A DNA stretch of 64,000 nucleotides from Pseudomonadota bacterium. Its GTDB lineage: Bacteria > Pseudomonadota > Alphaproteobacteria > Acetobacterales > Acetobacteraceae. A model generated the notes under the pieces. The model did not search any database. It saw only the letters and a program-made list of their open reading frames with translations, and was not told the origin of the DNA. A program made the translations under genes and the position numbers. The stretch covers positions 1 to 64,000 of the forward strand of contig JAJZFB010000002.1 of assembly GCA_021805545.1 (NCBI GenBank), read 5' to 3'. Shown one piece after another: positions 1-64,000 of the stretch. Every line of letters starts with the position of its first letter. Positions within the stretch are counted from its first letter, which is position 1.

Positions 1-133
1 CCATGGTCAGCCTCGTCAATGCCGACCACCCATGAATCAGTCAAAAGCCGATTCGGGAATCCTAAAAATAACAGAACTCAATAATATGCCAAAGTAGTGT
101 TAAATCTTCGATTCAAACTGATCGGATATTGCT
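1..133. other. No gene recognised at window start
   Basis: No complete gene fits here. One forward frame is open from the window edge to a stop at 33-35, so a few codons of an upstream forward gene are possible but cannot be identified. The remainder is AT-rich spacer downstream of the leftward enoyl-CoA hydratase gene. Confidence 0.3.
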
Positions 134-880
134 CTAACCGCGCCGCTCTGCCCGGCGGGCGCGTATAAGGGCGGCAAAGCCAGGCCCGTGGCCGGGGCTG
201 TGGTGCAGCTCCCACGCATTGCCGGCGGCAAGGTTCAGGCCATCCGTATCTATCAGCAGCTTCTTTATCTCGCGGTTGGAGCGTGCGCTGGTGGCGAGAA
301 TATCGGCGCAGAGCGCATCCGTCTGCGCGTCCAGCTCTGCCTCCGGCACGGCGAAATTGGCCAGCCCCATGGCGGCGGCCTCCGTGCCAGAATAAATACG
401 GGCAGAGAACATCATCTCCTTGGCCTTGGCCATGCCCACGCGGCGCGGCAGGCGCTGGGTCAGGCCCCAGATGGGTACGAGGTCGAATTTGGCATGTGTA
501 TCGGCAAAGCGCGCGGTTTCGGCGGCGATGATGATGTCCGCCGCCAGCACCAGCTCCAGCCCGCCTGTGTAGCAATGCCCGCGCACGCTGGCGATAACGG
601 GAAAGGGCAGGGTGGCGAGCCGCTCCACCAGCCCGTTCTCTATCCGCTCCGCGCGCCCGGCTTCCGTGCCCGCGGCCAAATCATCCAGGTCATGCCCCGC
701 GCAAAAGCTGCGCCCCGCGCCGCTCAGCACCAGGCAGCCAATGGCGGCGTAATCCAGCCGGTCGAGATGGTGCGCGATTTCCTCGAACATCGAGACATTC
801 AGCGCGTTCAGCCTGTCTGGCCGGTTGAGGGTGAGGCGGCAGAGCCGGTCTTGCACCGTGCAGGTAATGGTTTCGGTCAT
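134..880 (-). CDS. Enoyl-CoA hydratase/isomerase family protein
   Basis: 248 aa, normal length for a single-domain crotonase. It carries the family pattern: LNRPDRLNALN near the N-terminus, the oxyanion-hole segment GRSFCAGHDL around residue 58, and the second signature VRGHCYTGGLELVLAADI around residues 98-116. Crotonases hydrate or isomerise acyl-CoA thioesters in the cytoplasm; the substrate is not readable from sequence. The ATG at 880 has an AAGGAT ribosome-binding site. Only 24 bp separate it from the upstream CoA-transferase gene, so the two are probably cotranscribed and act in one acyl-CoA degradation route. Family assignment is secure, substrate unknown. Confidence 0.9.
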   Translation of the reverse strand: MTETITCTVQDRLCRLTLNRPDRLNALNVSMFEEIAHHLDRLDYAAIGCLVLSGAGRSFCAGHDLDDLAAGTEAGRAERIENGLVERLATLPFPVIASVRGHCYTGGLELVLAADIIIAAETARFADTHAKFDLVPIWGLTQRLPRRVGMAKAKEMMFSARIYSGTEAAAMGLANFAVPEAELDAQTDALCADILATSARSNREIKKLLIDTDGLNLAAGNAWELHHSPGHGPGFAALIRARRAERRG

Positions 881-904
881 GCGGCGTATATCCTTGCGGT
901 TTTG

Positions 905-3292
905 TCAGCGTATGGCGCCAATTTGCATCAGCCGTTCCTGCTCGGCGGCGGGCAGGCGCAGGATTTCGCCAAACACGTAGGCGTTGTGCTCACCCAAACG
1001 CGGCGCGCCATCGGTAATTGCCGCGCCATCGCTCAGCTGCCAGGCCGGGCCGAGCGTGGCTTTGGTTTCGCCCGCGCCATCGGTTACGTAACGGTAGAAG
1101 CCGCGCGCCCAGAGATGGTCATCGGCCACAAGGTCAAGCGAATTCGCGCTCTTGGCGGCAGCGATGCCTTGCGCTTGCAGGCGTGTGGCGAGTTCCTGGG
1201 CATCCTGCCCGCGCGTCCAGCCTGCGAGCAGATCATCCAGCGCGGCCTCGTGGGCTTTGCGCGCCGGTAGCGTGGCAAAGCGCGGATCATCGGCCAGGCC
1301 AGGCTGGCCCATGGCCGCGCATAAGGCGCGCCAGGCGGCCTCGCCGGGTATGGCGAGGCTGATCCAATCCTCTTCGCCGCACGCATATACGCCATGCGGT
1401 GCCATGTCCGGGTGGCGGTTGCCATCGCAATGCGCGGCGCGCTTGTTCAGGCTGTAATCCATGAACACATCGCCGATCATGCTGGTCATGGTTTCCACTG
1501 CGGATATATCGATGAACTGCCCTTCGCCCGTTTGCTGCCGGTGCAGCAGCGCCACCAGCGCGGCATAGGCGGCGGCGGTGCCGAAGCTGGAATCGGCATA
1601 GCGCACATTCATCCCCTGGGGTGTTTCGCCTTCATACCCCACCAAGGCGCTTAGCCCGCTCAGCGCCACAAAGCAGGGGGCATAGCCGGTTTGGTAAGCC
1701 AGCGGCCCATCATTGCCGTACATGCCCATGGAGACGTAAACGATGCCAGGATGTACCGCCTTCACGGCCTCGTAGCCCAGGCCCAAACGGTCTATGGCGC
1801 CGGGGCGCAGATTCTCCACCACAATATCGCACTGGCCGATCAGCTCTTTCAGCAGCGCAACGCCTTCTTTCGATTTCATATCAATCTGCACGCTCAATTT
1901 TTGCGGGTTCACCGCCTGAAAACCCGGCGCGTTGTTGATGTCATCCACCCCGTAGGAGCGCGTTACGTCGATGGAACCCAGGCTTTCCACGCGGATGACT
2001 TCCGCGCCGAGATAGGCGAGGTGCTTGCCCACGCATGGCCCGGCCCATACCTTGGTAAGCTCCAGCACGCGCACGCCCTCCAGCGGCCCGCCACGGCGTT
2101 TTATGGGGCCGCCCCGGCTCTGTTCCAGCTTCTTTAGCGCTGCGGGTTTTCGTAGCGCGGCTTTATCATGCTGCCCCAGCAGCGGCGCGTGGCGCTCAAT
2201 GCGCGCCGGCGTGGCGCTGAGCTTATAGGGCGTGCCGGGGTATAGCGCGCGGCCCTGCGCGGGGTGTTCCACCTCTGCAAAAAAGCCGCGATGCCGGAGC
2301 TGTTCCGAACGCGGCAAATCGCTCACATCATTCACCGGCGCCAGCGTCAGCCCCTGTTTCTGCGCGGCGGTGGCGGCTTCGTCTTTGCCCAGATTTTTAA
2401 GCCAGTTGGTAATATGGCGGCGGCATGTGGCAATACGTTCCGGCGTCAGCCCGCGCTCCATCCAGTTGGCGGGAAAATCATCCATCCACGCCGTGTCATC
2501 CAGTAATTGGCGAATAGCGTCCCAATGCGCGGGCGCGGACATCCAGATGTACACAAACCCATCGCGGCATGGGAAAATACCGGATGGCCCGCCAAGGTCG
2601 AACAAGGTGCGGCTGGCGCCTACCTCCATATCGCCCGCCACCATCTGCGCCAGCACGTAATCCACGCGCGAGGCCATCACCTCTTGCTTGGATAGGTCGA
2701 TGAACCGCCCGCGCCCTTGTGTGCCGTGCGCATACAGGCAGGCGGCGATGCACATGGCGGCGTCCAGCCCGGCTTCGTAACTTACCTGGAAACGCCCGGC
2801 CCCTTTCAGCGGCGGGCGGCTGGGGTTGGCGGCGCTGGGCGTATGGTAGCCCCAGCCGCTGGCCTGCATCACGGTCAGGTCTTCCGCATGGGCACGCAAG
2901 GCGGGCGCGTTCTGGCCGAACGGGGTGATGGCGCATAGGGTAAGGCGTGGATAGGCTTCAGGCGTCAGACCGATACTCGCCAGCCACCCAGGGGCATGGC
3001 CGCAGATCACCGCATCCGCATCTTCCAGCAGCGCGGCCAGCCGGGCACGGCCTTCCGCCGTTTCCAAATCCAGCGTGAGCGAGTGCTTGTTGGTGTTGAG
3101 ATAGGCAAACAGCCCGCTATCCTCGGGGCCTGTGCCGCTGGGCGCGAACGGGCCAAGGCGGCGCGTGGGGCTGCCTTCAGGCGGTTCGATTTTCAGCACG
3201 GTAGCGCCGAAATCGGCCAGCAGCTTGCCGCAATATTCACCGCAGACGCTCCCGGCAAGCTCGATGATTTTGAAACGGCGCAACGCGGACAA
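905..3292 (-). CDS. Double-domain type III CoA-transferase (CaiB/BaiF family)
   Basis: About 795 aa, twice the usual ~400 aa of the family. Two full CaiB/BaiF domains lie in series: the first opens with FKIIELAGSVCGEYCGKLL and LADFGATVLKIEPPEG, the second (from about residue 400) with GVRVLELTKVWAGPCVGKHL and GAEVIRVE. Family III enzymes move CoA between acyl-CoA and a free acid through an aspartyl-CoA anhydride. I place the start at TTG 3292, six bases after a GGGGAG ribosome-binding site and just before the first domain. ATG 3352 (behind AAGGTGG) or ATG 3403 would add 20 or 37 residues. It is divergent from the GntR gene, which may control it. Confidence 0.85.
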   Translation of the reverse strand: MSALRRFKIIELAGSVCGEYCGKLLADFGATVLKIEPPEGSPTRRLGPFAPSGTGPEDSGLFAYLNTNKHSLTLDLETAEGRARLAALLEDADAVICGHAPGWLASIGLTPEAYPRLTLCAITPFGQNAPALRAHAEDLTVMQASGWGYHTPSAANPSRPPLKGAGRFQVSYEAGLDAAMCIAACLYAHGTQGRGRFIDLSKQEVMASRVDYVLAQMVAGDMEVGASRTLFDLGGPSGIFPCRDGFVYIWMSAPAHWDAIRQLLDDTAWMDDFPANWMERGLTPERIATCRRHITNWLKNLGKDEAATAAQKQGLTLAPVNDVSDLPRSEQLRHRGFFAEVEHPAQGRALYPGTPYKLSATPARIERHAPLLGQHDKAALRKPAALKKLEQSRGGPIKRRGGPLEGVRVLELTKVWAGPCVGKHLAYLGAEVIRVESLGSIDVTRSYGVDDINNAPGFQAVNPQKLSVQIDMKSKEGVALLKELIGQCDIVVENLRPGAIDRLGLGYEAVKAVHPGIVYVSMGMYGNDGPLAYQTGYAPCFVALSGLSALVGYEGETPQGMNVRYADSSFGTAAAYAALVALLHRQQTGEGQFIDISAVETMTSMIGDVFMDYSLNKRAAHCDGNRHPDMAPHGVYACGEEDWISLAIPGEAAWRALCAAMGQPGLADDPRFATLPARKAHEAALDDLLAGWTRGQDAQELATRLQAQGIAAAKSANSLDLVADDHLWARGFYRYVTDGAGETKATLGPAWQLSDGAAITDGAPRLGEHNAYVFGEILRLPAAEQERLMQIGAIR

Positions 3293-3482
3293 AGCATACT
3301 CCCCGATGAATTTGGCCCGCCGGTGCGGGGCGGCTTTTGTGTCCCCTAGCATCCGCACCACCTTTTTGGCTCTGCTCCGGCTTGTCCCTGGCGGCATCAT
3401 CACCTGCCGGATGCGGCAGTCTCCCGCCGCAAGTTTGGGCGGGGTTTGGTTTACATCAAAAGGTTAGGCGGCGTTTACGCAT

Positions 3483-4226
3483 TTGGCCCAGCTTGCCACC
3501 GGGGTGCGCGCCGCGTTAAGCAAAATTGTGGAACAATCTTATCAAACCACCCAGGACCAGGACGAAGCGGAACGCGATGGCACCAGCGCCTCCCGCAAGG
3601 TCTCGCGCGGCATTATGCGGGCGCTGGAGCAAGGGCGGCTGGTGCCGGGGCAGCGCCTGGTGGAAACCAGCCTGGCGCTGGAATATGGCGTTGGCCGCAA
3701 CGCGGTGCGCGAGGCCGTGCAATGGCTGGCGGCACATGGCGTTATAGATGTCACGCGTCACCGCTCAGCCTCTATCCGCCGGCTGGATGCCGCCGAAACG
3801 CAGGATGTGCTGGAAGTGGCCGAAGCCGTGCTCGGGCTATTATTGAAGGCAGCGGCACGGAATTTTCAGCCCGCCCGGCACGGGGCAAGGCTGCGCGCGG
3901 GGCTGGAGGACGTGGCCCAGGCGGCGCCCGGGGGGTTCGCCAGGGCGCGGCGGCATTTCTACGCCGCGCTGCTGGAGATTAGCGGCAGCCGCGAGCTGCA
4001 CCGGCTGTTCCCCGCCATTGGGCTGCATGTGCTGCTTGCCCAATACCGTGCCGTGGCGGCCATGCCGCACGGGTTGGATATGTTCCGTGCCATGGCCGAA
4101 GCCGTGGCCAATAACGACGTGGAACATGCCCAGGCGCTGGGGCGCGCGCATATCAGCCAGCTTCGCCAGATTATCCTACAATCCATTCAACCCGAACCAT
4201 TCCACGAAAAAGGGAACGCGCCATGA
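3483..4226 (+). CDS. GntR-family (FadR subfamily) transcriptional regulator
   Basis: About 247 aa. The N-terminal winged helix-turn-helix is recognisable from IMRALEQGRLVPGQRLVE and YGVGRNAVREAVQWLAAHG; the rest is an all-helical FCD-type ligand domain. FadR-type regulators usually repress acyl-CoA or organic-acid catabolic genes and release DNA when a metabolite binds. It starts divergently from the CoA-transferase gene, and its TGA overlaps the ATG of the next enoyl-CoA hydratase by four bases, so it is translationally coupled to a likely target. The start is uncertain: 3483 is TTG and a start some 20 codons later is possible. The effector is unknown. Confidence 0.82.
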   Translation: MAQLATGVRAALSKIVEQSYQTTQDQDEAERDGTSASRKVSRGIMRALEQGRLVPGQRLVETSLALEYGVGRNAVREAVQWLAAHGVIDVTRHRSASIRRLDAAETQDVLEVAEAVLGLLLKAAARNFQPARHGARLRAGLEDVAQAAPGGFARARRHFYAALLEISGSRELHRLFPAIGLHVLLAQYRAVAAMPHGLDMFRAMAEAVANNDVEHAQALGRAHISQLRQIILQSIQPEPFHEKGNAP

Positions 4227-5191
4227 AAAAAGACGATATCCGCCCGCCGCCGGAAGAGATCATTCTGTACGAAAAAGACCCCAAGACCAAGATCGCGACC
4301 ATCACCCTCAACCGGCCGGATGCGCTCAACTCGCCCACCATCGCGGCGCGGCTGCGCTATGCCAAGCTCCTGCACCGCGCCAATGTGGATGACGATGTAA
4401 AAGTGCTGGTCATTCGCGGTGTGGGCAGTAACCTTGGCGGCGGGGCGGATTTGGCCGAGCAGGCCGACATGCTGGGCGATAACCCGGATTTCTCGCTGCT
4501 GCATGAATTCGAGATTGGCGCGGATGAAGATGTAAAATACCCGCCCAAGGGCAGCTACCGTTACCTCGCGCAACTCACCCAGCTCTATGCCAATTCCAAT
4601 TTCGGCTGCCGCAGCCTTCAAGATTTCAAGAAAATATCCATCCTGGAAGTAAAAGGCTATTGCTATGGCTGGCATTTCTACCAGGCCGCCGATGCCGATA
4701 TGATTATCTCCTCCGACGATGCGCTGTTCGGCCATCCCTCTTTCCGTTACGTCGGCTGGGGGCCGCGCATGTGGCAATGGGCCGAGACAATGGGCCTGCG
4801 TAAATTCATGGAGATGGTGTTCACGGGCCGCCCCTTCACGGCCAAGGAGATGTATGACTGCAACTTCGTCAACGCCGTTGTGCCGCGCGACAAGCTGGAG
4901 GACGAGGTGGCGAAATACGCCCATGCCTGCGCCATCAACCGCCCGACCGACACTGTGTATATGCTGAAAACCTTGTTCGAGACCTTCAAGCAGCAGAAGG
5001 GCGAATATATGGGCAGCGTGCTCACAGCCTGGCTGGAATCCATGCTGCCGGTTGTGAAAAACGATGGCGGGGAGCTGCGGCTTGACGATGACACATTCGA
5101 CAAGGGCGTAAACAATGCGGTGAAGGATAATGACGACCTCTACCCGCCGGAATGGCGCCTGAGCAAATCTGGCCGCCGTAAAGCGCAATAA
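4223..5191 (+). CDS. Enoyl-CoA hydratase/isomerase family protein, long form
   Basis: 322 aa crotonase, longer than the 250-260 aa norm because of an insertion in the middle (residues ~90-130) and a charged C-terminus. ITLNRPDALNSPTIAARL, the G-rich oxyanion segment GVGSNLGGGADLAEQAD and VKGYCYGWHFYQAADADM mark the fold. The usual acidic catalytic positions cannot be assigned with confidence, so the reaction is open. The start overlaps the GntR stop (ATGA), implying one transcript. A long crotonase beside a GntR regulator and a CoA-transferase suggests a dedicated route for an unusual acyl-CoA, perhaps aromatic or branched. The pathway is inference. Confidence 0.85.
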   Translation: MKKDDIRPPPEEIILYEKDPKTKIATITLNRPDALNSPTIAARLRYAKLLHRANVDDDVKVLVIRGVGSNLGGGADLAEQADMLGDNPDFSLLHEFEIGADEDVKYPPKGSYRYLAQLTQLYANSNFGCRSLQDFKKISILEVKGYCYGWHFYQAADADMIISSDDALFGHPSFRYVGWGPRMWQWAETMGLRKFMEMVFTGRPFTAKEMYDCNFVNAVVPRDKLEDEVAKYAHACAINRPTDTVYMLKTLFETFKQQKGEYMGSVLTAWLESMLPVVKNDGGELRLDDDTFDKGVNNAVKDNDDLYPPEWRLSKSGRRKAQ

Positions 5192-5241
5192 TCCACGTCC
5201 GCCAGCCAGTCTCCTGGCTGGCGTTTTCCAGGACCAATGCC

Positions 5242-6285
5242 ATGCACTATACCAGGCTCGGCAATACGGGGCTTCTTGTCTCGCGCATCGGCTTTGGCGC
5301 CGCCACGTTCACCCAAGGCAACCAGAGCATCGCCGCGCTTTATAAAGTGGGCGCGCAACTGGCGGACCAGCTTGTGGGGCGCTGCCGCGATGCAGGCGTA
5401 ACCCTGTTCGATACGTCCGATGTCTATGCCGATGGTGAGTCGGAAACCCTGCTTGGCGCCGCGCTTAAGCCACACCGGGATAAAATTGTGCTGACCACCA
5501 AGGTTGGCAATCGCGGCACCACGGACCGCGATTTGCTGCGCGGCAATCTCTCCCGCCGCCATATCATCTGGTCCGCCGAGCAGAGCCTGCAACGGCTGGG
5601 CACGGATTGGATCGACCTCTACGTGGCGCACCGCGAGGATTTATACACGCCGCTGGAAGAAACGCTGGAGGCCTTCGACGTGCTCGTGCGCGCGGGCAAG
5701 GTGCGCTATGTTGGCTTCTCCAACTGGTCCGCCTGGAAGGTGGCCGCGGCGATGGAGCTGCAAAAAGCCAATCGCTGGGCGCCATTCACCCATGGGCAGA
5801 TGTATTATTCATTGCTGGGCCGCGATGTGGAGCGCGATAGTCTGCCCATGATGCGCCATTACGGGCTGGGCATGACCGTGTGGGGGCCGCTTGCTTTTGG
5901 CTTTCTCTCCGGTGCCTATGGCCGCGAGGATCTGGCCAAGCCAGATAACCGGTTTTCCAGTTTCGACATGCTGAAATTTGACCGCGAAAAAGCCTTTTCC
6001 CTGCTCGATATTCTGCGTGAGATGGCATCCGCGCGCGGCATTGGCGTGGCCCAGCTTTCCCTGGCCTGGCTGCTGAACCGCCAAGGCGTGAGCAGCGTGC
6101 TGATGGGCGCCACGAAGCTGCACCAGCTTGAGGATAATCTGGGCGCCGCGGATATTCTGCTGACGGAGGAGGACATGCGGCGCCTGAACGAGGCCACCGC
6201 CATCAAGCCGCTCTACCCCAGTTCGGACTGGATAGAGCCGGACCGCCGCGTGGCCAAGGCGCTGCGCGGCGGCCCAGGCGTTTAG
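5242..6285 (+). CDS. Aldo/keto reductase
   Basis: 347 aa, a TIM-barrel NAD(P)H-dependent oxidoreductase. The AKR pattern is present: MHYTRLGNTGLLVSRIGFGA at the N-terminus, the catalytic Asp/Tyr segment DTSDVYADGESETLLGAAL, the catalytic Lys in LTTKVG, the His in LYVAHRED, and the cofactor-binding C-terminal region GATKLHQLEDN. It resembles the YajO/Tas-like group that reduces aldehydes and ketones of broad range. It begins 50 bp after the enoyl-CoA hydratase and could share its transcript. Its last four bases overlap the end of the convergent NTF2-like gene. Confidence 0.9.
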   Translation: MHYTRLGNTGLLVSRIGFGAATFTQGNQSIAALYKVGAQLADQLVGRCRDAGVTLFDTSDVYADGESETLLGAALKPHRDKIVLTTKVGNRGTTDRDLLRGNLSRRHIIWSAEQSLQRLGTDWIDLYVAHREDLYTPLEETLEAFDVLVRAGKVRYVGFSNWSAWKVAAAMELQKANRWAPFTHGQMYYSLLGRDVERDSLPMMRHYGLGMTVWGPLAFGFLSGAYGREDLAKPDNRFSSFDMLKFDREKAFSLLDILREMASARGIGVAQLSLAWLLNRQGVSSVLMGATKLHQLEDNLGAADILLTEEDMRRLNEATAIKPLYPSSDWIEPDRRVAKALRGGPGV

Positions 6286-6740
6286 GCCGGCACGCGGATA
6301 AAGGTTGGCGTGCTGTCGAACTTGGCGATCAGCCATTCGCCATCCGCGCCGCGCCGCGCCACCATGCGCACATCCGCAGCCGAGGCCGGGTCGGCATGTT
6401 TGGTGCCAGACTTCATGCCGGCCGTGGAGAAGTAGATCAACGAGAAGCCGATATTAGCCTCGTTGGCGCTGGTGAAGCTGGTGCGCAGGTTGGCCAGCAT
6501 GTGCCGGTGCACTGGCACGCCCTCCGGCGTGGCGCCAAGCGTTTCCAGCCGTTCCTTGTAGAATTGCACCACGGCCTCGCGGCCCGTGCGCGGGCCGCCG
6601 CGCACGGTATAGCTGCAATCCTCGGTAATCAGCCCGGCGATGCTGGTGCCGTTATTCACGTCCAGCTCGTAAGACCATTCATTGATCAATTGCTGGATCT
6701 CGACCACGGCAACGGCTTGTTCTGGGGTGAATTTGGCCAT
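6282..6740 (-). CDS. NTF2-like / SnoaL-like domain protein
   Basis: 152 aa, the size of a single cone-shaped NTF2-like fold. EIQQLINEWSYELDVNN followed by GLITEDCSYTV and RTGREAVVQFYKERLE is the typical opening of the SnoaL-like/ring-hydroxylase beta-subunit-like group. No signal peptide. Such proteins are small-molecule isomerases, hydratases or ligand binders, and the exact activity cannot be told. The neighbouring SDR gene, 65 bp upstream and on the same strand, suggests a two-gene unit for a small-molecule conversion. Confidence 0.75.
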   Translation of the reverse strand: MAKFTPEQAVAVVEIQQLINEWSYELDVNNGTSIAGLITEDCSYTVRGGPRTGREAVVQFYKERLETLGATPEGVPVHRHMLANLRTSFTSANEANIGFSLIYFSTAGMKSGTKHADPASAADVRMVARRGADGEWLIAKFDSTPTFIRVPA

Positions 6741-6805
6741 CTTAGCTCCCTCTATCCTGTATGAAACGCGAGCGTACCTAGGCGCGCATTCACCCCGTGG
6801 TCAAC

Positions 6806-7585
6806 TTACAGCCCCTTATTTTCCGCCCCCATGCCCGAGAAGCCGATGCAATACCCGCCATCCACCGGCAGAATAACGCCGGTGATGTACGAGGCCTCGC
6901 CGCTGGCCAGGAATAGCGCGGCTGAGGCGATTTCGCTGGCCAACCCCCAGCGCTTGAGCGGAATGCCCGCCAGGGTGGGCGCGCCCGGCGGCGGCTCGGC
7001 ATGGGTTTTCGAGGCCGGCACCAGCCCCGTCCAAATGGTGCCCGGCGCCACCGCGTTTACGCGAATATTGTAATTGGCATAATCCAACGCCGCCGTCTTG
7101 GTCATCTGGTTAACGCCCGCCTTGGCCGCGCCGTAAATCGAGTGATGCTTCCACCCCACCACGCCGGAGGCCGAGGTGGTGTTCACGATGGAGCCGCCGC
7201 CTGTTTTCATCATCGACATCACACCGTATTTCATGCCGAAAAACACACCGCGCAAATTCACCGCATGAACCTTGTCCCAGGCCTCGGTGCTTTGCTCGTG
7301 CAGCGGCGCCATGCCGCCGCCAAACCCGGCATTGTTGCAGAGAATATCAATGCGCCCGAATTTCTTTTCGGCGGCCTCGATCATGGCCTGCACATCAGCC
7401 TCTTCAGCCACATTGGCATGCACGGCAATGGCGGCATCGCCCAGGCTGGCGGCCACCTCGTCCTGCTGGCCGCTAATATCGGCCAGCACCAGCTTCGCCC
7501 CCTCGGCGGCGAACATCTGCGCCATGGCCTTGCCCATGCCCGAGCCTGCGCCCGTAATGACAGCAACTTTATCTCTCAGTCTCAT
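6806..7585 (-). CDS. Short-chain dehydrogenase/reductase (SDR)
   Basis: 259 aa classical SDR. It shows the cofactor motif TGAGSGMG (residues 11-18), NNAG (about 84-87) and the catalytic Ser138, Tyr151 and Lys155 (YGAAK), plus the C-terminal LPVDGGY element. The start at 7585 (MRLRDKVAVITG) puts the Rossmann strand at the usual position; upstream in-frame codons to 7726 carry no family similarity. An acidic residue after the second strand (VLADIS) favours NAD(H). It probably works with the NTF2-like protein encoded just downstream. Substrate unknown. Confidence 0.9.
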   Translation of the reverse strand: MRLRDKVAVITGAGSGMGKAMAQMFAAEGAKLVLADISGQQDEVAASLGDAAIAVHANVAEEADVQAMIEAAEKKFGRIDILCNNAGFGGGMAPLHEQSTEAWDKVHAVNLRGVFFGMKYGVMSMMKTGGGSIVNTTSASGVVGWKHHSIYGAAKAGVNQMTKTAALDYANYNIRVNAVAPGTIWTGLVPASKTHAEPPPGAPTLAGIPLKRWGLASEIASAALFLASGEASYITGVILPVDGGYCIGFSGMGAENKGL

Positions 7586-7710
7586 CCCCGGATTCCTTTT
7601 CTGCGGCGCCGTGTAAAGCCCAGCGCCATGGGCCGAATGCAAGCAGCGGCATTGCCAATACCCAGCCAACTGCGTTAGCACTATGCTAAGGAAGTGTTCA
7701 GGGGGTGTCC

Positions 7711-8799
7711 ATGCCGCATTTAACAAAACGCGCTTTTCTCACCGGGCTTGCCGCAACGCCTTGCCTTACAGGGCTTGCCCGGGCGGATTCGCCACTTTTT
7801 GCGCCAGAGCCTGGGGCGTGGACCGAATATCAGGTGTCCACCACGATGAATCTGGCAACACCAAAAAACCTGGCTCAGGCCTGGGTACCTTTACCTTCGG
7901 TTAGCAGCCCGGCCTGGGTGAAACCGCTGGGCAATGATTGGCACGGCGCGGGCTTTACGGCGCAGGAGGTGGATGCGAACGGCGCGAAGCTGCTGCACGT
8001 TACCTGGGCCGCGGGCAGCGCTGCTCCCGCCATTACGGTACGCAGCCGCTTTGCCTCGCGCGACAGGGCGGTGGACTGGAACAGGCCCGGTAAGGTGCCG
8101 CCACTAAGCGCCATGGAGCGGCAGCGCTACCTGGATGCCACGGACTACATTCCGGTTACCGGCGAAATCCAGCAGCTTTCAGACCAGATTACGGCCGGCG
8201 CCACGGATGAGCGTGCCAAGGTGGCGGCAATTTACAACTGGGTGGTCTGCAACACCTACCGCGACCATAAAGTGCTGGGCTGCGGTACGGGCAATGTCGG
8301 CGCAATGCTGAAATTCGCCGATTTCGGCGGCAAATGCGCCGACCTCAACGGGTTGTTCGCTGGTTTGGTGCGCGCCGCCGGTATTCCGGCCCGCGATATT
8401 TACGGCGTCCGCGTTGCGCCCTCGGCTTTTGGTTACCACAGCCTCGGCCTTAAAACCACCAATGCCACCAAGGCGCAGCATTGCCGGGCGGAGGTGTTTT
8501 TGGCCGATTATGGCTGGGTGGCAATGGACCCGGCCGATGTGCGCAAGGTGATGCTGGATGAGCCGCCCGGCAATTTGCCCCTGAGCAACCCCAAGGTGGA
8601 AGCGGTGCGCCAAGCCCTGTTTGGCGGCTGGGAGGGTAATTATATGCCCTATAACCATGTGAATGACGTTGTGCTGCCCGGCGGCGGCGGGCGGAGTTTG
8701 CCATTTTTTATGTACCCGCAGGCGCAAATCGATGGCGTATGGCTCGATTCACTGGCGCCGCAGACGGTAAAATACAGCATTCAGGCGGTAACGCTCTAA
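7711..8799 (+). CDS. Exported transglutaminase-like cysteine protein
   Basis: About 362 aa from ATG 7711, which follows an AGGGGG ribosome-binding site. The N-terminus (MPHLTKRAFLTGLAATP...) is an export signal ending near LARADS. The core carries the transglutaminase-like triad: Cys in GGKCADLNGLFAGLVRAAGI, His in QHCRAEVFLADYGWV and Asp in AMDPADV. Bacterial members are usually periplasmic hydrolases or peptidases rather than true cross-linking enzymes. It is divergent from the SDR gene and convergent with the bestrophin-like gene, overlapping the latter by four bases. Partner and substrate are unknown. Confidence 0.8.
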   Translation: MPHLTKRAFLTGLAATPCLTGLARADSPLFAPEPGAWTEYQVSTTMNLATPKNLAQAWVPLPSVSSPAWVKPLGNDWHGAGFTAQEVDANGAKLLHVTWAAGSAAPAITVRSRFASRDRAVDWNRPGKVPPLSAMERQRYLDATDYIPVTGEIQQLSDQITAGATDERAKVAAIYNWVVCNTYRDHKVLGCGTGNVGAMLKFADFGGKCADLNGLFAGLVRAAGIPARDIYGVRVAPSAFGYHSLGLKTTNATKAQHCRAEVFLADYGWVAMDPADVRKVMLDEPPGNLPLSNPKVEAVRQALFGGWEGNYMPYNHVNDVVLPGGGGRSLPFFMYPQAQIDGVWLDSLAPQTVKYSIQAVTL

Positions 8800-9656
8800 A
8801 GCAGAACGAAACCTGCCGGCGCCAGGGGCGGGGGCGGCTCATCGCCCAGCGCCTCGGCTGCGGCAATTTCGATAACGCGCACCAGCGCGTTAAGCGGCAG
8901 CCCGTTGGGGGAGGGGTTGAAAGGCGCTTCAAGCTCCTCGCCTAGCGCATCCAGGCTGAAGAACGCATAGGCCAGCGCCATTGTCAGCACGGGCGTGGCC
9001 CAGTCCAGCGTGCCCACAATGCCGAACGGAACCAGCAAGCAGAACAGCCAGACCGTGCGGTGCAGCATCAGCGAGTAGGCGAAGGGCATGGGCGTGTTGC
9101 GCAGCCGCTCGCACGCGGCCTGAATGCCGGTCATGGCATCCAGCCTGGCGATGAAGCTGGTGAGCAGAATGTCTGAAAGCGTGCCATCGGCGCGCGCGGC
9201 GGCCAGATCGGCGGCCAGTTGCCGCAGCCTGGCGCTGGGGCGTGTGGCGCCGTTGCGGGCATTGTCCCGCAACTCGTCGCGCAGTGCTTGGGCAAAGCCG
9301 GTTACATGGTCCGCCATTTGGTGGTGCAGCCCCGCCGTGCCGGGCAGCAGGGTTACAATATCGCGCAGCAAGGCGCGGCTTTGCGCCACCAGCGCGCCCC
9401 ATTGCTGGCGCCCCTCCCACCAGCGCGCGTAGCAGGCATTGTTGCGGAACCCGAGAAATATGGACAGGCCCAGCCCCAGCAGCGTGAAGGGCGCCGGGTT
9501 GATGGCGGTGAAATAAACCGGTGCCAGATGATGCACCTCGATGGCGCCGAGCGATATAACCAGCACAAGCCCCAGGCGCGGCGCGATAACCGGCAGCACC
9601 GAACCACGCAGGGCGTAGAGCAGAACAAGGCCAGATGGGTGCTTGCGGATAATCAT
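8796..9656 (-). CDS. Bestrophin-like (UPF0187/YneE) membrane channel protein
   Basis: 286 aa from ATG 9656 (MIIRKHPSGLVLLYALRGSV), which matches the family N-terminus; longer upstream frames look non-coding. The bestrophin-type pattern is RGSVLPVIAPRLGLV, then GLGLSIFLGFRNNACYARWWEGR and a second hydrophobic pair near residues 205-245 (VWLFCLLVPFGIVGTLDW). Bacterial homologues form pentameric ion channels in the inner membrane. No operon partner is evident; it is convergent with the transglutaminase-like gene. Confidence 0.85.
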   Translation of the reverse strand: MIIRKHPSGLVLLYALRGSVLPVIAPRLGLVLVISLGAIEVHHLAPVYFTAINPAPFTLLGLGLSIFLGFRNNACYARWWEGRQQWGALVAQSRALLRDIVTLLPGTAGLHHQMADHVTGFAQALRDELRDNARNGATRPSARLRQLAADLAAARADGTLSDILLTSFIARLDAMTGIQAACERLRNTPMPFAYSLMLHRTVWLFCLLVPFGIVGTLDWATPVLTMALAYAFFSLDALGEELEAPFNPSPNGLPLNALVRVIEIAAAEALGDEPPPPLAPAGFVLL

Positions 9657-9754
9657 GCGCAGGGCATACAACCGGCCCGCAGCAAGGGCCAGTCTTGCCG
9701 GGCGGCGGTGTTTGCCGCATAGGTGCGGCAACTCACAAAGGAAGGTTCCGCCTT

Positions 9755-10636
9755 ATGCGTTTGCAGTTTTCTGCCCTGGCCCTTGCCGCCGCGCTCGCCG
9801 CGCCTGCCGCCTATGCGCAAACCGCGCCAGCGGCTGCTCCGGCTGCCACCAAGAATGCCGACCCCGTGGTTGCCATTGTGGGCAATTACAAGGTGCACAT
9901 GAGCGACCTGCAGGCCGAGCTGGCAAACCTGCCACCCCAGATGCAGCAGCTTTCGCCTGGCCAGCTTTACCCGGTGCTGCTGAACCAGGAAATTGACCGC
10001 AAGGCCGTACTGGCGGCGGCGCTGAAGGCGGGGCTGGAGAAGAACCCGGATGTGGCGCAAGAAATGCAGGACGCCGCCAACATAAAGCTGGAAAACGCCT
10101 ATGTGCGTAAGCAGGTGATGGCCCAGGTGACCGATGCCGCCGTGAAGGCCGCCTACGAGAAAGACTACGCCAGCAAGCCGGGGCCTGAGCAGGTGGAGGC
10201 GCGCCAGATTCTGGTGAAGACCGAGCAGGAAGCCGAGGACATCATCACCCAGCTCAACCAGGGCGCCAATTTCGCCACGCTGGCACAGAAGGACAGCATA
10301 GACCCCGGCGCCAAGAATGGCGGCGAGCTGGGCTGGTTCAGCAAGGATGAAATGGTTCCGGCCTTCGCCGATGCCGCTTTCGCGCTTAAGCCCGGCCAGT
10401 ACACCAAAACCCCGGTGCAGACCCAGTTTGGGTGGCACGTTATTCTGTGCGAGGGCAAGCGCACCGCCCCCACCCCCGCTTTGGCGGATGTGGAAGGCCA
10501 GATCAAGGAGAAGCTGGCCGACCAGGCCGTGCAGGATACGCTTGACCAGGTACGCTCGCAGGTGAAGATCCAGGTCTTCAACCCGGATGGCTCGCCCATT
10601 AAGCAGCCCGCCCCCGCCCCCGCCACGGGGCAGTAA
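9755..10636 (+). CDS. Periplasmic parvulin-type peptidyl-prolyl isomerase (SurA/PrsA-like)
   Basis: 293 aa from ATG 9755, preceded by AAAGGAAGG. A Sec signal peptide (residues 1-22, ending AAYAQ) leads into an Ala/Pro-rich linker, a SurA-like N-terminal helical part and one parvulin domain ([16 protein letters not shown], then [20 protein letters not shown] and QTQFGWHVI). It catalyses proline isomerisation and chaperones exported proteins in the periplasm. The C-terminal tail is Pro/Ala-rich. Its TAA shares a base with the argJ start (TAATG), so the two genes are coupled, as seen in many Alphaproteobacteria. Confidence 0.9.
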
Positions 10637-11862
10637 TGGCTAAAATTCCCGTCTCGCCGCTGGCGCTTGCGCTGCCGCCCTTGCCCCCCGTGGCTGGGGT
10701 AAGGCTGGCCACGGCAGAGGCGGGAATCCGCTATAAAGCCCGTGCCGATGTGCTTTTGGCCGAGCTGGCCGAAGGTACATCGGTGGCTGGTGTGTTCACC
10801 AAAAACCTGTGCCCCGGCGCGCCCGTTACCTATTGCCGCGAGGTGCTGCAGGGTGGTGTGGCGCGCGGGCTGGTGGTGAATGCGGGCAATGCCAACGTGT
10901 TTAACGGCGTGGCGGGCATGCGCGCGGTAGAGGAAACAGCCGCCGCTGCGGCGCAAACCCTGGGCACCAGCGCGGACAAGATTTTTCTGGCCTCAACGGG
11001 CGTTATCGGCGAGCCGCTACCGGCCCATAAAATTGTCGCGGTAATGGGCGGGCTGCACGCCAACCTTGCGGAAGATGGCTTTGCCAGTGCCGCGCAAGCC
11101 ATCATGACCACCGATACCTTCCCCAAGGGTTCCACCCGCACGGCGAAGATTGCCGGGGTGGACGTGCGGATTAACGGCATAGCCAAGGGTAGCGGCATGA
11201 TCGCGCCGGATATGGCCACCATGCTGTGCTTTATTTTCACCGACGCCGCGGTTCCCGCCGCTGCCCTGCAATCCATGCTGGCCAAGGGGGTGGACACCAC
11301 CTTCAACTGCATCACCATAGACAGCGACACCTCGACATCCGACACCGTACTGCTCTTCGCGACCGGCAAGGCGGGCAACCCGCTTACCGCAGAGCCCGCC
11401 CACCTGGCCGATTTCCGCCGCGCCTTGCACGAGGTGCTGCATGATTTGGCGCTGATGGTGGCGCGTGACGGCGAAGGTGCGCAGAAGCTGGTGACCATTC
11501 ATGTGGAAGGCGCGGTAAGCCATGCCTCGGCCAAAAAAATCGGGCTTTCCATCGCCAACTCGCCCTTGGTGAAAACCGCCATCGCGGGCGAGGATGCGAA
11601 TTGGGGCCGCATCGTCATGGCCGTGGGCAAGGCGGGCGAACCAGCGGACCGCGACCGGCTGGGCGTGGCCGTGGGTGGCGTGTGGATGGCCCAGGCCGGC
11701 GGCGTGGTGCCAGGTTACGACGAAACCCCGGTGGTGGCGCACATGAAGGGGCGCGAGATTGAAATTACCGTGGATATAGGGCTAGGCGAAGGCCGCGCCA
11801 CGGTTTGGACCTGCGACCTGACCCATGGGTATATTGATATAAACGGGTCGTACCGGAGTTAG
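10636..11862 (+). CDS. argJ: Bifunctional glutamate N-acetyltransferase/amino-acid N-acetyltransferase ArgJ
   Basis: 408 aa, normal length. ArgJ recycles acetyl from N-acetylornithine to glutamate and can also use acetyl-CoA, feeding cytoplasmic arginine synthesis. The self-cleavage site is clear: [14 protein letters not shown], where the precursor splits before the conserved Thr to give alpha and beta chains. Other family segments are [23 protein letters not shown] and the ending [17 protein letters not shown]. The start overlaps the stop of the upstream parvulin gene by one base, indicating translational coupling. Confidence 0.97.
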
Positions 11863-12088
11863 AGGGAGTGACTCCAAAAGGGTGCAATCAACGCCCATCC
11901 GGCAGCGGTAAGGTTGCTTGCACAGCATAGCTCACCCCCGCATTATCGCCACGTCGCGGTTCCAGGCCAGATCATCGTGACTCCGTCAGGTTTTGCAAAC
12001 CAACAGAATCACAATGGGCTGAAATTGCGCGACGGTTCTTTTCGTTCTGCATCTCATAGGCACTGATGCAGGACGCGGGCGATGGGTA
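11863..12088. other. Intergenic gap argJ / cytochrome c
   Basis: 226 bp between convergent genes. No ORF with plausible codon use and no hairpin with a T-run that I would call a terminator. Local composition becomes more AT-rich here, marking entry into the TonB block. Confidence 0.4.
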
Positions 12089-12442
12089 TCACTTCAAGGT
12101 TTTAAGATACGCGATGATATCTAACACCTGTTGTTGAGACAGCCGGCCTTGCCAAGCCGGCATAGGCTGATCCAGCCGCTCCCCATCTTCGTCACGCGCT
12201 TGCAGAATGGCGCGAGAGAGCAGGACTGTACTTTGGCGATAAGTTTCTTCCAGCCCAGGTGCGCGCAAATCCGCGGAAACGGAATGATCCATTTTAATGC
12301 CACCGGCACCATCGCGCAAATGGCAGCCGCTGCAATGTTCGTTATACAGAATTTGCCCCTGCTGAAGATTTGCATTGCTGGCGACCGCAGATGGAAGAGC
12401 CATGCCCGTAAATATGGCGGCACAAACAAATACTTTTAGCAT
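12089..12442 (-). CDS. Small periplasmic c-type cytochrome
   Basis: 117 aa from ATG 12442. It has a signal peptide (LKVFVCAAIFTGMALPSAVA) and a single class I cytochrome c domain with the haem motif CSGCH, then GAGGIKMD and a likely axial Met in the QPMPAW segment near the C-terminus, finishing with VLDIIAYLKTLK. It is a mono-haem electron carrier in the periplasm. It lies downstream of tonB and a TonB-dependent receptor on the same strand, an uncommon neighbour that may link uptake to reduction of the imported compound, though this is inference. An in-frame extension to 12526 is possible but would bury the signal peptide. Confidence 0.85.
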   Translation of the reverse strand: MLKVFVCAAIFTGMALPSAVASNANLQQGQILYNEHCSGCHLRDGAGGIKMDHSVSADLRAPGLEETYRQSTVLLSRAILQARDEDGERLDQPMPAWQGRLSQQQVLDIIAYLKTLK

Positions 12443-12540
12443 GGATATAATACCCTTTCTGGTTGAGACACGTATTGGCACCACCGCGCATAAGCGGCGT
12501 GACGGGGTTGAGAAAAATGCTTTCACGGCGGCTTCAAAGT

Positions 12541-13248
12541 TCAGGAGTTAATCGAATCCAGTTGTACTGCGAGATATACCGTTACCGGATGTGTTGGCAT
12601 TGCCTGGCCAAACGGTGGAAAATGCATGACCTTAACAGATGCAACCGCCGACTGGTCAATCAGCGTCTCGCCAGATGAATGTATTACCGATACAGATAAT
12701 ATTCTGCCATCGGGCGCGATTTTGACAGCCAGAGACGTAATACCTGAGAGATGCAGCAGGTCTATCATCCGTGGCACTCTCAGATGGCTCTGCACTGCGT
12801 CATGAACTGCGCTGGCATAAGCCTGCAATGCCGTTTCCTGCATGGCCGGCGAAATAGGGGGTGGTACCACTGGCTGTGGTATCGCTGGCTGTTGCGGGGC
12901 CGGCGGCATGGGGGCAGGCTGTTTTGGCAGTGGCCTAGGTTTTGGCCGCGGCTTTGAGTCTGGCTTTGGTATTGGTTTCGGTTTCGGCGGCAATGGAACA
13001 GGCTTAGGTGGCAGCGGGGCAGGTTTTGGTGGCGCGGGTTTTGGCGGCGCTGGCGGTACATGGGGCGGCTGCGTTACAATTGTCAAATGCGTCACTTGTG
13101 GGCTTACCACAACCTGACGGGAATTATGCATACTTATAAAGCCGAGAATAATTGTTCCCTCGATAGCAATGGCTGTGAGTAAAGCCAAGGGAAAGGTAAA
13201 CCGGTTCCCCCCGATATGATTTATGGTTTGACCATGCTCAAAAGACAT
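12541..13248 (-). CDS. tonB: TonB-family energy transducer
   Basis: 235 aa from ATG 13248. One transmembrane anchor (FPLALLTAIAIEGTIILGFI) near the N-terminus is followed by a long Pro/Lys-rich spacer (about residues 55-130, with repeated PPKP and PKPxP units) and a C-terminal TonB domain (VHDAVQSHLRVPRMI, ITSLAVKIAPDGRILSVSV, VASVKVMHFPPFGQAM). It transmits inner-membrane proton-motive force to outer-membrane receptors, here very likely the receptor encoded immediately upstream. No exbB/exbD are in the window, so those must be elsewhere. Confidence 0.9.
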   Translation of the reverse strand: MSFEHGQTINHIGGNRFTFPLALLTAIAIEGTIILGFISMHNSRQVVVSPQVTHLTIVTQPPHVPPAPPKPAPPKPAPLPPKPVPLPPKPKPIPKPDSKPRPKPRPLPKQPAPMPPAPQQPAIPQPVVPPPISPAMQETALQAYASAVHDAVQSHLRVPRMIDLLHLSGITSLAVKIAPDGRILSVSVIHSSGETLIDQSAVASVKVMHFPPFGQAMPTHPVTVYLAVQLDSINS

Positions 13249-13264
13249 TTCGATTAATCCATAT

Positions 13265-13318
13265 AACCGCTTAAGGCGGTTCTGGCCCGCTGCACGCATA
13301 TCGCGGCGCGGGCCAGAA
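13265..13318. other. GC hairpins between receptor and tonB genes
   Basis: TTCTGGCCCGC (13280-13290) pairs perfectly with GCGGGCCAGAA (13308-13318) across a 17-nt loop; an overlapping alternative stem is AACCGC (13265-13270) with GCGGTT (13276-13281). On the minus strand, the direction of transcription, no T-run follows, so this looks like an intercistronic mRNA-stability or attenuation structure between the receptor and tonB rather than a terminator. Confidence 0.5.
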
Positions 13319-13336
13319 TTTTTGCAATCCCTGGGT

Positions 13337-15673
13337 TCAGAACTTGGCTGTTATGGAGCCAATGAATTCACGCGGCGCACCCGGCTGCACCAGTACCGCC
13401 CCAGCGGAGTTGCCCCCGAAATAGCCGCCTGAGGTTATATATCCGTTGGCGTTATATTGAGAACCGAACAAATTGGTAACATTGAAAGCGACGTTCAAAA
13501 TCTTGACCGCTTGGTTCAGCGGATGTGGCACAGGAATATCCGCCGATAGGGATAGATTGGCCACATTGAATGATGGAAGTTTTTGGGTGGAAGGCTGGTC
13601 TGTTAGATTGTTGAAAAAATTCTGTGAGCCCGTAAATTGGTCGAGAAAGCCGACAGTCACCAATGTTTGGCCGACAAACCGCCGATAATCAAGGCCGAGA
13701 TTGAACGTTACATTTGGGTTATATGCTACAGGAATATTATGCAGTGGCGTTGTATAACCTGCGGGCAGAAAAGAAGTGTAGCGGTTATTGGATAGGTTGA
13801 TACTGCCGAACGCGTTCCAGTTAAAATTCGGAGTGACATTTCCTGCGATGTTCACACCCTGTAATTTTGCTGATGCAGTCGCAAATTTGTACTGGTTGAC
13901 TACAGAGAGATATGTGGCGATCGTTTCGTCAGTTAAAGTGTCCTGGTAATAGTTCACGTTCAACGAAGCGCTGTTAATTACCGGAATATTATCGGAGAGG
14001 AGCTTGAAGCCAACCTCATAATCGCGGCTTTGAATGGGTTTCAAGGAGCCAAGATCAACCGGCGCGCTTTGGTTCGCGCCGAAAGCGTTGTCCGTCGGGT
14101 TCTGGTAGGTCAACGCAAAGCTGCCATAGAGCGAAGCCCAAGATACGGGCTGATAGCGGAGCGCCAAAGATGGTTCAGCATAATCGAAGGTTTTAGCAGC
14201 GTTTGGCGCAAGGTCCTGGTTCGCCGGATCGGTTAATGATATATTGTTAACAAACTGGGTATAGTATTGAACACCAGCAATGCCTGGCGTGATTGTAACG
14301 CCCTTGAAGGGATGAATGCCATCCTGCAAAAAGCCAGTCAGGTACAGGTTATTCAGGTTGAAATTTTGAATGCCGGCGGGATTCGCCTGCGTGTCACCAG
14401 GAATGCTTTGATTGTAGCCAAGATAAGGCGAATTATAGCGCTGATAAATGGCGGACACACCATATTTTACGTTGTTATAGGGCAGCCGCCAGTTGATATA
14501 CATCTTATCCCCCATTGTATCGGTGGTGGGTGTATACCATTCAGAATTTGTGGGGCTCGTGGAGTTGGAGCCATAGTTTGTTACGCGGTCGTGTACACGA
14601 TGGCCGTGGCGATACCAGATATTGTTATGAAAAGTCATATCCGGCGTTATGTCCAAAGACAATTTACTGTAGACCAGATAATCGCGGACTTGCAGCCTCT
14701 TGTACCAAATGCTGGGCACGCCAGTGCCATAAAACCCTGTTGTCTGCTGGCTAAGTAGAGGAGATCCTGGATTTCCCGTGACTGTCAGGCCCGCAATCGG
14801 AGTCTCAGGGAGGAAGTTCGGGCGTGGCGCGTTTTCGACGTTATTGTCACTATAGCCGCCAAAGCTGATTGATCCGTTACTGAACACTTTCGTGAGTTTG
14901 CCATAGAAAGCGCTGGATTGAGAAGGCGAACCGTAATGGCCAACCGAAGTGCCCTGCCAGAAAGTATGGTTGCTAAGATAGCCGCCCGCCAAGATGGCGC
15001 TCCACCCATTGTGCAACCCGGTATTGGCAATAAAATGGCCACCGGCCGTTACATAGCTGCCAATCAGCCCGCCAATTTCATAGCTCGGCTTGGTGGTGGG
15101 CTGCACAGGCACATAATTTACCGTGCCGCCGATGCTGTCGAACCAGCGCGAGGCGGGGTTGCCCGGACCATAGATAACATTCACGCCGCTGATCATCTGC
15201 GAGATCGGAATCTCATTAGAATCCCATTGACCGTTATGCGAGATCAGGTTGTTCATTGGAATGCCGTCAAACAACACAGTGATGCCATTACGCTCAGCAT
15301 CGCCGCTCGTGGAAGACCAGCCAACCTTTGCGCCGCGCAGCGCGATTTCATAGCGGGCTGTGCCGCTATTGCTGTAGCCGCGCACATTCACGCCTGCCGC
15401 AAGCGACAACATCTGCGAAGACCCTGTTGCAGGCCCAAGTGTCTGGATCTGCTCCTTGCTCACCACGGCTGTTGATTGAGACGATTTGAAGATCTTCTTC
15501 TTCGTCAGCAGCGTGTTGGTTTTTTTAAGCTGCGTCTCACCAGGCACGTATTGTGCGGTGGCTGAAACTTCTCCTGCGTTCACGCTTTGTGCATGCGCGG
15601 CACAAGGCGCGGCAATCAGCGCGATGAACCAAAGCGCCTGGGAAATTGGTTGAATCCTAATTTTATCCACCAC
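13337..15673 (-). CDS. TonB-dependent outer-membrane receptor
   Basis: 778 aa. A signal peptide (residues ~1-28, ending AAHAQ) precedes a plug domain (STAVVSKEQIQTLGPATGSS, LRGAKVGWSS, VLFDGIPMNN, SGVNVIYGPGNP) and a 22-strand barrel ending in the aromatic FIGSITAKF, the outer-membrane insertion signal. There is no N-terminal STN signalling domain, so it does not drive its own sigma factor; the adjacent two-component system is the likelier controller. The substrate is unknown; ferric siderophore or another metal chelate is the usual guess. Base composition is more AT-rich than neighbours, which hints at transfer. Confidence 0.92.
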   Translation of the reverse strand: MVDKIRIQPISQALWFIALIAAPCAAHAQSVNAGEVSATAQYVPGETQLKKTNTLLTKKKIFKSSQSTAVVSKEQIQTLGPATGSSQMLSLAAGVNVRGYSNSGTARYEIALRGAKVGWSSTSGDAERNGITVLFDGIPMNNLISHNGQWDSNEIPISQMISGVNVIYGPGNPASRWFDSIGGTVNYVPVQPTTKPSYEIGGLIGSYVTAGGHFIANTGLHNGWSAILAGGYLSNHTFWQGTSVGHYGSPSQSSAFYGKLTKVFSNGSISFGGYSDNNVENAPRPNFLPETPIAGLTVTGNPGSPLLSQQTTGFYGTGVPSIWYKRLQVRDYLVYSKLSLDITPDMTFHNNIWYRHGHRVHDRVTNYGSNSTSPTNSEWYTPTTDTMGDKMYINWRLPYNNVKYGVSAIYQRYNSPYLGYNQSIPGDTQANPAGIQNFNLNNLYLTGFLQDGIHPFKGVTITPGIAGVQYYTQFVNNISLTDPANQDLAPNAAKTFDYAEPSLALRYQPVSWASLYGSFALTYQNPTDNAFGANQSAPVDLGSLKPIQSRDYEVGFKLLSDNIPVINSASLNVNYYQDTLTDETIATYLSVVNQYKFATASAKLQGVNIAGNVTPNFNWNAFGSINLSNNRYTSFLPAGYTTPLHNIPVAYNPNVTFNLGLDYRRFVGQTLVTVGFLDQFTGSQNFFNNLTDQPSTQKLPSFNVANLSLSADIPVPHPLNQAVKILNVAFNVTNLFGSQYNANGYITSGGYFGGNSAGAVLVQPGAPREFIGSITAKF

Positions 15674-15867
15674 TTTATCAGCCCCTCTGTTTGATACAAT
15701 TGATCATGGTGGGCGGCTTCTAGCGCGGCGTTGATTGCCAATTTGAGTTAGTTTTAAGTCAGAATGATGATCGGAAGCCCATAAATATACATTTTTGTAA
15801 TGTATGTCAGAACAGGCAAACCTTACCCTGGGCAGCCATAGGCGAGGCTTCGATGCGGCACCACCTA
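15674..15867 (-). promoter_or_regulatory. Receptor upstream region with inverted repeat
   Basis: 194 bp between the histidine kinase stop and the receptor start. It is AT-rich and holds ATACAT (15787-15792) and its complement ATGTAT (15800-15805) separated by 7 nt, about 115 bp upstream of the receptor ATG. This is a reasonable operator for the neighbouring response regulator or a metal regulator, but no known consensus can be assigned. Confidence 0.3.
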
Positions 15868-17259
15868 TCAGGTGTGGGGGAGTAGAATCCTCACGCGCAG
15901 GCCTGGGGCCGTGTCTTCCAACTGTAATTTCCCGCCATGCAATTCGGCAATGGCCACCGCCAAGGGCAGGCCAAGCCCGGCACCCGGGGTGGTACGGGCG
16001 GTATCTATTATGCGCCCAAAGCGGCGCAGCGCCGTGGCGTGCAACGAATCCGGAATGCCAGGTCCGGTATCTTCCATCTGTATCTCGAGCCCGGCCTCGC
16101 AGCGCATTGCAAAAATGCTAATCCTGCCCCCATCGGGCGTGAATTTTTCGGCATTCTGCAATATATTCGCCAGCATTTGGGTCAACAAGGCAGAATCACC
16201 TTGTAGCATCAGGTCCGGCGTAATGGCCGTCAGCAGCGTCCGGCCCCGCGTCTCGATGGAGAGGTGGTACGTTTCTATCAGATTCTCCAGCAACCCGCTC
16301 AGATCAACCCGTGTGAACGAGGACCGCCGTGCGCCACTCTCGATCTGGGCTAGTCTCAGCAAAGACGAGAATATCTCCAGTATCTGATCCGTCTGGACGA
16401 TCGACAGCGCCACGGCCTCGATGAGCTGCTCCCTGTCCGGTTCGATCAGGGCCAACTCCAGGCCGGAGCGTAGGCGAGCCATGGGCGAACGCAGATCATG
16501 GGCAATCTCATTGCCAGTTTGTTTTATATTTTCGACCAAAATCTCTGTTCGCTCCAGCATCACATTAATGCCTTTGGCCAGGTGATCGAACTCATCGTCT
16601 CGGCCGGTGCGCGGCACACGGTGGCTGAAGTCACCGGCCATGGCCTGTAACAATGTCCTGTTGATGTCCTTCACACGTGAGGCCGCACCACGCCCAAGCA
16701 GCACCCCGCCGCCAACGCCGAACATTGTTAGGGTTAGAAAACTGATGCCAAAAACGTCATCCATGCGGTCGCGCAAGATTGAAAAAATGGTTGCGTCCTT
16801 GCCCACATACAGCAACCCGCCATCCGCCAGCCTTACACCGTGGCCGCGAATCAATTCCGTTTTTTTTCTATCTTCAGAGGAGATGCGTAATTTATACCAA
16901 CTCCACCCTGCCACCAGGGGAGGATGGCTGATATTGCCCGCAATCACACGCCCATCGGGCTCCACCAGCGCCATAATGGTAGCGTGTGGCGCTTCAGCGC
17001 TTTCCTCACGCATATTTGCCACCAGGCTGGCAGGCGTTGCCTGGCTTTGGCCATCCACAATTTCGCCGGTCTCCTCTATTATTTGCTGCTCAATCGTACG
17101 GTTTATCAACCCCACCGTGCCGTAATAAATCAAGTACAGCACCAGCCCCGCCGCAACGACTGCCAGCACCGTGCTGGAAACCGCGAGTCTGAAGCCGCTT
17201 GTGTGCCGCAGCCGCGGGCCCGCCAGCGCTGTCACGGGCCGTTCAGACGACACGAGCAC
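15868..17259 (-). CDS. Membrane sensor histidine kinase
   Basis: 463 aa. Transmembrane helices at about residues 26-48 and 175-195 flank a ~125-aa periplasmic sensor region. They are followed by HAMP (RVKDINRTLLQAMAGDFSHR), HisKA with the phospho-acceptor His in GNEIAHDLRSPMARL, and HATPase with the N box (LANILQNAEKFTP), G1 (DTGPGIP) and G2 (GAGLGLPLA). It autophosphorylates on His and passes phosphate to the regulator encoded just upstream, overlapping by 17 bases. The signal is unknown. The downstream receptor/tonB/cytochrome genes on the same strand suggest it senses or controls uptake. Confidence 0.9.
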   Translation of the reverse strand: MLVSSERPVTALAGPRLRHTSGFRLAVSSTVLAVVAAGLVLYLIYYGTVGLINRTIEQQIIEETGEIVDGQSQATPASLVANMREESAEAPHATIMALVEPDGRVIAGNISHPPLVAGWSWYKLRISSEDRKKTELIRGHGVRLADGGLLYVGKDATIFSILRDRMDDVFGISFLTLTMFGVGGGVLLGRGAASRVKDINRTLLQAMAGDFSHRVPRTGRDDEFDHLAKGINVMLERTEILVENIKQTGNEIAHDLRSPMARLRSGLELALIEPDREQLIEAVALSIVQTDQILEIFSSLLRLAQIESGARRSSFTRVDLSGLLENLIETYHLSIETRGRTLLTAITPDLMLQGDSALLTQMLANILQNAEKFTPDGGRISIFAMRCEAGLEIQMEDTGPGIPDSLHATALRRFGRIIDTARTTPGAGLGLPLAVAIAELHGGKLQLEDTAPGLRVRILLPHT

Positions 17260-17929
17260 CTAGCCTGTACCCCTTACCGCGAACCGTGTAGAGTAGCTCT
17301 CCGCCAGTGTTGTTGATTTTTGCACGCAGCCGCGAAATATGGCTCTCGATCACCGTCGTGCCCGGGTCGAAGCTGAAATTCCAGATATTATCCAAAAGCA
17401 TCCGGGCCGTCACAATCTGCCCCGCAAGGCGCATCATGTAATCAAGAATTTGATACTCACGCGGCGTAAGCGCCAATAGCTGCCCAGCGCGGGTGACGCT
17501 GCGGGTCATGCGGTCCAGCAGTAAATCTTCAACTTGCAGATACTGGACCTCTTTTTGTACATGGCAGCGGCGCACCAGCGCTTCCACCCGCGCCAAAAGC
17601 TCGACAACCGAAAATGGCTTAACCAGATAATCATCCCCTCCTGCGCGCAGTCCCTCCACGCGGTCCTCAATGCCATCGAGCGCCGTAAGGAACAATACGG
17701 GCGTATTAACGCTGACTTCACGCAAGGTTTTCACCAGCGCCAACCCTTCGATCCGTGGCAGCATTCTGTCGACGATCAGCAGGTCCCACAGCTGCATGCT
17801 GGCCTGTAGTAATCCGGCATGCCCATCCGTTATTGGGGTCACCCGGTGCCCATCCAGAGACAAAGCCGTGGTGATAAGATTAACAGCCTTGAGATCGTCT
17901 TCAATGAGCAAAATTTTGTAAGAGGACAC
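17243..17929 (-). CDS. OmpR/PhoB-family response regulator
   Basis: 228 aa. The receiver domain has the acidic pair E10/D11/D12, phospho-acceptor Asp54 (LIVDRMLP), a Thr/Ala switch region (FLTALD) and Lys106 (LVKPF). The C-terminal winged helix is of the Trans_reg_C type (LALTPREYQILDYMMR ... VIESHISRLRAKI ... YTVRGKGYRLG). It is the cognate partner of the histidine kinase downstream. The likely target is the TonB-dependent receptor region 1.6 kb away, but no direct evidence is visible. Confidence 0.93.
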   Translation of the reverse strand: MSSYKILLIEDDLKAVNLITTALSLDGHRVTPITDGHAGLLQASMQLWDLLIVDRMLPRIEGLALVKTLREVSVNTPVLFLTALDGIEDRVEGLRAGGDDYLVKPFSVVELLARVEALVRRCHVQKEVQYLQVEDLLLDRMTRSVTRAGQLLALTPREYQILDYMMRLAGQIVTARMLLDNIWNFSFDPGTTVIESHISRLRAKINNTGGELLYTVRGKGYRLGARVV

Positions 17930-18284
17930 AGAAGGTCTCCTTAGGCTGGGTATTTTACAATCATCATAAAAACTTCAAAAAACTGTATCTGCTTGCAATT
18001 TCATTGAAGGCTTCTTTTTGAAAAATTGTTCCGTAATCTCTGCCGGCAGGGTCAGTCCAGGCCCTCAACGAAAAAGACAGTTGAGCGATTTCAGCCCATA
18101 GTGGTTCTGCTGGTTTGTGGTAACTGCCGGCGCCACGATGGCCCGTACCATAGCCGCCTGGCGGCGATACTGCCGGGATGAGCCGCGCTATGCAAGCAGC
18201 CTTACCTATGCCGGGTGGATGCGCCGATGGCGGCGATGCGGGGCCCAGGCGGACGGGGCGTGCCAAAAAATTGGCGCTGCTGGC
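17930..18284. other. Intergenic gap, no convincing gene
   Basis: 355 bp between the response regulator start and the end of the glycosyltransferase gene. The short open frames here lack ribosome-binding sites and family-like content. The AT-rich part nearest 17930-18020 should hold the promoter of the two-component operon. Confidence 0.4.
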
Positions 18285-19571
18285 TTATTGTGCCAAATCC
18301 TCCTGACAGGGCAATGGCGTTTCCGCGTAAACATTCAGGTATCCCTGCACCATTTCCGCACGCCCCGGCGGCGGGGTAATGCCTGCCGCCAGGCTCTGCC
18401 ATAAACCGTCCTCGGTACAGGCGCGGCGGATGGTTTCCGCCAAGGCGCGCGCATCGCCTAGTTCAAACAGCAGCCCGTCCTTGCCATGCGTCACACGCTC
18501 GGCCGGGCCGCCTTCGTTAGAGGCGATAACAGGCCGGCCAAACGCCCAGGCCTCGGAAATAACAAGGCAGAAAATCTCCCACCAAACGGACGGCACCACC
18601 ACCCAATCCACCCGCGCCATGCGCGCGCGCAACTGGCCGTGATGATACGCCCCGTTGAACACGACATTGCGCTTGGATAATGGCAAGATCTCCTCGGCGG
18701 CGAGAAATGCCTCGACTTCCGCCCGCCATTCCGGTGTCGCGAAATGAAGATTATCGCCATTGACCTCTATGGTGAAATCGGTGAATCCCTCGGCGCGCAG
18801 CAGCGCAACCGCACGCAGCAATATGTGCAGGCCCTTTATGTCCACCAACTGACCAAAAAACCCGAACCGGTTGCGCTTGCGCCTTGCCGTGGTGGCAATG
18901 GGCTTGGCGTTTATATCCAGCCCGTTTGGCACATACATGAATTTCGCCGGGTCCAGCCCCCATTGCGCGTAATGCCCGATCATGAAGCGGCTGGGCGCGG
19001 TGAAGCGGCCGATGACGGTGAGATGCGTTTTCATCCACATATCGCGCACGAAATAATGTTCTGGCGGGCGCGCGGGAATGCATTGGTGGCAGCGCACCGG
19101 CGAGGCCTGGGTGCAAAGCGAGCCATCGGTACGGCGCCGCATATGCCCGTTGGCGGGGCAAATGGCGGCAAATTCATGCGCGGTGAAAATAATTTTGGCG
19201 CGCGGCAGCACCTTGCGGGTAAGGGTGAAGTAATCGGCCCCAAACGTCATGAAATGGTGGAAATGCACCACATCGGGCTGCAACAGATCGAGAAAATTCG
19301 CATAGGCTTCAGCCAATGGCACGCTGGGGCACTTGTCCCATGCATAATCATAGTTCTGAGAAAGAAACAGAAACTCGTTGGGCCGCCCATCGAATCCGGT
19401 TATGCTGGCACCGCTTTTGAACATGGCCGGGCTGTTATGGTCGGCCGAGGCCAGCAGAAACGGCTCCACATCCGCCGCCTCGCGCAGGCCCTGGAACAGC
19501 TCATGGGCCATGAGCTGCGAGCCGCCATGGACCAGCTCCGGGTGGTACATGCAGATGATGAGGATTTTCAT
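18285..19571 (-). CDS. Glycosyltransferase family 4 (group 1)
   Basis: 428 aa GT-B fold enzyme. The N-terminal half starts with KILIICMYHPELVHGGSQ and carries HFHHF; the C-terminal half has FFGQLVDIKGLHILLRAV and the donor-binding segment SVWWEIFCLVISEAWAFGRPVIAS with GGPAE. An internal Cys-rich stretch (CPANGH, LCTQASPVRCHQC) at about residues 135-165 is typical of a GT4 subgroup and could bind a metal. It likely transfers a sugar during exopolysaccharide or LPS assembly. The start overlaps the stop of the upstream glycosyltransferase by four bases, indicating one operon. Confidence 0.88.
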   Translation of the reverse strand: MKILIICMYHPELVHGGSQLMAHELFQGLREAADVEPFLLASADHNSPAMFKSGASITGFDGRPNEFLFLSQNYDYAWDKCPSVPLAEAYANFLDLLQPDVVHFHHFMTFGADYFTLTRKVLPRAKIIFTAHEFAAICPANGHMRRRTDGSLCTQASPVRCHQCIPARPPEHYFVRDMWMKTHLTVIGRFTAPSRFMIGHYAQWGLDPAKFMYVPNGLDINAKPIATTARRKRNRFGFFGQLVDIKGLHILLRAVALLRAEGFTDFTIEVNGDNLHFATPEWRAEVEAFLAAEEILPLSKRNVVFNGAYHHGQLRARMARVDWVVVPSVWWEIFCLVISEAWAFGRPVIASNEGGPAERVTHGKDGLLFELGDARALAETIRRACTEDGLWQSLAAGITPPPGRAEMVQGYLNVYAETPLPCQEDLAQ

Positions 19572-21157
19572 TCCGCCACCACCAAGGCCGGATGGCTGGG
19601 GTGTGGCCCCAGCAAACCCTGCGCCGCCAGCGCCGCCCAGCGTTTGGTAAAAAGCCAGCGGTTGACGATGGCGCCGCCCTCATGCTGCGCCGCGCGCGCG
19701 CCGCCTTTACCTTCCAGGTGCCAGAGCGCAACCGGTTGCAGCCATGCGGGGCATCCGGCTTGCAGGCTTTTCAGGCACAAATCAGCATCCTCGTAATGGC
19801 CGAAAATATAATCTTCGGTGAAGCCGCCAAGAGATTCAAACCAGCCCCTGGCCGTTGAAATAAACGCGCCCGTAACCGCGGGTACTGGCCGCGGGCGTAT
19901 ATAGGGCCGCGTATCCGGCGGCGCGCCCTTGCCGTAATGCTCTACGCGCAATGCCACGGTCTCCGCGCAGCCATGCGGGCCAAAGCGGGGCGCCGTGTCA
20001 CGTTCAATATACATGCCGCCATGCATCAACGCACCGTCATCGTAATAAAGCGGCGCGCCGAACAGCGCTGTCTGCGCTGCCGGAAGTGCTTCAACAACGG
20101 CATCGTGCCGCGCCGCCCAATCTGCGCCGCGTGGAAACACATCCGGGTTGACGAAGAGCAGCCTTAAGCTGCGCGCATACTGCGCCGCAAGATTATTGGC
20201 CGCGGAAAAGCCAGCATTGCCGCTGAGGATGATGACGGTGATATCCAGCCCATAGATAAGGGCTGACAATTTTGCCTCGCGCAGCAGCGGTTCCGCCGCA
20301 AGCGGGCTGTTGCAAACATAGATGAACTCATACGCCGCCATGCCGCGCTGGTGCGCGAACGTGGCCTGCTGCACCGGCATTAGCTCGATATTGCCAAACA
20401 GGCAGGTGATGACGGACCCTTTATACCGTGCATCGTGGCGGCCAAAGCGCTCCACATACGGCGCCTGCACCGCGCGCTGCGTCAGCGCCTTGTTGAAGCC
20501 GAGGAGCTGCCGGCCTATGGCGGCCTCCAGGCTCTGCACGGCGGATGTATAATGCTCGCCAACATAAGCCGCCATGGCCAGGCGCGAGAGTGCTGCCGCG
20601 CGCAGCTCGTCATCCTCCATGGCCTCCACGGTAATAACAGCCTGCAACTCGGCGCCCGATTGCAGCCGGATCACGGCATTGCAGATCGTCGCGGGCAATG
20701 GCCGCGCGGCGTAGAGAAACCCCCAGAACCCGCAATCATGCGGCGTGGCCATGCCGATGGCGGCTTCGGCATCTGGCCGGCGTATGCGCGCCATGCTGGC
20801 GGCGGAAAAAGAGATGGACCAGGCAGGAAAATATAAATCCGCGCTCACCAGCTTGTCGCGGCTGTCATCCACCCAGCCCGTAACATAAATACCGCCGGTG
20901 GACGAGATTTTGACATGGTCGAGCATACCCGGCGGCGCGGCGCTTTTGCCCACATACCGGGCCGGGTCGGCATTCAGCACCACGCGGTCCCGCGCGGCGG
21001 CGGGCGGCAACACCGTGGGGCGGCCTTCGGCGCGGCCGTAACGCTCGTAATGCTCGCGCCCGGAGCTGAAAGACCCGGCTTTTACCGCCGCCAGAACATC
21101 GGGGTTGAGGCGCAGATACAGCGCCTCGTCAAAAGCGCCTGGCGCGCCTTCGCTCAT
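19568..21157 (-). CDS. Glycosyltransferase family 2-like protein with N-terminal extension
   Basis: 529 aa. The C-terminal ~290 aa is a GT-A type domain (VITCLFGNIELMPVQQATF, then FVNPDVFPRGADW as a likely DXD-equivalent segment, and GAFISTARGWFESLGGFTEDY for acceptor binding). The N-terminal ~230 aa has no family I recognise except the opening FDEALYLRLNPDVLAAVKAG, a short motif often seen before polysaccharide glycosyltransferases. It is coupled by ATGA overlap to the GT4 gene. The pair probably decorates a surface polysaccharide. Acceptor unknown. Confidence 0.8.
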   Translation of the reverse strand: MSEGAPGAFDEALYLRLNPDVLAAVKAGSFSSGREHYERYGRAEGRPTVLPPAAARDRVVLNADPARYVGKSAAPPGMLDHVKISSTGGIYVTGWVDDSRDKLVSADLYFPAWSISFSAASMARIRRPDAEAAIGMATPHDCGFWGFLYAARPLPATICNAVIRLQSGAELQAVITVEAMEDDELRAAALSRLAMAAYVGEHYTSAVQSLEAAIGRQLLGFNKALTQRAVQAPYVERFGRHDARYKGSVITCLFGNIELMPVQQATFAHQRGMAAYEFIYVCNSPLAAEPLLREAKLSALIYGLDITVIILSGNAGFSAANNLAAQYARSLRLLFVNPDVFPRGADWAARHDAVVEALPAAQTALFGAPLYYDDGALMHGGMYIERDTAPRFGPHGCAETVALRVEHYGKGAPPDTRPYIRPRPVPAVTGAFISTARGWFESLGGFTEDYIFGHYEDADLCLKSLQAGCPAWLQPVALWHLEGKGGARAAQHEGGAIVNRWLFTKRWAALAAQGLLGPHPSHPALVVAE

Positions 21158-21187
21158 GTCCGCCCCCGCGCCAGGCGCGCGGCACGT

Positions 21188-21613
21188 TTAAGAGCGCGGG
21201 CGCGCCACGGCATTGAGATAGCCAATCAGCTCATCAGACCCGGTAAACGTGAACGCGCAGGGCAGAACGCCATCTTGTTTGATCCTGTACCGGATCCCGG
21301 TCAGCACGATATGCGGCCCCTTGGGCGAGAGTGTAACCGTCTGCCCTGGCGCAATATCAAGGCTTTGCAGCGGCGCGCCGCTGGCATCCACCAGGGCCGT
21401 GCCATCGGCGATGGTGCACTCCACCCCGGTCAGCGTGTCTGGCGCGCCACCGCTATTATAAATTTGGATGAATCCTTCCGACTCCATTCCTGGCTTTTTG
21501 GTCAGCCAGACCGTGCCGTGGTCGAGCGTGAGTATGGAAATGGAGCTGGCGCATGCCGGCAGGGCGGCAGGCAACAGGCAGGCAACAGCCAGGGCAAGCG
21601 GGCGGAAAATCAT
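21188..21613 (-). CDS. Periplasmic PCu(A)C-like copper chaperone homologue
   Basis: 141 aa from ATG 21613. A signal peptide (MIFRPLALAVACLLPAALPA) is followed by a PCu(A)C-type cupredoxin-like fold: GFIQIYNSGGAPDTLTGVEC, LDIAPGQTVTLSPKGPHIVL. Family members deliver copper to cytochrome oxidase using a His/Met set. Here the first His-x-Met position is missing (CTIADGTAL instead) and the last HxM is reduced to HIV, so copper binding is doubtful. Its start overlaps the end of the upstream GST gene by four bases. Confidence 0.65.
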   Translation of the reverse strand: MIFRPLALAVACLLPAALPACASSISILTLDHGTVWLTKKPGMESEGFIQIYNSGGAPDTLTGVECTIADGTALVDASGAPLQSLDIAPGQTVTLSPKGPHIVLTGIRYRIKQDGVLPCAFTFTGSDELIGYLNAVARPRS

Positions 21614-22266
21614 GCAAGGGTCTCGTATTTCTCGATAAGCCATTCAGCCGGTTCATTTGCCGCCATCTCGTACCATTTGGCAACCAGAGGATGGGCGCGC
21701 ACCGCATCGCGGTAAGCCTTGCTTACCGCCGCAAGCGGCGGCGCATAGGTCAGCAGGCGCGCCACCACCGGCGCGTACATGGCATCGGCGGCATTGAAGG
21801 ATTCGCCAAACAAATACGGGCCGCCTTGCCCGAACACGGCGCGTGTCTCGGCCCAGATCATCTCGATGCGCGCAATATCGGCCAGGCTCTCGGGGGTCTG
21901 CCCCAGCCCCGCATAGTCACGGCACAGATTCATCGGCATGGCCAGGCGCAGGGCGCGGAAGCCCGCATGCATCTCGCTGGCGATGGCCCTGGCATGGGCG
22001 CGGGCAATACGGTCCGCGGGCCACAGGGCGGGGTTAAGCTCGGCGCAATATTCGGCAATGGCCAGGCTCTCCCATATGCGCGCGCCGTCATGGTCGAGAA
22101 ACGGCACCAGCCCGCTGGGAGAAACCGCCTTCACCGCCGGGGAGTTGCCGCCGGCGAGGGGGATGAAAATCTCCTCCGCCTCAAGCCCCGCCAGCCGCGC
22201 CATCAGCCAGCCGCGCAGCGACCAGGAGGAATACCGCGCCGTGCCGAGATAGAGCTTCGCACCCAT
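21610..22266 (-). CDS. Glutathione S-transferase family protein
   Basis: 218 aa from ATG 22266, which sits behind GGGAGG. The N-terminal thioredoxin-like domain (KLYLGTARYSSWSLRGWLM, then SGLVPFLDHDG and WESLAIAEYCAE) and the helical C-terminal domain (FGESFNAADAMYAPVVARL) fit the bacterial GST fold. The Ser pair in YSSWSLRG is the likely glutathione-activating site, as in zeta/omega-like members. It is cytoplasmic and conjugates or reduces small molecules. It is coupled to the PCu(A)C-like gene downstream and divergent from folP. Confidence 0.9.
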   Translation of the reverse strand: MGAKLYLGTARYSSWSLRGWLMARLAGLEAEEIFIPLAGGNSPAVKAVSPSGLVPFLDHDGARIWESLAIAEYCAELNPALWPADRIARAHARAIASEMHAGFRALRLAMPMNLCRDYAGLGQTPESLADIARIEMIWAETRAVFGQGGPYLFGESFNAADAMYAPVVARLLTYAPPLAAVSKAYRDAVRAHPLVAKWYEMAANEPAEWLIEKYETLA

Positions 22267-22360
22267 AAACACCTCCCTGGGGAAACGCGCGCGTGCTTAG
22301 CATGGCCAGGTGCGCCCGCCAAAATTTGAGGCGGCACGCGGCTTTGTGCTAGCCGGGCGC

Positions 22361-23212
22361 ATGGTTTCTGCCCCCGCAAGCTGGGCCGGGCTGGCGCTCT
22401 CCCGCACGCTGGTCATGGGCATACTCAACATCACGCCGGACTCCTTCTCCGATGGCGGCGCCCATGCGGGCACCACTGCGGCCATCGCCGCCGGGCGGCG
22501 CATGATGGCGGAGGGGGCGGATATTCTCGATATTGGCGGAGAAAGCACCCGCCCTGGTGCCGCGCCGGTAGCGCCGGCGCAGGAGCAGGCGCGCATCCTG
22601 CCCGTCATCCGCGCTTTGGCGGCGGAAGGGGCGGTGATTTCCGTGGATACGCGCAACGCCGCCACAATGGCGGCGGCGCTGGATGCCGGGGCGCGGATTA
22701 TCAACGATGTATCGGCCCTGTGCCACGACCCCGCCGCCTTGCTCCTGGTGGCGGCGCGGGGCTGCCCGGTGGTGCTGATGCATATGCGCGGCACGCCGGA
22801 AACGATGCACGGGCTGGCCACGTACAAGGACGTAACCGCCGAGGTGCTGGCGGAATTGCTGGCCGCCCGCAACCGCGCCGTGGCGGCGGGGGTGGCGCCT
22901 GCGGCCATCGCGCTCGACCCCGGGTTGGGTTTTGCCAAGCGCGGCGCCCAGAACAGCGCCCTGCTGCGCGCCACGGCACAATTCGCCGCGCAGGGCCATG
23001 CGCTGCTCATCGCCCTGTCGCGCAAACGCTTCCTGGGTGAAATTTCCGGCGAGGCTGAGGCGGGACGACGGGATGCTGAGTCGCTCGCGGCGGGGTTGTT
23101 TGCCGTGGCGCGCGGCGCGCATATACTCCGCGTCCATGACGTGACCGGGACGGCGCGCGCCTTGCGCGTCTGGCGGAGTTTGAATGTGAGTGATGATGGG
23201 CAATCAGGGTAA
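22361..23212 (+). CDS. folP: Dihydropteroate synthase FolP
   Basis: About 283 aa. DHPS condenses 6-hydroxymethyl-dihydropterin diphosphate with p-aminobenzoate in folate synthesis. Signature 1 ([16 protein letters not shown]), signature 2 ([14 protein letters not shown]), [30 protein letters not shown] and DPGLGFAK are all in order, so the active site is complete. I choose ATG 22361; an upstream ATG at 22310 would add 17 residues without similarity. It is followed by glmM with overlapping ends, a standard folP-glmM pairing. Confidence 0.95.
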
Positions 23213-24566
23213 GCGCCGCCTGTTCGGCACGGATGGAATCAGGGGCAAGGCCAACACGGCACCCATGACGCCGGAGATGGCGCTGAAGCTGGGCCAGGCG
23301 GCGGGGGTGCTGTTCACACGCGGCAGCCACCGGCACCGCGTCATCATCGGCAAGGACACAAGGCTTTCCGGCTATATGCTGGAGCCAGCGCTCACGGCGG
23401 GCTTCATCTCGGCGGGCATGAATGTCACCCTGGCCGGGCCGCTGCCCACCCCCGCCATCGCCATGCTCACGCGCTCGCTGCGGCTGGACCTCGGCGTGGT
23501 CATCTCCGCCTCGCATAACCCGTTCGAGGATAATGGAATCAAGCTGTTCGGCCCGGATGGCACGAAACTCTCCGACGAGACGGAAGAGCAGATCGAGGCG
23601 CTGATGGGCCAGGACCTCTCGGACCGGCTGGCCGGGCCGGAGCATCTGGGCCGCGCCTCACGTTTAGTGGATGCGGCGGGGCGCTATGTCGAGGCCGCCA
23701 AATTCTCCCTCCCGCGCGGCTTGCGGCTCGATGGCCTGCGCATCGTGCTCGATTGCGCCCATGGCGCGGCCTACAAGGTGGCACCGGCGGCGTTGTTCGA
23801 GCTGGGGGCGGAGGTTATCCCGCTGGGCACGGCGCCGGACGGCTTCAACATCAACCGCGAGGCCGGTTCCACCGCGCCCAAAAAATTGTGCGAGGCGGTG
23901 CTGGAGCATGGCGCGCATATCGGCATCGCGCTGGATGGCGATGCGGACCGCGTGATTCTGGCCGATGAGCGCGGCGAGATTATCGATGGCGACCAGATTT
24001 TGGCCCTGATTGCCCGCGACATGCACGAGGCGGGCAGTTTGCGCGGCGGCGGCATTGTCGCCACTGTCATGTCCAACCTGGGGCTGGAGCGGTTTTTGGG
24101 CGGGCTGGGGCTGGCGCTGATCCGCACCAAGGTGGGCGACCGCTATGTGGCCGAGGCCATGCGGGAGAAAGATATCAACCTTGGCGGCGAGCAATCGGGG
24201 CATGTCATCCTCTCCGACCACGCCACCACGGGCGACGGGCTGATTGCGGCACTGCAGGTGCTCGCGGTGCTGGTGCGCGGCGGCAAGCGCGCCTCGGAAG
24301 CGTGCCGCGTATTCGCCCCGCTGCCGCAGATATTGAAGAATGTGCGCTATGCCGGGGCCTCGCCCTTGGCCCTGCCGCATATTTCCACCGCTATTGAGGC
24401 CGCCACGGCCCGGCTGGGCGCGCAGGGGCGCGTGCTCATCCGCGCCTCGGGCACCGAGCCGCTGATCCGCGTGATGGCGGAAGGCGAGGATGCGGCGCTG
24501 ATCCACGAGATTGTGAACGGGCTGTGCCAGAAAATCGCCGTTGCTACCGCCGCGGCCGCGGAATGA
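23193..24566 (+). CDS. glmM: Phosphoglucosamine mutase GlmM
   Basis: About 457 aa. It converts glucosamine-6-phosphate to glucosamine-1-phosphate for peptidoglycan and LPS precursor synthesis. It begins with [13 protein letters not shown], has the phosphoserine loop [16 protein letters not shown], the Mg-binding DGDADR and the C-terminal phosphate-binding [15 protein letters not shown]. Three start codons stand in a row (GTG 23190, ATG 23193, ATG 23196), and the choice among them is uncertain. The start overlaps folP by about 20 bp, and the stop overlaps the thiD start. Confidence 0.96.
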
Positions 24567-25354
24567 CGCCGATGAAGCGCGTAATGACGATCGCCGGGTC
24601 GGATTCCGGCGGCGGGGCGGGGATTGAGGCCGATTTGAAGACTATTTCGGCACTGGGCGCCTATGGCTGCACCGCCATTACCGCCGTAACGGCGCAGAAC
24701 ACGCAAGGCGTGGCGGCGGTGCATACGCTGCCGGCGGAATTCGTCGCACTCTCCATAAAAATGGTGCTGGACGATATCGGCGTGGACGCGGTGAAGCTGG
24801 GCATGCTGGCCAATGAGCCGATTATCCGCGCCGTTGCCGCCGCCCTGCCAAGGCATGTGCCCGTGGTGCTGGACCCGGTGATGGTGGCCACCTCCGGCGC
24901 CGTGCTGCTGGAGGACGGGGCGATAATGGCGATGCGGGAATTGCTCATCCCCCAGGCCACGCTCATCACCCCCAATCTGCCGGAAGCGGCCAAGCTCACC
25001 GGCCTGCCCGTGGGCACCGGGGCCGAGCGCATTGCCGCCGGGCGGGCGCTGCTGGCCATGGGCGCCCAGGCGGCCCTGATAAAAGGCGGGCATGGCACGG
25101 AAGCGCAGCTTACCGATTACCTTATCACCCCGGATGAAGTGGAGGCCATCTCCCTCCCCCGGCTGAACAGCACCAGCACCCATGGTACGGGCTGCACCAT
25201 GGCCAGCGCCATCGCCACCGGGCTGGCGCAGCGCTTACCACTACTGGAAGCGGTGAAGCAGGCGCGGGCATATTTGCAAGAAGCCATCCGCACCGCGCCG
25301 GGATTCGGCAAGGGGCACGGGCCGGTAAACCATTTGGCGCGGGTTCAGAGTTAA
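24563..25354 (+). CDS. thiD: Hydroxymethylpyrimidine/phosphomethylpyrimidine kinase ThiD
   Basis: 263 aa from ATG 24563, overlapping the glmM TGA by four bases. It phosphorylates HMP and HMP-P in thiamine biosynthesis. Ribokinase-fold signatures are [18 protein letters not shown] at the N-terminus, [24 protein letters not shown], and the C-terminal anion-hole/catalytic segment [13 protein letters not shown]. The coupling folP-glmM-thiD makes an operon of three otherwise unrelated cofactor and cell-wall steps, probably all housekeeping. Confidence 0.95.
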
Positions 25355-25390
25355 GCAGCCGCTGCGTATAAGGCTTGTTCTGCCGTTCTG

Positions 25391-25570
25391 AGAGACTGTT
25401 TCAAAAGTCCTGCTGGTGCGGTTTAACGTCGTCATTGCGAGGCCGCATCGCGGCCGTGGAAATCCATTTTTGCTAGGCTGTGGCACAAAAGATCGATTGC
25501 TTCACCCCTCTGCGCGGGATTCGCAATGACGGCGCAACCGCTTCCGGCAGGTACTTTTGAAACAGCCTCT
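25391..25570. repeat. MITE-like element with long terminal inverted repeats
   Basis: A 180-bp non-coding unit whose ends are imperfect inverted repeats of nearly 50 bp. Outer arm: AGAGACTGTTTCAAAAGT (25391-25408) against ACTTTTGAAACAGCCTCT (25553-25570); inner arm: GTCATTGCGA (25431-25440) against TCGCAATGAC (25521-25530), with GCGGTT/AACCGC between. It encodes no protein. It resembles a miniature inverted-repeat transposable element mobilised by a transposase elsewhere. I see no clear target-site duplication. Confidence 0.65.
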
Positions 25571-25618
25571 GATGCCAACGGCTATAAAGGAGACTCATCC
25601 TTTATGGCCGTTGGTATC
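25571..25618. repeat. Palindromic hairpin A (CCGTTGGTAT family)
   Basis: A 21-bp stem directly abuts the MITE-like element: left arm 25571-25591 (starts GATGCCAACGG), loop GACTCA, right arm 25598-25618 (ends CCGTTGGTATC). The two differences between the arms are G-T compatible as RNA. There is no T-run, so a simple terminator is unlikely. It shares the CCGTTGGTAT core with the hairpin that follows. Confidence 0.6.
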
Positions 25619-25657
25619 GCGCGTGGGGCTGGCGGGGCGGCCATGCGCCAGGCATAA

Positions 25658-25700
25658 GCCTCATACCAACGGGCATGCTCAATGACCGTTGGTATGAGGC
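25658..25700. repeat. Palindromic hairpin B (CCGTTGGTAT family)
   Basis: A perfect 15-bp stem: GCCTCATACCAACGG (25658-25672) with CCGTTGGTATGAGGC (25686-25700), loop 13 nt. It uses the same core as hairpin A. Together they look like a REP-type pair in the thiD downstream region. The rest of the stretch 25701-25831 holds nothing I can name. Confidence 0.6.
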
Positions 25701-25831
25701 CGGTCTTTCGATACGCGGTCACGATTTTGGGCATTTTTCTCTGATAACGCGCCCGGTCCATTATCCGATGGCTTCAGCCCAAGCGAATACAAAAACCATT
25801 TGCGCCATGCGGGATATTTCCAGTCATCGCG

Positions 25832-26575
25832 CTAAACCCGCGCCAGCACATCCAGCGGGTATTGCGCGCGCCAGTTAAGTTTTTGCACCGGTGCGCTGCG
25901 CGCTGCCGCCATTATGGCCTCTGGCGTGGCGGAGCTGGCGCATAATGCTTGCAACTGGTGCGGCGGCCCAGCGGAAATTTGCGGGCAGCGTGCCCAATGC
26001 GCGGCAAACTCTGTATCTGTTTCCAGTAAATATTGAAACAGATAATGCAGCCAGAAATACGGGTAGGTATCGCTCGCCCCTGGCGCCACGCTGGCGGCGG
26101 GGCAGGGGGGGAGCAACCCGCCCGCATAATGCGCCAGCTTTCGCGGGTGCTGCCAGAAGCGCAGGATTTCCGCCCAGAGCCTGCGGATGATGGGATGACC
26201 AGGCGCCGCTGCCATAAGCCAGGACGAGATGGGCCGGTCCGGCCCTGGCCGGGCAAAGGCGAAAAACCCCGCACCCGCCACAAGCCGCGGCAGCCATGCA
26301 TCCAGCGGCAATACGGGAAAGAGCGAGGCATCCACCCATATCCCGCCATGGTCCAGCAGTAATTTCACACGAACCATGTCCGAGAGCGCCTGGGCGGGCA
26401 CAGGGGGAATGTTATAGGGTGCGAGCAGCGCTGCGGTGGCTTGGGCGTCGAGCACCTGAATTTGGTGGCCGGGGTTAAGCTCTGCCCAGCGCGCAAGGCA
26501 AAGCTGCACCATGGCCGGCGCCCGCGCCGCCCCCTGCAGCCAAGCTGAATAAACAACACGAGGGATGGGTACCAT
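25832..26575 (-). CDS. Capsular polysaccharide synthesis / GT32-like sugar transferase
   Basis: 247 aa. It opens with IPRVVYSAWLQGA and carries the core segment ALSDMVRVKLLLDHGGIWVDASL around residues 62-84. This is the Gly_transf_sug/Caps_synth pattern, with VDAS where the classical GT32 motif has DxD. A DTYPYFWLHYLFQYLL segment lies near the C-terminus. The enzyme probably adds a sugar to a surface glycan in the cytoplasm. It is a single gene, divergent from the FAD oxidase gene. Family assignment is moderate because the metal-binding DxD is reduced. Confidence 0.65.
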   Translation of the reverse strand: MVPIPRVVYSAWLQGAARAPAMVQLCLARWAELNPGHQIQVLDAQATAALLAPYNIPPVPAQALSDMVRVKLLLDHGGIWVDASLFPVLPLDAWLPRLVAGAGFFAFARPGPDRPISSWLMAAAPGHPIIRRLWAEILRFWQHPRKLAHYAGGLLPPCPAASVAPGASDTYPYFWLHYLFQYLLETDTEFAAHWARCPQISAGPPHQLQALCASSATPEAIMAAARSAPVQKLNWRAQYPLDVLARV

Positions 26576-26603
26576 GCTCCCCGCTAACAGGATGATACAT
26601 TGA

Positions 26604-27857
26604 ATGCAAAACTACTATCATGCCACCCGTGAAGTTGACTTTACCGCCAGCCAGCTTGCCGGTGATACCACTGCCGATGTCGCGATCATCGGCGGTGGCA
26701 TTACCGGTGTTTCAGCGGCGCTGCATTTGGCCGGGCGCGGCTACAAGGTGGCGCTGCTGGAGGCACAAGATATTGGCTGGGGCGCCTCGGGCCGCAATGG
26801 CGGCCAGGCGCTGGCGGGCTTTGCCTGCTCACTGCATAAATTGCGGCAATTAACCGATGAACAAACGGTTAAACGCCTATGGAATATGTCGGTGGAGGCG
26901 GTGGATCTGCTGCAAAGCCAGGTCGCGCGCTTTAACATTCCGGCCAGCCTTGTGCGCGGCTACATGCATGTGGCCCTGAAGGCGCGGCAGGTGCGCGACC
27001 TGCACGAGGAGCAGGAAGAGCTGGCCGCGCTTGGCGCGCCGGTGGGGCGGTTGCTGACCGGGGCCGAGTTGCAGGCCCGCCTGCCATCGCCGCGCTACAT
27101 CGCGGCGCTGGAAGATAAACTCGCCGGCCATATCCACCCTTATAATTACACGCTGGGGCTGGCCCGGGCAGCGCAGGCGGCTGGCGCGCAGCTTTATGCC
27201 CAGGCGCCGGTCAGCAAGGTGGAGCAGGGGCGTACCATCACCCTGCATGTGGGCAAACACCGCGTCAGAGCGTCTTACCTGCTCGTCGCGGGTGGCGCAT
27301 ATCTCGGCGGGCTGGAGAAGAAACTCGCAGGCTATATCATGCCTGTTGGTACTTACGTTATGGCCACCGAGCCGCGCGATGACGTGCCCAGCCTCATCCC
27401 CGGCAACGAGGCCGTGGCGGATTTGAATTTCGTGCTCGATTATTTCCGCCGCTCGCCCGATAACCGCATGTTGTTCGGCGGGCGTGTTTCCTATTCCACT
27501 TTGCCGCCGCCCAGCCTCGGCGCTTCCATGCTGCGCCGCGCCCAGCGCGTGTTTCCGCAGCTAAAAGATGCTAAAGTGGAATATCTATGGGGCGGCAATG
27601 TGGACATCACCGTCAACCGTGCCCCGCATTTTGGGCGGCTGGCGGATAATATCCTCTTTGCCCATGGCTTCTCGGGCCATGGTGTGTCGCTTACCGGCCT
27701 GGCCGGCAAGCTGGCGGCGGAAGCCATAGCCGGGCAGGCGGAGCGGTTCGATTTGTTCGCCCGCATCCCGCATTCGCGCTTCCCCGGCGGGCCGGCCTTC
27801 CGCACCCCGGCCTTGCTGCTGGCCACATCCTGGTTCCGGCTGCGCGATATGCTGTAG
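26604..27857 (+). CDS. FAD-dependent oxidoreductase (DAO family, PuuB/gamma-glutamylputrescine oxidase-like)
   Basis: 417 aa. The FAD-binding Rossmann motif is ADVAIIGGGITGVSAALHLA (residues ~26-45), followed by GWGASGRNGGQALAGF, which is characteristic of the PuuB group within the DAO superfamily, and the C-terminal FAD contact NILFAHGFSGHGVSLTGLAG. Such enzymes oxidise the amine of gamma-glutamylputrescine or related N-substituted amines, producing H2O2. No other puu genes are nearby, so the substrate stays open. Confidence 0.88.
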   Translation: MQNYYHATREVDFTASQLAGDTTADVAIIGGGITGVSAALHLAGRGYKVALLEAQDIGWGASGRNGGQALAGFACSLHKLRQLTDEQTVKRLWNMSVEAVDLLQSQVARFNIPASLVRGYMHVALKARQVRDLHEEQEELAALGAPVGRLLTGAELQARLPSPRYIAALEDKLAGHIHPYNYTLGLARAAQAAGAQLYAQAPVSKVEQGRTITLHVGKHRVRASYLLVAGGAYLGGLEKKLAGYIMPVGTYVMATEPRDDVPSLIPGNEAVADLNFVLDYFRRSPDNRMLFGGRVSYSTLPPPSLGASMLRRAQRVFPQLKDAKVEYLWGGNVDITVNRAPHFGRLADNILFAHGFSGHGVSLTGLAGKLAAEAIAGQAERFDLFARIPHSRFPGGPAFRTPALLLATSWFRLRDML

Positions 27858-27911
27858 TTTTTTCAAAGCCATGGCGTATAACCGGGGTGAACGAACAAGA
27901 AGGGGGCTTAG

Positions 27912-28778
27912 ATGTCTGTCCGTAAATTCCTGCTTCCGGTCAGCAGCCCGGCTTCGGCCGCCGGTGCCCTGCAAACCGGGTTGATGCTGGCTAAGCGCTG
28001 GAACGCCCATTTGCAGGTGCTGCATATACGCAGCGGCCAGGAATTCGCGCCTTTTGTGGGTGAGGGCATGACCGGCGCCATGATCGAGGACATGATGAGC
28101 GCCACCGAGCGTGCCTCTGGCGCGCGCGAGCGCAGCCTGGGGGAATTGTTCACCCTGGCGGCGGAAGCAGCGGACGTGCCGGTGGGTGAGGCGTTACGCG
28201 GGCGTGATGAGCCCAGCGCCAGCTTCACCAGCTTTTCCGGGCGCGAGGATGAGGTCATTGCCCACCGTGCACGGCTGGCGGACCTTACCATCGTGCCCCA
28301 CCCGCAGGCTGGCGAGGACGTGGCAACGGCCGATGCGCTGCATGCGGTGCTGTTCGATTCCGGCCGCCCGGTGCTGCTGGCCCCGGTGGCACCGCAGGAA
28401 ACTTTGGGCAAGCGCGTGGCCATCGCCTGGAATGGCACCGCCAATGCCGCCTCGGCGCTGGCCTCGGTTATGCCTTTTGTGCGCCAGGCCGAGGCTGTGC
28501 GGATTCTGGTGTGCGACCAGTATCGCCGCCCAGGCCCGTCGGGCGAGGATGTGGTCGAATATATCACGCACCATGGCGTTACGGCTGAATTGGTGCAGTT
28601 CTACCCGCGCAAGGGCGTTACCGGCGCCGGGCTGCTGGCCGCCGCGGAGGATTTCGGGGCCGATCTAATGTCCATGGGCGCTTATTCCACCTCCTCGCGT
28701 CTGCGTCAGCTCATTCTCGGCGGCATTACGCGCCATGTGCTGGAGCACGCGCATTTGCCGGTGTTAATGAACAGGTAA
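27912..28778 (+). CDS. Universal stress protein, tandem UspA domains
   Basis: 288 aa with two Usp domains. The first (residues 1-150) is degenerate; the second keeps the nucleotide-binding signature GAYSTSSRLRQLILGGITRHVL at the C-terminus and begins KRVAIAWNGTANAASAL. Usp proteins are cytoplasmic, bind ATP and help survival under stress. It starts 54 bp after the oxidase gene on the same strand and behind an AAGGGGG ribosome-binding site, so they may share a transcript. Confidence 0.9.
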   Translation: MSVRKFLLPVSSPASAAGALQTGLMLAKRWNAHLQVLHIRSGQEFAPFVGEGMTGAMIEDMMSATERASGARERSLGELFTLAAEAADVPVGEALRGRDEPSASFTSFSGREDEVIAHRARLADLTIVPHPQAGEDVATADALHAVLFDSGRPVLLAPVAPQETLGKRVAIAWNGTANAASALASVMPFVRQAEAVRILVCDQYRRPGPSGEDVVEYITHHGVTAELVQFYPRKGVTGAGLLAAAEDFGADLMSMGAYSTSSRLRQLILGGITRHVLEHAHLPVLMNR

Positions 28779-28983
28779 GCGCAACCATGCCTCATGCCAT
28801 GCGGGAAAAGTGCCAAGCCCGGCGGAAAGCCGCGCTCCCGGGGTTTTCAGCCGCGCGCACTGCCCTATCTATGGGCTTGATCCACTAGCTTTATCCATTA
28901 CTTCATCCGTGGGCTTGGGGGGCTGGGCGTCTCGTTTCTTATTTTTCGAGGGGTTAAGAAGTGTAACCTTTTTTGTAACACGG

Positions 28984-29012
28984 TTGAGAACAGGTCTTGG
29001 CTGTGGCATTTA
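28984..29012 (+). promoter_or_regulatory. Possible promoter for htrA-type gene
   Basis: TTGAGA (28984-28989), a 17-nt spacer and CATTTA (29007-29012), 62 bp before the protease ATG. The -35 match is good, the -10 match weak. The rest of the 296-bp gap (28779-29074) has no gene; it is AT-rich with T-runs around 28935-28975. Confidence 0.3.
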
Positions 29013-29074
29013 AGTAACAGTTATCGGGCCGGTAGGGCCATCACAGAAGGCATCTTCAGGAGTTTTCCATAAAA

Positions 29075-30616
29075 ATGCGCCAGTCTCTTTCCCGTGCCAC
29101 CGTGCTCTCGCTGGCATTGCTTGGGAGCACCGCTCTCATTTGCCCGCCGGCCCATGCCGCGGATCCATCGCTGAATACATCCGCCGTCGTGGCCAAGAGC
29201 GTCACCCCGGTGCCGGATTTTTCTGGCCTCGTGAAGGCTGTTTCCCCGGCGGTGGTGTCGGTGGACGTGCATCTCAAGCTGCACCAAACCGCAGATGAGC
29301 AGGGCGGCGAGGATGGCCAGGGCCAGCAGGGCGTACCGCCTGGTTTTCCGCAAATTCCAGGCTTTCCCTTTGGGTTTGGCTTTGGCGCGCCGCAACAGCC
29401 GCAAGTGGTGGAAGCCAAGGGCTCGGGCTTCATCATCAATTCGTCGGGCATTATCGTCACCAACAACCATGTAGTGAAAGATGCGCGTACCGTGACCGTC
29501 ACCCTGTCTGACGGCAACACCTATCCGGCCAAGATTATTGGCACGGACCCCAAGACCGACCTGGCCGTATTGAAAATTTCCGTCGGCCACCCGCTGCCTT
29601 ATGTCGAGCTGGGGGATTCCACGAAAGTGGTTCCGGGCGAATGGGTTATTGCCATGGGCAACCCGTTCGGGCTGGATGGCACGGTAACGGCGGGCATTGT
29701 CTCGGCCCTGGGGCGCGATATTGGCGACGGGCCCTATGACCGCTTCATCCAGATTGACGCGCCCATCAACGAGGGTAATTCCGGCGGCCCGCTCTTCGAC
29801 CAGCATGGCAAGGTTATTGGCGTAAATACCGCGATTCTCAGCCCCTCGGGCGGCTCGGTTGGCATTGGCTTCGCCATTCCGTCCAACACCGTCAAGCGCA
29901 TCACCGCGCAGTTAATCGCGAATGGCAAGGTGGTGCGCGGCTATCTGGGTGTCGCGGCGCAGCAGATCACGCCGCAAATGGCGCAGGCCATGGGCTTGTC
30001 CATGGCCGACCCGGCCAAGGATGGCGCGCTGATCGCCGCTGTCTCCACCGGCAGCCCGGCAGACCATGCGGGGCTTAAGCCGGGTGATGTGATCATCTCG
30101 GTAAATGGCGCAACCGTGACCAGCCCTGGCGATCTTGCCTCCGACATTGCCAATGTCGACCCCCGCCACAAGGCGGACATCACCTATCTGCGCGATGGCA
30201 AGCAGCAGCATGTGAATGTGGCGGTGACCACCATGCCCGCCAACCCGGATGCCGGCTTCCAGCAGAATGGCGGCGGCCAGCAAGGTGAGGCCGGGCATGG
30301 GACGCTGGGGCTTACCCTGGCGCCGTTAACCCCGGATGCGCTGAACCAGCTTAATTTGCCCAAGGATACATCCGGCGCCGTTATTACGGCGGTACGGCCC
30401 AATTCGCCCAGCGATGTGGCCGGGCTGCAACCGGGCGATGTGGTGGTGGGCGTGGGTTCAACCGATGTGCATGACCCTTCCCAGGTGGTGAATGCCATCG
30501 ATGCCGCGCGTAAATCCAGCTCAGGCGCGGTGCTGCTGCGGGTCATCCGCCAGGGCCAGGCGCTGTTTGTTGGTGTGGACCTGAGCAAGGACAAGAACGG
30601 AGGGGATGGGAAGTAA
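29075..30616 (+). CDS. Do-family periplasmic serine protease (DegP/MucD/HtrA type)
   Basis: 513 aa. Signal peptide (residues 1-29), Gly/Gln/Pro-rich linker (about 75-110), then a trypsin-like domain with triad His132 (TNNHVV), Asp162 (KTDLAVLKI) and Ser236 (EGNSGGPL). Two PDZ domains follow (about 275-380, GYLGVAAQQITPQMA ... AGLKPGDVIISVNG; and 415-505, ... VAGLQPGDVVVGVGS). It degrades or refolds misfolded envelope proteins and is normally induced by heat or envelope stress. The start follows a GGAG-like site at 29058-29061. It is convergent with btuB. Confidence 0.95.
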   Translation: MRQSLSRATVLSLALLGSTALICPPAHAADPSLNTSAVVAKSVTPVPDFSGLVKAVSPAVVSVDVHLKLHQTADEQGGEDGQGQQGVPPGFPQIPGFPFGFGFGAPQQPQVVEAKGSGFIINSSGIIVTNNHVVKDARTVTVTLSDGNTYPAKIIGTDPKTDLAVLKISVGHPLPYVELGDSTKVVPGEWVIAMGNPFGLDGTVTAGIVSALGRDIGDGPYDRFIQIDAPINEGNSGGPLFDQHGKVIGVNTAILSPSGGSVGIGFAIPSNTVKRITAQLIANGKVVRGYLGVAAQQITPQMAQAMGLSMADPAKDGALIAAVSTGSPADHAGLKPGDVIISVNGATVTSPGDLASDIANVDPRHKADITYLRDGKQQHVNVAVTTMPANPDAGFQQNGGGQQGEAGHGTLGLTLAPLTPDALNQLNLPKDTSGAVITAVRPNSPSDVAGLQPGDVVVGVGSTDVHDPSQVVNAIDAARKSSSGAVLLRVIRQGQALFVGVDLSKDKNGGDGK

Positions 30617-30642
30617 GCCCATCCCCCCAGCCCGGGCGGCGC

Positions 30643-32622
30643 CTATTCCGCCGCCGCCCGGATTCCTATGAGCATGGACGCGCCAGGAACCTGCAACCCG
30701 TTGCTGGCTTCGAATGGTGAATTGAGAATATTCCGCCCGGTGGCGAACAGCGTGAAAACCGGGTTCAACGCATAGCTGACGGTGAGGTTCACGATTGTTC
30801 CTGGATCAGAACTTCCGATTCCGCCATTGCTGGTAACCGGGTAGCCGTTATTGCCATAAAGATAATCGTAGAACCGGCCGGTATATTGCACTTGCGGCGC
30901 AATCATCAGCCCCGGCAGCGGCGTGATGGTCAACGAGACGCTGCCCGTGTTTTTGGGGCGCCGCAGCAAAGGCTGGCCAGTGCTGTTAGAAACCGCGTTG
31001 GTATAGGTGTAATTCACATCCGCCGTCAGCCAGCTTGCCGGGCGAATATGGTAATCCGTCTCCACGCCATTGGCCGAGGCCTGGGCTACGTTCTCTTCCG
31101 TATAGGTGTAATCGGGCGTCTGCACCGATTGGATGAGGTCGCGTATATGGGTTGAAAAATAGGTGACGGACACATCCAGCCCATCGGCCCGGCCAAAAAG
31201 CGGCAAGGCGAAATCCGGCCCGATCTCCCAGCCCGTGCTGTATTCCGGCTTCAAATTCGGGTTGCCACGGTCGCCATAGCCGTCGACGTAATAAAGGTCG
31301 AACAGCGAGGGTGCCAGAAACCCGGTGCCAACCGAGGCCTTGAGCGTGGTGAAGATTTCCGGAATGGCAAACGCCCCGCCCAGCCGCCAGGTTATGGCGT
31401 TGCCGAAACTCGAAACGCTGTCGTCACGCAATGCCGCGCTCAGGGTCAGCCGGTCCGCCACCGTGGTTTGCAGCCCCACATGGCCGGACCAGCTATGCTG
31501 CGAACCATGCACCGTTTCGGCGAAGGGGCCGTAAATACTGCCCTCATTCACATTCTCATCAGCGGTATCATTGGTATATTCAGTGCCGAAGGTAAGGTTG
31601 CTGAAGGTGAGCCGCGCCGTATCGGGCAGGCGCAGAACGTTGTTCCATTGCGCATCCGTGCGCCCGCCTTCGTATGTATCGTCGGCGCTGGCCTGGTTGG
31701 GGTCGTTCGCATCCAGCAGGTTTTTATTGAACAGCCGGGTTTGCAGCTGGGCGATGAACAGGCCGGTATGCAGCCTTCCATTCATCAGCGCGCTGGAGAT
31801 GCCGAGCTTGCCGAACATGCTGGTGTTGTAATCAAACTCGTTGGGGTCGTCGAAAACCGGGTAGGCGAGATTCGGGAAGGCCGCATCCGTGGCCTGGCCA
31901 CGCAGGATGAGATAGATGCGCGTGGAAGGCGTGATGGAATAGCCGAGCTGCCCAGAGCCGAGCCAGGCGCGGTACGGGTCTTGCACGCCGGTGCGGATGC
32001 TGCCCATGCGCGCGGGCACGTAATCAAACCCGGCTTCCTGGTCGATGGCCGCACTCAGCGCGTAGTCGAACTTGCCTGTCATGCCGGATATGGAGGCGCT
32101 GCCCTGGCCCTGCGCCGGGTACCCGCCGGCAATGGAGGCGCTGGCCTGGACGGGGCCGGGATTGCCGCGCTTGGTGATGATGTTGACCACGCCGCCAATG
32201 GCACCGGCGCCGTAAAGGCCAGACATCGGCCCGCGCACCACCTCAATCCGCTCCACATCGGCCAGGGTGAACACACCGAAATTAAAGGCGCCATTGGGGT
32301 TGGCGGGGTCGTTCACCGGCACGCCATCCAGCAGCACCAGCACATCCTCGGAATTGGTGCCGCGGATGAACAGGCTGGCCTGGTTACCGGGGCCGCCCGA
32401 CTGTACCATGTTCACGCCCGGTATGCTGTCCAGCGCCTGCACCAGCGTGGTATCACCCTGGCGCAGAAAATCTGCCTGGGTGAGCACGGTAACCGAGGCC
32501 GGAACCTGGTCCACCGGGGTGGCCACGCGCGTGGCGGTCACCACAATCGGCGTGTTATCGGCATGGGCCAGGGCGGGCCCAAAAAATGCCGCCGCCAGCA
32601 GGGTATTTCGTAACTTCATCAT
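30643..32622 (-). CDS. btuB: Vitamin B12 TonB-dependent receptor BtuB
   Basis: 659 aa. Signal peptide (to about residue 21), a TonB box TPIVVTATR right after it, plug domain (SVTVLTQADFLRQGDTTLVQAL, VLLDGVPVNDP, ERIEVVRGPMSGLYGAGAIGG) and a barrel whose last strand ends in MLIGIRAAAE. TonB-dependent receptors of this size with this opening belong to the BtuB group, and the cobalamin riboswitch directly upstream on the same strand makes B12 or a corrinoid precursor the likely cargo. No B12 ABC importer follows in this window. Confidence 0.92.
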   Translation of the reverse strand: MMKLRNTLLAAAFFGPALAHADNTPIVVTATRVATPVDQVPASVTVLTQADFLRQGDTTLVQALDSIPGVNMVQSGGPGNQASLFIRGTNSEDVLVLLDGVPVNDPANPNGAFNFGVFTLADVERIEVVRGPMSGLYGAGAIGGVVNIITKRGNPGPVQASASIAGGYPAQGQGSASISGMTGKFDYALSAAIDQEAGFDYVPARMGSIRTGVQDPYRAWLGSGQLGYSITPSTRIYLILRGQATDAAFPNLAYPVFDDPNEFDYNTSMFGKLGISSALMNGRLHTGLFIAQLQTRLFNKNLLDANDPNQASADDTYEGGRTDAQWNNVLRLPDTARLTFSNLTFGTEYTNDTADENVNEGSIYGPFAETVHGSQHSWSGHVGLQTTVADRLTLSAALRDDSVSSFGNAITWRLGGAFAIPEIFTTLKASVGTGFLAPSLFDLYYVDGYGDRGNPNLKPEYSTGWEIGPDFALPLFGRADGLDVSVTYFSTHIRDLIQSVQTPDYTYTEENVAQASANGVETDYHIRPASWLTADVNYTYTNAVSNSTGQPLLRRPKNTGSVSLTITPLPGLMIAPQVQYTGRFYDYLYGNNGYPVTSNGGIGSSDPGTIVNLTVSYALNPVFTLFATGRNILNSPFEASNGLQVPGASMLIGIRAAAE

Positions 32623-32732
32623 GGGGCAACCCCTTCATCGCGTGCCGGTTTCCCGGCGTATTCATGGCGACAGAGGCTAGGGGGCTTCACCCCTTCGTGC
32701 CCGGTACACCCCGCCCGGAAACGCGCAAATGT

Positions 32733-32895
32733 CTCGATCCCGGCCGGTCTCCTGGCTCGCGGGTTATCACGCTCCCCGCCTTCTCGCCTTGCGGCAATGG
32801 CATTTAGGGGGGCGCTCGCCGCTTACAGTTGCGGGGGCAGCCGCGGCTTTGGCACCGCGTTCCCGTTTCAGCCTTGTTACAGGCCACCGTGATCT
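32733..32895 (-). ncRNA. Cobalamin (adenosylcobalamin) riboswitch
   Basis: Read on the minus strand, the leader contains the conserved riboswitch blocks in order: ACGGGAACGCGGTGCCAA, GGCTGCCCCCGCAACTGTAA (the B12 core with flanking GCGGCGAGCG), GCCGCAAGGCGAGAAGGCGG and the closing GCGAGCCAGGAGACCGGCC. The order and wording are those of the Rfam cobalamin family. It ends about 110 nt before the btuB start, leaving room for an expression platform. High cobalamin should switch off btuB. Exact ends are estimates. Confidence 0.93.
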
Positions 32896-32939
32896 GCGGC
32901 GCGGGTAGCGTATTTCCGGGCGTTAGCACAAGCCCGGTT

Positions 32940-33716
32940 TCACCATTCTCCAGACTCGATCATCTGGCGTAAATGCTCAACGGCCTCCGGCTTGGCCGGA
33001 TGGCTGCCCACCCAGGACACGCGGCGTTTGATGAGCCTGGCCGGTACGCCGCCCCAAAGCTCGCGCGGCGGCACGCTGCGCGAAACAAGCGCCCCCGCCG
33101 CGATGATCGCCCCCCGGCCAATGATAACGCCCTTTTGGATGGAAACATTGGGGCCGATCCAGACATGGCGGCCAATGGTGATGTCAGCGGGATGGTTGAC
33201 CTGCGTGTAGCTGTCGAGATCGATAACGGAGTGATGATCGCTTGTGCGGATCTGGATGGCTTCGGAGAACAGGCAGCCATCGCCAACCACCACGGTTTTG
33301 CCGCCATCCACCCAAAGGCGGCAGCCAAACGTGCTGGCGCCATGGCCCCAGAACAGCTTGCCGCCGCGATACAGCATGACGCTGAGCTTAAGCGCATGCT
33401 GCTGGCCGCCAATAACCGCAACAGTGCCGGCCGCGCAGTTAAAAGCACCATTGAGCGCCGTGTTGGCGCTGATGGCGAAGAGATTATCTGGCCCGCGGAA
33501 ATGGATGTTGACCGCACCGCTGAGCTTTTGAAACCCTTTTTCCAAAAGGACGAAATTATTGCTGCCCTCGTCCGTAACACGGATGCCAAGCTCGGCCAGA
33601 CTCTGCCGGGATTCCGGCTGGGCGGTGCCGTAAGTTACGTAATTGGCCTGGAAATCCGGTTTGGCGAGCTCGGGACTCCAGCCCAGCCCGTCTAACCGGC
33701 TGGCGGCGGTTTGCAT
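32940..33716 (-). CDS. Hexapeptide-repeat (left-handed beta-helix) acyltransferase
   Basis: 258 aa. Hexapeptide repeats start about residue 110 (NTALNGAFNCAAGTVAVIGG) and the CAT/LacA-like acetyltransferase end is clear: SDHHSVIDLDS, ITIGRHVWIGPNVSIQKGVI, GRGAIIAAGALVSRSVPPRE and GVPARLIKRR. The catalytic His is probably within SDHHSV. The N-terminal 100 aa is unassigned. It likely O-acetylates a sugar or LPS component using acetyl-CoA. Confidence 0.82.
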   Translation of the reverse strand: MQTAASRLDGLGWSPELAKPDFQANYVTYGTAQPESRQSLAELGIRVTDEGSNNFVLLEKGFQKLSGAVNIHFRGPDNLFAISANTALNGAFNCAAGTVAVIGGQQHALKLSVMLYRGGKLFWGHGASTFGCRLWVDGGKTVVVGDGCLFSEAIQIRTSDHHSVIDLDSYTQVNHPADITIGRHVWIGPNVSIQKGVIIGRGAIIAAGALVSRSVPPRELWGGVPARLIKRRVSWVGSHPAKPEAVEHLRQMIESGEW

Positions 33717-33789
33717 TCACGGGCCTCTATACTGTTTTGGTCATGCCGCACCTGGTTGTTATGGCCGCTGGCGCCCGGGGTATCAACCT

Positions 33790-34215
33790 CTACTCATCGC
33801 CATGCCGCCCGTGCCGCAGCCGCTTGGTTTCGCCGCGTTTGCTTTTGGCTTCCAGCCGCCTGGTTTTCGAGGCTTTGGTAGGCTTTGTCGCCCGCCGTGC
33901 CTTTGGCACCACGGTTGCCGCGCGGATGAGGGCAAAGAGCTTTTCCCGCGCTTCTTCGCGGTTACGCAGCTGGGTGCGGTGCGCTTCCGAGTCGATGACC
34001 AGCACCCCTTCGCGGCTAAGCCGTTTACCCGCCAGGGTGGCGAGGCGTGCTTTTACAGGCTCGGGCAGGGTGGTGTTGGCGGCCAGGTTGAAGCGCAGTT
34101 GCACCGCGCTGGACACCTTGTTCACGTTCTGCCCGCCTGGCCCGGAGGCTGGCGTAAAAATTTCCTCCAGATCGCGCTCGCCGATCTGGAGGTTCCTGGT
34201 AATCCGTATCATCAT
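33790..34215 (-). CDS. arfB: Alternative ribosome-rescue peptidyl-tRNA hydrolase ArfB
   Basis: 141 aa. ArfB hydrolyses peptidyl-tRNA on stalled ribosomes without a stop codon. The GGQ catalytic loop is at residues 25-31 (SGPGGQNVNKVSS), and the C-terminal tail is the required basic, unstructured arm (KARRATKPTKASKTRRLEAK...) that enters the mRNA channel. The N-terminal ITRNLQIGERDLEEIFTPAS also fits the family. It lies 26 bp downstream of rpmB on the same strand. Confidence 0.94.
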   Translation of the reverse strand: MMIRITRNLQIGERDLEEIFTPASGPGGQNVNKVSSAVQLRFNLAANTTLPEPVKARLATLAGKRLSREGVLVIDSEAHRTQLRNREEAREKLFALIRAATVVPKARRATKPTKASKTRRLEAKSKRGETKRLRHGRHGDE

Positions 34216-34241
34216 GGCCTGCTCTCCAGGCCCGGCGCGGC

Positions 34242-34544
34242 TCAGGCGGCGGCCTTGGCCTCTTTTTTGGCCAGCGCCTTCTGCAGGCGGCGCTTCAGCT
34301 CCAGCCCTTCGCTGGTCAGCTTGGCATCGGTCTGGCCCAGCAGGAACGCATCCAGCCCGCCATTATGCTCGATGGTGCGGATGGCGCGCGTGGACAGGCG
34401 CAGGCGCACGGCGCCCAGCCCGTCGGACAGCAGCGTGGTGGCCTGCAGGTTGGGCAGGAACCGGCGGCGGGTTTTGTTGTTGGCGTGGCTGACATTATTG
34501 CCAGACTGCACGGTCTTTCCGGTCAGGTCGCAACGGCGGGCCAT
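34242..34544 (-). CDS. rpmB: 50S ribosomal protein L28
   Basis: 100 aa from ATG 34544 ([20 protein letters not shown]), the standard alphaproteobacterial L28 start; in-frame codons upstream to 34637 are leader. [12 protein letters not shown] and [20 protein letters not shown] are diagnostic. L28 binds 23S rRNA in the large subunit. The C-terminal end is Lys/Ala-rich. It sits between a small conserved gene and arfB. Confidence 0.97.
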
Positions 34545-34633
34545 AGGTCTATCCTCAACATACGCAAAATAGGGCTGGCATGCACCAGCCCCGGAATTGG
34601 AAGCCCGGCTTATGGGCAAAAGACTCCCGGGCG

Positions 34634-34891
34634 TCAAGCCTCTCCGGCGTGGTCCTGCCCCGCGGCGCCGCGCATTTCGCCGTTTTCGACGCTCTCGATG
34701 GCGTTTTGCAGGATCTGCACCACCACCTCGTCCGGCAATACGCGCGTCAGCAGCCCCATGGCGCCGCCCAGCAGGGCCGAGGCAATGGCCAGCTCCGAGA
34801 TGTTCTGGCCCACCATGTATTCGATGGCTTTGTCGACGACCGAGCCGGCATGGCTCAGCTCGCGTTCGGGCGGGGATTGTCTGTCGCTCAT
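34634..34891 (-). CDS. Small acidic protein of unknown function
   Basis: 85 aa from the ATG at 34891 ([16 protein letters not shown]); ATG 34906 is an alternative. There is a predicted amphipathic/hydrophobic middle ([28 protein letters not shown]) and a charged C-terminus. No family recognised and no signal peptide. It lies between the Atm1-type transporter and rpmB on the same strand and has clear coding character. Function unknown. Confidence 0.6.
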
Positions 34892-34953
34892 CATGTCTTC
34901 CATCAATACGCTTTATATTTAGTGTGCCTCAGGGGGCGCTACCATCGCGCGGC

Positions 34954-36807
34954 TTACTCCGCCACCTCTTGCAGCGCGTTTTCTTCGCCTTCGGCCTGCT
35001 GCACGGCCCACATACCGGCATAAACGCCATCTTGCGCCAGCAGGCTGGCATGGGTGCCGCGCTCCACAATCATCCCTTCGCGCAGCACCAATATCTCATC
35101 CGCGTCGGTTACCGTGGAAAGCCTGTGGGCGATGACCAGCGTGGTGCGGTCGAACGAGACCCGGCGCAAAGCGGCCGAAATTTCCTGTTCGGTATGCGTG
35201 TCCAGCGCCGAGGTGGCTTCGTCCAGAATCAGGATTCGCGGGTCTTTCAGTATGGTGCGGGCAATGGCCACGCGCTGCTTCTCACCACCCGAGAGCTTCA
35301 GCCCGCGCTCGCCCACGCGGGTTTTGTAGCCCTGCGGGAGAGACATGATGAAGTCGTGAATCTGGGCGAAGCGCGCCGCCTGTTCTATCTCCTGCACCGT
35401 GGCGCCGGGGCGGCCATAGGCGATGTTGTAGAAAATGGTGTCGTTGAACAGCACCGTATCCTGCGGCACCACGCCAATAGCCCCGCGCAGCGAGGCCTGG
35501 GTGGCATCGCGCACATCATGCCCATCCACCAGCACCGCGCCGCCTGTTGCATCGTAAAAGCGGAACAGCAGGCGCGAGATGGTGGACTTGCCCGAACCAG
35601 TGGGGCCGACCAGGGCGATTTTTTTGCCTGGCGCCGCGGTAAAGTTGATGCCCTTGAGGATCTGCCGGTCCGGGTTGTAGGCAAAATGCACATTCTCGAA
35701 CCGCACCTCGGCGGGTTTGCCATGGCGCTCCAGCGCCAGCGCGCCAGGCTTGTCCTTCACCTCCTGGTTCACGCGCAGCAGCGAGAACATCTGTTCCATG
35801 TCGATGAGCCCCTGGTTGAGGGTGAGATAGGCAAAGCCCAGCATGTTCAGCGGGATGGAAATTTGCAGCAGATAGGTGTTCACCATCACGAAATGGCCGA
35901 CGCTCATATGATGATAGGCGACATCATTGGCCGCCATCAGCATGGTTACCCCCATGGCGAGGGCGATGATGCAGGATTGGCCGACATTCAGCCCGTTGAG
36001 TGAGACCTGGGATTTGACCGAGGCCGCCTCGTAACGCGCCAGGCTCTGGTCGAAGCGCTTCGCCTCATGCTCTTCATTGCCGAAATACTTGACCGTCTCG
36101 AAATTCAGCAGGCTGTCTATGGCTTTCGTTTGCGCCTCGTTATCCATCTCGTTCATGGCCCGGCGGAATTTGGTGCGCCAGGCGGTGAAGGAGAAGGTGA
36201 AGGCGACATAGGCGCTGAGCGCCACGAAGATGACCAGCGCGTAGCTGATGCCCAGCTCCCGCCAGAGCACGCCTGTCATCACCACCAGCAGGACGATGGT
36301 GGGCAGCAGGTTGAAGGTGACAAGGCGCAGCACGTTCTGGATGCCCAGCGTGCCGCGCAGGATGATGTTGGAAAGCCCGCCCGTCTGCCGGTCCAGATGG
36401 TAGCGCATGGAAAGCGCGTGCAGATGCTCGAAGGTTTTGCGCGCCACAACGCGCGAGGCGCGCATCTGCACCGCGGCGAACAGCGCATCACGCAACTCGC
36501 CAAAGCCCGAGCCGCAGACGCGCACCAGCGCATAGCCCACAATAAGCGCCGCCGGAATGGCAAGCGGCCCGGCCTTGGGCGAGAGCTTATCCACCGCGTG
36601 GGCGTACAGAATGGGAAACCAGGCCTGCGCGCCCACCGAGACCAGCATGGCCACAACCGCCAGCACAAGGCGCAGGCGCAAAACGGGTTCGCCCTGGGGC
36701 CACAAATAGGGCAGCAGCGAGGCAATGGTGGCAAAGGCGCTGCGCTCACGCTTCACGGAAGCGCCGGCGGCGAGATGGGGGTTGGCACGGGCGGCATTAC
36801 GGGTCAT
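34954..36807 (-). CDS. Atm1/HMT1-type ABC exporter (fused permease-ATPase)
   Basis: 617 aa from ATG 36807. Six-helix exporter domain (VLRLRLVLAVVAMLVSVGAQ, IPAALIVGYALVRVC, QTGGLSNIILRGTLGIQNVLR, typical of the Atm1 group) followed by an ATPase with Walker A GPTGSGKST, Q loop, signature LSGGEKQRVAIA, Walker B ILILDEATSALD and H loop IAHRLST. Homologues export glutathione-linked metal or sulfur compounds for Fe-S or heavy-metal homeostasis. A GTG at 36756 is an alternative start. The ATG is only nine bases from the divergent Nudix gene ATG. Confidence 0.92.
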   Translation of the reverse strand: MTRNAARANPHLAAGASVKRERSAFATIASLLPYLWPQGEPVLRLRLVLAVVAMLVSVGAQAWFPILYAHAVDKLSPKAGPLAIPAALIVGYALVRVCGSGFGELRDALFAAVQMRASRVVARKTFEHLHALSMRYHLDRQTGGLSNIILRGTLGIQNVLRLVTFNLLPTIVLLVVMTGVLWRELGISYALVIFVALSAYVAFTFSFTAWRTKFRRAMNEMDNEAQTKAIDSLLNFETVKYFGNEEHEAKRFDQSLARYEAASVKSQVSLNGLNVGQSCIIALAMGVTMLMAANDVAYHHMSVGHFVMVNTYLLQISIPLNMLGFAYLTLNQGLIDMEQMFSLLRVNQEVKDKPGALALERHGKPAEVRFENVHFAYNPDRQILKGINFTAAPGKKIALVGPTGSGKSTISRLLFRFYDATGGAVLVDGHDVRDATQASLRGAIGVVPQDTVLFNDTIFYNIAYGRPGATVQEIEQAARFAQIHDFIMSLPQGYKTRVGERGLKLSGGEKQRVAIARTILKDPRILILDEATSALDTHTEQEISAALRRVSFDRTTLVIAHRLSTVTDADEILVLREGMIVERGTHASLLAQDGVYAGMWAVQQAEGEENALQEVAE

Positions 36808-36816
36808 GCAGCGCAC

Positions 36817-37644
36817 ATGGCATCTGACTCGGAAATTGCAAAGCTCCTCGCGCACATTGCTGCCTGTCACACGGCGGAACTGCCCGGCACAAGGCTGCCG
36901 CTTTACGCCGGGGCGCATCATATCGGCTATCTGCACCCGCCTACCGCGGACCAGCTTGCCGCCTCGTTTTCCGGCGTAAAACGCCAGGCGGACAGGGTGC
37001 AGATGGACGAGGCCCTGCTGCCGCGCCTTAACGAAATGGCCGCCGCCCTGGGCATTGCCTTGCGGGCAGAGAATTTTGATGTGCGCGTATCCGCTGGCAG
37101 CCCAAGCCTGGGCGTGCTGGACCGCGGCGCGCTGCCCCGCTTCGGGGTTATTGGCATGGGTGTGCATCTCAACGGGCTGGTCCGCCGGGCGGAGGGGCCG
37201 CATCTCTGGGTTGCAAAGCGCGCAGCCAATAAAAAACTCGATGCGGGGAAGCTCGACCATCTGGTGGCGGGCGGCGTACCGGCGGGTTACACGCCCTTTG
37301 CCACATTGATAAAAGAGGCGGAGGAAGAAGCCGGTTTGCCGGAAAGCCTTGCCGCCCAGGCCCGCCAGGTGGCGGTGTTCACGTATAACATGGAACGGCC
37401 CGAGGGGCTGCGCCGCGATGTGCTCTATGCCTACGACATTGAATTACCCGAAGATTTTGTGCCGCACCCGATGGATGGCGAGGTTGAAGCCTTCACCCTC
37501 TGGCCCCTGGCGCGGGTGGCCGAGGTGCTGGCACGGACGGATGAATTCAAATTCAATGTCACGCTCGTGCTGATCGACCTGCTGCTGCGCGAAGGGTTTT
37601 ATACCGCCGCCGCCGCCAGGCTGCGCGCGGCATTAGGCGGGTAA
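36817..37644 (+). CDS. Nudix hydrolase, DUF4743/Tnr3-like
   Basis: 275 aa. The N-terminal ~120 aa (LLPRLNEMAAALGIALRAEN ...) is the DUF4743-like part; the C-terminal Nudix box reads GGVPAGYTPFATLIKEAEEE followed by AGL. The core EExxE-like end KEAEEEAGL is intact, but the first Glu of the classical GX5E is not present (Tyr instead), as in thiamine-pyrophosphokinase-linked Tnr3 relatives. Yeast Tnr3-type proteins hydrolyse damaged thiamine diphosphates. Its own role is inferred. It is divergent from the ABC exporter. Confidence 0.85.
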   Translation: MASDSEIAKLLAHIAACHTAELPGTRLPLYAGAHHIGYLHPPTADQLAASFSGVKRQADRVQMDEALLPRLNEMAAALGIALRAENFDVRVSAGSPSLGVLDRGALPRFGVIGMGVHLNGLVRRAEGPHLWVAKRAANKKLDAGKLDHLVAGGVPAGYTPFATLIKEAEEEAGLPESLAAQARQVAVFTYNMERPEGLRRDVLYAYDIELPEDFVPHPMDGEVEAFTLWPLARVAEVLARTDEFKFNVTLVLIDLLLREGFYTAAAARLRAALGG

Positions 37645-37698
37645 AGTTTTTCTCCACTTTTTCCCGTTACCAAGGCATGAAAATGCAGCGGGGGTAGC

Positions 37699-39336
37699 AT
37701 GGAAATCAATCTTGTTTACGAGCCGGATACGTCCCTTGCGCCATCGAGCTTTGTCACGGCGCTGGATTTTGCCGCGCAGCAGCTCGACGCGCTGATTACC
37801 GACAACATTACCATCAGCATCGATGTAAACTGGGATTCGACAGGGCAAATTCTCGGCGAGGCAGGCCCTGAGAATATGCAGCTCTACAGCTACACCCAGG
37901 TGGTGAACGCGCTGCGCGCCCATGCCGCCAGCCCGGTGGCGCAAACCGCCGCCAGCGATATGCCGGCGACCGACCCAACCAACGGCTATGGCGTGTACCT
38001 AACCGTTGCCCAGGCCGAGGCGCTGGGGCTGATGAGCGGTTCTTCCTTGCCCGATGGCGGCGTGACCTTCGGCACCGGCGGGGCGGTGCTGAATTTCAGC
38101 ACCACGAACCGCGCCATTGCCGGCGAGGAAGATTTTGTGGGCGTGGCTGAGCATGAGCTGACCCATGCGCTGGGCCGCAGCGGCTGGGGCAATGGCGGAC
38201 CTTTTTTCAGCCTTATGGATCTGTTCCGCTTCTCTGCCCCCGGCGTGCTGGAAACAAATGCCAATCCCTACACCGCCACATCGCCGCCGGCGTATTTCTC
38301 GGTCGATAACGGCCAGACCAGCCTGGCCAGCTTCTCGACCGTCAGCGATTATTACGATTGGTCCACCGCCGTGGCGGCGGATTCTTTCGATGCTTTTTCT
38401 TCCCCCGGCGTGGCCAATACGCTTTCGGTGGCGGATGACGACCTGATGAAGGCGCTGGGCTTCGATGTGGCCGCCTGTTTCTGCCCAGGCACGCGCATTG
38501 CCACGCCAGCAGGCGAAATAGCGGTGGAGCATCTGGCCATTGGCGATGAGGTGCTGACGCATGAGGGCGCGCGGCGCATAAAATGGATTGGCCGCAGCGC
38601 CTATGAGGGGCGGTTCATCAGCGGCAACCCGCTCATGCTGCCGGTTACCTTCGCGCCCGGCGCGCTGGGCGAGGGTGTGCCAGCCCGCGCGCTCACCGTC
38701 TCGCCCGGCCATGGCGTGTGCCTGGGCAATGCGCTGGTACCGGCCTGGCGGCTGGTAAACGGGGTGAGCGTGACCCAGGCGGCGCGGGTGGAGCAGGTAA
38801 CCTACCTGCATATAGAGCTGGAACGGCACGCGCTGTTGCGCTCGGAAGGGTGCTGGAGCGAGAGCTACCTTAACGAGACGCCGCGCAACTGGTTCCAAAA
38901 TGCGGCGGAGTATTTTGCCCTTTACCCTGGCGAGGATATTCCCGGCCAGCCCTGCCTGCCGCGCCTGGAGGAGGGGCTGGCTCTGCAGGCCTTGCAGCAT
39001 GCGGTTAACAGCCGCGCCGGGCTGGCCCCGGTGGCGGAAATGCCCGGCAGGTTGCGCGGCTGGGTGGATTATCTGACGGAGGGTGTGTGCGCGGGCTGGG
39101 CGCAATGCGCGGCGGCGCCAGACGTGCCGGTAACCCTGCTGGTCATGCGCGGGGGCGAAATTCTGGCCCGCGTGGTGGCCAACCGCTACCGGGCGGATGT
39201 GCGCGCAGCCGGGTTTGGCAGCGGCTGCCATGGTTTTACCGTGGCGCTGCCAGGGATGGATATGGGTGCCATAACCGTGCGCCGGGCCTTGGATGGCGCA
39301 GAGCTGCCCATAGGGGGTGCCGCGCTCGCGGCTTGA
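37699..39336 (+). CDS. Metalloprotease-like protein fused to a Hint autoprocessing domain
   Basis: 545 aa, no signal peptide. Residues 1-255 are a putative zinc protease: HELTH at 152-156 within VAEHELTHALGRSG, and a long S/T/D-rich second half. Residues ~258-400 form a Hint domain: CFCPGTRIATPAGEIAVEHL, GDEVLTHEGARRIKWIG, a histidine in SPGHGVCLG, and closing LRSEGCWSESYLNE. The last ~145 aa is an unassigned C-terminal domain. Hint domains cleave themselves at their first Cys (here Cys260 or Cys262), so the protease may be released from the C-terminal part. GGGGG ribosome-binding site 5 bases before the ATG. Confidence 0.75.
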   Translation: MEINLVYEPDTSLAPSSFVTALDFAAQQLDALITDNITISIDVNWDSTGQILGEAGPENMQLYSYTQVVNALRAHAASPVAQTAASDMPATDPTNGYGVYLTVAQAEALGLMSGSSLPDGGVTFGTGGAVLNFSTTNRAIAGEEDFVGVAEHELTHALGRSGWGNGGPFFSLMDLFRFSAPGVLETNANPYTATSPPAYFSVDNGQTSLASFSTVSDYYDWSTAVAADSFDAFSSPGVANTLSVADDDLMKALGFDVAACFCPGTRIATPAGEIAVEHLAIGDEVLTHEGARRIKWIGRSAYEGRFISGNPLMLPVTFAPGALGEGVPARALTVSPGHGVCLGNALVPAWRLVNGVSVTQAARVEQVTYLHIELERHALLRSEGCWSESYLNETPRNWFQNAAEYFALYPGEDIPGQPCLPRLEEGLALQALQHAVNSRAGLAPVAEMPGRLRGWVDYLTEGVCAGWAQCAAAPDVPVTLLVMRGGEILARVVANRYRADVRAAGFGSGCHGFTVALPGMDMGAITVRRALDGAELPIGGAALAA

Positions 39337-39443
39337 CTCTCCCGCCGCTTGGGGGCAAGAGCCGCCCCACGTTAAACGCCGTGCTGCGAGGGTTCGCACC
39401 ACGGCGCGTTGCGCGTTGCGTTGTGGTGTAAGGATTTTGGAGC

Positions 39444-40820
39444 ATGTTCGACAATCTGTCGGGCAAATTTTCGGATATTTTCGACCGGCTCCGCCGCCGC
39501 GGCAGCCTGTCTGACGCCGATGTGAACGAGGCATTGCGGGAAATCCGTCTGGCGCTGCTCGATGCCGACGTGGCATTGCCCGTGGTCAAGGACTTCATCA
39601 CCAAGGTGAAGGAGCAGGCCGTTGGCGCGGAAGTGCTGCGCTCCGTCTCGCCCGGGCAGATGGTCGTCAAGATCGTCAATGACGCGCTGACCGAGGCGCT
39701 GGGCGGCAGCACGGTGCCGCTGAACCTCAACGCCCCGGCACCCATTCCCTTCCTGATGGTTGGCTTGCAGGGTTCGGGTAAAACCACCACCTCCGCCAAA
39801 ATCGCGCTGCGGCTTAAAACCCGCGAGCGCCGCAAAGTGCTGCTGGCCAGCCTGGATACGCAGCGCCCCGCCGCGCAATTGCAGTTGGAGCAGCTGGCGC
39901 AGAAGGCCGAAGTGGCATCCCTGCCCATTATTGCCGGGCAGACCCCGTTGCAGATTGCCCAGCGCGCCATGGATACCGCCCGGCGCGAAGTGTACGACGT
40001 TGTGATTCTCGACACGGCGGGGCGCCTGTCCATCGATTTGGCGCTGATGGAAGAGGTGAAAGCCATCCGCAACGCGGTGAACCCGGCGGAAACCCTGCTG
40101 GTGGTGGATGCCATGACCGGCCAGGATGCCGTGACCACCGCCACCGCCTTTAACGAGGCGCTCTCCGTTACCGGCATTGTGATGACCCGGCTGGATGGCG
40201 ATGCGCGCGGCGGTGCTGCGCTTTCCATGCGCGCGGTAACCGGCGCGCCCATCAAGCTCGCCGGCATGGGCGAAAAGATCGACGCGCTGGACGAGTTCAA
40301 CCCGGAGCGCATCGCGGGCCGTATTCTCGGCATGGGCGATATCGTCGGGCTGGTTGAGCGCGCGGCGGCCAATATCGACCAGCAGGAAGCCGAGAAACTC
40401 GCCAAAAAAATGGCGAAGGGCAAGTTCGACCTGGACGATTACGCGGCGCAGCTCAAGCAGATTTCCAAAATGGGCTCGCTCTCGGGCATTCTTGGGCTGC
40501 TGCCGGGCATCGGCAAGATGAAGCAGCAGATCGAGAACGCCAATCTCGACCAGACCGTGTTCAAAAAGCACGTCGCCATCATCGGCTCGATGACCCCGGC
40601 CGAGCGGCGTGCCCCGGATATTCTGAAAGCCAGCCGCAAGAAGCGCATTGCGGCGGGTTCCGGCACCTCGGTGCAGGAGGTGAACAAGCTGCTCAAGCAG
40701 TTCGACGATATGTCGACGATGATGAAGCGCATGAACAAGGCAGGCGGCATGGAGGCGATGATGCGCCAGATGCAATCCGCCATGGGCGGCGCCAAAGGCG
40801 GCGGCCGCCGGCCATTTTGA
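39444..40820 (+). CDS. ffh: Signal recognition particle protein Ffh
   Basis: 458 aa, the GTPase and signal-sequence-binding subunit of SRP. N domain (FDNLSGKFSDIFDRLRRRG), G domain with P loop GLQGSGKTTTSAKIA, DTQRPAA, DTAGRLSIDLALM and TRLDGDARGGAALS, and a Met-rich M domain (MSTMMKRMNKAGGMEAMM) that holds signal peptides and 4.5S RNA. It targets membrane proteins co-translationally with FtsY. First gene of the ffh-rpsP-rimM-trmD-rplS cluster. Confidence 0.98.
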   Translation: MFDNLSGKFSDIFDRLRRRGSLSDADVNEALREIRLALLDADVALPVVKDFITKVKEQAVGAEVLRSVSPGQMVVKIVNDALTEALGGSTVPLNLNAPAPIPFLMVGLQGSGKTTTSAKIALRLKTRERRKVLLASLDTQRPAAQLQLEQLAQKAEVASLPIIAGQTPLQIAQRAMDTARREVYDVVILDTAGRLSIDLALMEEVKAIRNAVNPAETLLVVDAMTGQDAVTTATAFNEALSVTGIVMTRLDGDARGGAALSMRAVTGAPIKLAGMGEKIDALDEFNPERIAGRILGMGDIVGLVERAAANIDQQEAEKLAKKMAKGKFDLDDYAAQLKQISKMGSLSGILGLLPGIGKMKQQIENANLDQTVFKKHVAIIGSMTPAERRAPDILKASRKKRIAAGSGTSVQEVNKLLKQFDDMSTMMKRMNKAGGMEAMMRQMQSAMGGAKGGGRRPF

Positions 40821-40867
40821 GTTTTTTTGAGTTAAACCGTTGTTTGAGTTAAACCGAAGGAGAAACC

Positions 40868-41215
40868 ATGTCCGTTAAAATTCGTCTCGCCCGCGGCGGC
40901 GCCAAGAAGCGCCCGTTCTACCACATTGTGGTGGCCGATGCGAACGCGCCGCGCGACGGCAAGTTCATCGAGCGCGTGGGCACGTACAACCCGATGCTGC
41001 CGGCCGACCATGCTGAGCGCGTGATGCTGAAGACCGAGCGCCTGCAGCATTGGCTGAGCACCGGCGCGCAGCCCACGGACCGCGTGGCGCGCTTTTTGGC
41101 CAAGGCCGAGCTGATTAAGGCGCCGGTGCGCACCGGGCAGACCAAGCAGCCGCAGCCGAAGAAGAAGGCGCAGGAGCGTGAAGCTGAGCGCGCCAAGGCC
41201 GCCGCAGCCGCTTAA
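40868..41215 (+). CDS. rpsP: 30S ribosomal protein S16
   Basis: 115 aa. [20 protein letters not shown] opens the protein, followed by [13 protein letters not shown] and the C-terminal Lys/Ala-rich tail extended relative to short S16 proteins. It binds 16S rRNA and helps 30S assembly. A GAAGGAG ribosome-binding site lies seven bases ahead. A 14-bp direct repeat (TTTGAGTTAAACCG at 40826-40839 and 40843-40856) occupies the gap to ffh. Confidence 0.97.
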
Positions 41216-41230
41216 TCCACACAGGGTGCT

Positions 41231-41746
41231 GTGGACAGCCGGTTGATCCTGATGGGCGTGATTGGCAAGCCGCATGGCGTGCGTGGCCAGGTGCGCGTGA
41301 ATGTTTTCGCCGAGGAGCCGGAGGCTCTGGAAACATACACGCTGACCAGCCGCGACGGCCGGCGGTTTGTGCTGGAATGGGCGCATGAGAATGTGGCCTG
41401 GCTCAGCATTGTCACGCCTGATGGGCAGCGCCGGATTGCGGACCGCAACGAGGCCGGAAGCCTGACCAATACGGAACTCTTCATCCCCCGCGCCGCCTTG
41501 CCGGAGACGGAGGAGGAGGAATTCTACCTCGCCGACCTGATTGGGCTGGAAGCCCGGGATGGGGCGGGGCAGGTGACGGGCAAAATCACCAATGTGCTCG
41601 ATTACGGCGCCGGTGCCAGCCTGGAAATTTCTCCCGGCGGGCGGCTGATTCCCTTCACCCGGGCCTGCGTGCCGGTGGTGAGCATCGGCCAGGGTTACGT
41701 TACCGTTATGCCGCCTGTTGAAGTGGAGGCCGCAGCGCAACCATGA
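41231..41746 (+). CDS. rimM: Ribosome maturation factor RimM
   Basis: 171 aa. The N-terminal RimM domain has [23 protein letters not shown]; the C-terminal PRC-barrel has [20 protein letters not shown] and [15 protein letters not shown]. It binds S19 and matures the 30S head. The start is GTG 41231 with a weak ribosome-binding site; its stop overlaps the trmD ATG by four bases. Confidence 0.95.
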
Positions 41747-42567
41747 GCTGGCGTGCTGACATCCTCACCATTTTCCCGTCCATGTTTCCGGGGCCGCTGG
41801 GCGAATCCCTGGCTGGCAAGGCGCTGGCCGAGGGCAAATGGAGCCTGAATGTCACGGATATCCGCGCGTTTGGGCTGGGGCGCCACCGCAGCGTGGATGA
41901 CACGCCGTTTGGTGGGGGTGCCGGCATGGTGATGCGGCCAGATGTGGTGGATGCCGCCATAAGCGCGGTGGCGGATGAGCGCCCGCTGCTCTTCCTCTCG
42001 CCGCGCGGCACGCCGCTTATGCAAGCCCGCGTGCGCGAACTGGCCGAGGGTCCGGGGGCTGTCCTGCTTTGTGGGCGGTTCGAGGGGGTCGACCAGCGCG
42101 TTATCGAGGCGCGCGGGGCCGAGGAGGTGAGCATTGGCGATTACATACTCTCTGGCGGCGAGCTTCCGGCGCTCGTGCTGCTGGACGCGGTTATCCGCCT
42201 GCTGCCCGGCGTAATGGGCCATGCGGAAAGCGGCGTGGAGGAAAGTTTTTCCGCCCCGCTGCTGGAATACCCGCATTATACCCGCCCCGCCCTTTGGGAC
42301 GGGCGCGCCGTGCCGGAGGTGCTGACCTCCGGCAACCATGCCGCCATCGCCGCCTGGCGCATGGCGCAGGCACGCGAGATTACCCAAACCCGCAGACCCG
42401 ACTTGTATAAAGACTATTCTCTTGGCGTGCATACGCACGACTCTCTTGGCGTGCATACGCACGACTCTCTTGGCGTGCATACGCACGACTCTCTTGGCGT
42501 GCATACGCACGACACATTGCATCCGGGGCCGCCGCGCCCTAAAAGCCCGTTTCGTAAAGGACACTAG
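41743..42567 (+). CDS. trmD: tRNA (guanine-N1)-methyltransferase TrmD, with repeat-bearing tail
   Basis: 274 aa, some 30 longer than usual. TrmD methylates G37 next to the anticodon, using SAM in a deep trefoil knot. [52 protein letters not shown] and [21 protein letters not shown] show an intact enzyme. After residue 225 the tail changes to four near-identical SLGVHTHD units and a basic end ([10 protein letters not shown]). The tail is encoded by a 24-bp tandem repeat. Its effect is unknown. Confidence 0.95.
42421..42513 (+). repeat. 24-bp tandem repeat, four copies, inside the trmD 3' end
   Basis: Unit CTTGGCGTGCATACGCACGA plus CTCT, at 42421, 42445, 42469 and 42493 (last copy 21 bp). All copies are in frame and give SLGVHTHD each. 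Within each unit CGTGC and GCACG flank ATAC, a 5-bp stem with a 4-nt loop, so the mRNA carries four small hairpins just before rplS. There are no spacers between copies, so it is not a CRISPR array. Confidence 0.95.
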
Positions 42568-42570
42568 ACC

Positions 42571-42954
42571 ATGAACATCATCCAGACCCTGGAAGCTGAG
42601 CAGATTGCCAAGCTGACCGAGAGCAAAGCCGTTCCCAAATTCGCCCCCGGCGACACGCTGCGCGTGAACGTGCAGGTGAAGGAAGGCGAGCGCTCCCGTA
42701 TCCAGGCCTTCGAGGGCCTGTGCATCGCCCGCTCCAACCGTGGCATCAACTCCTCCTTCACCGTGCGGAAAATTTCCTACGGCGAAGGCGTTGAGCGTAT
42801 CTTCCCGCTCTACGCCCCCGTTATCGCGGACATCACCGTGATCCGCCGTGGCGATGTGCGCCGCGCCAAGCTGTATTACCTGCGCGGCCGCCGCGGTAAG
42901 TCCGCCCGCATCGCCGAGAAGGCCCGCGAGGTTGTGACCGAGGCTGCTGCTTAA
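42571..42954 (+). CDS. rplS: 50S ribosomal protein L19
   Basis: 127 aa. [56 protein letters not shown] and [15 protein letters not shown] are the L19 signatures. L19 lies at the 30S-50S interface. It begins four bases after the trmD stop, with AAAGGA upstream (42556-42561), which is the standard rpsP-rimM-trmD-rplS cluster order. Confidence 0.98.
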
Positions 42955-42963
42955 GTAAGGCGA

Positions 42964-43190
42964 GGGGCTCTGCCCCTCGCCCCCGCTGGGGCCGTCGTGC
43001 GGAGCACGCCTTCGGCGTGACGGCCCAGACCCCATTAGTTTTAGGTTCTGGGAGGGAGGGGTAAATCGCCGCTTTCTGCTGGGGCCCACCCACGCGTTTT
43101 GGGGGCGATTTACCCCTCCCTCCCAGAACCTAAGTTAACGGGGGTCTGGGGCCTCAGGCCCCAGCGGGTCCAGGGCAGAGCCCTGGCCTT
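42964..43190. repeat. Large nested palindrome between rplS and leuC
   Basis: A perfect 30-bp inverted repeat is at its heart: 43041-43070 (starts TTAGGTTCTGGGAGGGAGGG) against 43104-43133 (ends CCCTCCCAGAACCTAA), loop 33 nt. Outer imperfect arms extend it: CTCTGCCCC/CCCCGCTGGGGCC near 42967-42992 pairs with GGCCCCAGCGGG/GGGCAGAG near 43160-43188. In RNA this would form one very long hairpin and probably uncouples rplS from leuC. No transposase or gene. Confidence 0.8.
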
Positions 43191-43210
43191 TCTTACGCAG
43201 GAGGCCGCCG

Positions 43211-44614
43211 ATGGCACGCACGTTGTTCGACAAGATTTGGGATGCCCATGTGGTGGACCGATTGGAGGACGGTACGTGCGTTCTCTATATTGACCGGCAT
43301 CTGGTGCATGAGGTGACGAGCCCGCAGGCTTTTGAGGGCTTGCGCATGGCGGGGCGCGGTGTGCGGCGTGTGGATGCTACCATTGCGGTGGTGGACCATA
43401 ATGTGCCGACGGATGCGGACCGGCTGAAGGGCATTAACGAGCCTGAGAGCAAGCTGCAGATCGAGACGCTGGAGCAGAATGTTAAGGCGTTCGACGTGCC
43501 GTATTTCCCGATTTCAGACGCGCGCCAGGGCATTGTGCATGTGATTGGGCCGGAGCAGGGAATTTCTCTGCCGGGCATGACGATTGTGTGCGGTGATAGC
43601 CATACCTCGACCCATGGGGCGATGGGCGCGCTGGCGTTCGGCATTGGTACATCGGAAGTGGAGCATGTGCTGGCGACGCAGACTTTGTTGCAGAAGCCGG
43701 CCAAGAACATGCTGGTGCGGGTGGATGGCGTGTTGCCTGCTGGCTGCACGGGCAAGGATATTGTGCTGGCCATTATTGGCAAGATCGGCACGGCGGGCGG
43801 CAATGGGCATGTGATTGAGTTCGCCGGCGAGGCGATTCGGGCGCTGGACATGGCGGGGCGGCTTTCCGTTTGCAATATGAGCATCGAGGCCGGGGCGCGG
43901 GCCGGGCTGATTGCGCCGGATGAGACGACGTTTGCGTATGTTAAGGGCCGTCCTTATGCGCCGCAGGGTGCGGATTTTGATGCGGCTGTGGCGTACTGGA
44001 AGACCCTGCCGAGCGATGAGGGCGCGCAGTACGACAAGGTTGTGGTTCTGGATGCGGCGCAGATTGTGCCGCAGGTGACCTGGGGGACCAACCCCGAGGC
44101 GGTGATTCCGGTGACGGGCACTGTGCCCAACCCGGCGGATGAGGCAGATGAGGCCAAGCGCGCGCAGATGGAACGCATGCTGAGCTATATGGCGCTGGAG
44201 CCGGGGCAGAAGATTGCGGGCACGCCTGTGGATGTTGTGTTTATCGGCTCCTGCACCAATTCGCGGATTGAGGATTTGCGCGCGGCGGCTGCCGTGGCCA
44301 AGGGGCGGCATGTGGCGGCGGGTGTGCGGGCACTTGTGGTGCCGGGCTCCGGGCTGGTTAAACGCCAAGCCGAGGATGAGGGCGTGGCCCAGGCGCTGAT
44401 TGATGCCGGGTTTGAGTGGCGCGAGGCGGGTTGCTCCATGTGCCTGGGCATGAACCCGGACAAGCTGACGCCGGGGCAGCGTTGTGCATCTACCTCCAAC
44501 CGTAATTTCGAGGGGCGCCAGGGGCCGGGTGGGAGGACGCATCTGGTATCGCCAGCCATGGCTGCGGCTGCGGCTGTTACGGGCGTGCTGACCGATGTGA
44601 GGGAGTTGGTGTAA
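43211..44614 (+). CDS. leuC: 3-isopropylmalate dehydratase large subunit LeuC
   Basis: 467 aa aconitase-family protein that isomerises 2-isopropylmalate in leucine synthesis. The Fe-S cluster cysteines are in [14 protein letters not shown] and [10 protein letters not shown]; other signatures are [27 protein letters not shown] and [26 protein letters not shown]. It has the LeuC small-subunit partner immediately downstream, sharing the stop/start base. Codon use in this gene is more GTG/ATT-like than in neighbours but the protein is intact. Confidence 0.97.
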
Positions 44615-45228
44615 TGGATAGATTTACGCTGCTGACCGCCATTGCGGCGCCGCTGAATGTGGCGAATATCGATACCGACATGATTATTCCGGCGCGCTTT
44701 TTGAAGACGATTAAGCGCACCGGGCTGGGTGTGAGCCTGTTCGCCAATATTCGCTATAATGCGGATGGGAGCGAAAAACCGGATTTTGTGCTGAACCAGC
44801 CAAAATACCGCAAGGCGGAAATTCTGGTGGCGGGCGATAATTTCGGCTGCGGCTCCTCGCGCGAGCATGCGCCCTGGGCGCTGCTGGATTTTGGGATTCG
44901 GTGTGTGATTGCGCCGGGTTTTGCTGATATCTTTTTCAATAATTGTTTCAAGAACGGTATTTTGCCGATTGCGCTGCCGGAAGCGGTGGTGGCGAAGCTG
45001 ATGGAAGATGCAGCACTTGGCACGAATGCGCGGCTGACCGTGGATTTGGAAAACCAGATGGTGGTGCGGCCGGATGGGAGCAAAATCCCGTTCGAGGTTG
45101 ATCCGTTCCGCAAGCATTGCCTGCTTAACGGGCTGGACGATATTGGCCTGACGCTGGAGCATACTGCCGCCATTGCCGCCTATGAAGCGAAAATCCCTGC
45201 CTGGCAGCCGAAAATTCACGGAGCATAA
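44614..45228 (+). CDS. leuD: 3-isopropylmalate dehydratase small subunit LeuD
   Basis: 204 aa swivel domain partner of LeuC. It shows [41 protein letters not shown] and [17 protein letters not shown]. The start ATG overlaps the last base of leuC (TAATG). Together they form the alpha-isopropylmalate isomerase; the product goes to LeuB encoded two bases downstream. Confidence 0.97.
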
Positions 45229-45230
45229 AA

Positions 45231-46337
45231 ATGACCGCCAATAAGACCTTGCTGCTGCTGCCCGGCGACGGCATTGGCCCCGAAGTGATGACCCAGGCGC
45301 GCCGCGTGCTGGACTGGGTGCAGAAATCCGGCCGCGCTACATTCCAGATTTTCGAGGACCATGTGGGCGGTGCTGCCATTGATGCGTACGGCGTGCCGGT
45401 GACGGATGCGATAGTGCAGAAGGCCAAGGAGGTGGACGCGGTGCTGTTTGGCTCCGTCGGCGGGCCGAAATGGGATAATGTGCCGTTTGAAATCCGCCCC
45501 GAGGCGGCGTTGCTGCGGTTGCGCTCCGAGCTGGGGGTGTTTGCTAATCTGCGCCCGGCTAAGGTGTTCGACGCGCTGGTGGAGTCTTCCTCGCTGAAGG
45601 CGGAGCTGGTGCGCGGGCTGGATATCATGATTGTGCGTGAGTGCATTGGCGGGATTTATTTCGGCGAGCCGCGCGGGATTGAGACGCTGCCGGATGGCAC
45701 GAAGCGCGGGGTTAATACCGAGGTTTACACCACGCATGAAATTCAGCGCGTGGGGCGTGTGGCGTTCGACCTGGCGGCCAAGCGCCAGGGCCGCGTGTGC
45801 AGCGTGGAGAAGGCAAATGTAATGGAGAGCGGGCTGCTCTGGCGCCAGGTGATGACGGCGCTGCGCGATGCCGAGTACCCGGATGTGGCGCTGAGCCATA
45901 TGTACGCTGATAACTGCGCCATGCAGCTCGCCAAGAACCCCAGGCAGTTCGACGTGATTGTGACCGGGAATTTGTTTGGCGATATTCTTTCCGACCTTGC
46001 AGCCATGCTTACCGGCTCGCTCGGGCTGCTGCCCTCGGCCACGCTGGGCGCCAAGGATGCCACGGGCCGCCGCCCGGGCTTTTACGAGCCTATCCATGGC
46101 TCCGCGCCCGATATCGCCGGCAAGGGCGTGGCCAACCCCATGGCCCAGATTTTGAGCCTGGCGCTGCTGTTGCGCTACTCCTTCGATATGGAGGAAGATG
46201 CCGCCGCCATAGAGGCCGCCGTGGAGCGCGTGCTGGCCAAGGCCGGGCGCACACCGGATATTAAAGTGGAGGGCCGCCCGGTTATCTCCACGACCGAGAT
46301 GGGGGATGCGCTGCTCGCAGAGCTGTCCGCCACATAA
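45231..46337 (+). CDS. leuB: 3-isopropylmalate dehydrogenase LeuB
   Basis: 368 aa. It oxidises and decarboxylates 3-isopropylmalate with NAD+. Signatures: [20 protein letters not shown], the NAD-site [41 protein letters not shown], and the [20 protein letters not shown] metal/substrate segment with [18 protein letters not shown]. It completes leuCDB. Its stop is 54 bp before the tRNA gene. Confidence 0.98.
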
Positions 46338-46391
46338 TTTACCTTGCCGGGGTTGCCTGATTAGGCCGCTTAAGTTACACCCCCGCCGCAC

Positions 46392-46468
46392 GCGCCCGTA
46401 GCTCAGCTGGATAGAGCATCAGACTACGAATCTGAGGGTCAGGAGTTCGAATCTCTTCGGGCGCGCCA
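46392..46468 (+). tRNA. tRNA-Arg (anticodon ACG)
   Basis: 77 nt including CCA. Acceptor GCGCCCG/CGGGCGC, D arm GCTC-AGCTGGAT-AGAGC, anticodon stem TCAGA/TCTGA with loop CTACGAA (anticodon ACG, read as ICG after deamination), T arm with TTCGAAT, discriminator G then encoded CCA. It serves CGU/CGC/CGA codons. Its 3' 46 bases are the attachment site of the integrative element that follows, and integration leaves the gene intact. Confidence 0.97.
46423..46468 (+). repeat. attL: 46-bp direct repeat (tRNA-Arg 3' half)
   Basis: It begins ACTACGAATCTGAGGGTCAG in the anticodon loop region and ends with GGGCGCGCCA. It matches 59279-59324 exactly; the flanking bases differ on both sides (G/T before, T/A after), which fixes the repeat borders. 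Confidence 0.95.
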
Positions 46469-46540
46469 TCTTTCCTAGAAAAATCAAGGGCTTTCTGAGC
46501 ACCCTTCGCGGACGTCACTGGGCATGGGCGCTTCTGCCCA

Positions 46541-46555
46541 CCACAATCCCCCCAA
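46541..46555 (+). repeat. 15-bp direct repeat near attL
   Basis: CCACAATCCCCCCAA, 72 bp inside the left end, recurs exactly at 59125-59139, 139 bp inside the right end, in the same orientation. It is a possible integrase or accessory-protein arm site. The rest of 46469-46662 holds no gene. Confidence 0.5.
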
Positions 46556-46662
46556 CGGCCCCATTCCCTCGTCGATCACCGCGCGAGACCTGCCAGAGAG
46601 GACGCGCGCGGGGCTGGTTCCGACTCCGGGCTTCATCTATGGAACCTGCCGCAGAGGTGTCC

Positions 46663-47520
46663 ATGCTTCCACCCACGTCGATCTTCCGTCGAATGCCCGC
46701 GGCCTTGCCTCTCATGCAGAGACGATTTCTGGGCGCGCTCGCGTACGCCAGCGATTGTGCTGAACTCTCGTTCGCTCGGGTCAAGGACTCAGCTCGCGCC
46801 TATCATCTGCCCCTTGATGGTCTGAGTCACGAAGAAGCCGGCTGGGTCCCGGCACGGCGCCTCAGCATCATCGCCGATGCGTGGGCTTGTGTCGATCATG
46901 TGAATCGCGCCCGGGCGCTCGTGAAGCGATCTCCGTATGGCGACCCGCGCCCATCGGAGGTTGACCCATTCCTCGCCGCGACGAAGCCCGCATTGGATAT
47001 CCGGAATCGAATCCAGCACCTTGAGGAAGACATCTTCACCGGCGCGAACTGCGCCGAAGGCAACCCGGTGCTGGGCGTCGTTGCTTGGGCGGACGCGCGC
47101 ATCGCTGGAGGCCACGTCCGGTATTCGATCTCGTCTGGGCCGACCATCGACAACGGTCTCATGGCTTGGACAACGCTCGTGGATGTGGATGGAGCGGACG
47201 ACGTCTTGGACTTCACGCTGAAGGCGGCGGATCGGACCATTCACCTGGACGAGACCATGAAGGCTCTGGCTGACTTCATGGCAGAGTTCGAAGTGACGGT
47301 GACGAGAGCAATCATTTCTGGCCTTCGTGAAACCGCGCTGCAGCGGGGAGTATCACTCCAGGAGCCTCGTCCTCATGGAATCGCGGATATGACGATGGCG
47401 ATGAGGATGAGGCGCAAGGCGGCCGGTGGCTGGGAGTGTGGCGATGGCGACGGCTTCGGCCTAGTCGAGGTTCCATCTGGCTCGTTCAATATCAGCCAAG
47501 AGCCGGTTGATGTAGTCTGA
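46663..47520 (+). CDS. Putative HEPN-like protein of unknown function
   Basis: 285 aa from ATG 46663 (AGAGGTG before it). The ATG at 46639 is an alternative with no ribosome-binding site. The N-terminal half is predicted helical (RRLSIIADAWACVDHVNRAR) and contains ALDIRNRIQHLEEDI, where RNRIQH (encoded at 47002-47019) fits the Rx4-6H RNase motif of HEPN domains. HEPN proteins act as RNases in abortive infection and toxin-antitoxin systems. The C-terminal half is unassigned. It is the first cargo gene next to attL. No antitoxin is adjacent, so the call is tentative. Confidence 0.5.
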   Translation: MLPPTSIFRRMPAALPLMQRRFLGALAYASDCAELSFARVKDSARAYHLPLDGLSHEEAGWVPARRLSIIADAWACVDHVNRARALVKRSPYGDPRPSEVDPFLAATKPALDIRNRIQHLEEDIFTGANCAEGNPVLGVVAWADARIAGGHVRYSISSGPTIDNGLMAWTTLVDVDGADDVLDFTLKAADRTIHLDETMKALADFMAEFEVTVTRAIISGLRETALQRGVSLQEPRPHGIADMTMAMRMRRKAAGGWECGDGDGFGLVEVPSGSFNISQEPVDVV

Positions 47521-47601
47521 CGGTTCGCCGACAGGATAGAAAGATCACCACCGTCTCGTGAGAGAGAATTCAGATGGACGGCGCCGTGCTTGCCCAGAGC
47601 A

Positions 47602-47871
47602 TCATGTCGCTCGGCCCGGCTTCCTGCCGCTGCGGAGCGTCATGGGCTCCTTCTCCCCCGGCTCCGGCTGCCGGAACAGCTCGCCGACTTCGACCTCTAG
47701 GGCCACGGCGATCCTCTCCAAGAGAAGGATGCCCGGATTCTCGCTGCCGCTCTCCAGCCTGCTCACATAGGCGCGGTCGATCCCCGTGTCCGCCGCGAAG
47801 GCGTCCTGCGAGAGCTTCTTGTCCACCCTCAGCCGCCTGATGTTCCTCGCCACGAGTGCCTGCACATTCAT
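47602..47871 (-). CDS. XRE-family helix-turn-helix regulator
   Basis: 89 aa. A single HTH of the Cro/CI type: VARNIRRLRVDKKLSQDAFA, then GIDRAYVSRLESGSENPGIL and IAVALEVEVGELF. The C-terminal tail is short and basic (EPMTLRSGRKPGRAT). It is divergent from the EcsC/zinc-finger operon and sits 26 bp from a palindromic operator, so it likely represses both. It might be the element's immunity/lysogeny repressor or an antitoxin-type regulator for the neighbours. Confidence 0.88.
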   Translation of the reverse strand: MNVQALVARNIRRLRVDKKLSQDAFAADTGIDRAYVSRLESGSENPGILLLERIAVALEVEVGELFRQPEPGEKEPMTLRSGRKPGRAT

Positions 47872-47896
47872 CCGTCGATGCAGGGCAGCTTGCGGA

Positions 47897-47923
47897 CGTG
47901 TAATCCATGTAATATCTTACACG
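47897..47923. promoter_or_regulatory. Palindromic operator between XRE and EcsC genes
   Basis: CGTGTAA (47897-47903) pairs with TTACACG (47917-47923), and within it TGTAA (47908-47912) pairs with TTACA (47917-47921) around TATC. These half-sites stand 26-52 bp before the XRE start and about 75 bp before the EcsC start, in the only AT-rich patch nearby. They are plausible autoregulatory binding sites. Confidence 0.5.
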
Positions 47924-47998
47924 GAATGGAAGCGCTCCGGTCCCGCCGGGCGCAGCAACAGGGGTGGCGGCTTCTGCCACCGAGCAAGAGGCTGAGGC

Positions 47999-48715
47999 AT
48001 GGACGGACCCGAGACGACGGCGCCGGCGGAAGAGGCCGGCCGCGTGACACAGATGCTGGACACGATCTGGAACGAGATCGTGCTCGGCGATTCCAAGCTG
48101 AATCCGGAGAAGTCCTGCTTCGATCTGGCCGATGAGTACAGGCACTCGGGGAAGACGGCGGAAGAGTGCGCGGAGAACTTCATTGGCTGGCAGACCGCGA
48201 AGGCCGGCGCCGCCGGCTTCGCCCTGGGGCTTCCGGGCTTCGCCGCGATGCCCCTCACGGTCCCGGCCGACTTCCTGTCGGTCGCCTACCTCCAGCTCCG
48301 CATGGTGGCCGTCATCGGCATCCTCTTCGATTGGGACGTCCGCTCGGACCAGTTCAGGACGATGGCGTACCTCAGCCTGCTCGGCTCCGCCGCAGGGGAA
48401 CTCACCCGCGACCTTGGCATCAAGGCGACGACCAAGATCGCCATGGGCGCGATCAACAAGGGGGTCTCCGGCGCCGCGCTGAAGAAGATCAATCAGGCCA
48501 TCGGCACCCGGCTGGTGACGAAGGCCGGCAGTACCGGCGTGGTCAATCTGACGAAGATCGTGCCGATTCTCGGCGGCCTGGTTGGCGGCGGCGTCAACGC
48601 CATCGTCACCCGCCAGATCGGGAAGACCGCGATCTCGTGGCTGAAGGAAGGGCCGCCACCGCACGGGGACGATGGCGGAGATGACGGCGACATCATCGAG
48701 GGAGAGACTGCATGA
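47999..48715 (+). CDS. EcsC-family protein
   Basis: 238 aa. The EcsC pattern is AAGFALGLPGFAAMPLTVPADF, then SVAYLQLRMVAVIGILFDWD and, nearer the C-terminus, ATTKIAMGAINKGVS, VNLTKIVPILGGLVGGGVNA and ARQIGKTAISWL-like text. The N-terminal 70 aa is a unique acidic segment and the tail (HGDDGGDDGDIIEGE) is very acidic. EcsC proteins associate with membranes; their biochemical role is not established. The gene overlaps the next by four bases (ATGA), so the products probably act as a pair. Confidence 0.75.
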   Translation: MDGPETTAPAEEAGRVTQMLDTIWNEIVLGDSKLNPEKSCFDLADEYRHSGKTAEECAENFIGWQTAKAGAAGFALGLPGFAAMPLTVPADFLSVAYLQLRMVAVIGILFDWDVRSDQFRTMAYLSLLGSAAGELTRDLGIKATTKIAMGAINKGVSGAALKKINQAIGTRLVTKAGSTGVVNLTKIVPILGGLVGGGVNAIVTRQIGKTAISWLKEGPPPHGDDGGDDGDIIEGETA

Positions 48716-49212
48716 ATTGCTACGAACACCCGGACGCCACCTCGGTGGCGACCTGCGCCTGCGGGCGCGGGCTGTGCGGAACGTGCCAGGGGAGGCACCA
48801 GCCGCCGAGCTGCGAGCCCTGCTACGCGGCCGCCCTGGGCGCGCGCATTGGCAAGACGCAGCAGCGTCTTGCCATCAACTGCTTCTTCGCCATCATCTAC
48901 CTCATCGTGGGCTTCCACTTGCTCACCGGGACAAGCGCCGGCAGCTTTGTCTTGATAGCTGCGGGAGTCTGGGGGTTTTTGGGGTTCCGCTGGCTCTTGG
49001 ACGGTCTGCTCGGCGCCATCCGGCTGACGATCTTCGCCAGTGGCATGACCTGGGTCGTGACCTACCTAATTGGCAGCATCATCTGCTCCCTGGGGGGCCT
49101 GATCATCGTTCCGGTGGAGATCATCCTACAGTGGCGCCTGCTCAAGCGGCTCAAAGCCGAGGTTGCGGGAACGTCACCCGCGCCTGCTGCGGCGATCGGA
49201 GCAACGTCGTAA
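48712..49212 (+). CDS. Zinc-finger (B-box-like) membrane protein
   Basis: 166 aa. The first 40 residues have a Cys/His set (Cys3, His6, Cys15, Cys17, Cys22, Cys25, His29, Cys34, Cys37) resembling a B-box or treble-clef zinc site. Then come three hydrophobic segments: about 52-72, 80-110 and 112-140 (FAIIYLIVGFHLLTG, LIAAGVWGFLGFRWLLDG, WVVTYLIGSIICSLGGLIIV). The start overlaps the EcsC stop, so the two are translationally coupled. A soluble zinc domain joined to a membrane part suggests a membrane-tethered sensor or partner of EcsC; function not known. Confidence 0.7.
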   Translation: MNCYEHPDATSVATCACGRGLCGTCQGRHQPPSCEPCYAAALGARIGKTQQRLAINCFFAIIYLIVGFHLLTGTSAGSFVLIAAGVWGFLGFRWLLDGLLGAIRLTIFASGMTWVVTYLIGSIICSLGGLIIVPVEIILQWRLLKRLKAEVAGTSPAPAAAIGATS

Positions 49213-49407
49213 GGCCCAACCGCCATGCGGTGCCGTGGGCGACCAGTTAGACGCCCTGCTGGGACTCTTGGGGATGGCCGAGGTCGTCGCCGGACGCCTG
49301 TTGGAGAGAGCCGAGCAGCACGAAGCTACCACCACCTGGGAGGGATGGATTCTCGGACGGTGATGTGGCTGGCCTGGGCGGCGGGCGCCAAGACATGCCC
49401 CGAGAAC

Positions 49408-50421
49408 TTATTCCTCGGGTGGCTCTTCGCCTGGGGCGTCCAGCATGGCGTCGGTCGAGAGCGCTTTGACTCGGGAGGCGAACACGGCGCGGAAGCGGTC
49501 CATCTTCTCCAGCATCCAGCGGTGCAGCTCCGGGTACTGAGTTGTCTGGGCCGGATCGACGCCCGACCGGAAGATTGCAATCCTCGACGCCTTCTTCCCC
49601 GGCAACTCCTGCCATTCCAGCGCGGTTCCAAATTCGGCCTCGATCAAGCCCCGCTGGGCATCGAGAGCACGGAAGGCTGCCTTGCTCGGATCGTTGCTCA
49701 TGTACAGCTCGACACCAATGCGGCTCTTCTGGGTACTGGCCGTTGCGTCGATCAGGAAGCCCGCTCTGCCGATCGAGAACTCCGCCCAGTGCCTCGCACG
49801 AGGTCTCTTCAGCTCGAACGATGACTTCTGCTCCTTCAGGTGCGAAGCGAACGCCGTCCAGTAGGCGAGACTGACCCGTTGACTTTCTGTCGCCACGGCA
49901 CTCTCAGCCCTTCTCACGGCCGTACGGGCCACCTTCGCCCAGTCATTCGGGCTGGCGACGATGTTGAAGCGCGGCGCCGCAGGAGAGGGGCCGATGCGCC
50001 ACAGCTCGATCTCGATGGCGAAAAAAGAGAAATCTTCAAGGGTGTTGGCGTTTAACCAGTCCACCGCCGCCCGGTGGTCGGGTTGGATACTCTCGGCGAT
50101 CCAGACCACGGTCTTGGTTTCCTCCACTCCACCCAGATAGGTGAGCACCTGGCCAAGATGGCTGTGGTCGGTCGGACCGAACTGGTTCTCGATGATGACG
50201 CGGTGCTCGGCCTCATCGGTTGAGCGAGCGAGGATGTCTGCGCGGAATCTCCCCACCGACCTTTCAACCGCTTCGACTTCAAGCCCCATGTTGAGCGCCT
50301 GCCCCAGGAGGGCGATGTTGCGGGGCTCCGCCAGCCACGGCGTGAAATTGCCGTCCTCGGTCGGCCATGCAGTTCTCAACGGCACCTTCTCGAACGTGCC
50401 CAGGGGGATGACTGAACTCAC
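49408..50421 (-). CDS. DUF4268 protein, putative PD-(D/E)XK nuclease
   Basis: 337 aa. Residues ~50-95 hold GRFRADILARSTDEAEHRVI followed by IENQFGPTDHSHLGQVLTYL: Asp62 and Glu78-x-Gln80, a D...ExQ variant of the PD-(D/E)XK core. The C-terminal half (WTAFASHLKEQK, YMSNDPSKAAFRAL, WQELPGKKASRIAIF, HRWMLEKMDRFRAVF) is DUF4268. Such proteins are often found near restriction and defence genes; their target is unproven. It is the last gene before a small membrane protein gene and the integrase. The gap 49213-49407 before it has no gene. Confidence 0.75.
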   Translation of the reverse strand: MSSVIPLGTFEKVPLRTAWPTEDGNFTPWLAEPRNIALLGQALNMGLEVEAVERSVGRFRADILARSTDEAEHRVIIENQFGPTDHSHLGQVLTYLGGVEETKTVVWIAESIQPDHRAAVDWLNANTLEDFSFFAIEIELWRIGPSPAAPRFNIVASPNDWAKVARTAVRRAESAVATESQRVSLAYWTAFASHLKEQKSSFELKRPRARHWAEFSIGRAGFLIDATASTQKSRIGVELYMSNDPSKAAFRALDAQRGLIEAEFGTALEWQELPGKKASRIAIFRSGVDPAQTTQYPELHRWMLEKMDRFRAVFASRVKALSTDAMLDAPGEEPPEE

Positions 50422-50504
50422 TCTTCGACTCCTTGGCCGTTCTGGCTCCCGTGGTGATCCGCGCGAAGGCTATGCCATCTCGCGCACGGGAGCCAGCCTC
50501 TGGA

Positions 50505-50759
50505 TCATGCCGTGGTTGACGGTCCACCGGAGAGCCACGCCCACATGGCACAGACGCCGGCGGCGGTGAGGACGATGTCGAATTGGGGCGCGAGGCGCAG
50601 CTCGACCTCGGCGCCCAGCAGCGCCATCACCACCGGCAGGGTGAGGACGATCTTCACGGCTGCGGGCAGGCGATTCCAGAGGCTGCGCTTCCTGGCCGGT
50701 GACTGCTCCTGGCGCGGCGGCGCGACCTCGACGGCGAGCTTCTTCTTCTCATTCCTCAT
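50505..50759 (-). CDS. Small membrane protein of unknown function
   Basis: 84 aa from ATG 50759 (GAAAGGAACCACC before it). A basic N-terminus (MRNEKKKL ... SPARKRSLWNRL) is followed by one or two hydrophobic segments (IVLTLPVVMALLGAEV and IVLTAAGVCAMWAWLSGG). No family recognised. It lies just downstream of the integrase gene on the same strand, behind a GC hairpin. Confidence 0.5.
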   Translation of the reverse strand: MRNEKKKLAVEVAPPRQEQSPARKRSLWNRLPAAVKIVLTLPVVMALLGAEVELRLAPQFDIVLTAAGVCAMWAWLSGGPSTTA

Positions 50760-50795
50760 GGTGGTTCCTTTCAAGTTCGGGTTCGATGGTAGAGC

Positions 50796-50821
50796 GGGGA
50801 AGGCGCGCGGGCGCCTTCCCC
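50796..50821 (+). terminator. GC hairpin downstream of integrase
   Basis: GGGGAAGGCGC (50796-50806) with GCGCCTTCCCC (50811-50821), 4-nt loop, followed on the plus strand by a weak TTCTT. On the minus strand it has no T-run. It may act as a transcription punctuation point between the integrase and the small membrane protein gene. Confidence 0.4.
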
Positions 50822-50849
50822 TTCTTCGTGCTGGTCGTGGTGGTTCGGC

Positions 50850-52061
50850 CTACGCGGCGTCCCGCACCTCCGCCTTCGCGGCCTCAGGCTCGGGCAGCAG
50901 GTTCCAGGCCCGCAGCGCGGTCGTTGCGGTGTCGATCAGCCTCTGCGGCGAGTGGTGCGCGTACCTCGTCGTCGTGCTGAGCTGCGTGTGGCCGAGCACG
51001 GTGCCGATCTCATTCAGAGGTGTCCCGGCGTTGGCCAGGGCACTTGCGAAGCTGTGCCGCAGGTCGTGGACGCGCAGATCCTCGGGCAACCCCGCCGCCT
51101 CCCTGGCCCGCCGCCACGCGCCGCGCACGCCTTCCACCGGCTGGCCCTCCCGGCGGGCGCTGGGGAACACGTAGGGATTCTCCGGGTGGAACTGCCGCTT
51201 GGCGAGTTGGCGCTGGAGGATCGCCACGGCCACGGTCGAGAGCGGGATGTGCCGCGTGCGGCCGGACTTGGAACGCGGCACGGTGAGGATGCAGCGTTCC
51301 AGGTCCACGTTCTCCCACGTCGCCTTCAGCGCCTCGCCCCGGCGAGCGCCGGTGACGGCGAGGAACGCCAGCACGGACGCGGCGGTCTCGTCCGGGTCGG
51401 CCGCCAGCGCCCGGAAGAGCGCCTGCGTCTCCGCCGGGGACAAGTACTTGTCGCGGCCGACCTCGCGCAGCATCCCCGGTGACGCGGCCGGGTTGCGGCC
51501 CTGGTACAGCTCCCATTTGAGCGCCTGGTTGAACATGGCGCGCAGGGTGGCGAGGTGCCGGTTGACGGTGCCGTTCGCCAGTCCCTCTCCCACCATCCTA
51601 CGCCGCAGTTCCGCCACGTCCTGGGGCGTGACCTCGTCCAGCGCCTTCTTCCCGATGGCGGGCAGGATGCGCTTCCGCAGGTACGCCTCGACGTTGCCGG
51701 CCGCGCGCAGGTGCTCCTGCACGTGCGGGACGTATCTGTCCTTGGCGAATTCTGCGACGGTGGGGACAGCGCGCAGCTTTGCCCTCTCCGCCGCCGGGTC
51801 GCCGCCCAGGCTGACCTCGGCCTTGAGCTGCTCCGCGCGCTTGCGGGCCTGGTCCACGGTGACGTCGCCGAGGCGGCCGAGCCTGACCTCGTGCCGGCGG
51901 TTCCGCGCGTCATTGTACCGGAAGTAGAACGTCACGCCGGAGGCGCGCTGCTCGGCGATGAAGCCGGCGAGCCTGTCGTCGAAGATGCGGTTCTTCACTG
52001 CGCCCTCCGGCAGGGGCGGCAGCTTCTGCACCAGGGTGCGGGTGATGGTGGTCGCGGCCAT
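50850..52061 (-). CDS. int: Tyrosine recombinase (phage-type integrase)
   Basis: 403 aa. N-terminal arm-binding region (KNRIFDDRLAGFIAEQR ... VRLGRLGDVTVDQARKRAEQ), SAM-like core-binding domain (about 100-190) and catalytic domain with Arg240 (TGARRGE), Lys265, His332-x-x-Arg335 (HDLRHSFASALA), His358 (LGHTQ) and Tyr367 (TTTRYAHHS). It catalyses site-specific recombination at the tRNA-Arg att sites. Unusually it lies in the middle of the element, 4.4 kb from attL and 7.2 kb from attR. The AlpA-like gene is immediately upstream. Confidence 0.95.
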   Translation of the reverse strand: MAATTITRTLVQKLPPLPEGAVKNRIFDDRLAGFIAEQRASGVTFYFRYNDARNRRHEVRLGRLGDVTVDQARKRAEQLKAEVSLGGDPAAERAKLRAVPTVAEFAKDRYVPHVQEHLRAAGNVEAYLRKRILPAIGKKALDEVTPQDVAELRRRMVGEGLANGTVNRHLATLRAMFNQALKWELYQGRNPAASPGMLREVGRDKYLSPAETQALFRALAADPDETAASVLAFLAVTGARRGEALKATWENVDLERCILTVPRSKSGRTRHIPLSTVAVAILQRQLAKRQFHPENPYVFPSARREGQPVEGVRGAWRRAREAAGLPEDLRVHDLRHSFASALANAGTPLNEIGTVLGHTQLSTTTRYAHHSPQRLIDTATTALRAWNLLPEPEAAKAEVRDAA

Positions 52062-52141
52062 GTGGCTCCTTCCTGTGGTGGATGGGGATGGGGGTCATCG
52101 GGGTCTTGGAGGTGCGGCGCGCAGGCCCAGGCGGGCGACGC

Positions 52142-52381
52142 CTACCCGGCAGTGCTGTGGCGCCGATTCGCCTCGACGAAGGCTTCCAAATCTTCCTGCT
52201 GGTACCGAACGTACTTGCCCGAGAGCTTGATGAAGGCCGGCCCGGCGCCCGTGCCGCGCCAGCGCTCCAGCAGCTCGGCGGTGACGCCCAGGCGCTCGGC
52301 GGCCTGGGGCGCGGTGAGCAGCGGGCGCAGCCCCCGCTGCTCGGTGGTGGTGGTGCCAGCCTCGATCGTTTGCTTGGCCAT
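52142..52381 (-). CDS. AlpA-like helix-turn-helix protein (excisionase/activator candidate)
   Basis: 79 aa from ATG 52381 (GGAGACGAG upstream). A MerR/AlpA-type winged HTH: LLTAPQAAERLGVTAELLERW, then GPAFIKLSGKYVRYQQEDLEAF. AlpA proteins activate integrase expression or act as directionality factors in phage satellites and mobile islands. It lies 80 bp upstream of the integrase on the same strand; the gap contains the G-rich repeat GATGGGGGTCAT (52087-52098). An upstream ATG at 52438 would add 19 residues. Confidence 0.82.
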   Translation of the reverse strand: MAKQTIEAGTTTTEQRGLRPLLTAPQAAERLGVTAELLERWRGTGAGPAFIKLSGKYVRYQQEDLEAFVEANRRHSTAG

Positions 52382-52505
52382 GTCGTGCTCGTCTCCATCT
52401 TCGGGCGCCGGTGGCGCGCTTGCCCCGGCTTCGCCCATGGAGCTGTTCGACGGTGGCACTTGGCCGCCAAAAGCCGCGCATGACCCTCCTTGCCCGCGCC
52501 GCGTC

Positions 52506-52535
52506 AGCGCCGGGCGGGCCAAAGCCCACCCGGCG
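52506..52535. other. GC hairpin after cassette copy 2
   Basis: GCGCCGGGCGGG (52506-52517) with CCCACCCGGCGC (52524-52535), one G-T mismatch, 6-nt loop. It lies just downstream of the 208-aa cassette gene (minus strand) and has no following T-run. Possibly an mRNA 3' stabiliser or attenuator. Confidence 0.45.
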
Positions 52536-52572
52536 CGTTGGCAATCCTTCGGCCTGACTCCTCGGCCTTCGC

Positions 52573-53199
52573 CTACCCGGACTCGCCGGAGGCACCCGCC
52601 ACCAAGCGTGCGATCCGCACGCGGCGCATCTCGGCCGCCAGGGCTTCGCGCACGGCGTTGCGGCAGGTCCAGAGCCGCGAGATGTACGGCGCCCGAGCGG
52701 ACCAGTCTCGCAGCGCCTCGTCCACCACGATCAGCACCTGCTCCGGCGTCACGCCTTCCTCGCGGCTGGCGGGATCGGGGCAGAGTGGCAAGTGCAGATC
52801 GCCTGCGCGCGCCAGCGTCCATCTATACGGCGAGGGTAGACCGCCGGGACAGAATTCCACCCCGGCGCCGAGCGGCTCACCCGCCTGCATTTGCCGGACC
52901 GCCTGCCCGAGCGCCTCCAGCACGGCGAGCGCGCCGCCCTCCGGCATCCGCGCGTGCTCCAGCGCCATGCGGGCCTGCACCACCAGAACGAGTTGGCGCA
53001 GCGCCCAACCGGACGGCGCGGAGCAGACCGTGCCGTACCGCACCGGCAGGCCGAAGCCGTCGCTGCCGGTGTCCAGTACGGCGACCCAGAAGCGCTGCTC
53101 CCAGTAGGGCAGCACGTCGGCGTTGGTGAACAGCACGAAACGTTCTCCGTCTCCCGTGCGGCGCACAGCGACGATGGATTTCTCGTCGAAGTCGATCAT
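52573..53199 (-). CDS. Cassette copy 2, large protein (unknown family)
   Basis: 208 aa. No recognised domain. Features: a Trp-rich N-terminal half (LPYWEQRFWVAVLD), a central helix-rich stretch, and a conserved segment RWTLARAGDLHLPLCPDPAS then EEGVTPEQVLIVVDEAL. The last 50 aa are Arg-rich. It is paralogous to the 222-aa protein 0.5 kb upstream (PWTLARTGSFTIPLCPDAEA, GVTPEQLLAVIEMAL). Its ATG overlaps the stop of the 118-aa partner by four bases. Part of a two-gene cassette repeated in tandem. Confidence 0.7.
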   Translation of the reverse strand: MIDFDEKSIVAVRRTGDGERFVLFTNADVLPYWEQRFWVAVLDTGSDGFGLPVRYGTVCSAPSGWALRQLVLVVQARMALEHARMPEGGALAVLEALGQAVRQMQAGEPLGAGVEFCPGGLPSPYRWTLARAGDLHLPLCPDPASREEGVTPEQVLIVVDEALRDWSARAPYISRLWTCRNAVREALAAEMRRVRIARLVAGASGESG

Positions 53200-53552
53200 G
53201 CGCGCACGTCTCCCTCGGTGCTGGCGGCCGGAACCATTTTGGTTCCGTCCGATTCGCCAGCCTGGTCCACCTCGAACACCAGCCAGGAGTCGTCGCTGTT
53301 GATCGTGGCAGCCACACCCTCGGGAATCTTGAAGCAGACCAGCTCCTCCTCGTTGTCGTCGTCGTTGAGGCGGAGCAGGTCGTCCGGCTCGCGTACCTGG
53401 ATGCCGAGCGTGGCGAGGTACTTGATGACATGGAGCGGGTCCTCGCCGGTGCGGACGGCGTCGACGAATTTGATCCGCTGCACGTCAGGCAACTTCTCGA
53501 CCTCGGAGTACCGGGAGAGCAGCGCCTCCAGGGTTTGGATTTCTTGGTCCAT
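53196..53552 (-). CDS. Cassette copy 2, small acidic protein
   Basis: 118 aa. Very acidic: NDDDNEEELVCFKIPEG, with a GEDPLHVIKYLATLG core. No known family. It is paralogous to the 99-aa protein at 54322 (shared LP..., GDDPLHLIPYFADLG, DLL). The short/long pair with 4-bp overlaps in both copies suggests an obligate two-protein unit, as in toxin-antitoxin or inhibitor-effector pairs, but no mechanism is visible. Confidence 0.7.
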   Translation of the reverse strand: MDQEIQTLEALLSRYSEVEKLPDVQRIKFVDAVRTGEDPLHVIKYLATLGIQVREPDDLLRLNDDDNEEELVCFKIPEGVAATINSDDSWLVFEVDQAGESDGTKMVPAASTEGDVRA

Positions 53553-53571
53553 GTGTTGGGCTCCAGACGCA

Positions 53572-53601
53572 GGAAGCCCCGCCGGTGAGGGCGGGGCTTC
53601 C
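53572..53601. other. GC hairpin between the two cassette copies
   Basis: GGAAGCCCCGCC (53572-53583) with GGCGGGGCTTCC (53590-53601), perfect 12-bp stem, 6-nt loop, in the spacer between the copy-1 large gene and the copy-2 small gene. No T-run on the minus strand. The spacer after copy 2 has a similar hairpin. Confidence 0.5.
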
Positions 53602-53656
53602 CGGTCAATGCTGGTTGGAAGGATTGCCCAGGCCGGCGTCGGCCTGGGCACCAGCA

Positions 53657-54325
53657 TCACATGCGGCTGGACTCCGACTCTGCCGCGTCCACCGTGGCCA
53701 CGTGCTCCTCCCAGCGCGCCATTGCCCGCCTGACCTCCAAGGCCAGCGCCGCCTGCACCGCGCGGCGCGCCTCCCAGCAGCTCCGCCGCCAGGGCGTGGC
53801 CGGCAGCCAGGAGCTGAGCGCCATCTCGATCACGGCGAGCAGTTGCTCCGGCGTGACGCCGCGCTGCCGCGCCTCCGCGTCCGGGCAGAGCGGAATCGTG
53901 AATGACCCTGTCCTGGCCAAGGTCCACGGGAACGGCGATGCCACCCCGCCCGGCGGGGCCGGCTCGAAGGCGACCGGCGGCACCGCCCAGCCCGCCTGGG
54001 GTTCTCGATGCACGGCGGCGGCCCGGTCCAGGTGGCGCACGATCTCGGCCAGGACGGGTTCGCCGGAGTGCGCCTGCTCGGCCTCGAACCGGGCCAGCGC
54101 CACGGCCAGGAGCTGGGCCATGGTCCAACCGTCGAAAGGGCCGAGACTGGCGAGGCGGAGGAACACGCCGCCGTCCGCCATCTCGACCACCGCGCCCCAC
54201 AGGCGCAGCGGTCGGCCGGGGACCAGATCGGCGGTGACGAGGGCGACGGCGCGCCCGGTGCTGGTCTTGTGCCAGGCGACATTGTCGCGGCCGCCCATGG
54301 CGCGGGCCGTCATTCCCGCGCTCAT
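53657..54325 (-). CDS. Cassette copy 1, large protein (unknown family)
   Basis: 222 aa, no known family, paralogue of the 208-aa gene. Segments shared: TLAR, PLCPD, GVTPEQLL and an Arg-rich C-terminus (RRAVQAALALEVRRAMARW). The middle of the molecule (AVALARFEAEQAHSGEP ... HLDRAAAVHREP) is helical. The start overlaps the stop of the 99-aa partner gene by four bases. Confidence 0.7.
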   Translation of the reverse strand: MSAGMTARAMGGRDNVAWHKTSTGRAVALVTADLVPGRPLRLWGAVVEMADGGVFLRLASLGPFDGWTMAQLLAVALARFEAEQAHSGEPVLAEIVRHLDRAAAVHREPQAGWAVPPVAFEPAPPGGVASPFPWTLARTGSFTIPLCPDAEARQRGVTPEQLLAVIEMALSSWLPATPWRRSCWEARRAVQAALALEVRRAMARWEEHVATVDAAESESSRM

Positions 54326-54621
54326 CGCGTGAAGAGCGCCCAGAGGCCGTCCACGGCGAGGAAGACGGCGACGCCCTCATCGACGCGGAACGCCTGGATT
54401 TCTTCCTCGCCGGGGTCGGTGCAGGCTGCGAGGAGGTCCTCAAGGTTGTCGATCCTCCTGCCCAGGTCAGCGAAGTATGGAATGAGGTGCAGCGGATCGT
54501 CGCCGCGCGCCAGCGCGTCGGCAAGGCGCACATGAGGCACGTGGCGGGGCAAATCGTTGCCCTCGGCGTGGCGGCGCACCAGTTCGCCCAAGGTTTGGAG
54601 TTGGCGGGGAAGTCCTGTCAT
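54322..54621 (-). CDS. Cassette copy 1, small acidic protein
   Basis: 99 aa from ATG 54621; the longer in-frame extension to 54702 is Arg/Pro-rich and unlikely. Resembles the 118-aa copy: LQTLGELVRR, ARGDDPLHLIPYFADLG, DNLEDLLAACTD and an acidic C-terminus (DPGEEEIQAFRVDEGVAVF). It is followed by the copy-1 large gene with a 4-bp overlap. Confidence 0.65.
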   Translation of the reverse strand: MTGLPRQLQTLGELVRRHAEGNDLPRHVPHVRLADALARGDDPLHLIPYFADLGRRIDNLEDLLAACTDPGEEEIQAFRVDEGVAVFLAVDGLWALFTR

Positions 54622-54831
54622 GTCGGTGGTCTCCGAGGCGCGGCACGGCCAAGCCCTCAGAGGCTGGCCGCTCCTCGCCGTGTGGGGTTGCTCGGCCCGC
54701 ACGGTGCGGGCGAGACCATCACATCCACCTCAGCTCGGACGCCGTCGCGCCGCTTGGTCGGTCACAGGCGATGGGGGTCATGGGGGGCATGGGAGGCGCC
54801 CGCCCGTGCCCACGAGATTCCGCCAGGGTCC

Positions 54832-56157
54832 CTACCCGGCTTCGCCGCTGTCGCCCCCGCCCAGCGGCTCCGTCCCCACGCCCGCCAGGGCCTGCCGCGC
54901 CGCCTCCAGCTCCGGCGCCACGGTGAAGAGGCGCGGCATCCCCTCCGCCACAGCCAGCGCGCCGGCGGTCTGCATCTCCTTGAGCGCCAGCAGCACGGGG
55001 TTGCTCGCGGCCTGCCCGCGCATGTCGAATTTGCCCTCGGCCAGCAGCCTCTCCAGGGCCAGGTTGGCCAGAGGCTCCACCTCCGCGCTGCGCGGGCGGC
55101 CGGCGGCGCCCGCCTTCTTCGGCGCCGGGGCGGCCAGGCGCAGCAGCGGCGCGAACGCCAGCAGGAAATCCGCGCCGGTGCGCGGCACGGCCACAAGGGC
55201 CTCGTTGAGTACGTCCACCGCCTCGTCCAGCAGGGCCTCGGCGCCGTGCGCCAGATGGGCCAGCTCGTCCGCGACGTCCGCGCCCAACAGGCTCGGCGCG
55301 GCGGTGGGGAGGCGCAGGCGCTTGCGCAGGGCGGAGACCACGGTGGGGCTGCGCAGCGAGACCTCCACCCTGACCAGGTCCGGCCGTTTGGCGTACACTT
55401 TCCTCTCCGGCGCGTTCTTGCTGCCCTCGTGCCAGTAGGCTGTGAGCGCGTTCCCGCGCTGCTTGGCGAAGAATCGGCCACCCTCCTGCCGCGAGCCCAG
55501 GATCGGGCGGTCGCGCAGGCGGCGAACGAAGTGCTCAGCGCCGTCCTCGTACAAGTAGTCGCGGCAGAACTCCGCCTGCTGCACCCGGACCGCGCCCAGG
55601 AGCTGGTCTGAGGCGACGCGGGAAGCCACCGCCAGCGCCGCCACGAAGGCGTCCACCGCCTCGGCCACCGCGCGGAGCTGGAGGGGCAGCAGGTCCACGT
55701 AGGCGCCGGGGGAGTAGGGGGCGGAGAGATTGTCCTCGCCCCTTGGCCCTACGGCCAGGGGGGAGGGGAGCAAGGAGCGCAGCGCGCGCATGGGGTCCGG
55801 CAGGAGCGTGCTGCCCCGGCGGATTTGGAGCCTGCCGGCGCCGCTGGGGACCAGGGCGAGCTGGCCAGCCAGGGAGACGGAGGCACCGCCAGCAAGGCGG
55901 ACAGGCGCAGGGCCTACCTTGAGCGGCCGTTTCAGGACTGCACCCGGTTCGGGCGCGCGGAGCAGGAAGCCGGCGCGGGCCAGCGCCCGGCAGAACCTGG
56001 CCGCCTCGCGCGGCGTGGCTTTCACCGGAAGCAGGATGTCCAGGCTGAGCTGGACGCGGTCGAGGAGCACGTCCGCCGCCTGCCCGGCGGCAGACGAAGC
56101 CAGCACACCCGCCACGGGAGCAGCCCCGGCGTCTTCGACTTGGTCCGGCACGCGCAT
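54832..56157 (-). CDS. Candidate replication initiator (gene II/X-like)
   Basis: 441 aa. Residues 243-259 carry KVYAKRPDLVRVEVSLR, the K-x-Y-x-K ... R-x-E-x-x-L-R pattern seen in rolling-circle initiators related to phage gene II protein. The N-terminal half (DRVQLSLDILLPVKATPREAARF) and RRLRDRPILGSRQEGGRFFAK fit the same type. Residues 330-441 are unassigned. It would nick or initiate at an element origin. It precedes the duplicated cassette, AlpA and integrase in the same direction, an arrangement like rep-xis-int modules of other integrative elements. Moderate confidence. Confidence 0.5.
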   Translation of the reverse strand: MRVPDQVEDAGAAPVAGVLASSAAGQAADVLLDRVQLSLDILLPVKATPREAARFCRALARAGFLLRAPEPGAVLKRPLKVGPAPVRLAGGASVSLAGQLALVPSGAGRLQIRRGSTLLPDPMRALRSLLPSPLAVGPRGEDNLSAPYSPGAYVDLLPLQLRAVAEAVDAFVAALAVASRVASDQLLGAVRVQQAEFCRDYLYEDGAEHFVRRLRDRPILGSRQEGGRFFAKQRGNALTAYWHEGSKNAPERKVYAKRPDLVRVEVSLRSPTVVSALRKRLRLPTAAPSLLGADVADELAHLAHGAEALLDEAVDVLNEALVAVPRTGADFLLAFAPLLRLAAPAPKKAGAAGRPRSAEVEPLANLALERLLAEGKFDMRGQAASNPVLLALKEMQTAGALAVAEGMPRLFTVAPELEAARQALAGVGTEPLGGGDSGEAG

Positions 56158-56440
56158 CTCCCAGCAGAATCCGCCGCGAGGGTGGCGAGGGAGGGCCGAG
56201 AAAGCAAGGGGCGGAGAGATTTTCGAGCAGAAGGAGGACTTGCAAGTGAGCGTCCGGCTGGGCTGGTTCGGCGCCCATGATCGTCACGTCCGAAGCTCAA
56301 TGAGCCGCGGCGGGCGCGGGCAGAGGCACCTCTGTGCCCCCTATGACTTCGATGCCCCTTCGACATGAGTGAGCGGCGCGACGGTGCTGGTTCCGCCCTG
56401 GCCATTCCAATGCCGGCCTGTCGATCACCCGCCCCCCAGC

Positions 56441-56474
56441 ACGAAAAAAGCCCTGCCGTGAACGGCAGGGCTTT
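56441..56474 (-). terminator. Rho-independent terminator after the primase-like gene
   Basis: On the minus strand a GCCCTGCCGT / ACGGCAGGGC stem with a short loop is followed by CTTTTTT. It lies 167 bp past the primase-like stop at 56641 and before the initiator start at 56157, so it isolates the two transcription units. The rest of 56158-56640 holds no gene. Confidence 0.85.
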
Positions 56475-56640
56475 GGTCCGAGACCAGCGCGCGCCCCAAG
56501 GGCGCGCCGGTCATCACGAATCTGGATTCTGGGTGCAGCTCTCTATTTCCTGCGGCGCCGTATGGCGCCGGTATCGGTCCTGTGGACCGCCAGCCCGCCG
56601 TGGCGACGGCGGGGAAGCACGCCTATGAGCGGCGCGTCAA

Positions 56641-58356
56641 TTACGGCCGGGTCGGGCCGCTGAGGCCGTCGAGACTATCAACGGTCTCGATCTGACCAGC
56701 ATTGTCACCACCGCCGGGGCGGTGGTCCTCATCGTGGAGCGCGGCATCGGTGCGCTCCAGCCGATACCTGTGCGGGGACCACTTGCCCGCCATCTCGATC
56801 CACCGCAGGCGGAAACCGTTGCAGGCCGCACCGTTGAGCTGCATGAGCTTCCGGGCCACGGCCTGGCGGCTTTCGCCGTCCTGCGCGAGCAGGTGCCATA
56901 CATTGCTGTGCAGGTCCTTGCCCGTCACCTGCCGGTTGCCGTGGTGGTGCCACCACGTCTCGAAGAGCTCGGCGAGCCATGTGCGCTCCGAGTCACCGGC
57001 CTGCCGCTTGGCGATCTCCTCGACCGCGTCCTTGCACTCCAGCGCCAGCAACGGGTCGCGGCACATCCGGCTCCACTGCTCGAAGCTGCCCATGGAGCGG
57101 CCGCGCGGCAGGTCGTCGCCCTGCTGCAATCCCCACGTCACGATCGTCAGGACATCAGAGAGAATTTTTCCCCGGTCCCGCCGCGTCTCCGCAAGGAAGT
57201 CGCCCGTGAAGCTGCGCGCCTCGGGGCTCTCCACGCCGGGGTTCAACTGCACCTCCAAGAAGCGGCGGCGCAGATCTTCCGTGACGCTGAGCCCGTTTCC
57301 CGTGACGCAGATGAAGGTCGCGGAGTTGAGCGGCACCAGCGTGCTGGTGCGGAGAACGCGGACCTGTGCCGGGTTCTCCGTGATCGCCGAGGCGAGCAGG
57401 TTGGACCGCAGCTCGGTGGCGTTCACGTTGTCGAGCAAGATGATCGGCGTGGCCGTCATCAGAACGGCGGCCAGGCGCTTGTCGAGCTCGTCTACGTTAT
57501 GGCCGGTCGTCATCGCGGTCGGCGAGAGGCCATAGGCCACCTCCGCGATGAAGCGCACCAACATGCCCTTCCCCGAGCCGGCACCGGACAGGTACGGCGC
57601 GGTGACGAGCAGGCCCGGCACCAGCCCCAGGCTGGCCCGGCACGCGGCGGTCAGCAACGCAGTGAGGTAGATGCTCTCATCCGCGCCCGGCGGCTGGTCG
57701 ATGTCAACCACCGGCTCCTCGGAATCGTCCACCTTCACGCGAACAGCGTCCGCGAAAGGGAACGTCCTGAGGCGCTTCCGCAACCGCTTGAGGGCGGCCA
57801 CAGCAGCGCGGCGCTCGGCGCGATTCTGGATCATCACAGCCACAGTGTTGTGGCAGTAGATGCCCGAATCGGGGTCGTAACCATCCGTGTGCCGGATGGT
57901 GCCGTCCGGTGCGAGGAGCGGCCCGTAGGCGATCCCATTGAGCGGCGGCAAGTTTGCCGCCCCGAAGGTGGACAGAGCCAGATTCGACACCCGTGCCGGG
58001 AGAGCAATGTCCTCCCGGCGGGTGCCAGACCGCGTCTTCCTCTCGGCGTACGGCTGCGCGATCTCGTGGAGGAGGGTCGTCACATCGTCCGCCGTCAGGA
58101 TATGCGCCACGATCAAGCCCGGCTGTTCGCCGGGGCAGAAGGTGACGGCCCTGCCGCCGCGCCGAAAGACGCCCAAGGGCTCGATCAGTTCGCAGACACG
58201 CTTCGCCGTACCAGGCGGGTCCTCCGTCACCACATGGAACGGCGGCTTGACGCCGCCGTTCTCCTCATCGGAGGCCGGAGCGTCAGGCTGGGCGTTCGTC
58301 TCGTCTGGTGCGGGCGGCCGCTCGGGCGGCAGATCGTCCTCATCAAGTGTACTCAT
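56641..58356 (-). CDS. P-loop primase/helicase-like protein
   Basis: 571 aa. Residues ~255-265 have Walker A GAGSGKGM (Lys263), Walker B TPIILLDNVN (Asp299), a sensor-type FICVTGNGL and the Arg-finger-like EDLRRRFLEVQL. The N-terminal 250 aa is unassigned but could hold a primase-type domain. The C-terminal part is similar to the helicase half of phage/plasmid primases (P4 alpha and DUF927-type). It probably helps replicate the element. Its 5' end faces attR; a G-rich leader of ~0.9 kb precedes it. Confidence 0.8.
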   Translation of the reverse strand: MSTLDEDDLPPERPPAPDETNAQPDAPASDEENGGVKPPFHVVTEDPPGTAKRVCELIEPLGVFRRGGRAVTFCPGEQPGLIVAHILTADDVTTLLHEIAQPYAERKTRSGTRREDIALPARVSNLALSTFGAANLPPLNGIAYGPLLAPDGTIRHTDGYDPDSGIYCHNTVAVMIQNRAERRAAVAALKRLRKRLRTFPFADAVRVKVDDSEEPVVDIDQPPGADESIYLTALLTAACRASLGLVPGLLVTAPYLSGAGSGKGMLVRFIAEVAYGLSPTAMTTGHNVDELDKRLAAVLMTATPIILLDNVNATELRSNLLASAITENPAQVRVLRTSTLVPLNSATFICVTGNGLSVTEDLRRRFLEVQLNPGVESPEARSFTGDFLAETRRDRGKILSDVLTIVTWGLQQGDDLPRGRSMGSFEQWSRMCRDPLLALECKDAVEEIAKRQAGDSERTWLAELFETWWHHHGNRQVTGKDLHSNVWHLLAQDGESRQAVARKLMQLNGAACNGFRLRWIEMAGKWSPHRYRLERTDAALHDEDHRPGGGDNAGQIETVDSLDGLSGPTRP

Positions 58357-59278
58357 TCTCTTGCAGTTCCCGAAGTAGCTGTGCCCGCCACGGCCAAATG
58401 CTCACTGTCGAAACGTTCCTTGGCGCCCCATGTAGGGAACGTCGTGGCGTCGTTCGGTGGTGAACCCAGGTTGTGGCGGCGCAAGGATGGCGAGCCACCC
58501 TTCTAAAATCTCGCTTGGAAGAGCGAGACCTCTGCTGTTCGCCAGCATCAGCCCGGACCGCGCAGCGCGGTTCGGGCAGTCTGGAACTGCACCCAAAAAA
58601 TCCAGATTCAATTGTCAAAGAACAAGGCTTAGTCTGTAATTTATCCAACTATGGACGATTTGACTATCTCGTCCGTCCATTCAAAGATGCCGCTTGAAAG
58701 CAAACCTCTTAATCATGGGCTGGGCTGCCTACCTATCAATAGTGTGCGACAGACGCAAGGCCGCACGTGGAATGTGCAGAAGTTTTTTTGGTCAGTGCGG
58801 AAGGCGCCGCACTGACGCGGGCAGACTCTCTTGTGAACGCGCGGAGTATCGGGATCATCGGGGGCCATCGGAATCGAAGAACCGTGTCCCCCGATGGGTC
58901 CCATGCTTCTTGGAATGGGTACGGAACGCTGGCCGGAGACGACATGGTCACGTCGCCCTTCGGAGGACGAGCGGCCCGGCACCGCAGGCCATGTCCATGG
59001 CGGCGGTGAGGCGCCGCGAATGGGTGGCACCCACGAAGGCAGCGGGGTGCGGCCGCGAGCAGGGGCCGACGCAGCGCCACATGCGCGGCGAGCAGGTGCC
59101 ATGATCCCTCCCACCTGCGTCCCCCCACAATCCCCCCAAGGGATCAGCGGCGATGGGGGACGGTCAGGTGCCATCATGGGGTACAACCCGAGCGAGTCGC
59201 GTTCCGCCGCTTGGCCACGGAGAGCGAACAAGGGCCATCGGGGGCGGTCAGCGGCCATTGGTTGCTTGATCGAAACGT
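58357..59278. other. Leader region without a convincing gene
   Basis: 922 bp between the primase-like start and attR. Reverse ORFs such as 58402-58611 have no ribosome-binding site and no family. It contains GTCAGTGCGG (58791-58800) pairing with CCGCACTGAC (58807-58816); a T-run sits on the wrong side for termination. Two imperfect direct repeats at 59152-59175 and 59236-59260 share GGGGG(A)CGGTCAG..GCCAT, and the 15-bp repeat CCACAATCCCCCCAA is at 59125-59139. It could hold the origin and integrase/AlpA sites. Confidence 0.4.
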
Positions 59279-59324
59279 ACTACGAATCTGAGGGTCAGGA
59301 GTTCGAATCTCTTCGGGCGCGCCA
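59279..59324 (+). repeat. attR: 46-bp direct repeat
   Basis: Exact copy of the tRNA-Arg 3' half, starting ACTACGAATCTGAGGGTCAG and ending GGGCGCGCCA. It lacks the 5' half of the tRNA, so it is not a functional gene. It marks the right border of the element. Confidence 0.95.
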
Positions 59325-59669
59325 AATAATTCAACGACTTATGCGTAACTCCCTGGTGCGGCAAAATGGGCCGGATACCAGGGGGATACCACTTCTCCAG
59401 AAACATCCCCGCCTCTGCCCTGCGTCAATGCGAACGCCGTTCGCTGCCGATTTTATTTTAAAGCTCTCTCCCAGGGGTTGCCGGAAGGCCTAGTCCCGTT
59501 TACATGGTGAGCAAGACAAAACCGTACTCGTTTTGCGATGCCCGCCCTTGACAAAATATCATTTGTGTGCGCGCGCGATTTTCTGGTACCGGTAATGAAG
59601 TGGGAACAGTTTTACCCTATTTTTGCCGCAATGCGGCATCAGTAGGAGATTAGAGTGAGGGTGATCGCA
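59325..59669. other. Gap after attR, AT-rich
   Basis: 345 bp with no supportable gene. The first part contains GGGCCGGATACCAGGGGGAT and ATACCACTTC, phrases that look like the remains of an older integration junction. Composition becomes AT-rich before the next gene. Confidence 0.35.
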
Positions 59670-59888
59670 ATGTCAGAACAGGACTTGTCGTCCTTCCTTT
59701 TCGAGAGGTCGGACATTGAAGTTTTGGATATTAAATTCCTCCGTGGCCGCGACCCCGGCTTGACGGCTGAGGAACTGTGCGCTGTCGCCAAAGGTGTGCT
59801 GGAGAATTTTTTTACTTTGCCCACAGCGAGTCAGCTGCCAGAAGGTCGTACAGCGCAGCGTAATGTTGCGGAGCTTCTGGGAAGTTAG
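59670..59888 (+). CDS. Small protein of unknown function
   Basis: 72 aa from ATG 59670; a GTG at 59655 would add five. Sequence MSEQDLSSFLFERSDIEVLD followed by IKFLRGRDPGLTAEELCAVA and a short helical tail. No family recognised. The gene ends 28 bp before a strong terminator, and the ImmA-like gene begins just beyond it. It may form a functional pair with it. Confidence 0.6.
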   Translation: MSEQDLSSFLFERSDIEVLDIKFLRGRDPGLTAEELCAVAKGVLENFFTLPTASQLPEGRTAQRNVAELLGS

Positions 59889-59915
59889 TAATTACCGATT
59901 CGGTAGTGGTTTTTA

Positions 59916-59940
59916 TAAGCCCCTTTGGGGGCTTTTTTTT
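59916..59940 (+). terminator. Rho-independent terminator after the 72-aa gene
   Basis: AGCCCC and GGGGCT around a 4-nt loop, followed directly by eight T. It should stop transcripts of the small gene. The next ORF starts 12 nt beyond the T-run, so that gene needs read-through, its own promoter, or an attenuation-type control. Confidence 0.85.
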
Positions 59941-59951
59941 TGGAACGTTGG

Positions 59952-60542
59952 ATGTCAGTCGGTCGCCTTATCACGTTCTTCTCGTCCTTCACGAAGCTTC
60001 CCGTTTATGCGGAGGATGTGAGGGATCAGATAGTTGACCTCGGGATTCAAGATCACATTGAATTTCATCCTATAGACGTCGATCCAAATAAATTGCTCGG
60101 ATTGTACGTTCGTTTTCGTCGGCGCAACGGGGTATATGCGGAACATCAGAACTGTTCCGTTATATTTTACAATGCCAATGTTGATTCTGATGAACAAAAC
60201 TTTATTTGTATTAAAGAGCTAATGCACGTTTTTGACGAGCATCTCCATGCAGCCGTCACAACGGCGGCCGGGCTGGACGCACATCTCAGCTACTTGTTCA
60301 AAAATGTAAGCGAAGCCCCCATAGAGGCCAAGCTGAGTGGAATTGTAGACCGCGCGGCTGAGTGGGCGGCTATGGCGGTAATGTTTCCCGAAGATGTCAG
60401 GCAGGATTTTATGTCCGCTCTGGCAGAGGAGCGTTTAGATTACGCTGAATTTGCGGCCGCTCTAGGTATTCCTCAAGTATACGTTTCAGAACTCGTCTCG
60501 GATCGCTGGGAATCGTTTCGTAAGATGCTGTTGGCGCTGTAG
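59952..60542 (+). CDS. Degenerate ImmA/IrrE-like protein (KELMH)
   Basis: 196 aa from ATG 59952 (a start at 59925 is inside the terminator). The middle reads YVRFRRRNGVYAEH ... QNFICIKELMHVFDE, matching the ImmA/IrrE metallopeptidase position where HExxH would stand, but the first His is Lys88: K-E-L-M-H (Lys88, Glu89, His92). The C-terminal part (MAVMFPEDVRQDFMSA, DYAEFAAALGIPQVYVSELV) is like an ImmA helical region. It may be a non-catalytic relative or a peptidase with altered metal binding. It forms a possible pair with the 72-aa gene. AT-rich and unlike the host. Confidence 0.6.
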   Translation: MSVGRLITFFSSFTKLPVYAEDVRDQIVDLGIQDHIEFHPIDVDPNKLLGLYVRFRRRNGVYAEHQNCSVIFYNANVDSDEQNFICIKELMHVFDEHLHAAVTTAAGLDAHLSYLFKNVSEAPIEAKLSGIVDRAAEWAAMAVMFPEDVRQDFMSALAEERLDYAEFAAALGIPQVYVSELVSDRWESFRKMLLAL

Positions 60543-60738
60543 CTTGGCGGCCAACAGCCGCCTCGCATGAAAGCGAAAAGCCACCTATACCCCAACCGGG
60601 CGCGGTGCGAACTGGCGATATTCTGCCTACCAGACCCCTGGGGTAACACCCGGCCGAGGTCATTGTGGGGTTCCGGCAGGCCCCACCACCGCGCCCACCC
60701 TGTTGCGGCACGGAGTGAAATCCCGTTAACCTCCCGGT
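60543..60738. other. Intergenic gap before the MmeI-like gene
   Basis: 196 bp. I see no gene or RNA. CGGTATGAG begins the next gene behind a CCTCCCGG spacer without a strong ribosome-binding site. Confidence 0.35.
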
Positions 60739-63700
60739 ATGAGCCAGGCGCCTGATCCGGTTGAAAAATTCATCCATCGCTGGGAGGGCCAGGAAGGCGG
60801 GGCCGAGCGGGCCAATTACGCCATGTTCCTGTCCGAGCTCTGCGACATCATCGGCGTTCCCCGCCCGCATCCGGCCCAGGCCACCACGGCGGAGAACGAC
60901 TATGTGTTCGAGCGCGCGGTAAAGCTCATCGGCCCGGATGACAGCACCAGCAACGGGCGCATCGACCTGTATAAGCGCGGCTGCTTCGTGCTGGAGGCCA
61001 AGCAATCCCGCCTGAAAGGCGGTGCCAAGGCCCTGCAAGGCGGCCTGTTTCCCGATGATGTGGATGATTACAGAAGCCGCAGCCGCACCCGCCAGCAGAT
61101 CAACGGTTCCAATGTGATGATGATGAACGCCCGGCACCAGGCCGAGGCTTATGCCCGCGCCCTGCCGGTGGAGCATGGCTGGCCGCCCTTCATCCTGGTG
61201 TGCGATGTGGGGCGCGAGATCGAGGTGCGGGCCGATTTCTCCGGCCAGGGCAAGAATTACGCGCAATTCCCCGACCGCCGGGGCTTTCGCATCACCATGC
61301 ACGACCTTCGCCGCCAGGAGGTGCGCGAGCGGCTGCGGCTGATCTGGACCGACCCCAAGGCGCTGGACCCGTCTCTGCAAACCGCCAAGGTGACGCGGGA
61401 TATCGCCAGGGAACTCGCTAAAATCTCCCGCGCGCTGGAGGAGCAGGGCTGCAAGCCGGACCGCGTGGCCATGTTCCTCATGCGCTGCCTGTTCACCATG
61501 TTCGCCGAGGATACGGGGCTGCTGCCGGAAAAATCCTTCAAGGGGCTGCTGGAGGCGTGCGAGAAAGACCCCGCCAGCTTTGTGCCCATGGTGGGGCAGC
61601 TTTGGGAGGCAATGGACAAGGGCGATTTCGCCTATGCGCTCAAGCAGAAGGTCCGCCGCTTCAACGGCGCGTTCTTCAAAAAGCGCGAGGTGCTGCCCTT
61701 GGAGCCGGCGCAGATTGCGGCGCTGAAAAACGCGGCGGGGTATGATTGGCGAGAGGTTGACCCCTCCATCTTCGGCACGCTGCTGGAGCAGGCGCTGGAG
61801 GCGCGGGAACGCCAGTCCCTTGGCGCGCATTACACGCCGCGCGCTTATGTGGAGCGGCTGGTGGTGGCCACAATCATCGAACCCTTGCGCGCGGACTGGA
61901 CCCAGGCGCTGGCCACGGCGGAGCGCCAGCAGAGCGAAGGGCGCGAGACGGAGGCTTTCGCCACCATCGAAACCTTCCACAAAAACCTGTGCGGCTTGCG
62001 GATTCTCGACCCGGCTTGCGGCACCGGCAACTTCCTCTACGTCTCCCTGGAATTATTGAAGCGCCTGGAAGGCGAGGTGCTGGACGCGCTGTTCAATTTC
62101 CGGGGCAACCAGAAGCTGGCGGAGCTTTCGGGCTTATCGGTGGACCCGCACCAGTTTCTGGGGCTGGAGCTTAACCCCCGCGCGGCGGGCATCGCGGAGC
62201 TGGTGCTGTGGATCGGGTATCTGCAATGGCATTTCCGCACCGATGGCGGTATCCCCGCCGAGCCGATTTTGCGCGACTTCAAGAATATCGAGCAGCGGGA
62301 TGCGGTACTGGATCATTCCGGCACGAAACCCAGGCGGCCAAAATGGCCGGAGGTGGAGTTTATTGTTGGCAACCCGCCATTTATCGGGGGCAAGTATCTG
62401 CGTGAACGCTTAGGGGATGAGTACGTCGAAAATCTCTGGACGGCGCACCCTGAGATGAACGACAGCGCCGATTTTGTCATGTACTGGTGGGACCATGCGG
62501 CCACCCTACTGGTCAGAAAAAGCTCGCCGCTGCGCCGTTTTGGTTTCGTTACCACAAATTCCATCACCCAGGTTTTCCAGCGCCGCGTGGTGGAGCGGTA
62601 TTTGAGTGCGCGTGTGCCGGTTAGTCTGGTTCATGCCATCCCCGATCATCCATGGACCAAGGCCCTGCCGGATTCCGCCGCCGTGCGTATTGCCATGACC
62701 GTGGCGGAGCTTGGCAAGAAGGAGGGGGTACTGGAGAAGGCCATTGAAGAATCCGGACTGGATACCGATGCGCCAGTCATCCGTTTTTCCCAAGAAAGAG
62801 GCACAATCAATGCGGACTTGAGCATCGGCATTGATTTATCCCGCACACATGCACTCAAATCCAATGAAGGCTTAGGGTCGCGTGGAATGACCCTTCATGG
62901 GCCAGGGTTTATCGTTACACCAGAACAGGCGGTCAAATTAGGCTTAGGTAGCCGCGCAAACCTTGAAAAGTATATCCGCCCGTACCTGAATGGACGTGAC
63001 ATTACTGCTAAGCCTCGTGGAGTAATGGTTATTGATTTATTTGGACTAACTTCTGATGAAGTCCGCCAAAAATTTCCGGAGGTGTACCAACACCTCCTGA
63101 TAACCGTGAAACCGGAACGCGATGACAACCCACGGAGTTATCGGCGCGAGAACTGGTGGCTATTTGGAGAAGTTTTGCCTCAATTACGCAAAGCAATAGT
63201 CAATCTTCCACGTTTCATTGTAACACCCGCAACACAAAAACACAGATTTTTTACCTTCATTAAGGGAGACATCGTCCCTGACGACGCGCTTATAGTATTA
63301 GCATCCGATGATGCATTTATCTTAGGTGTCATGCATTCATCGACTTTTTATAAATGGTTTTCTTTAACGGCCTCGACATTAGAAGACCGCCCAAGATTCA
63401 TTAAATCGACATGCTTCGACCCATTTCCCTTCCCCAACGCAACGGAATCGCAACAGACAAAAATCCGCGCTATCGCAGAAGAATTGGACGCGCACCGCAA
63501 ATCCGTTCTGGCTGACAGGAGCAAAAACCTGACCCTCACCGGGCTGTATAATGTGCGCGAGGCCATCCGCGCAAAAGGCGTGGCCGGGCTGGATGAAAAA
63601 GAACGCCGGGTTATGGATGACGGGCTGGTGCTGATTCTGAACGAGCTGCACGACCGGCTGGATGCAGAAGTGGCGCAAGCCTATGGCTGGGACGCCGGTT

Positions 63701-64000
63701 TGCCGGGAGCAGAAATCCTCTCCCGGCTGGTGGCGCTTAACAAGGCGCGGCTGGCGGAAGAGGTGCGCGGCAAGGTGCTATGGCTGCGCCCGGAATACCA
63801 AATCCCACGCTTCGGCACGGCGCTGCAAAAGCTGGACCTGCTGGGCACCATGCGCGAGCAGGCGCAGGAGGAAACCGCCACCCGCAAGCCCTTCCCCGCC
63901 AGCGAGATGGAGCAGACGGCCGAGATTATGGCCCTGCTGGCCAACGCCCCGGCCGCGCTGGAGCCAGGCGACATCCTCGCCCATTTCAAACCCGGCAAAA
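60739..64000 (+). CDS. MmeI-type (type IIL) restriction-methylation enzyme, 3'-truncated by the window
   Basis: At least 1087 codons with no stop before the window end. Residues 1-100 have the MmeI-family opening ([31 protein letters not shown]) and a PD-(D/E)XK centre Asp76 ... Glu86-Ala-Lys88 ([16 protein letters not shown]). Residues ~150-400 are helical; the N6-adenine methyltransferase follows with motif [14 protein letters not shown] (Asp424) and motif IV GNPPF (544-548). Target recognition should be beyond 600. Such single-chain enzymes cut DNA and protectively methylate one strand. Bases ~62,800-63,500 are AT-rich relative to both sides, a sign of domain exchange. Confidence 0.88.

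Follow-up and report, generated by a model that had tools for sequence, protein, structure and literature searches.

An EcsC gene coupled to a zinc-finger-like membrane gene on a tRNA-Arg element

What does a small XRE-type regulator control when it faces an EcsC gene and a membrane-protein gene on a mobile element, and could such a unit protect its host from phage? In the window, by which we mean the whole 64,000-nucleotide stretch of DNA analysed, the XRE/Cro regulator (47605-47871, reverse strand, 89 aa) matches HTH_3 (1e-12) and the PADLOC profile Control_protein (2e-13). Divergent from it across a 127-bp spacer lies a forward-strand gene (47999-48715, 238 aa) for an EcsC family protein, which matches PF12787 at 1.2e-7 (32.2 bits, above the Pfam gathering score of 30.4) and the PADLOC family PDC-S29 at 2.9e-60 along EcsC residues 8-215 (9-212 of 220), and whose glycine-rich hydrophobic segments span residues 68-114 and 176-208. 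The third ORF (48712-49212, forward strand, 166 aa) begins within the EcsC stop, through a 4-bp overlap that reads ATGA, and encodes a zinc-finger-like membrane protein with four N-terminal Cys/His pairs (C3/H6, C15/C17, C22/C25 and C34/C37), behind which lie hydrophobic stretches at 49-100 and 105-145. This layout is the one described in the original prediction. The zinc protein has no named family in Pfam, PADLOC, NCBIfam or PHROGs, and a sequence search of the PDB with EcsC gave no match. Predicted structures of the zinc protein and EcsC were too poor to use (mean pLDDT 55 and 51, respectively).

The three genes are cargo of a 12,856-bp integrative element (46469-59324) inserted in a tRNA-Arg gene of a 2.79 Mb genome. 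The left attachment site is a 46-bp direct repeat (attL, 46423-46468, forward strand) formed by the 3' end of tRNA-Arg(ACG) (46392-46468), and a repeat search located its second, exact copy at 59279-59324 (attR, forward strand). Together with a reverse-strand tyrosine integrase (50850-52061; PF00589, 1.2e-34), these repeats bear out the proposed mobile-element setting. Also on the reverse strand are an HTH_17 (AlpA/excisionase-like) protein (52142-52822; PF12728, 2.4e-8; phrog_66 excisionase, 4e-10) and a primase/replication-like protein (56641-58356) that has no Pfam primase match and resembles phrog_29234 (2e-48, no function) and phrog_19930, a polymerase/primase (2e-7). Between attL and the XRE gene, a 293-aa ORF (46639-47517) found no match in Pfam, PADLOC, NCBIfam or PHROGs; its place is taken by a DUF1835/DUF3658 protein in two of the sister elements described below (L047 and L090). 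Next to the zinc-protein gene lies a candidate defence gene of the family PDC-S11 (DUF4268; 49408-50421, reverse strand; PADLOC, 6e-115), whose only relative among the sister elements searched is in L090 (about 75%), none being found in L046 or L047. The stretch 52573-54702 shows what looks like a tandemly duplicated pair of genes: in sister elements, the place of orf52573 is matched by orf53657 and vice versa, at about 34-41% identity.

The coupled pair recurs within one element family

Relatives of the integrase (E<=1e-60) were present in 15 of the 249 genomes of a family-level survey, and our set of sister elements comprised 12 stretches around such integrases plus two contig loci from a genome-contig search. 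The XRE/EcsC/zinc-protein triad occurs in four independent element copies, namely the window, L090, contig C23 of genome G354 (L046; L091 is the same contig and was counted once) and G425 (L047), and the ATGA overlap is present in all four, as expected of the coupled pair that had been proposed. Genome G354 is a congener of the window's organism. By simple hydropathy, the zinc-protein copies of L090 and L046 have 3-4 membrane segments. Between pairs of the four copies, XRE has a dN/dS of 0.06-0.24, EcsC 0.11-0.24 and the zinc protein, which evolves fastest of the three, 0.07-0.47. All are under purifying selection and are therefore real genes, and their being chance ORFs is ruled out. The Cys/His pairs are invariant among the zinc-protein copies and are kept even in a 27%-identical homologue on an Alicyclobacillus plasmid, whose neighbourhood, over the stretch read, has no EcsC annotated.

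Outside this family the picture changes. No zinc-motif partner lay within 2.5 kb in any of 25 non-Acidocella EcsC loci with a visible downstream side, several of which extend less than 2.5 kb on one side. The survey covered 26 loci, from whose denominator L028 was dropped as its downstream side lies beyond the contig end; it excluded the weak PDC-S29 profile matches L003-L013 (E 2.5e-10 to 9e-4) and the broken fragment L040, and, among near-identical viral loci, counted both L092 and L093 and left out L094 and L095. Scans of viral contigs with the window's EcsC and zinc protein gave no relatives. A class-level search with a zinc-protein alignment matched one of 289 genomes, the window's own, and a phylum-level search with an EcsC alignment matched two of 398, one of them again the window's own. 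A weak zinc-protein match in G306 was dropped when reading of the sequence showed no such protein. Co-occurrence of the pair elsewhere, on which the original prediction had staked itself, thus holds for all four element copies with this EcsC but for none of the 25 other loci: the pair is real but limited to one element lineage.

The cargo zone often holds defence genes

EcsC and the zinc protein are absent from the stretches of three Acidocella elements, L078 (G354:C34), L079 (G509) and L080 (G472), that have an integrase related to the window's. In the same zone, L080 carries a type I restriction-modification (R-M) set and L078 a match to PADLOC dCTPase (an antiphage deaminase; 1e-153), while L078 and L079 have in common a GT25 glycosyltransferase (87%) and a methyltransferase (71%) that do not look like defence genes. 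When ten cargo proteins from L046, L047, L078 and L080 were scanned with PADLOC, three R-M proteins and the dCTPase came out as defence; a further one hit nothing but regulators, and the remaining five had no match. In view of these mixed results, the zone between integrase and att site is a cargo slot that is often but not always used for defence. A defence role for the window's pair, as originally proposed, is made plausible by the PDC-S29 profile and by the defence genes that sister elements carry in this slot.

The regulator appears in this zone without the pair as well. In L078 (2726-4713), the glycosyltransferase and methyltransferase genes are preceded by a gene for an XRE protein that shares 61% identity with the window's; the spacer there, different in sequence from the window's, is palindrome-like. 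This XRE regulator seems to be reusable with other cargo. No XRE match was found within the stretches covered of L079 and L080, though both keep the integrase.

EcsC occurs in defence and housekeeping contexts

By tblastn, EcsC relatives occur in 204 of 72,556 plasmids (179 of them from Klebsiella) and in 2 of 50,697 phage records; among family genomes, 16 of 200 gave a match, including three from Acidocella. Some of the neighbourhoods are suggestive of defence. One locus lies near csm6/csx16/cas1/cas2, another beside a methylase/HTH/endonuclease set, and on the phage-like contig L093 (1651-5678) an OLD/Gabija-like gene, an unnamed protein and EcsC stand in a row. Most plasmid EcsC loci that we read have no annotated defence gene nearby. 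Three family genomes have a 4-bp overlap between EcsC and ureE (L036 2055-2543, L037 2073-2552 and L039 2028-2513). UreE is a nickel chaperone, and the overlap may point to a part for EcsC in handling urease or nickel, or simply to operon capture. At L053 EcsC is near an rpsF-like gene, called by reading the sequence, and a Klebsiella copy is near TerY-C/PP2C/kinase genes. EcsC is therefore not tied to defence everywhere; it has housekeeping contexts too. Urease-linked EcsC fits the PDC-S29 profile just as well (4e-60) as the window's copy does (3e-60), so that a match to this profile alone does not mean defence. Our literature search, which covered sources outside subscription, found no experimental function or biochemistry for EcsC.

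These contexts supply the main rival to an anti-phage reading, namely that EcsC and the zinc protein form a general cassette for membrane or envelope stress that helps cells in an acid habitat to keep membrane or metal homeostasis, the island carrying a useful trait. The ureE, rpsF-like and TerY-C/PP2C/kinase neighbours and the metal-binding-looking motif of the zinc protein speak for it, but control by an XRE regulator and a zone that holds R-M and dCTPase genes in sister elements do not, nor does the strong PDC-S29 match, weakened as this is by the equal match of urease-linked EcsC. On balance we regard a stress or homeostasis role as less likely, though the best of the alternatives.

A conserved block lies between the divergent genes

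The original prediction placed two pairs of half-sites in the intergenic region, and both are there: an outer pair, CGTGTAA (47897-47903) and TTACACG (47917-47923), and an inner pair, TGTAA (47908-47912) and TTACA (47917-47921). The palindrome alone is weak evidence, because 139 of 1000 dinucleotide shuffles of the 127-bp spacer reach or exceed the same perfect inverted repeat with arms of at least 7. It is conservation, not the palindrome, that lifts the region above chance. Alignment of the four spacers delimits a putative promoter/operator block (47878-47934) in which 45 of 57 columns are invariant, as against 16 of 52 in the leader (47935-47986), a difference whose Fisher value of 4e-7 is indicative, both stretches having been picked after viewing the alignment. 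For comparison, 17 of 36 fourfold sites are invariant in XRE and 58 of 98 in EcsC. The expectation that the half-sites would be conserved holds for one pair only: the inner arms are largely kept (a perfect 6+2+6 in G354 and G425, 5/5 in the window, one mismatch in L090), but the outer pair is not, its left arm being gone in G425.

Within the block, TTGCGG (47890-47895; TTGCGA in G425) is followed after 17 nt by a second hexamer (47913-47918) that overlaps the inner repeat, TGTAAT..TTACA (47908-47921). These promoter hexamers were picked with a script of our own, and since an automatic consensus promoter scan gave no such hexamers we treat them as a reading and not as a result. A 20-letter pattern of the block, allowing up to 3 mismatches, gave exactly one match each in the triad-bearing genomes G000 (the genome of the window), G354 and G425; the other matches among the five genomes searched, in G000 and G472, were all at 3 mismatches, and G509 had none. 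A block that is divergently placed, unique in position and conserved fits local autorepression by XRE.

A putative self-repressed membrane effector

By sequence, the closest solved structures to the window's XRE are the type II R-M controller (C) proteins C.AhdI (8e-8) and C.BclI (3e-7), which it resembles in size, HTH and sequence; with the HTH_3 match, this supports the repressor-like regulator that had been predicted. C proteins act at a divergent promoter with a palindrome ahead of a potentially toxic gene, and they make dangerous genes come on late and keep their expression at a set level. The likeness of their operators to the window's is one of layout. No restriction or methyltransferase gene linked to XRE was found among the 10 window proteins scanned (46639-58356). 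A C-protein-like XRE, a block that fits autorepression, and an EcsC with hydrophobic segments whose partner is largely hydrophobic beyond its double Cys/His site lead us to favour a repressed two-part membrane effector.

We infer that the conserved block in the spacer is bound by XRE, which thereby represses the promoter of EcsC (its -10 position would fall within the palindrome) and probably also that of its own gene. EcsC and the zinc protein would be produced as a coupled pair and act jointly at the inner membrane. More speculatively, repression may be lost when the element enters a new cell or during phage attack, whereupon the derepressed pair would accumulate and damage or block the membrane, and phage production would stop. 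That the genes form a self-regulated two-gene membrane cassette is, in our judgement, very probable; that its job is phage defence falls somewhat short of an even bet. For the reading as a whole, in which a satellite-like island in tRNA-Arg carries a membrane effector of two genes that is self-repressed and probably anti-phage, we estimate a probability of about 0.45. In its favour are the triad with its overlap in four copies, the purifying selection, the Cys/His pairs kept in a distant homologue, the conserved and uniquely placed block, the controller-like XRE, a PDC-S29 EcsC adjoined by PDC-S11, the R-M and dCTPase genes in sister zones, the defence neighbours of some other EcsC genes and the predicted activation of an EcsC-like gene at a CRISPR locus described below. 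Against it count the housekeeping contexts of EcsC with their equal PDC-S29 match, the confinement of the pair to one element family, the many plasmid loci with no annotated defence gene, the sister cargo that is not defence-like, a palindrome within chance and two poor structure models. PDC-S29 is, moreover, a candidate family that the portions of its source available to us list without a test (PMC11514479).

An exclusion function, also raised in the original prediction, finds no such footing, as nothing seen points to exclusion. No conjugation gene was present among the proteins scanned. It is improbable that the cassette is an addiction or stability module, in which XRE would restrain a toxic membrane pair and loss of the island would be punished. 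A mobile element with a small XRE opposite two membrane-protein genes and a unique local operator block would suit such a module; but the antitoxin and toxin of common type II systems share one operon, whereas XRE is divergent and 127 bp from EcsC, its best relatives are controller proteins and not antitoxins, and no antitoxin-like binding partner was seen. Least probable is that XRE is the element's lysogeny-type switch, which EcsC and the zinc protein merely adjoin: a regulator on a mobile element with a relative before other genes in L078 would be in keeping with this, but the integrase-bearing L079 and L080 have no XRE match in the stretches covered, and in G000 the block pattern occurs below 3 mismatches only here, not at the integrase or excisionase.

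Compared with known systems, the putative repressed effector is like PDC-S29 in its EcsC profile match and mobile-element setting and differs in having a divergent XRE and, as a fixed partner, a zinc-finger membrane protein. The 'S' in PDC-S29 denotes a single-gene system, whereas a coupled second gene is present here in 4/4 element copies. The sigma factor of a type III-E CRISPR (CASP) locus is also predicted, in the part of the report available to us, to activate an EcsC-like gene along with defence genes (PMC10028731); activation by a sigma factor there contrasts with XRE control here. With a fixed partner, the cassette offers a clean handle on the membrane action of EcsC and on the defence status of PDC-S29, and a compact regulated unit is of value as many plasmids carry EcsC and some CRISPR loci have it alongside. 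We would give only a small chance to a stronger version, in which EcsC and a cross-brace zinc-finger membrane protein are a new two-part effector whose zinc domain would sense infection and gate EcsC, a controller-type repressor delaying expression on island entry.

The element itself resembles P4-like satellites and PICMIs, with their cargo hotspots, in having an integrase, an HTH_17 gene and a primase-like gene with variable defence cargo near one end (PMC10803314, PMC9122126). As far as the corresponding source could be consulted, PICMIs are characterised by an integrase (PF00589), an AlpA-like protein (PF12728), a primase with DUF3987/DUF5906 and a site in fis (PMC10803314). The element has the first two (1.2e-34 and 2.4e-8) but no Pfam match to either DUF, and it sits in tRNA-Arg, not fis, without a known helper phage.

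Two of the sister copies show further rearrangement. L090 is on a contig labelled as a Nevskia MAG, has an EcsC 94% identical to the window's and an Acidocella-type tRNA-Arg element, and reflects either mis-binning or transfer. Along 1135-3949 its DNA identity to the window is a mosaic (zinc protein 97.8%, EcsC 91.9%, XRE 88.8%, PDC-S11 74.6%), which suggests recombination within the cassette. In L046, a partial second copy of orf50505 (12963-13094, 11867-12139) separates orf50505 from the zinc-protein gene, which looks like the trace of cargo brought in by recombination.

Follow-up and report, generated by a model that had tools for sequence, protein, structure and literature searches.

Two gene pairs in an element integrated at tRNA-Arg(ACG)

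The window, by which we mean the whole 64,000-nucleotide stretch analyzed here (positions 1 to 64,000 of contig JAJZFB010000002.1, assembly GCA_021805545.1, Acetobacteraceae), holds two adjacent gene pairs in which a small gene (S1, S2) is followed by a larger one (L1, L2), and the locus raises the question of what these pairs belong to and what they do. A sequence-only reading had described them as a tandem duplication of a two-gene cassette, not recent, in which a 4-bp overlap is kept in both pairs. This description holds on each point. S1 and S2 share 38% identity (E 2e-18) and L1 and L2 share 39% (E 8e-31), which evidently makes them paralogues, and the overlap of S with L, an ATGA in both pairs of the window, recurs in all intact S2/L2 pairs examined among relatives and in nearly all S1/L1 pairs. 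The S proteins are strongly acidic (pI 4.1-4.9). L had been characterized as Arg-tailed; the protein is not basic overall, with pI values of 5.5 and 6.5 in the window and near neutral to acidic values in most members.

Table 1. Features of the element and of its S-L cassettes, in window coordinates.
Feature	Position	Strand	Description
tRNA-Arg(ACG)	46392-46468	+	ARAGORN; downstream of leuC-leuD-leuB
attL-side direct repeat	46423..46468	+	46 bp, 3' end of tRNA-Arg(ACG)
Cargo, EcsC-like	47999..48715	+	PADLOC candidate PDC-S29; candidate defence gene
Cargo, DUF4268	49408..50421	minus	PADLOC candidate PDC-S11; candidate defence gene
84-aa protein beside integrase	50505..50759	minus	Family F04, conserved in 11 compared loci; no known family
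Tyrosine integrase (P0006)	50850..52061	minus	Arm-binding and catalytic domains
Excisionase-like HTH_17 protein	52142..52381	minus	Pfam HTH_17, E 6e-9
GC-rich hairpin after L2	52507..52536	minus	Without T-run; separate from leader hairpins
L2	52573..53199	minus	208 aa
S2	53196..53552	minus	Small acidic protein, 118 aa, pI 4.2
S2 leader	53553..53668	minus	Hairpins 53626-53649 and 53572-53601, then RBS
L1	53657..54325	minus	222 aa
S1	54322..54621	minus	Small acidic protein, 99 aa, pI 4.9
S1 leader	54624..54730	minus	Motif RTGTGATG, stem-loop 54695-54711, second stem-loop, then RBS
441-aa basic protein	54832..56157	minus	Family F09, common to four elements; no known family
571-aa primase/helicase-like protein	56641..58356	minus	PHROGs
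attR-side direct repeat	59279..59324	+	Perfect 46-bp copy of tRNA-Arg 3' end; other end of element

The cassettes lie within a 12.9-kb element inserted in tRNA-Arg(ACG), bounded at both ends by perfect 46-bp repeats of the tRNA 3' end and encoding its own tyrosine integrase, with a Phage_integrase domain (E 1e-34) and an arm-binding domain (E 2e-12). Relatives come from the acid-loving genus Acidocella and from other Acetobacteraceae. In genome G014 the tRNA gene is followed directly by DNA resembling that to the right of attR (83% over 82 columns), and other genomes hold other DNA at this hotspot; the G014 junction appears consistent with an empty site. The primase/helicase-like protein matches phrog_29234 (unknown function, E 2e-48) and phrog_19930 (DNA polymerase/primase, E 2e-7) in PHROGs. 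Among the element genes scanned no relaxase was recognized, nor any phage packaging or capsid gene among those compared with PHROGs. An imperfect inverted repeat, GAATCTGGATT-(2-4 nt)-GGGTGCAG, occurs at 56518-56538 and 58587-58609, flanking the primase/helicase-like gene. Near both element ends (46537-46553 and 59121-59137) the repeat CCCACCACAATCCCCCC is found with one mismatch; two matches were reached in 3 of 100 shuffles, and the repeat is a candidate arm-type site of the integrase.

The defence candidates of the window occupy a variable cargo slot between the integrase and attL, apart from S-L, and in relatives this slot is filled by different genes, among them those for a SIR2-domain protein (PDC-S65), for a Schlafen/AlbA protein, or for a glycosyltransferase together with a methyltransferase. 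Such cargo lends some credit to the idea that S and L are themselves an anti-phage or anti-element defence system, for which phage-challenge assays had been suggested at the outset. We consider this very improbable: S1, S2, L1 and L2 have no match in PADLOC, and the candidates sit in the variable slot across the integrase, whereas S-L is nearly invariant, unlike defence cargo. A stand-alone defence function is therefore not indicated for genes that lie in the integrase-linked core, outside the cargo slot.

A structured leader precedes S

A leader of ~110 nt stands before every S of the Acidocella elements, consisting of the motif RTGTSATG, a first stem-loop, a strong second stem-loop, and then the RBS. 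The S2 leaders covary: compensatory double changes occur in 7 of 21 pairs, pairing cells make up 96.5% versus 92.1% in shuffles, and the covariation score is 0.171 versus 0.084, with none of 500 shuffles scoring as high and slid controls collapsing. R1, a covariance model for which the S2 leaders alone served as training set, recovers the majority of S1 leaders (E 4e-13 to 2e-2, and 1e-4 for that of the window), with a weaker match to the S1 leader of L034/L046 (E about 0.1). It also detects the leader of S in G057 (1e-8) and, in G239, those of S and of an orphan S (5e-8 to 2e-5). Upstream of L in elements that carry L alone, R1 finds nothing convincing. In Rfam, no model reaches or comes near its gathering threshold on the window's leaders.

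These leaders change how the cassette is delimited. The hairpins between the cassettes had been taken to end each copy. They make more sense as the 5' leader of the S gene that comes next, since a homologous leader also stands before S1, where the preceding gene is unrelated. Since the model built on S2 leaders finds most S1 leaders and nothing convincing before a lone L, the duplicated unit is leader, S and L together, with the leader following S; the two genes first proposed as the unit are thus part of a larger one. The sense strand has similar counts of G-U (7) and A-C (6) cells, so the structure may be one of RNA or one of DNA.

Duplication history and selection

In maximum-likelihood trees, L1 (12 rows), L2 (14), S1 (12) and S2 (13) each form one clade with ultrafast bootstrap values of 99-100. 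Because all four are single supported clades, the whole leader-S-L cassette was duplicated once, before the Acidocella elements diverged, and the copies then became fixed subtypes, S1L1 and S2L2. Values of dN/dS range from 0.14 to 0.45 across S1, L1, S2 and L2, and all four are therefore real genes under purifying selection.

The family is present in 7 of 37 other Acidocella genomes searched, where the commonest arrangement of the carriers, S1-L1-S2-L2, has the order seen in the window. Other elements show losses (gene starts in relatives being set by homology): S2-L2 is kept with a fragment of L1 in L035/L048 and by itself in L033/L045, and a stop at W90 cuts S2 in L032/L042. On contig JAKBCR010000041.1, two different elements (L050 and L038) stand in tandem, each with S1-L1-S2-L2 and an integrase, so that carrying one element does not bar a second.

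Linkage to one integrase clade

A search of 397 Acetobacteraceae genomes with the integrase of the window recovered 15 copies with 57% identity or more and three with 51-54%. Fourteen of the 15 could be assessed, the integrase of G047 lying too close to a contig end in this integrase-side search; L is directly upstream in 13 (with the excisionase-like gene between in some) and S in one (G189), counts that are not independent as the elements are related to one another. All three integrases at 51-54% identity are without S and without L. Conversely, a search of the same genomes with L returned 13 genomes, among them that of the window as well as G056 and G286, whose matches are weak or partial and are left out of the count, and a search with S returned only loci of L-carrying genomes together with G047 and G189. 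An integrase of this clade stands beside all S matches and all L matches whose E-value is strong; in G047, where S and the integrase are on two contigs, adjacency is inferred across the contig break. The linkage of S and L to a single integrase clade is exclusive, within a search that scores a few candidates per genome and in which absence is not proof. A tie to integrases, which the sequence-only reading had proposed to look for, thus exists and is much tighter than sequence alone could show.

S-L is transcribed towards the tyrosine integrase, just upstream of it, and in Acidocella usually upstream of the excisionase-like gene as well. The latter varies in position: it precedes S in L037 and L034 and follows the integrase in L079 and L080. 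The linkage of S-L to the integrase holds through these shifts and through changes of cargo. That S and L might instead belong to a replication, copy-number or transfer-control module, for instance of a phage satellite, and stand beside the integrase by chance, is suggested by the primase/helicase-like gene and the lack of a relaxase among the genes scanned, and satellites do carry small unknown regulators beside the integrase and excisionase genes. This is unlikely, as S-L stays beside the integrase while the replication-type genes (F08, F09, F15, F21) differ between elements, and the genes scanned include none for phage packaging or capsids.

Linkage of this kind could also come from co-inheritance alone, in which case S and L would be selfish passengers that hitch-hike beside the integrase with no role in the life cycle of the element. 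The purifying selection on S1, L1, S2 and L2, the persistence of both subtypes in the majority of Acidocella elements and the covarying leaders all speak against this account and make it improbable.

Two further loci, L034:13111-17252 and L074:14785-19000, encode a tyrosine integrase 51-52% identical to that of the window, without S or L. Next to it is encoded a protein of ~970 aa that matches DNA_pol_B_2 weakly (E 1e-5 and 7e-8), and the two genes are possibly part of a pipolin-like element.

S and L are not an obligate pair

The conserved overlap had been taken as a sign that the two proteins are an obligate pair, a claim that the relatives contradict in both directions. L stands alone before the integrase in four elements (L076, L078, L079 and L080), with no S-like ORF or leader found upstream of it, and G047 has an intact S of 96 aa without an overlapping L start. 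Two elements of G239 depart from the pairing in another way, with the order S-S-L. As each of the two proteins is missing from some elements, neither can be a universal requirement. The contig of G047 that starts with the integrase has a small unrelated ORF in the place of L, and a similar small ORF lies between a degenerate S and the integrase in G189. These ORFs (L115:1-250 in G047, L107:8455-8733 in G189) encode ~60 aa and end in ...IRIEINFTR and ...IKIELNFHPR, respectively. In L078 (6679-9800, genome G218), a CRISPR array adjoins the L-integrase module, with ~50 repeats at a period of 61 nt and the repeat GGTCCATCCCCGCGTGGGCGGGGGAGCC.

The most familiar alternative, an addiction module that stabilizes the element in the manner of toxin-antitoxin systems, is weakened by these elements with only L or only S. 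Under it, S would be the antitoxin and L the toxin, translated in a coupled fashion and autoregulated through the leader. The gene order with the acidic small gene first, the ATGA overlap, the leader before each S and the location on a mobile element all fit. TA modules usually move between replicons, whereas S-L keeps to a single clade of integrases. Further evidence against an addiction module, which we regard as quite unlikely, comes from the four elements that retain an intact L but no S before it, from S without L in G047, and from the lack of any match to a TA family or fold.

Sequence and structure searches

No family had been recognized for these proteins by eye, and profile and structure searches likewise give none for S or L. 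S1, S2, L1 and L2 have no match in Pfam, NCBIfam, PHROGs or PADLOC, and PDB sequence profiles return nothing significant for either protein. With the proteins folded singly, AlphaFold2 predicts for L2, with confidence, beta strands around a four-helix core (pLDDT 84.5, pTM 0.87), and its model of S2 is less certain (pLDDT 78.7, pTM 0.65). Foldseek gives no match at E <= 0.001, and the fold search with S reaches a best Z of 3.1, with no match among viral models. A ferritin-like bundle was considered for L and rejected, its best VIA Z of 7.3 being at background for helical models; profile comparison does not support a repeat within L (GWT..QLL versus GVTPEQLL; P 0.05). Neither S nor L has a Pfam HTH, and the lack of a significant fold match is still compatible with a distant DNA-binding fold.

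No homologue of L was found in phages, plasmids or IMG/VR, and none of S in plasmids or IMG/VR. Outside Acetobacteraceae, 385 genomes of the class and 299 of the phylum, with few candidates scored per genome, yielded no L except in L044. This contig, binned as Nevskia (Gammaproteobacteria), has an Acidocella-like element with S1 80%, L1 84% and S2 83% identical, possibly a cross-class transfer or a misbinning. We found no description of these elements in the literature.

A proposed role in the control of recombination

Judging from their sequence context, S and L belong to the core accessory genes of a family of Acetobacteraceae elements that integrate at tRNA-Arg. As the best explanation, suggested by the exclusive linkage, we propose, tentatively and at somewhat less than an even chance, that they control site-specific recombination by this integrase clade, and with it the insertion or release of the element. 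L would be a partner, regulator or directionality control of the integrase, S would serve as a small acidic modulator whose translation is coupled to that of L, and expression of each cassette would be under the control of the two-hairpin leader. The linkage itself is shown; the role of L or S in recombination, regulation by the leader, and the mode of S-L interaction are all inferred. A fuller version, in which leader-S-L is a new recombination-control module whose leader governs translation of a coupled pair acting directly on the integrase clade, with subtypes specialized, for example, for control of integration and of excision, is rather unlikely as a whole. Several points speak against recombination control. 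Linkage is not function, and it could reflect co-inheritance with the integrase and hitch-hiking within one element lineage. The element already has an HTH_17 excisionase candidate, so that no directionality factor is obviously missing. S and L are also without a recognized DNA-binding motif or significant fold match, and S is acidic.

Comparison with known systems

Mobile elements commonly encode tyrosine integrases, whose timing and direction are set by proteins that often go unrecognized. At this locus, two protein families for which no fold was recognized, and with them a conserved leader, are linked to one clade of integrases, and the elements concerned bear defence genes. Cultured carriers exist (Acidocella facilis and A. 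aromatica), so the role of S-L is directly testable.

In encoding small proteins beside the integrase of an integrative element, the locus resembles those of the recombination directionality factors (RDFs), such as Xis and its relatives. The classical members are small proteins of winged-helix or HTH type, most of them basic; S, in contrast, is acidic, L has ~210 aa, neither has a recognized HTH, and the element has a separate HTH_17 gene. Like type II toxin-antitoxin operons, S-L has a small first gene that overlaps a larger second one and lies on a mobile element, but it differs in that S also occurs without L and no family matches. A toxin that is always accompanied by its antitoxin is likewise not what was found, as the four elements with L and no S show. 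With P4-like and PICI-type satellites and defence-carrying islands the element shares tRNA insertion, integrase and excisionase genes, a primase/helicase-like gene and variable defence cargo near the integrase, and it is unlike the satellites in having no phage-derived packaging genes among those scanned in the window. In the libraries searched, S and L do not appear among the genes described for satellites and islands.

A comparison may also be drawn with the SE elements of Gammaproteobacteria, whose operon intA-tfp-intB-srap includes Srap, a protein needed for recombination of attL with attR; the study of SE elements found no Tfp or Srap homologues in Alphaproteobacteria. The intA-tfp-intB-srap core is not present here: the element has a single integrase, and S-L is not accompanied by another gene of recombinase fold. 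Like Srap, S and L are auxiliary element proteins of no known enzymatic class, encoded beside tyrosine recombinase genes and restricted to one bacterial group. Unlike SE elements, the element of the window has a single catalytic integrase, an excisionase-like gene, insertion in a tRNA gene, and an S-L cassette that is present in two copies, each with a structured leader.
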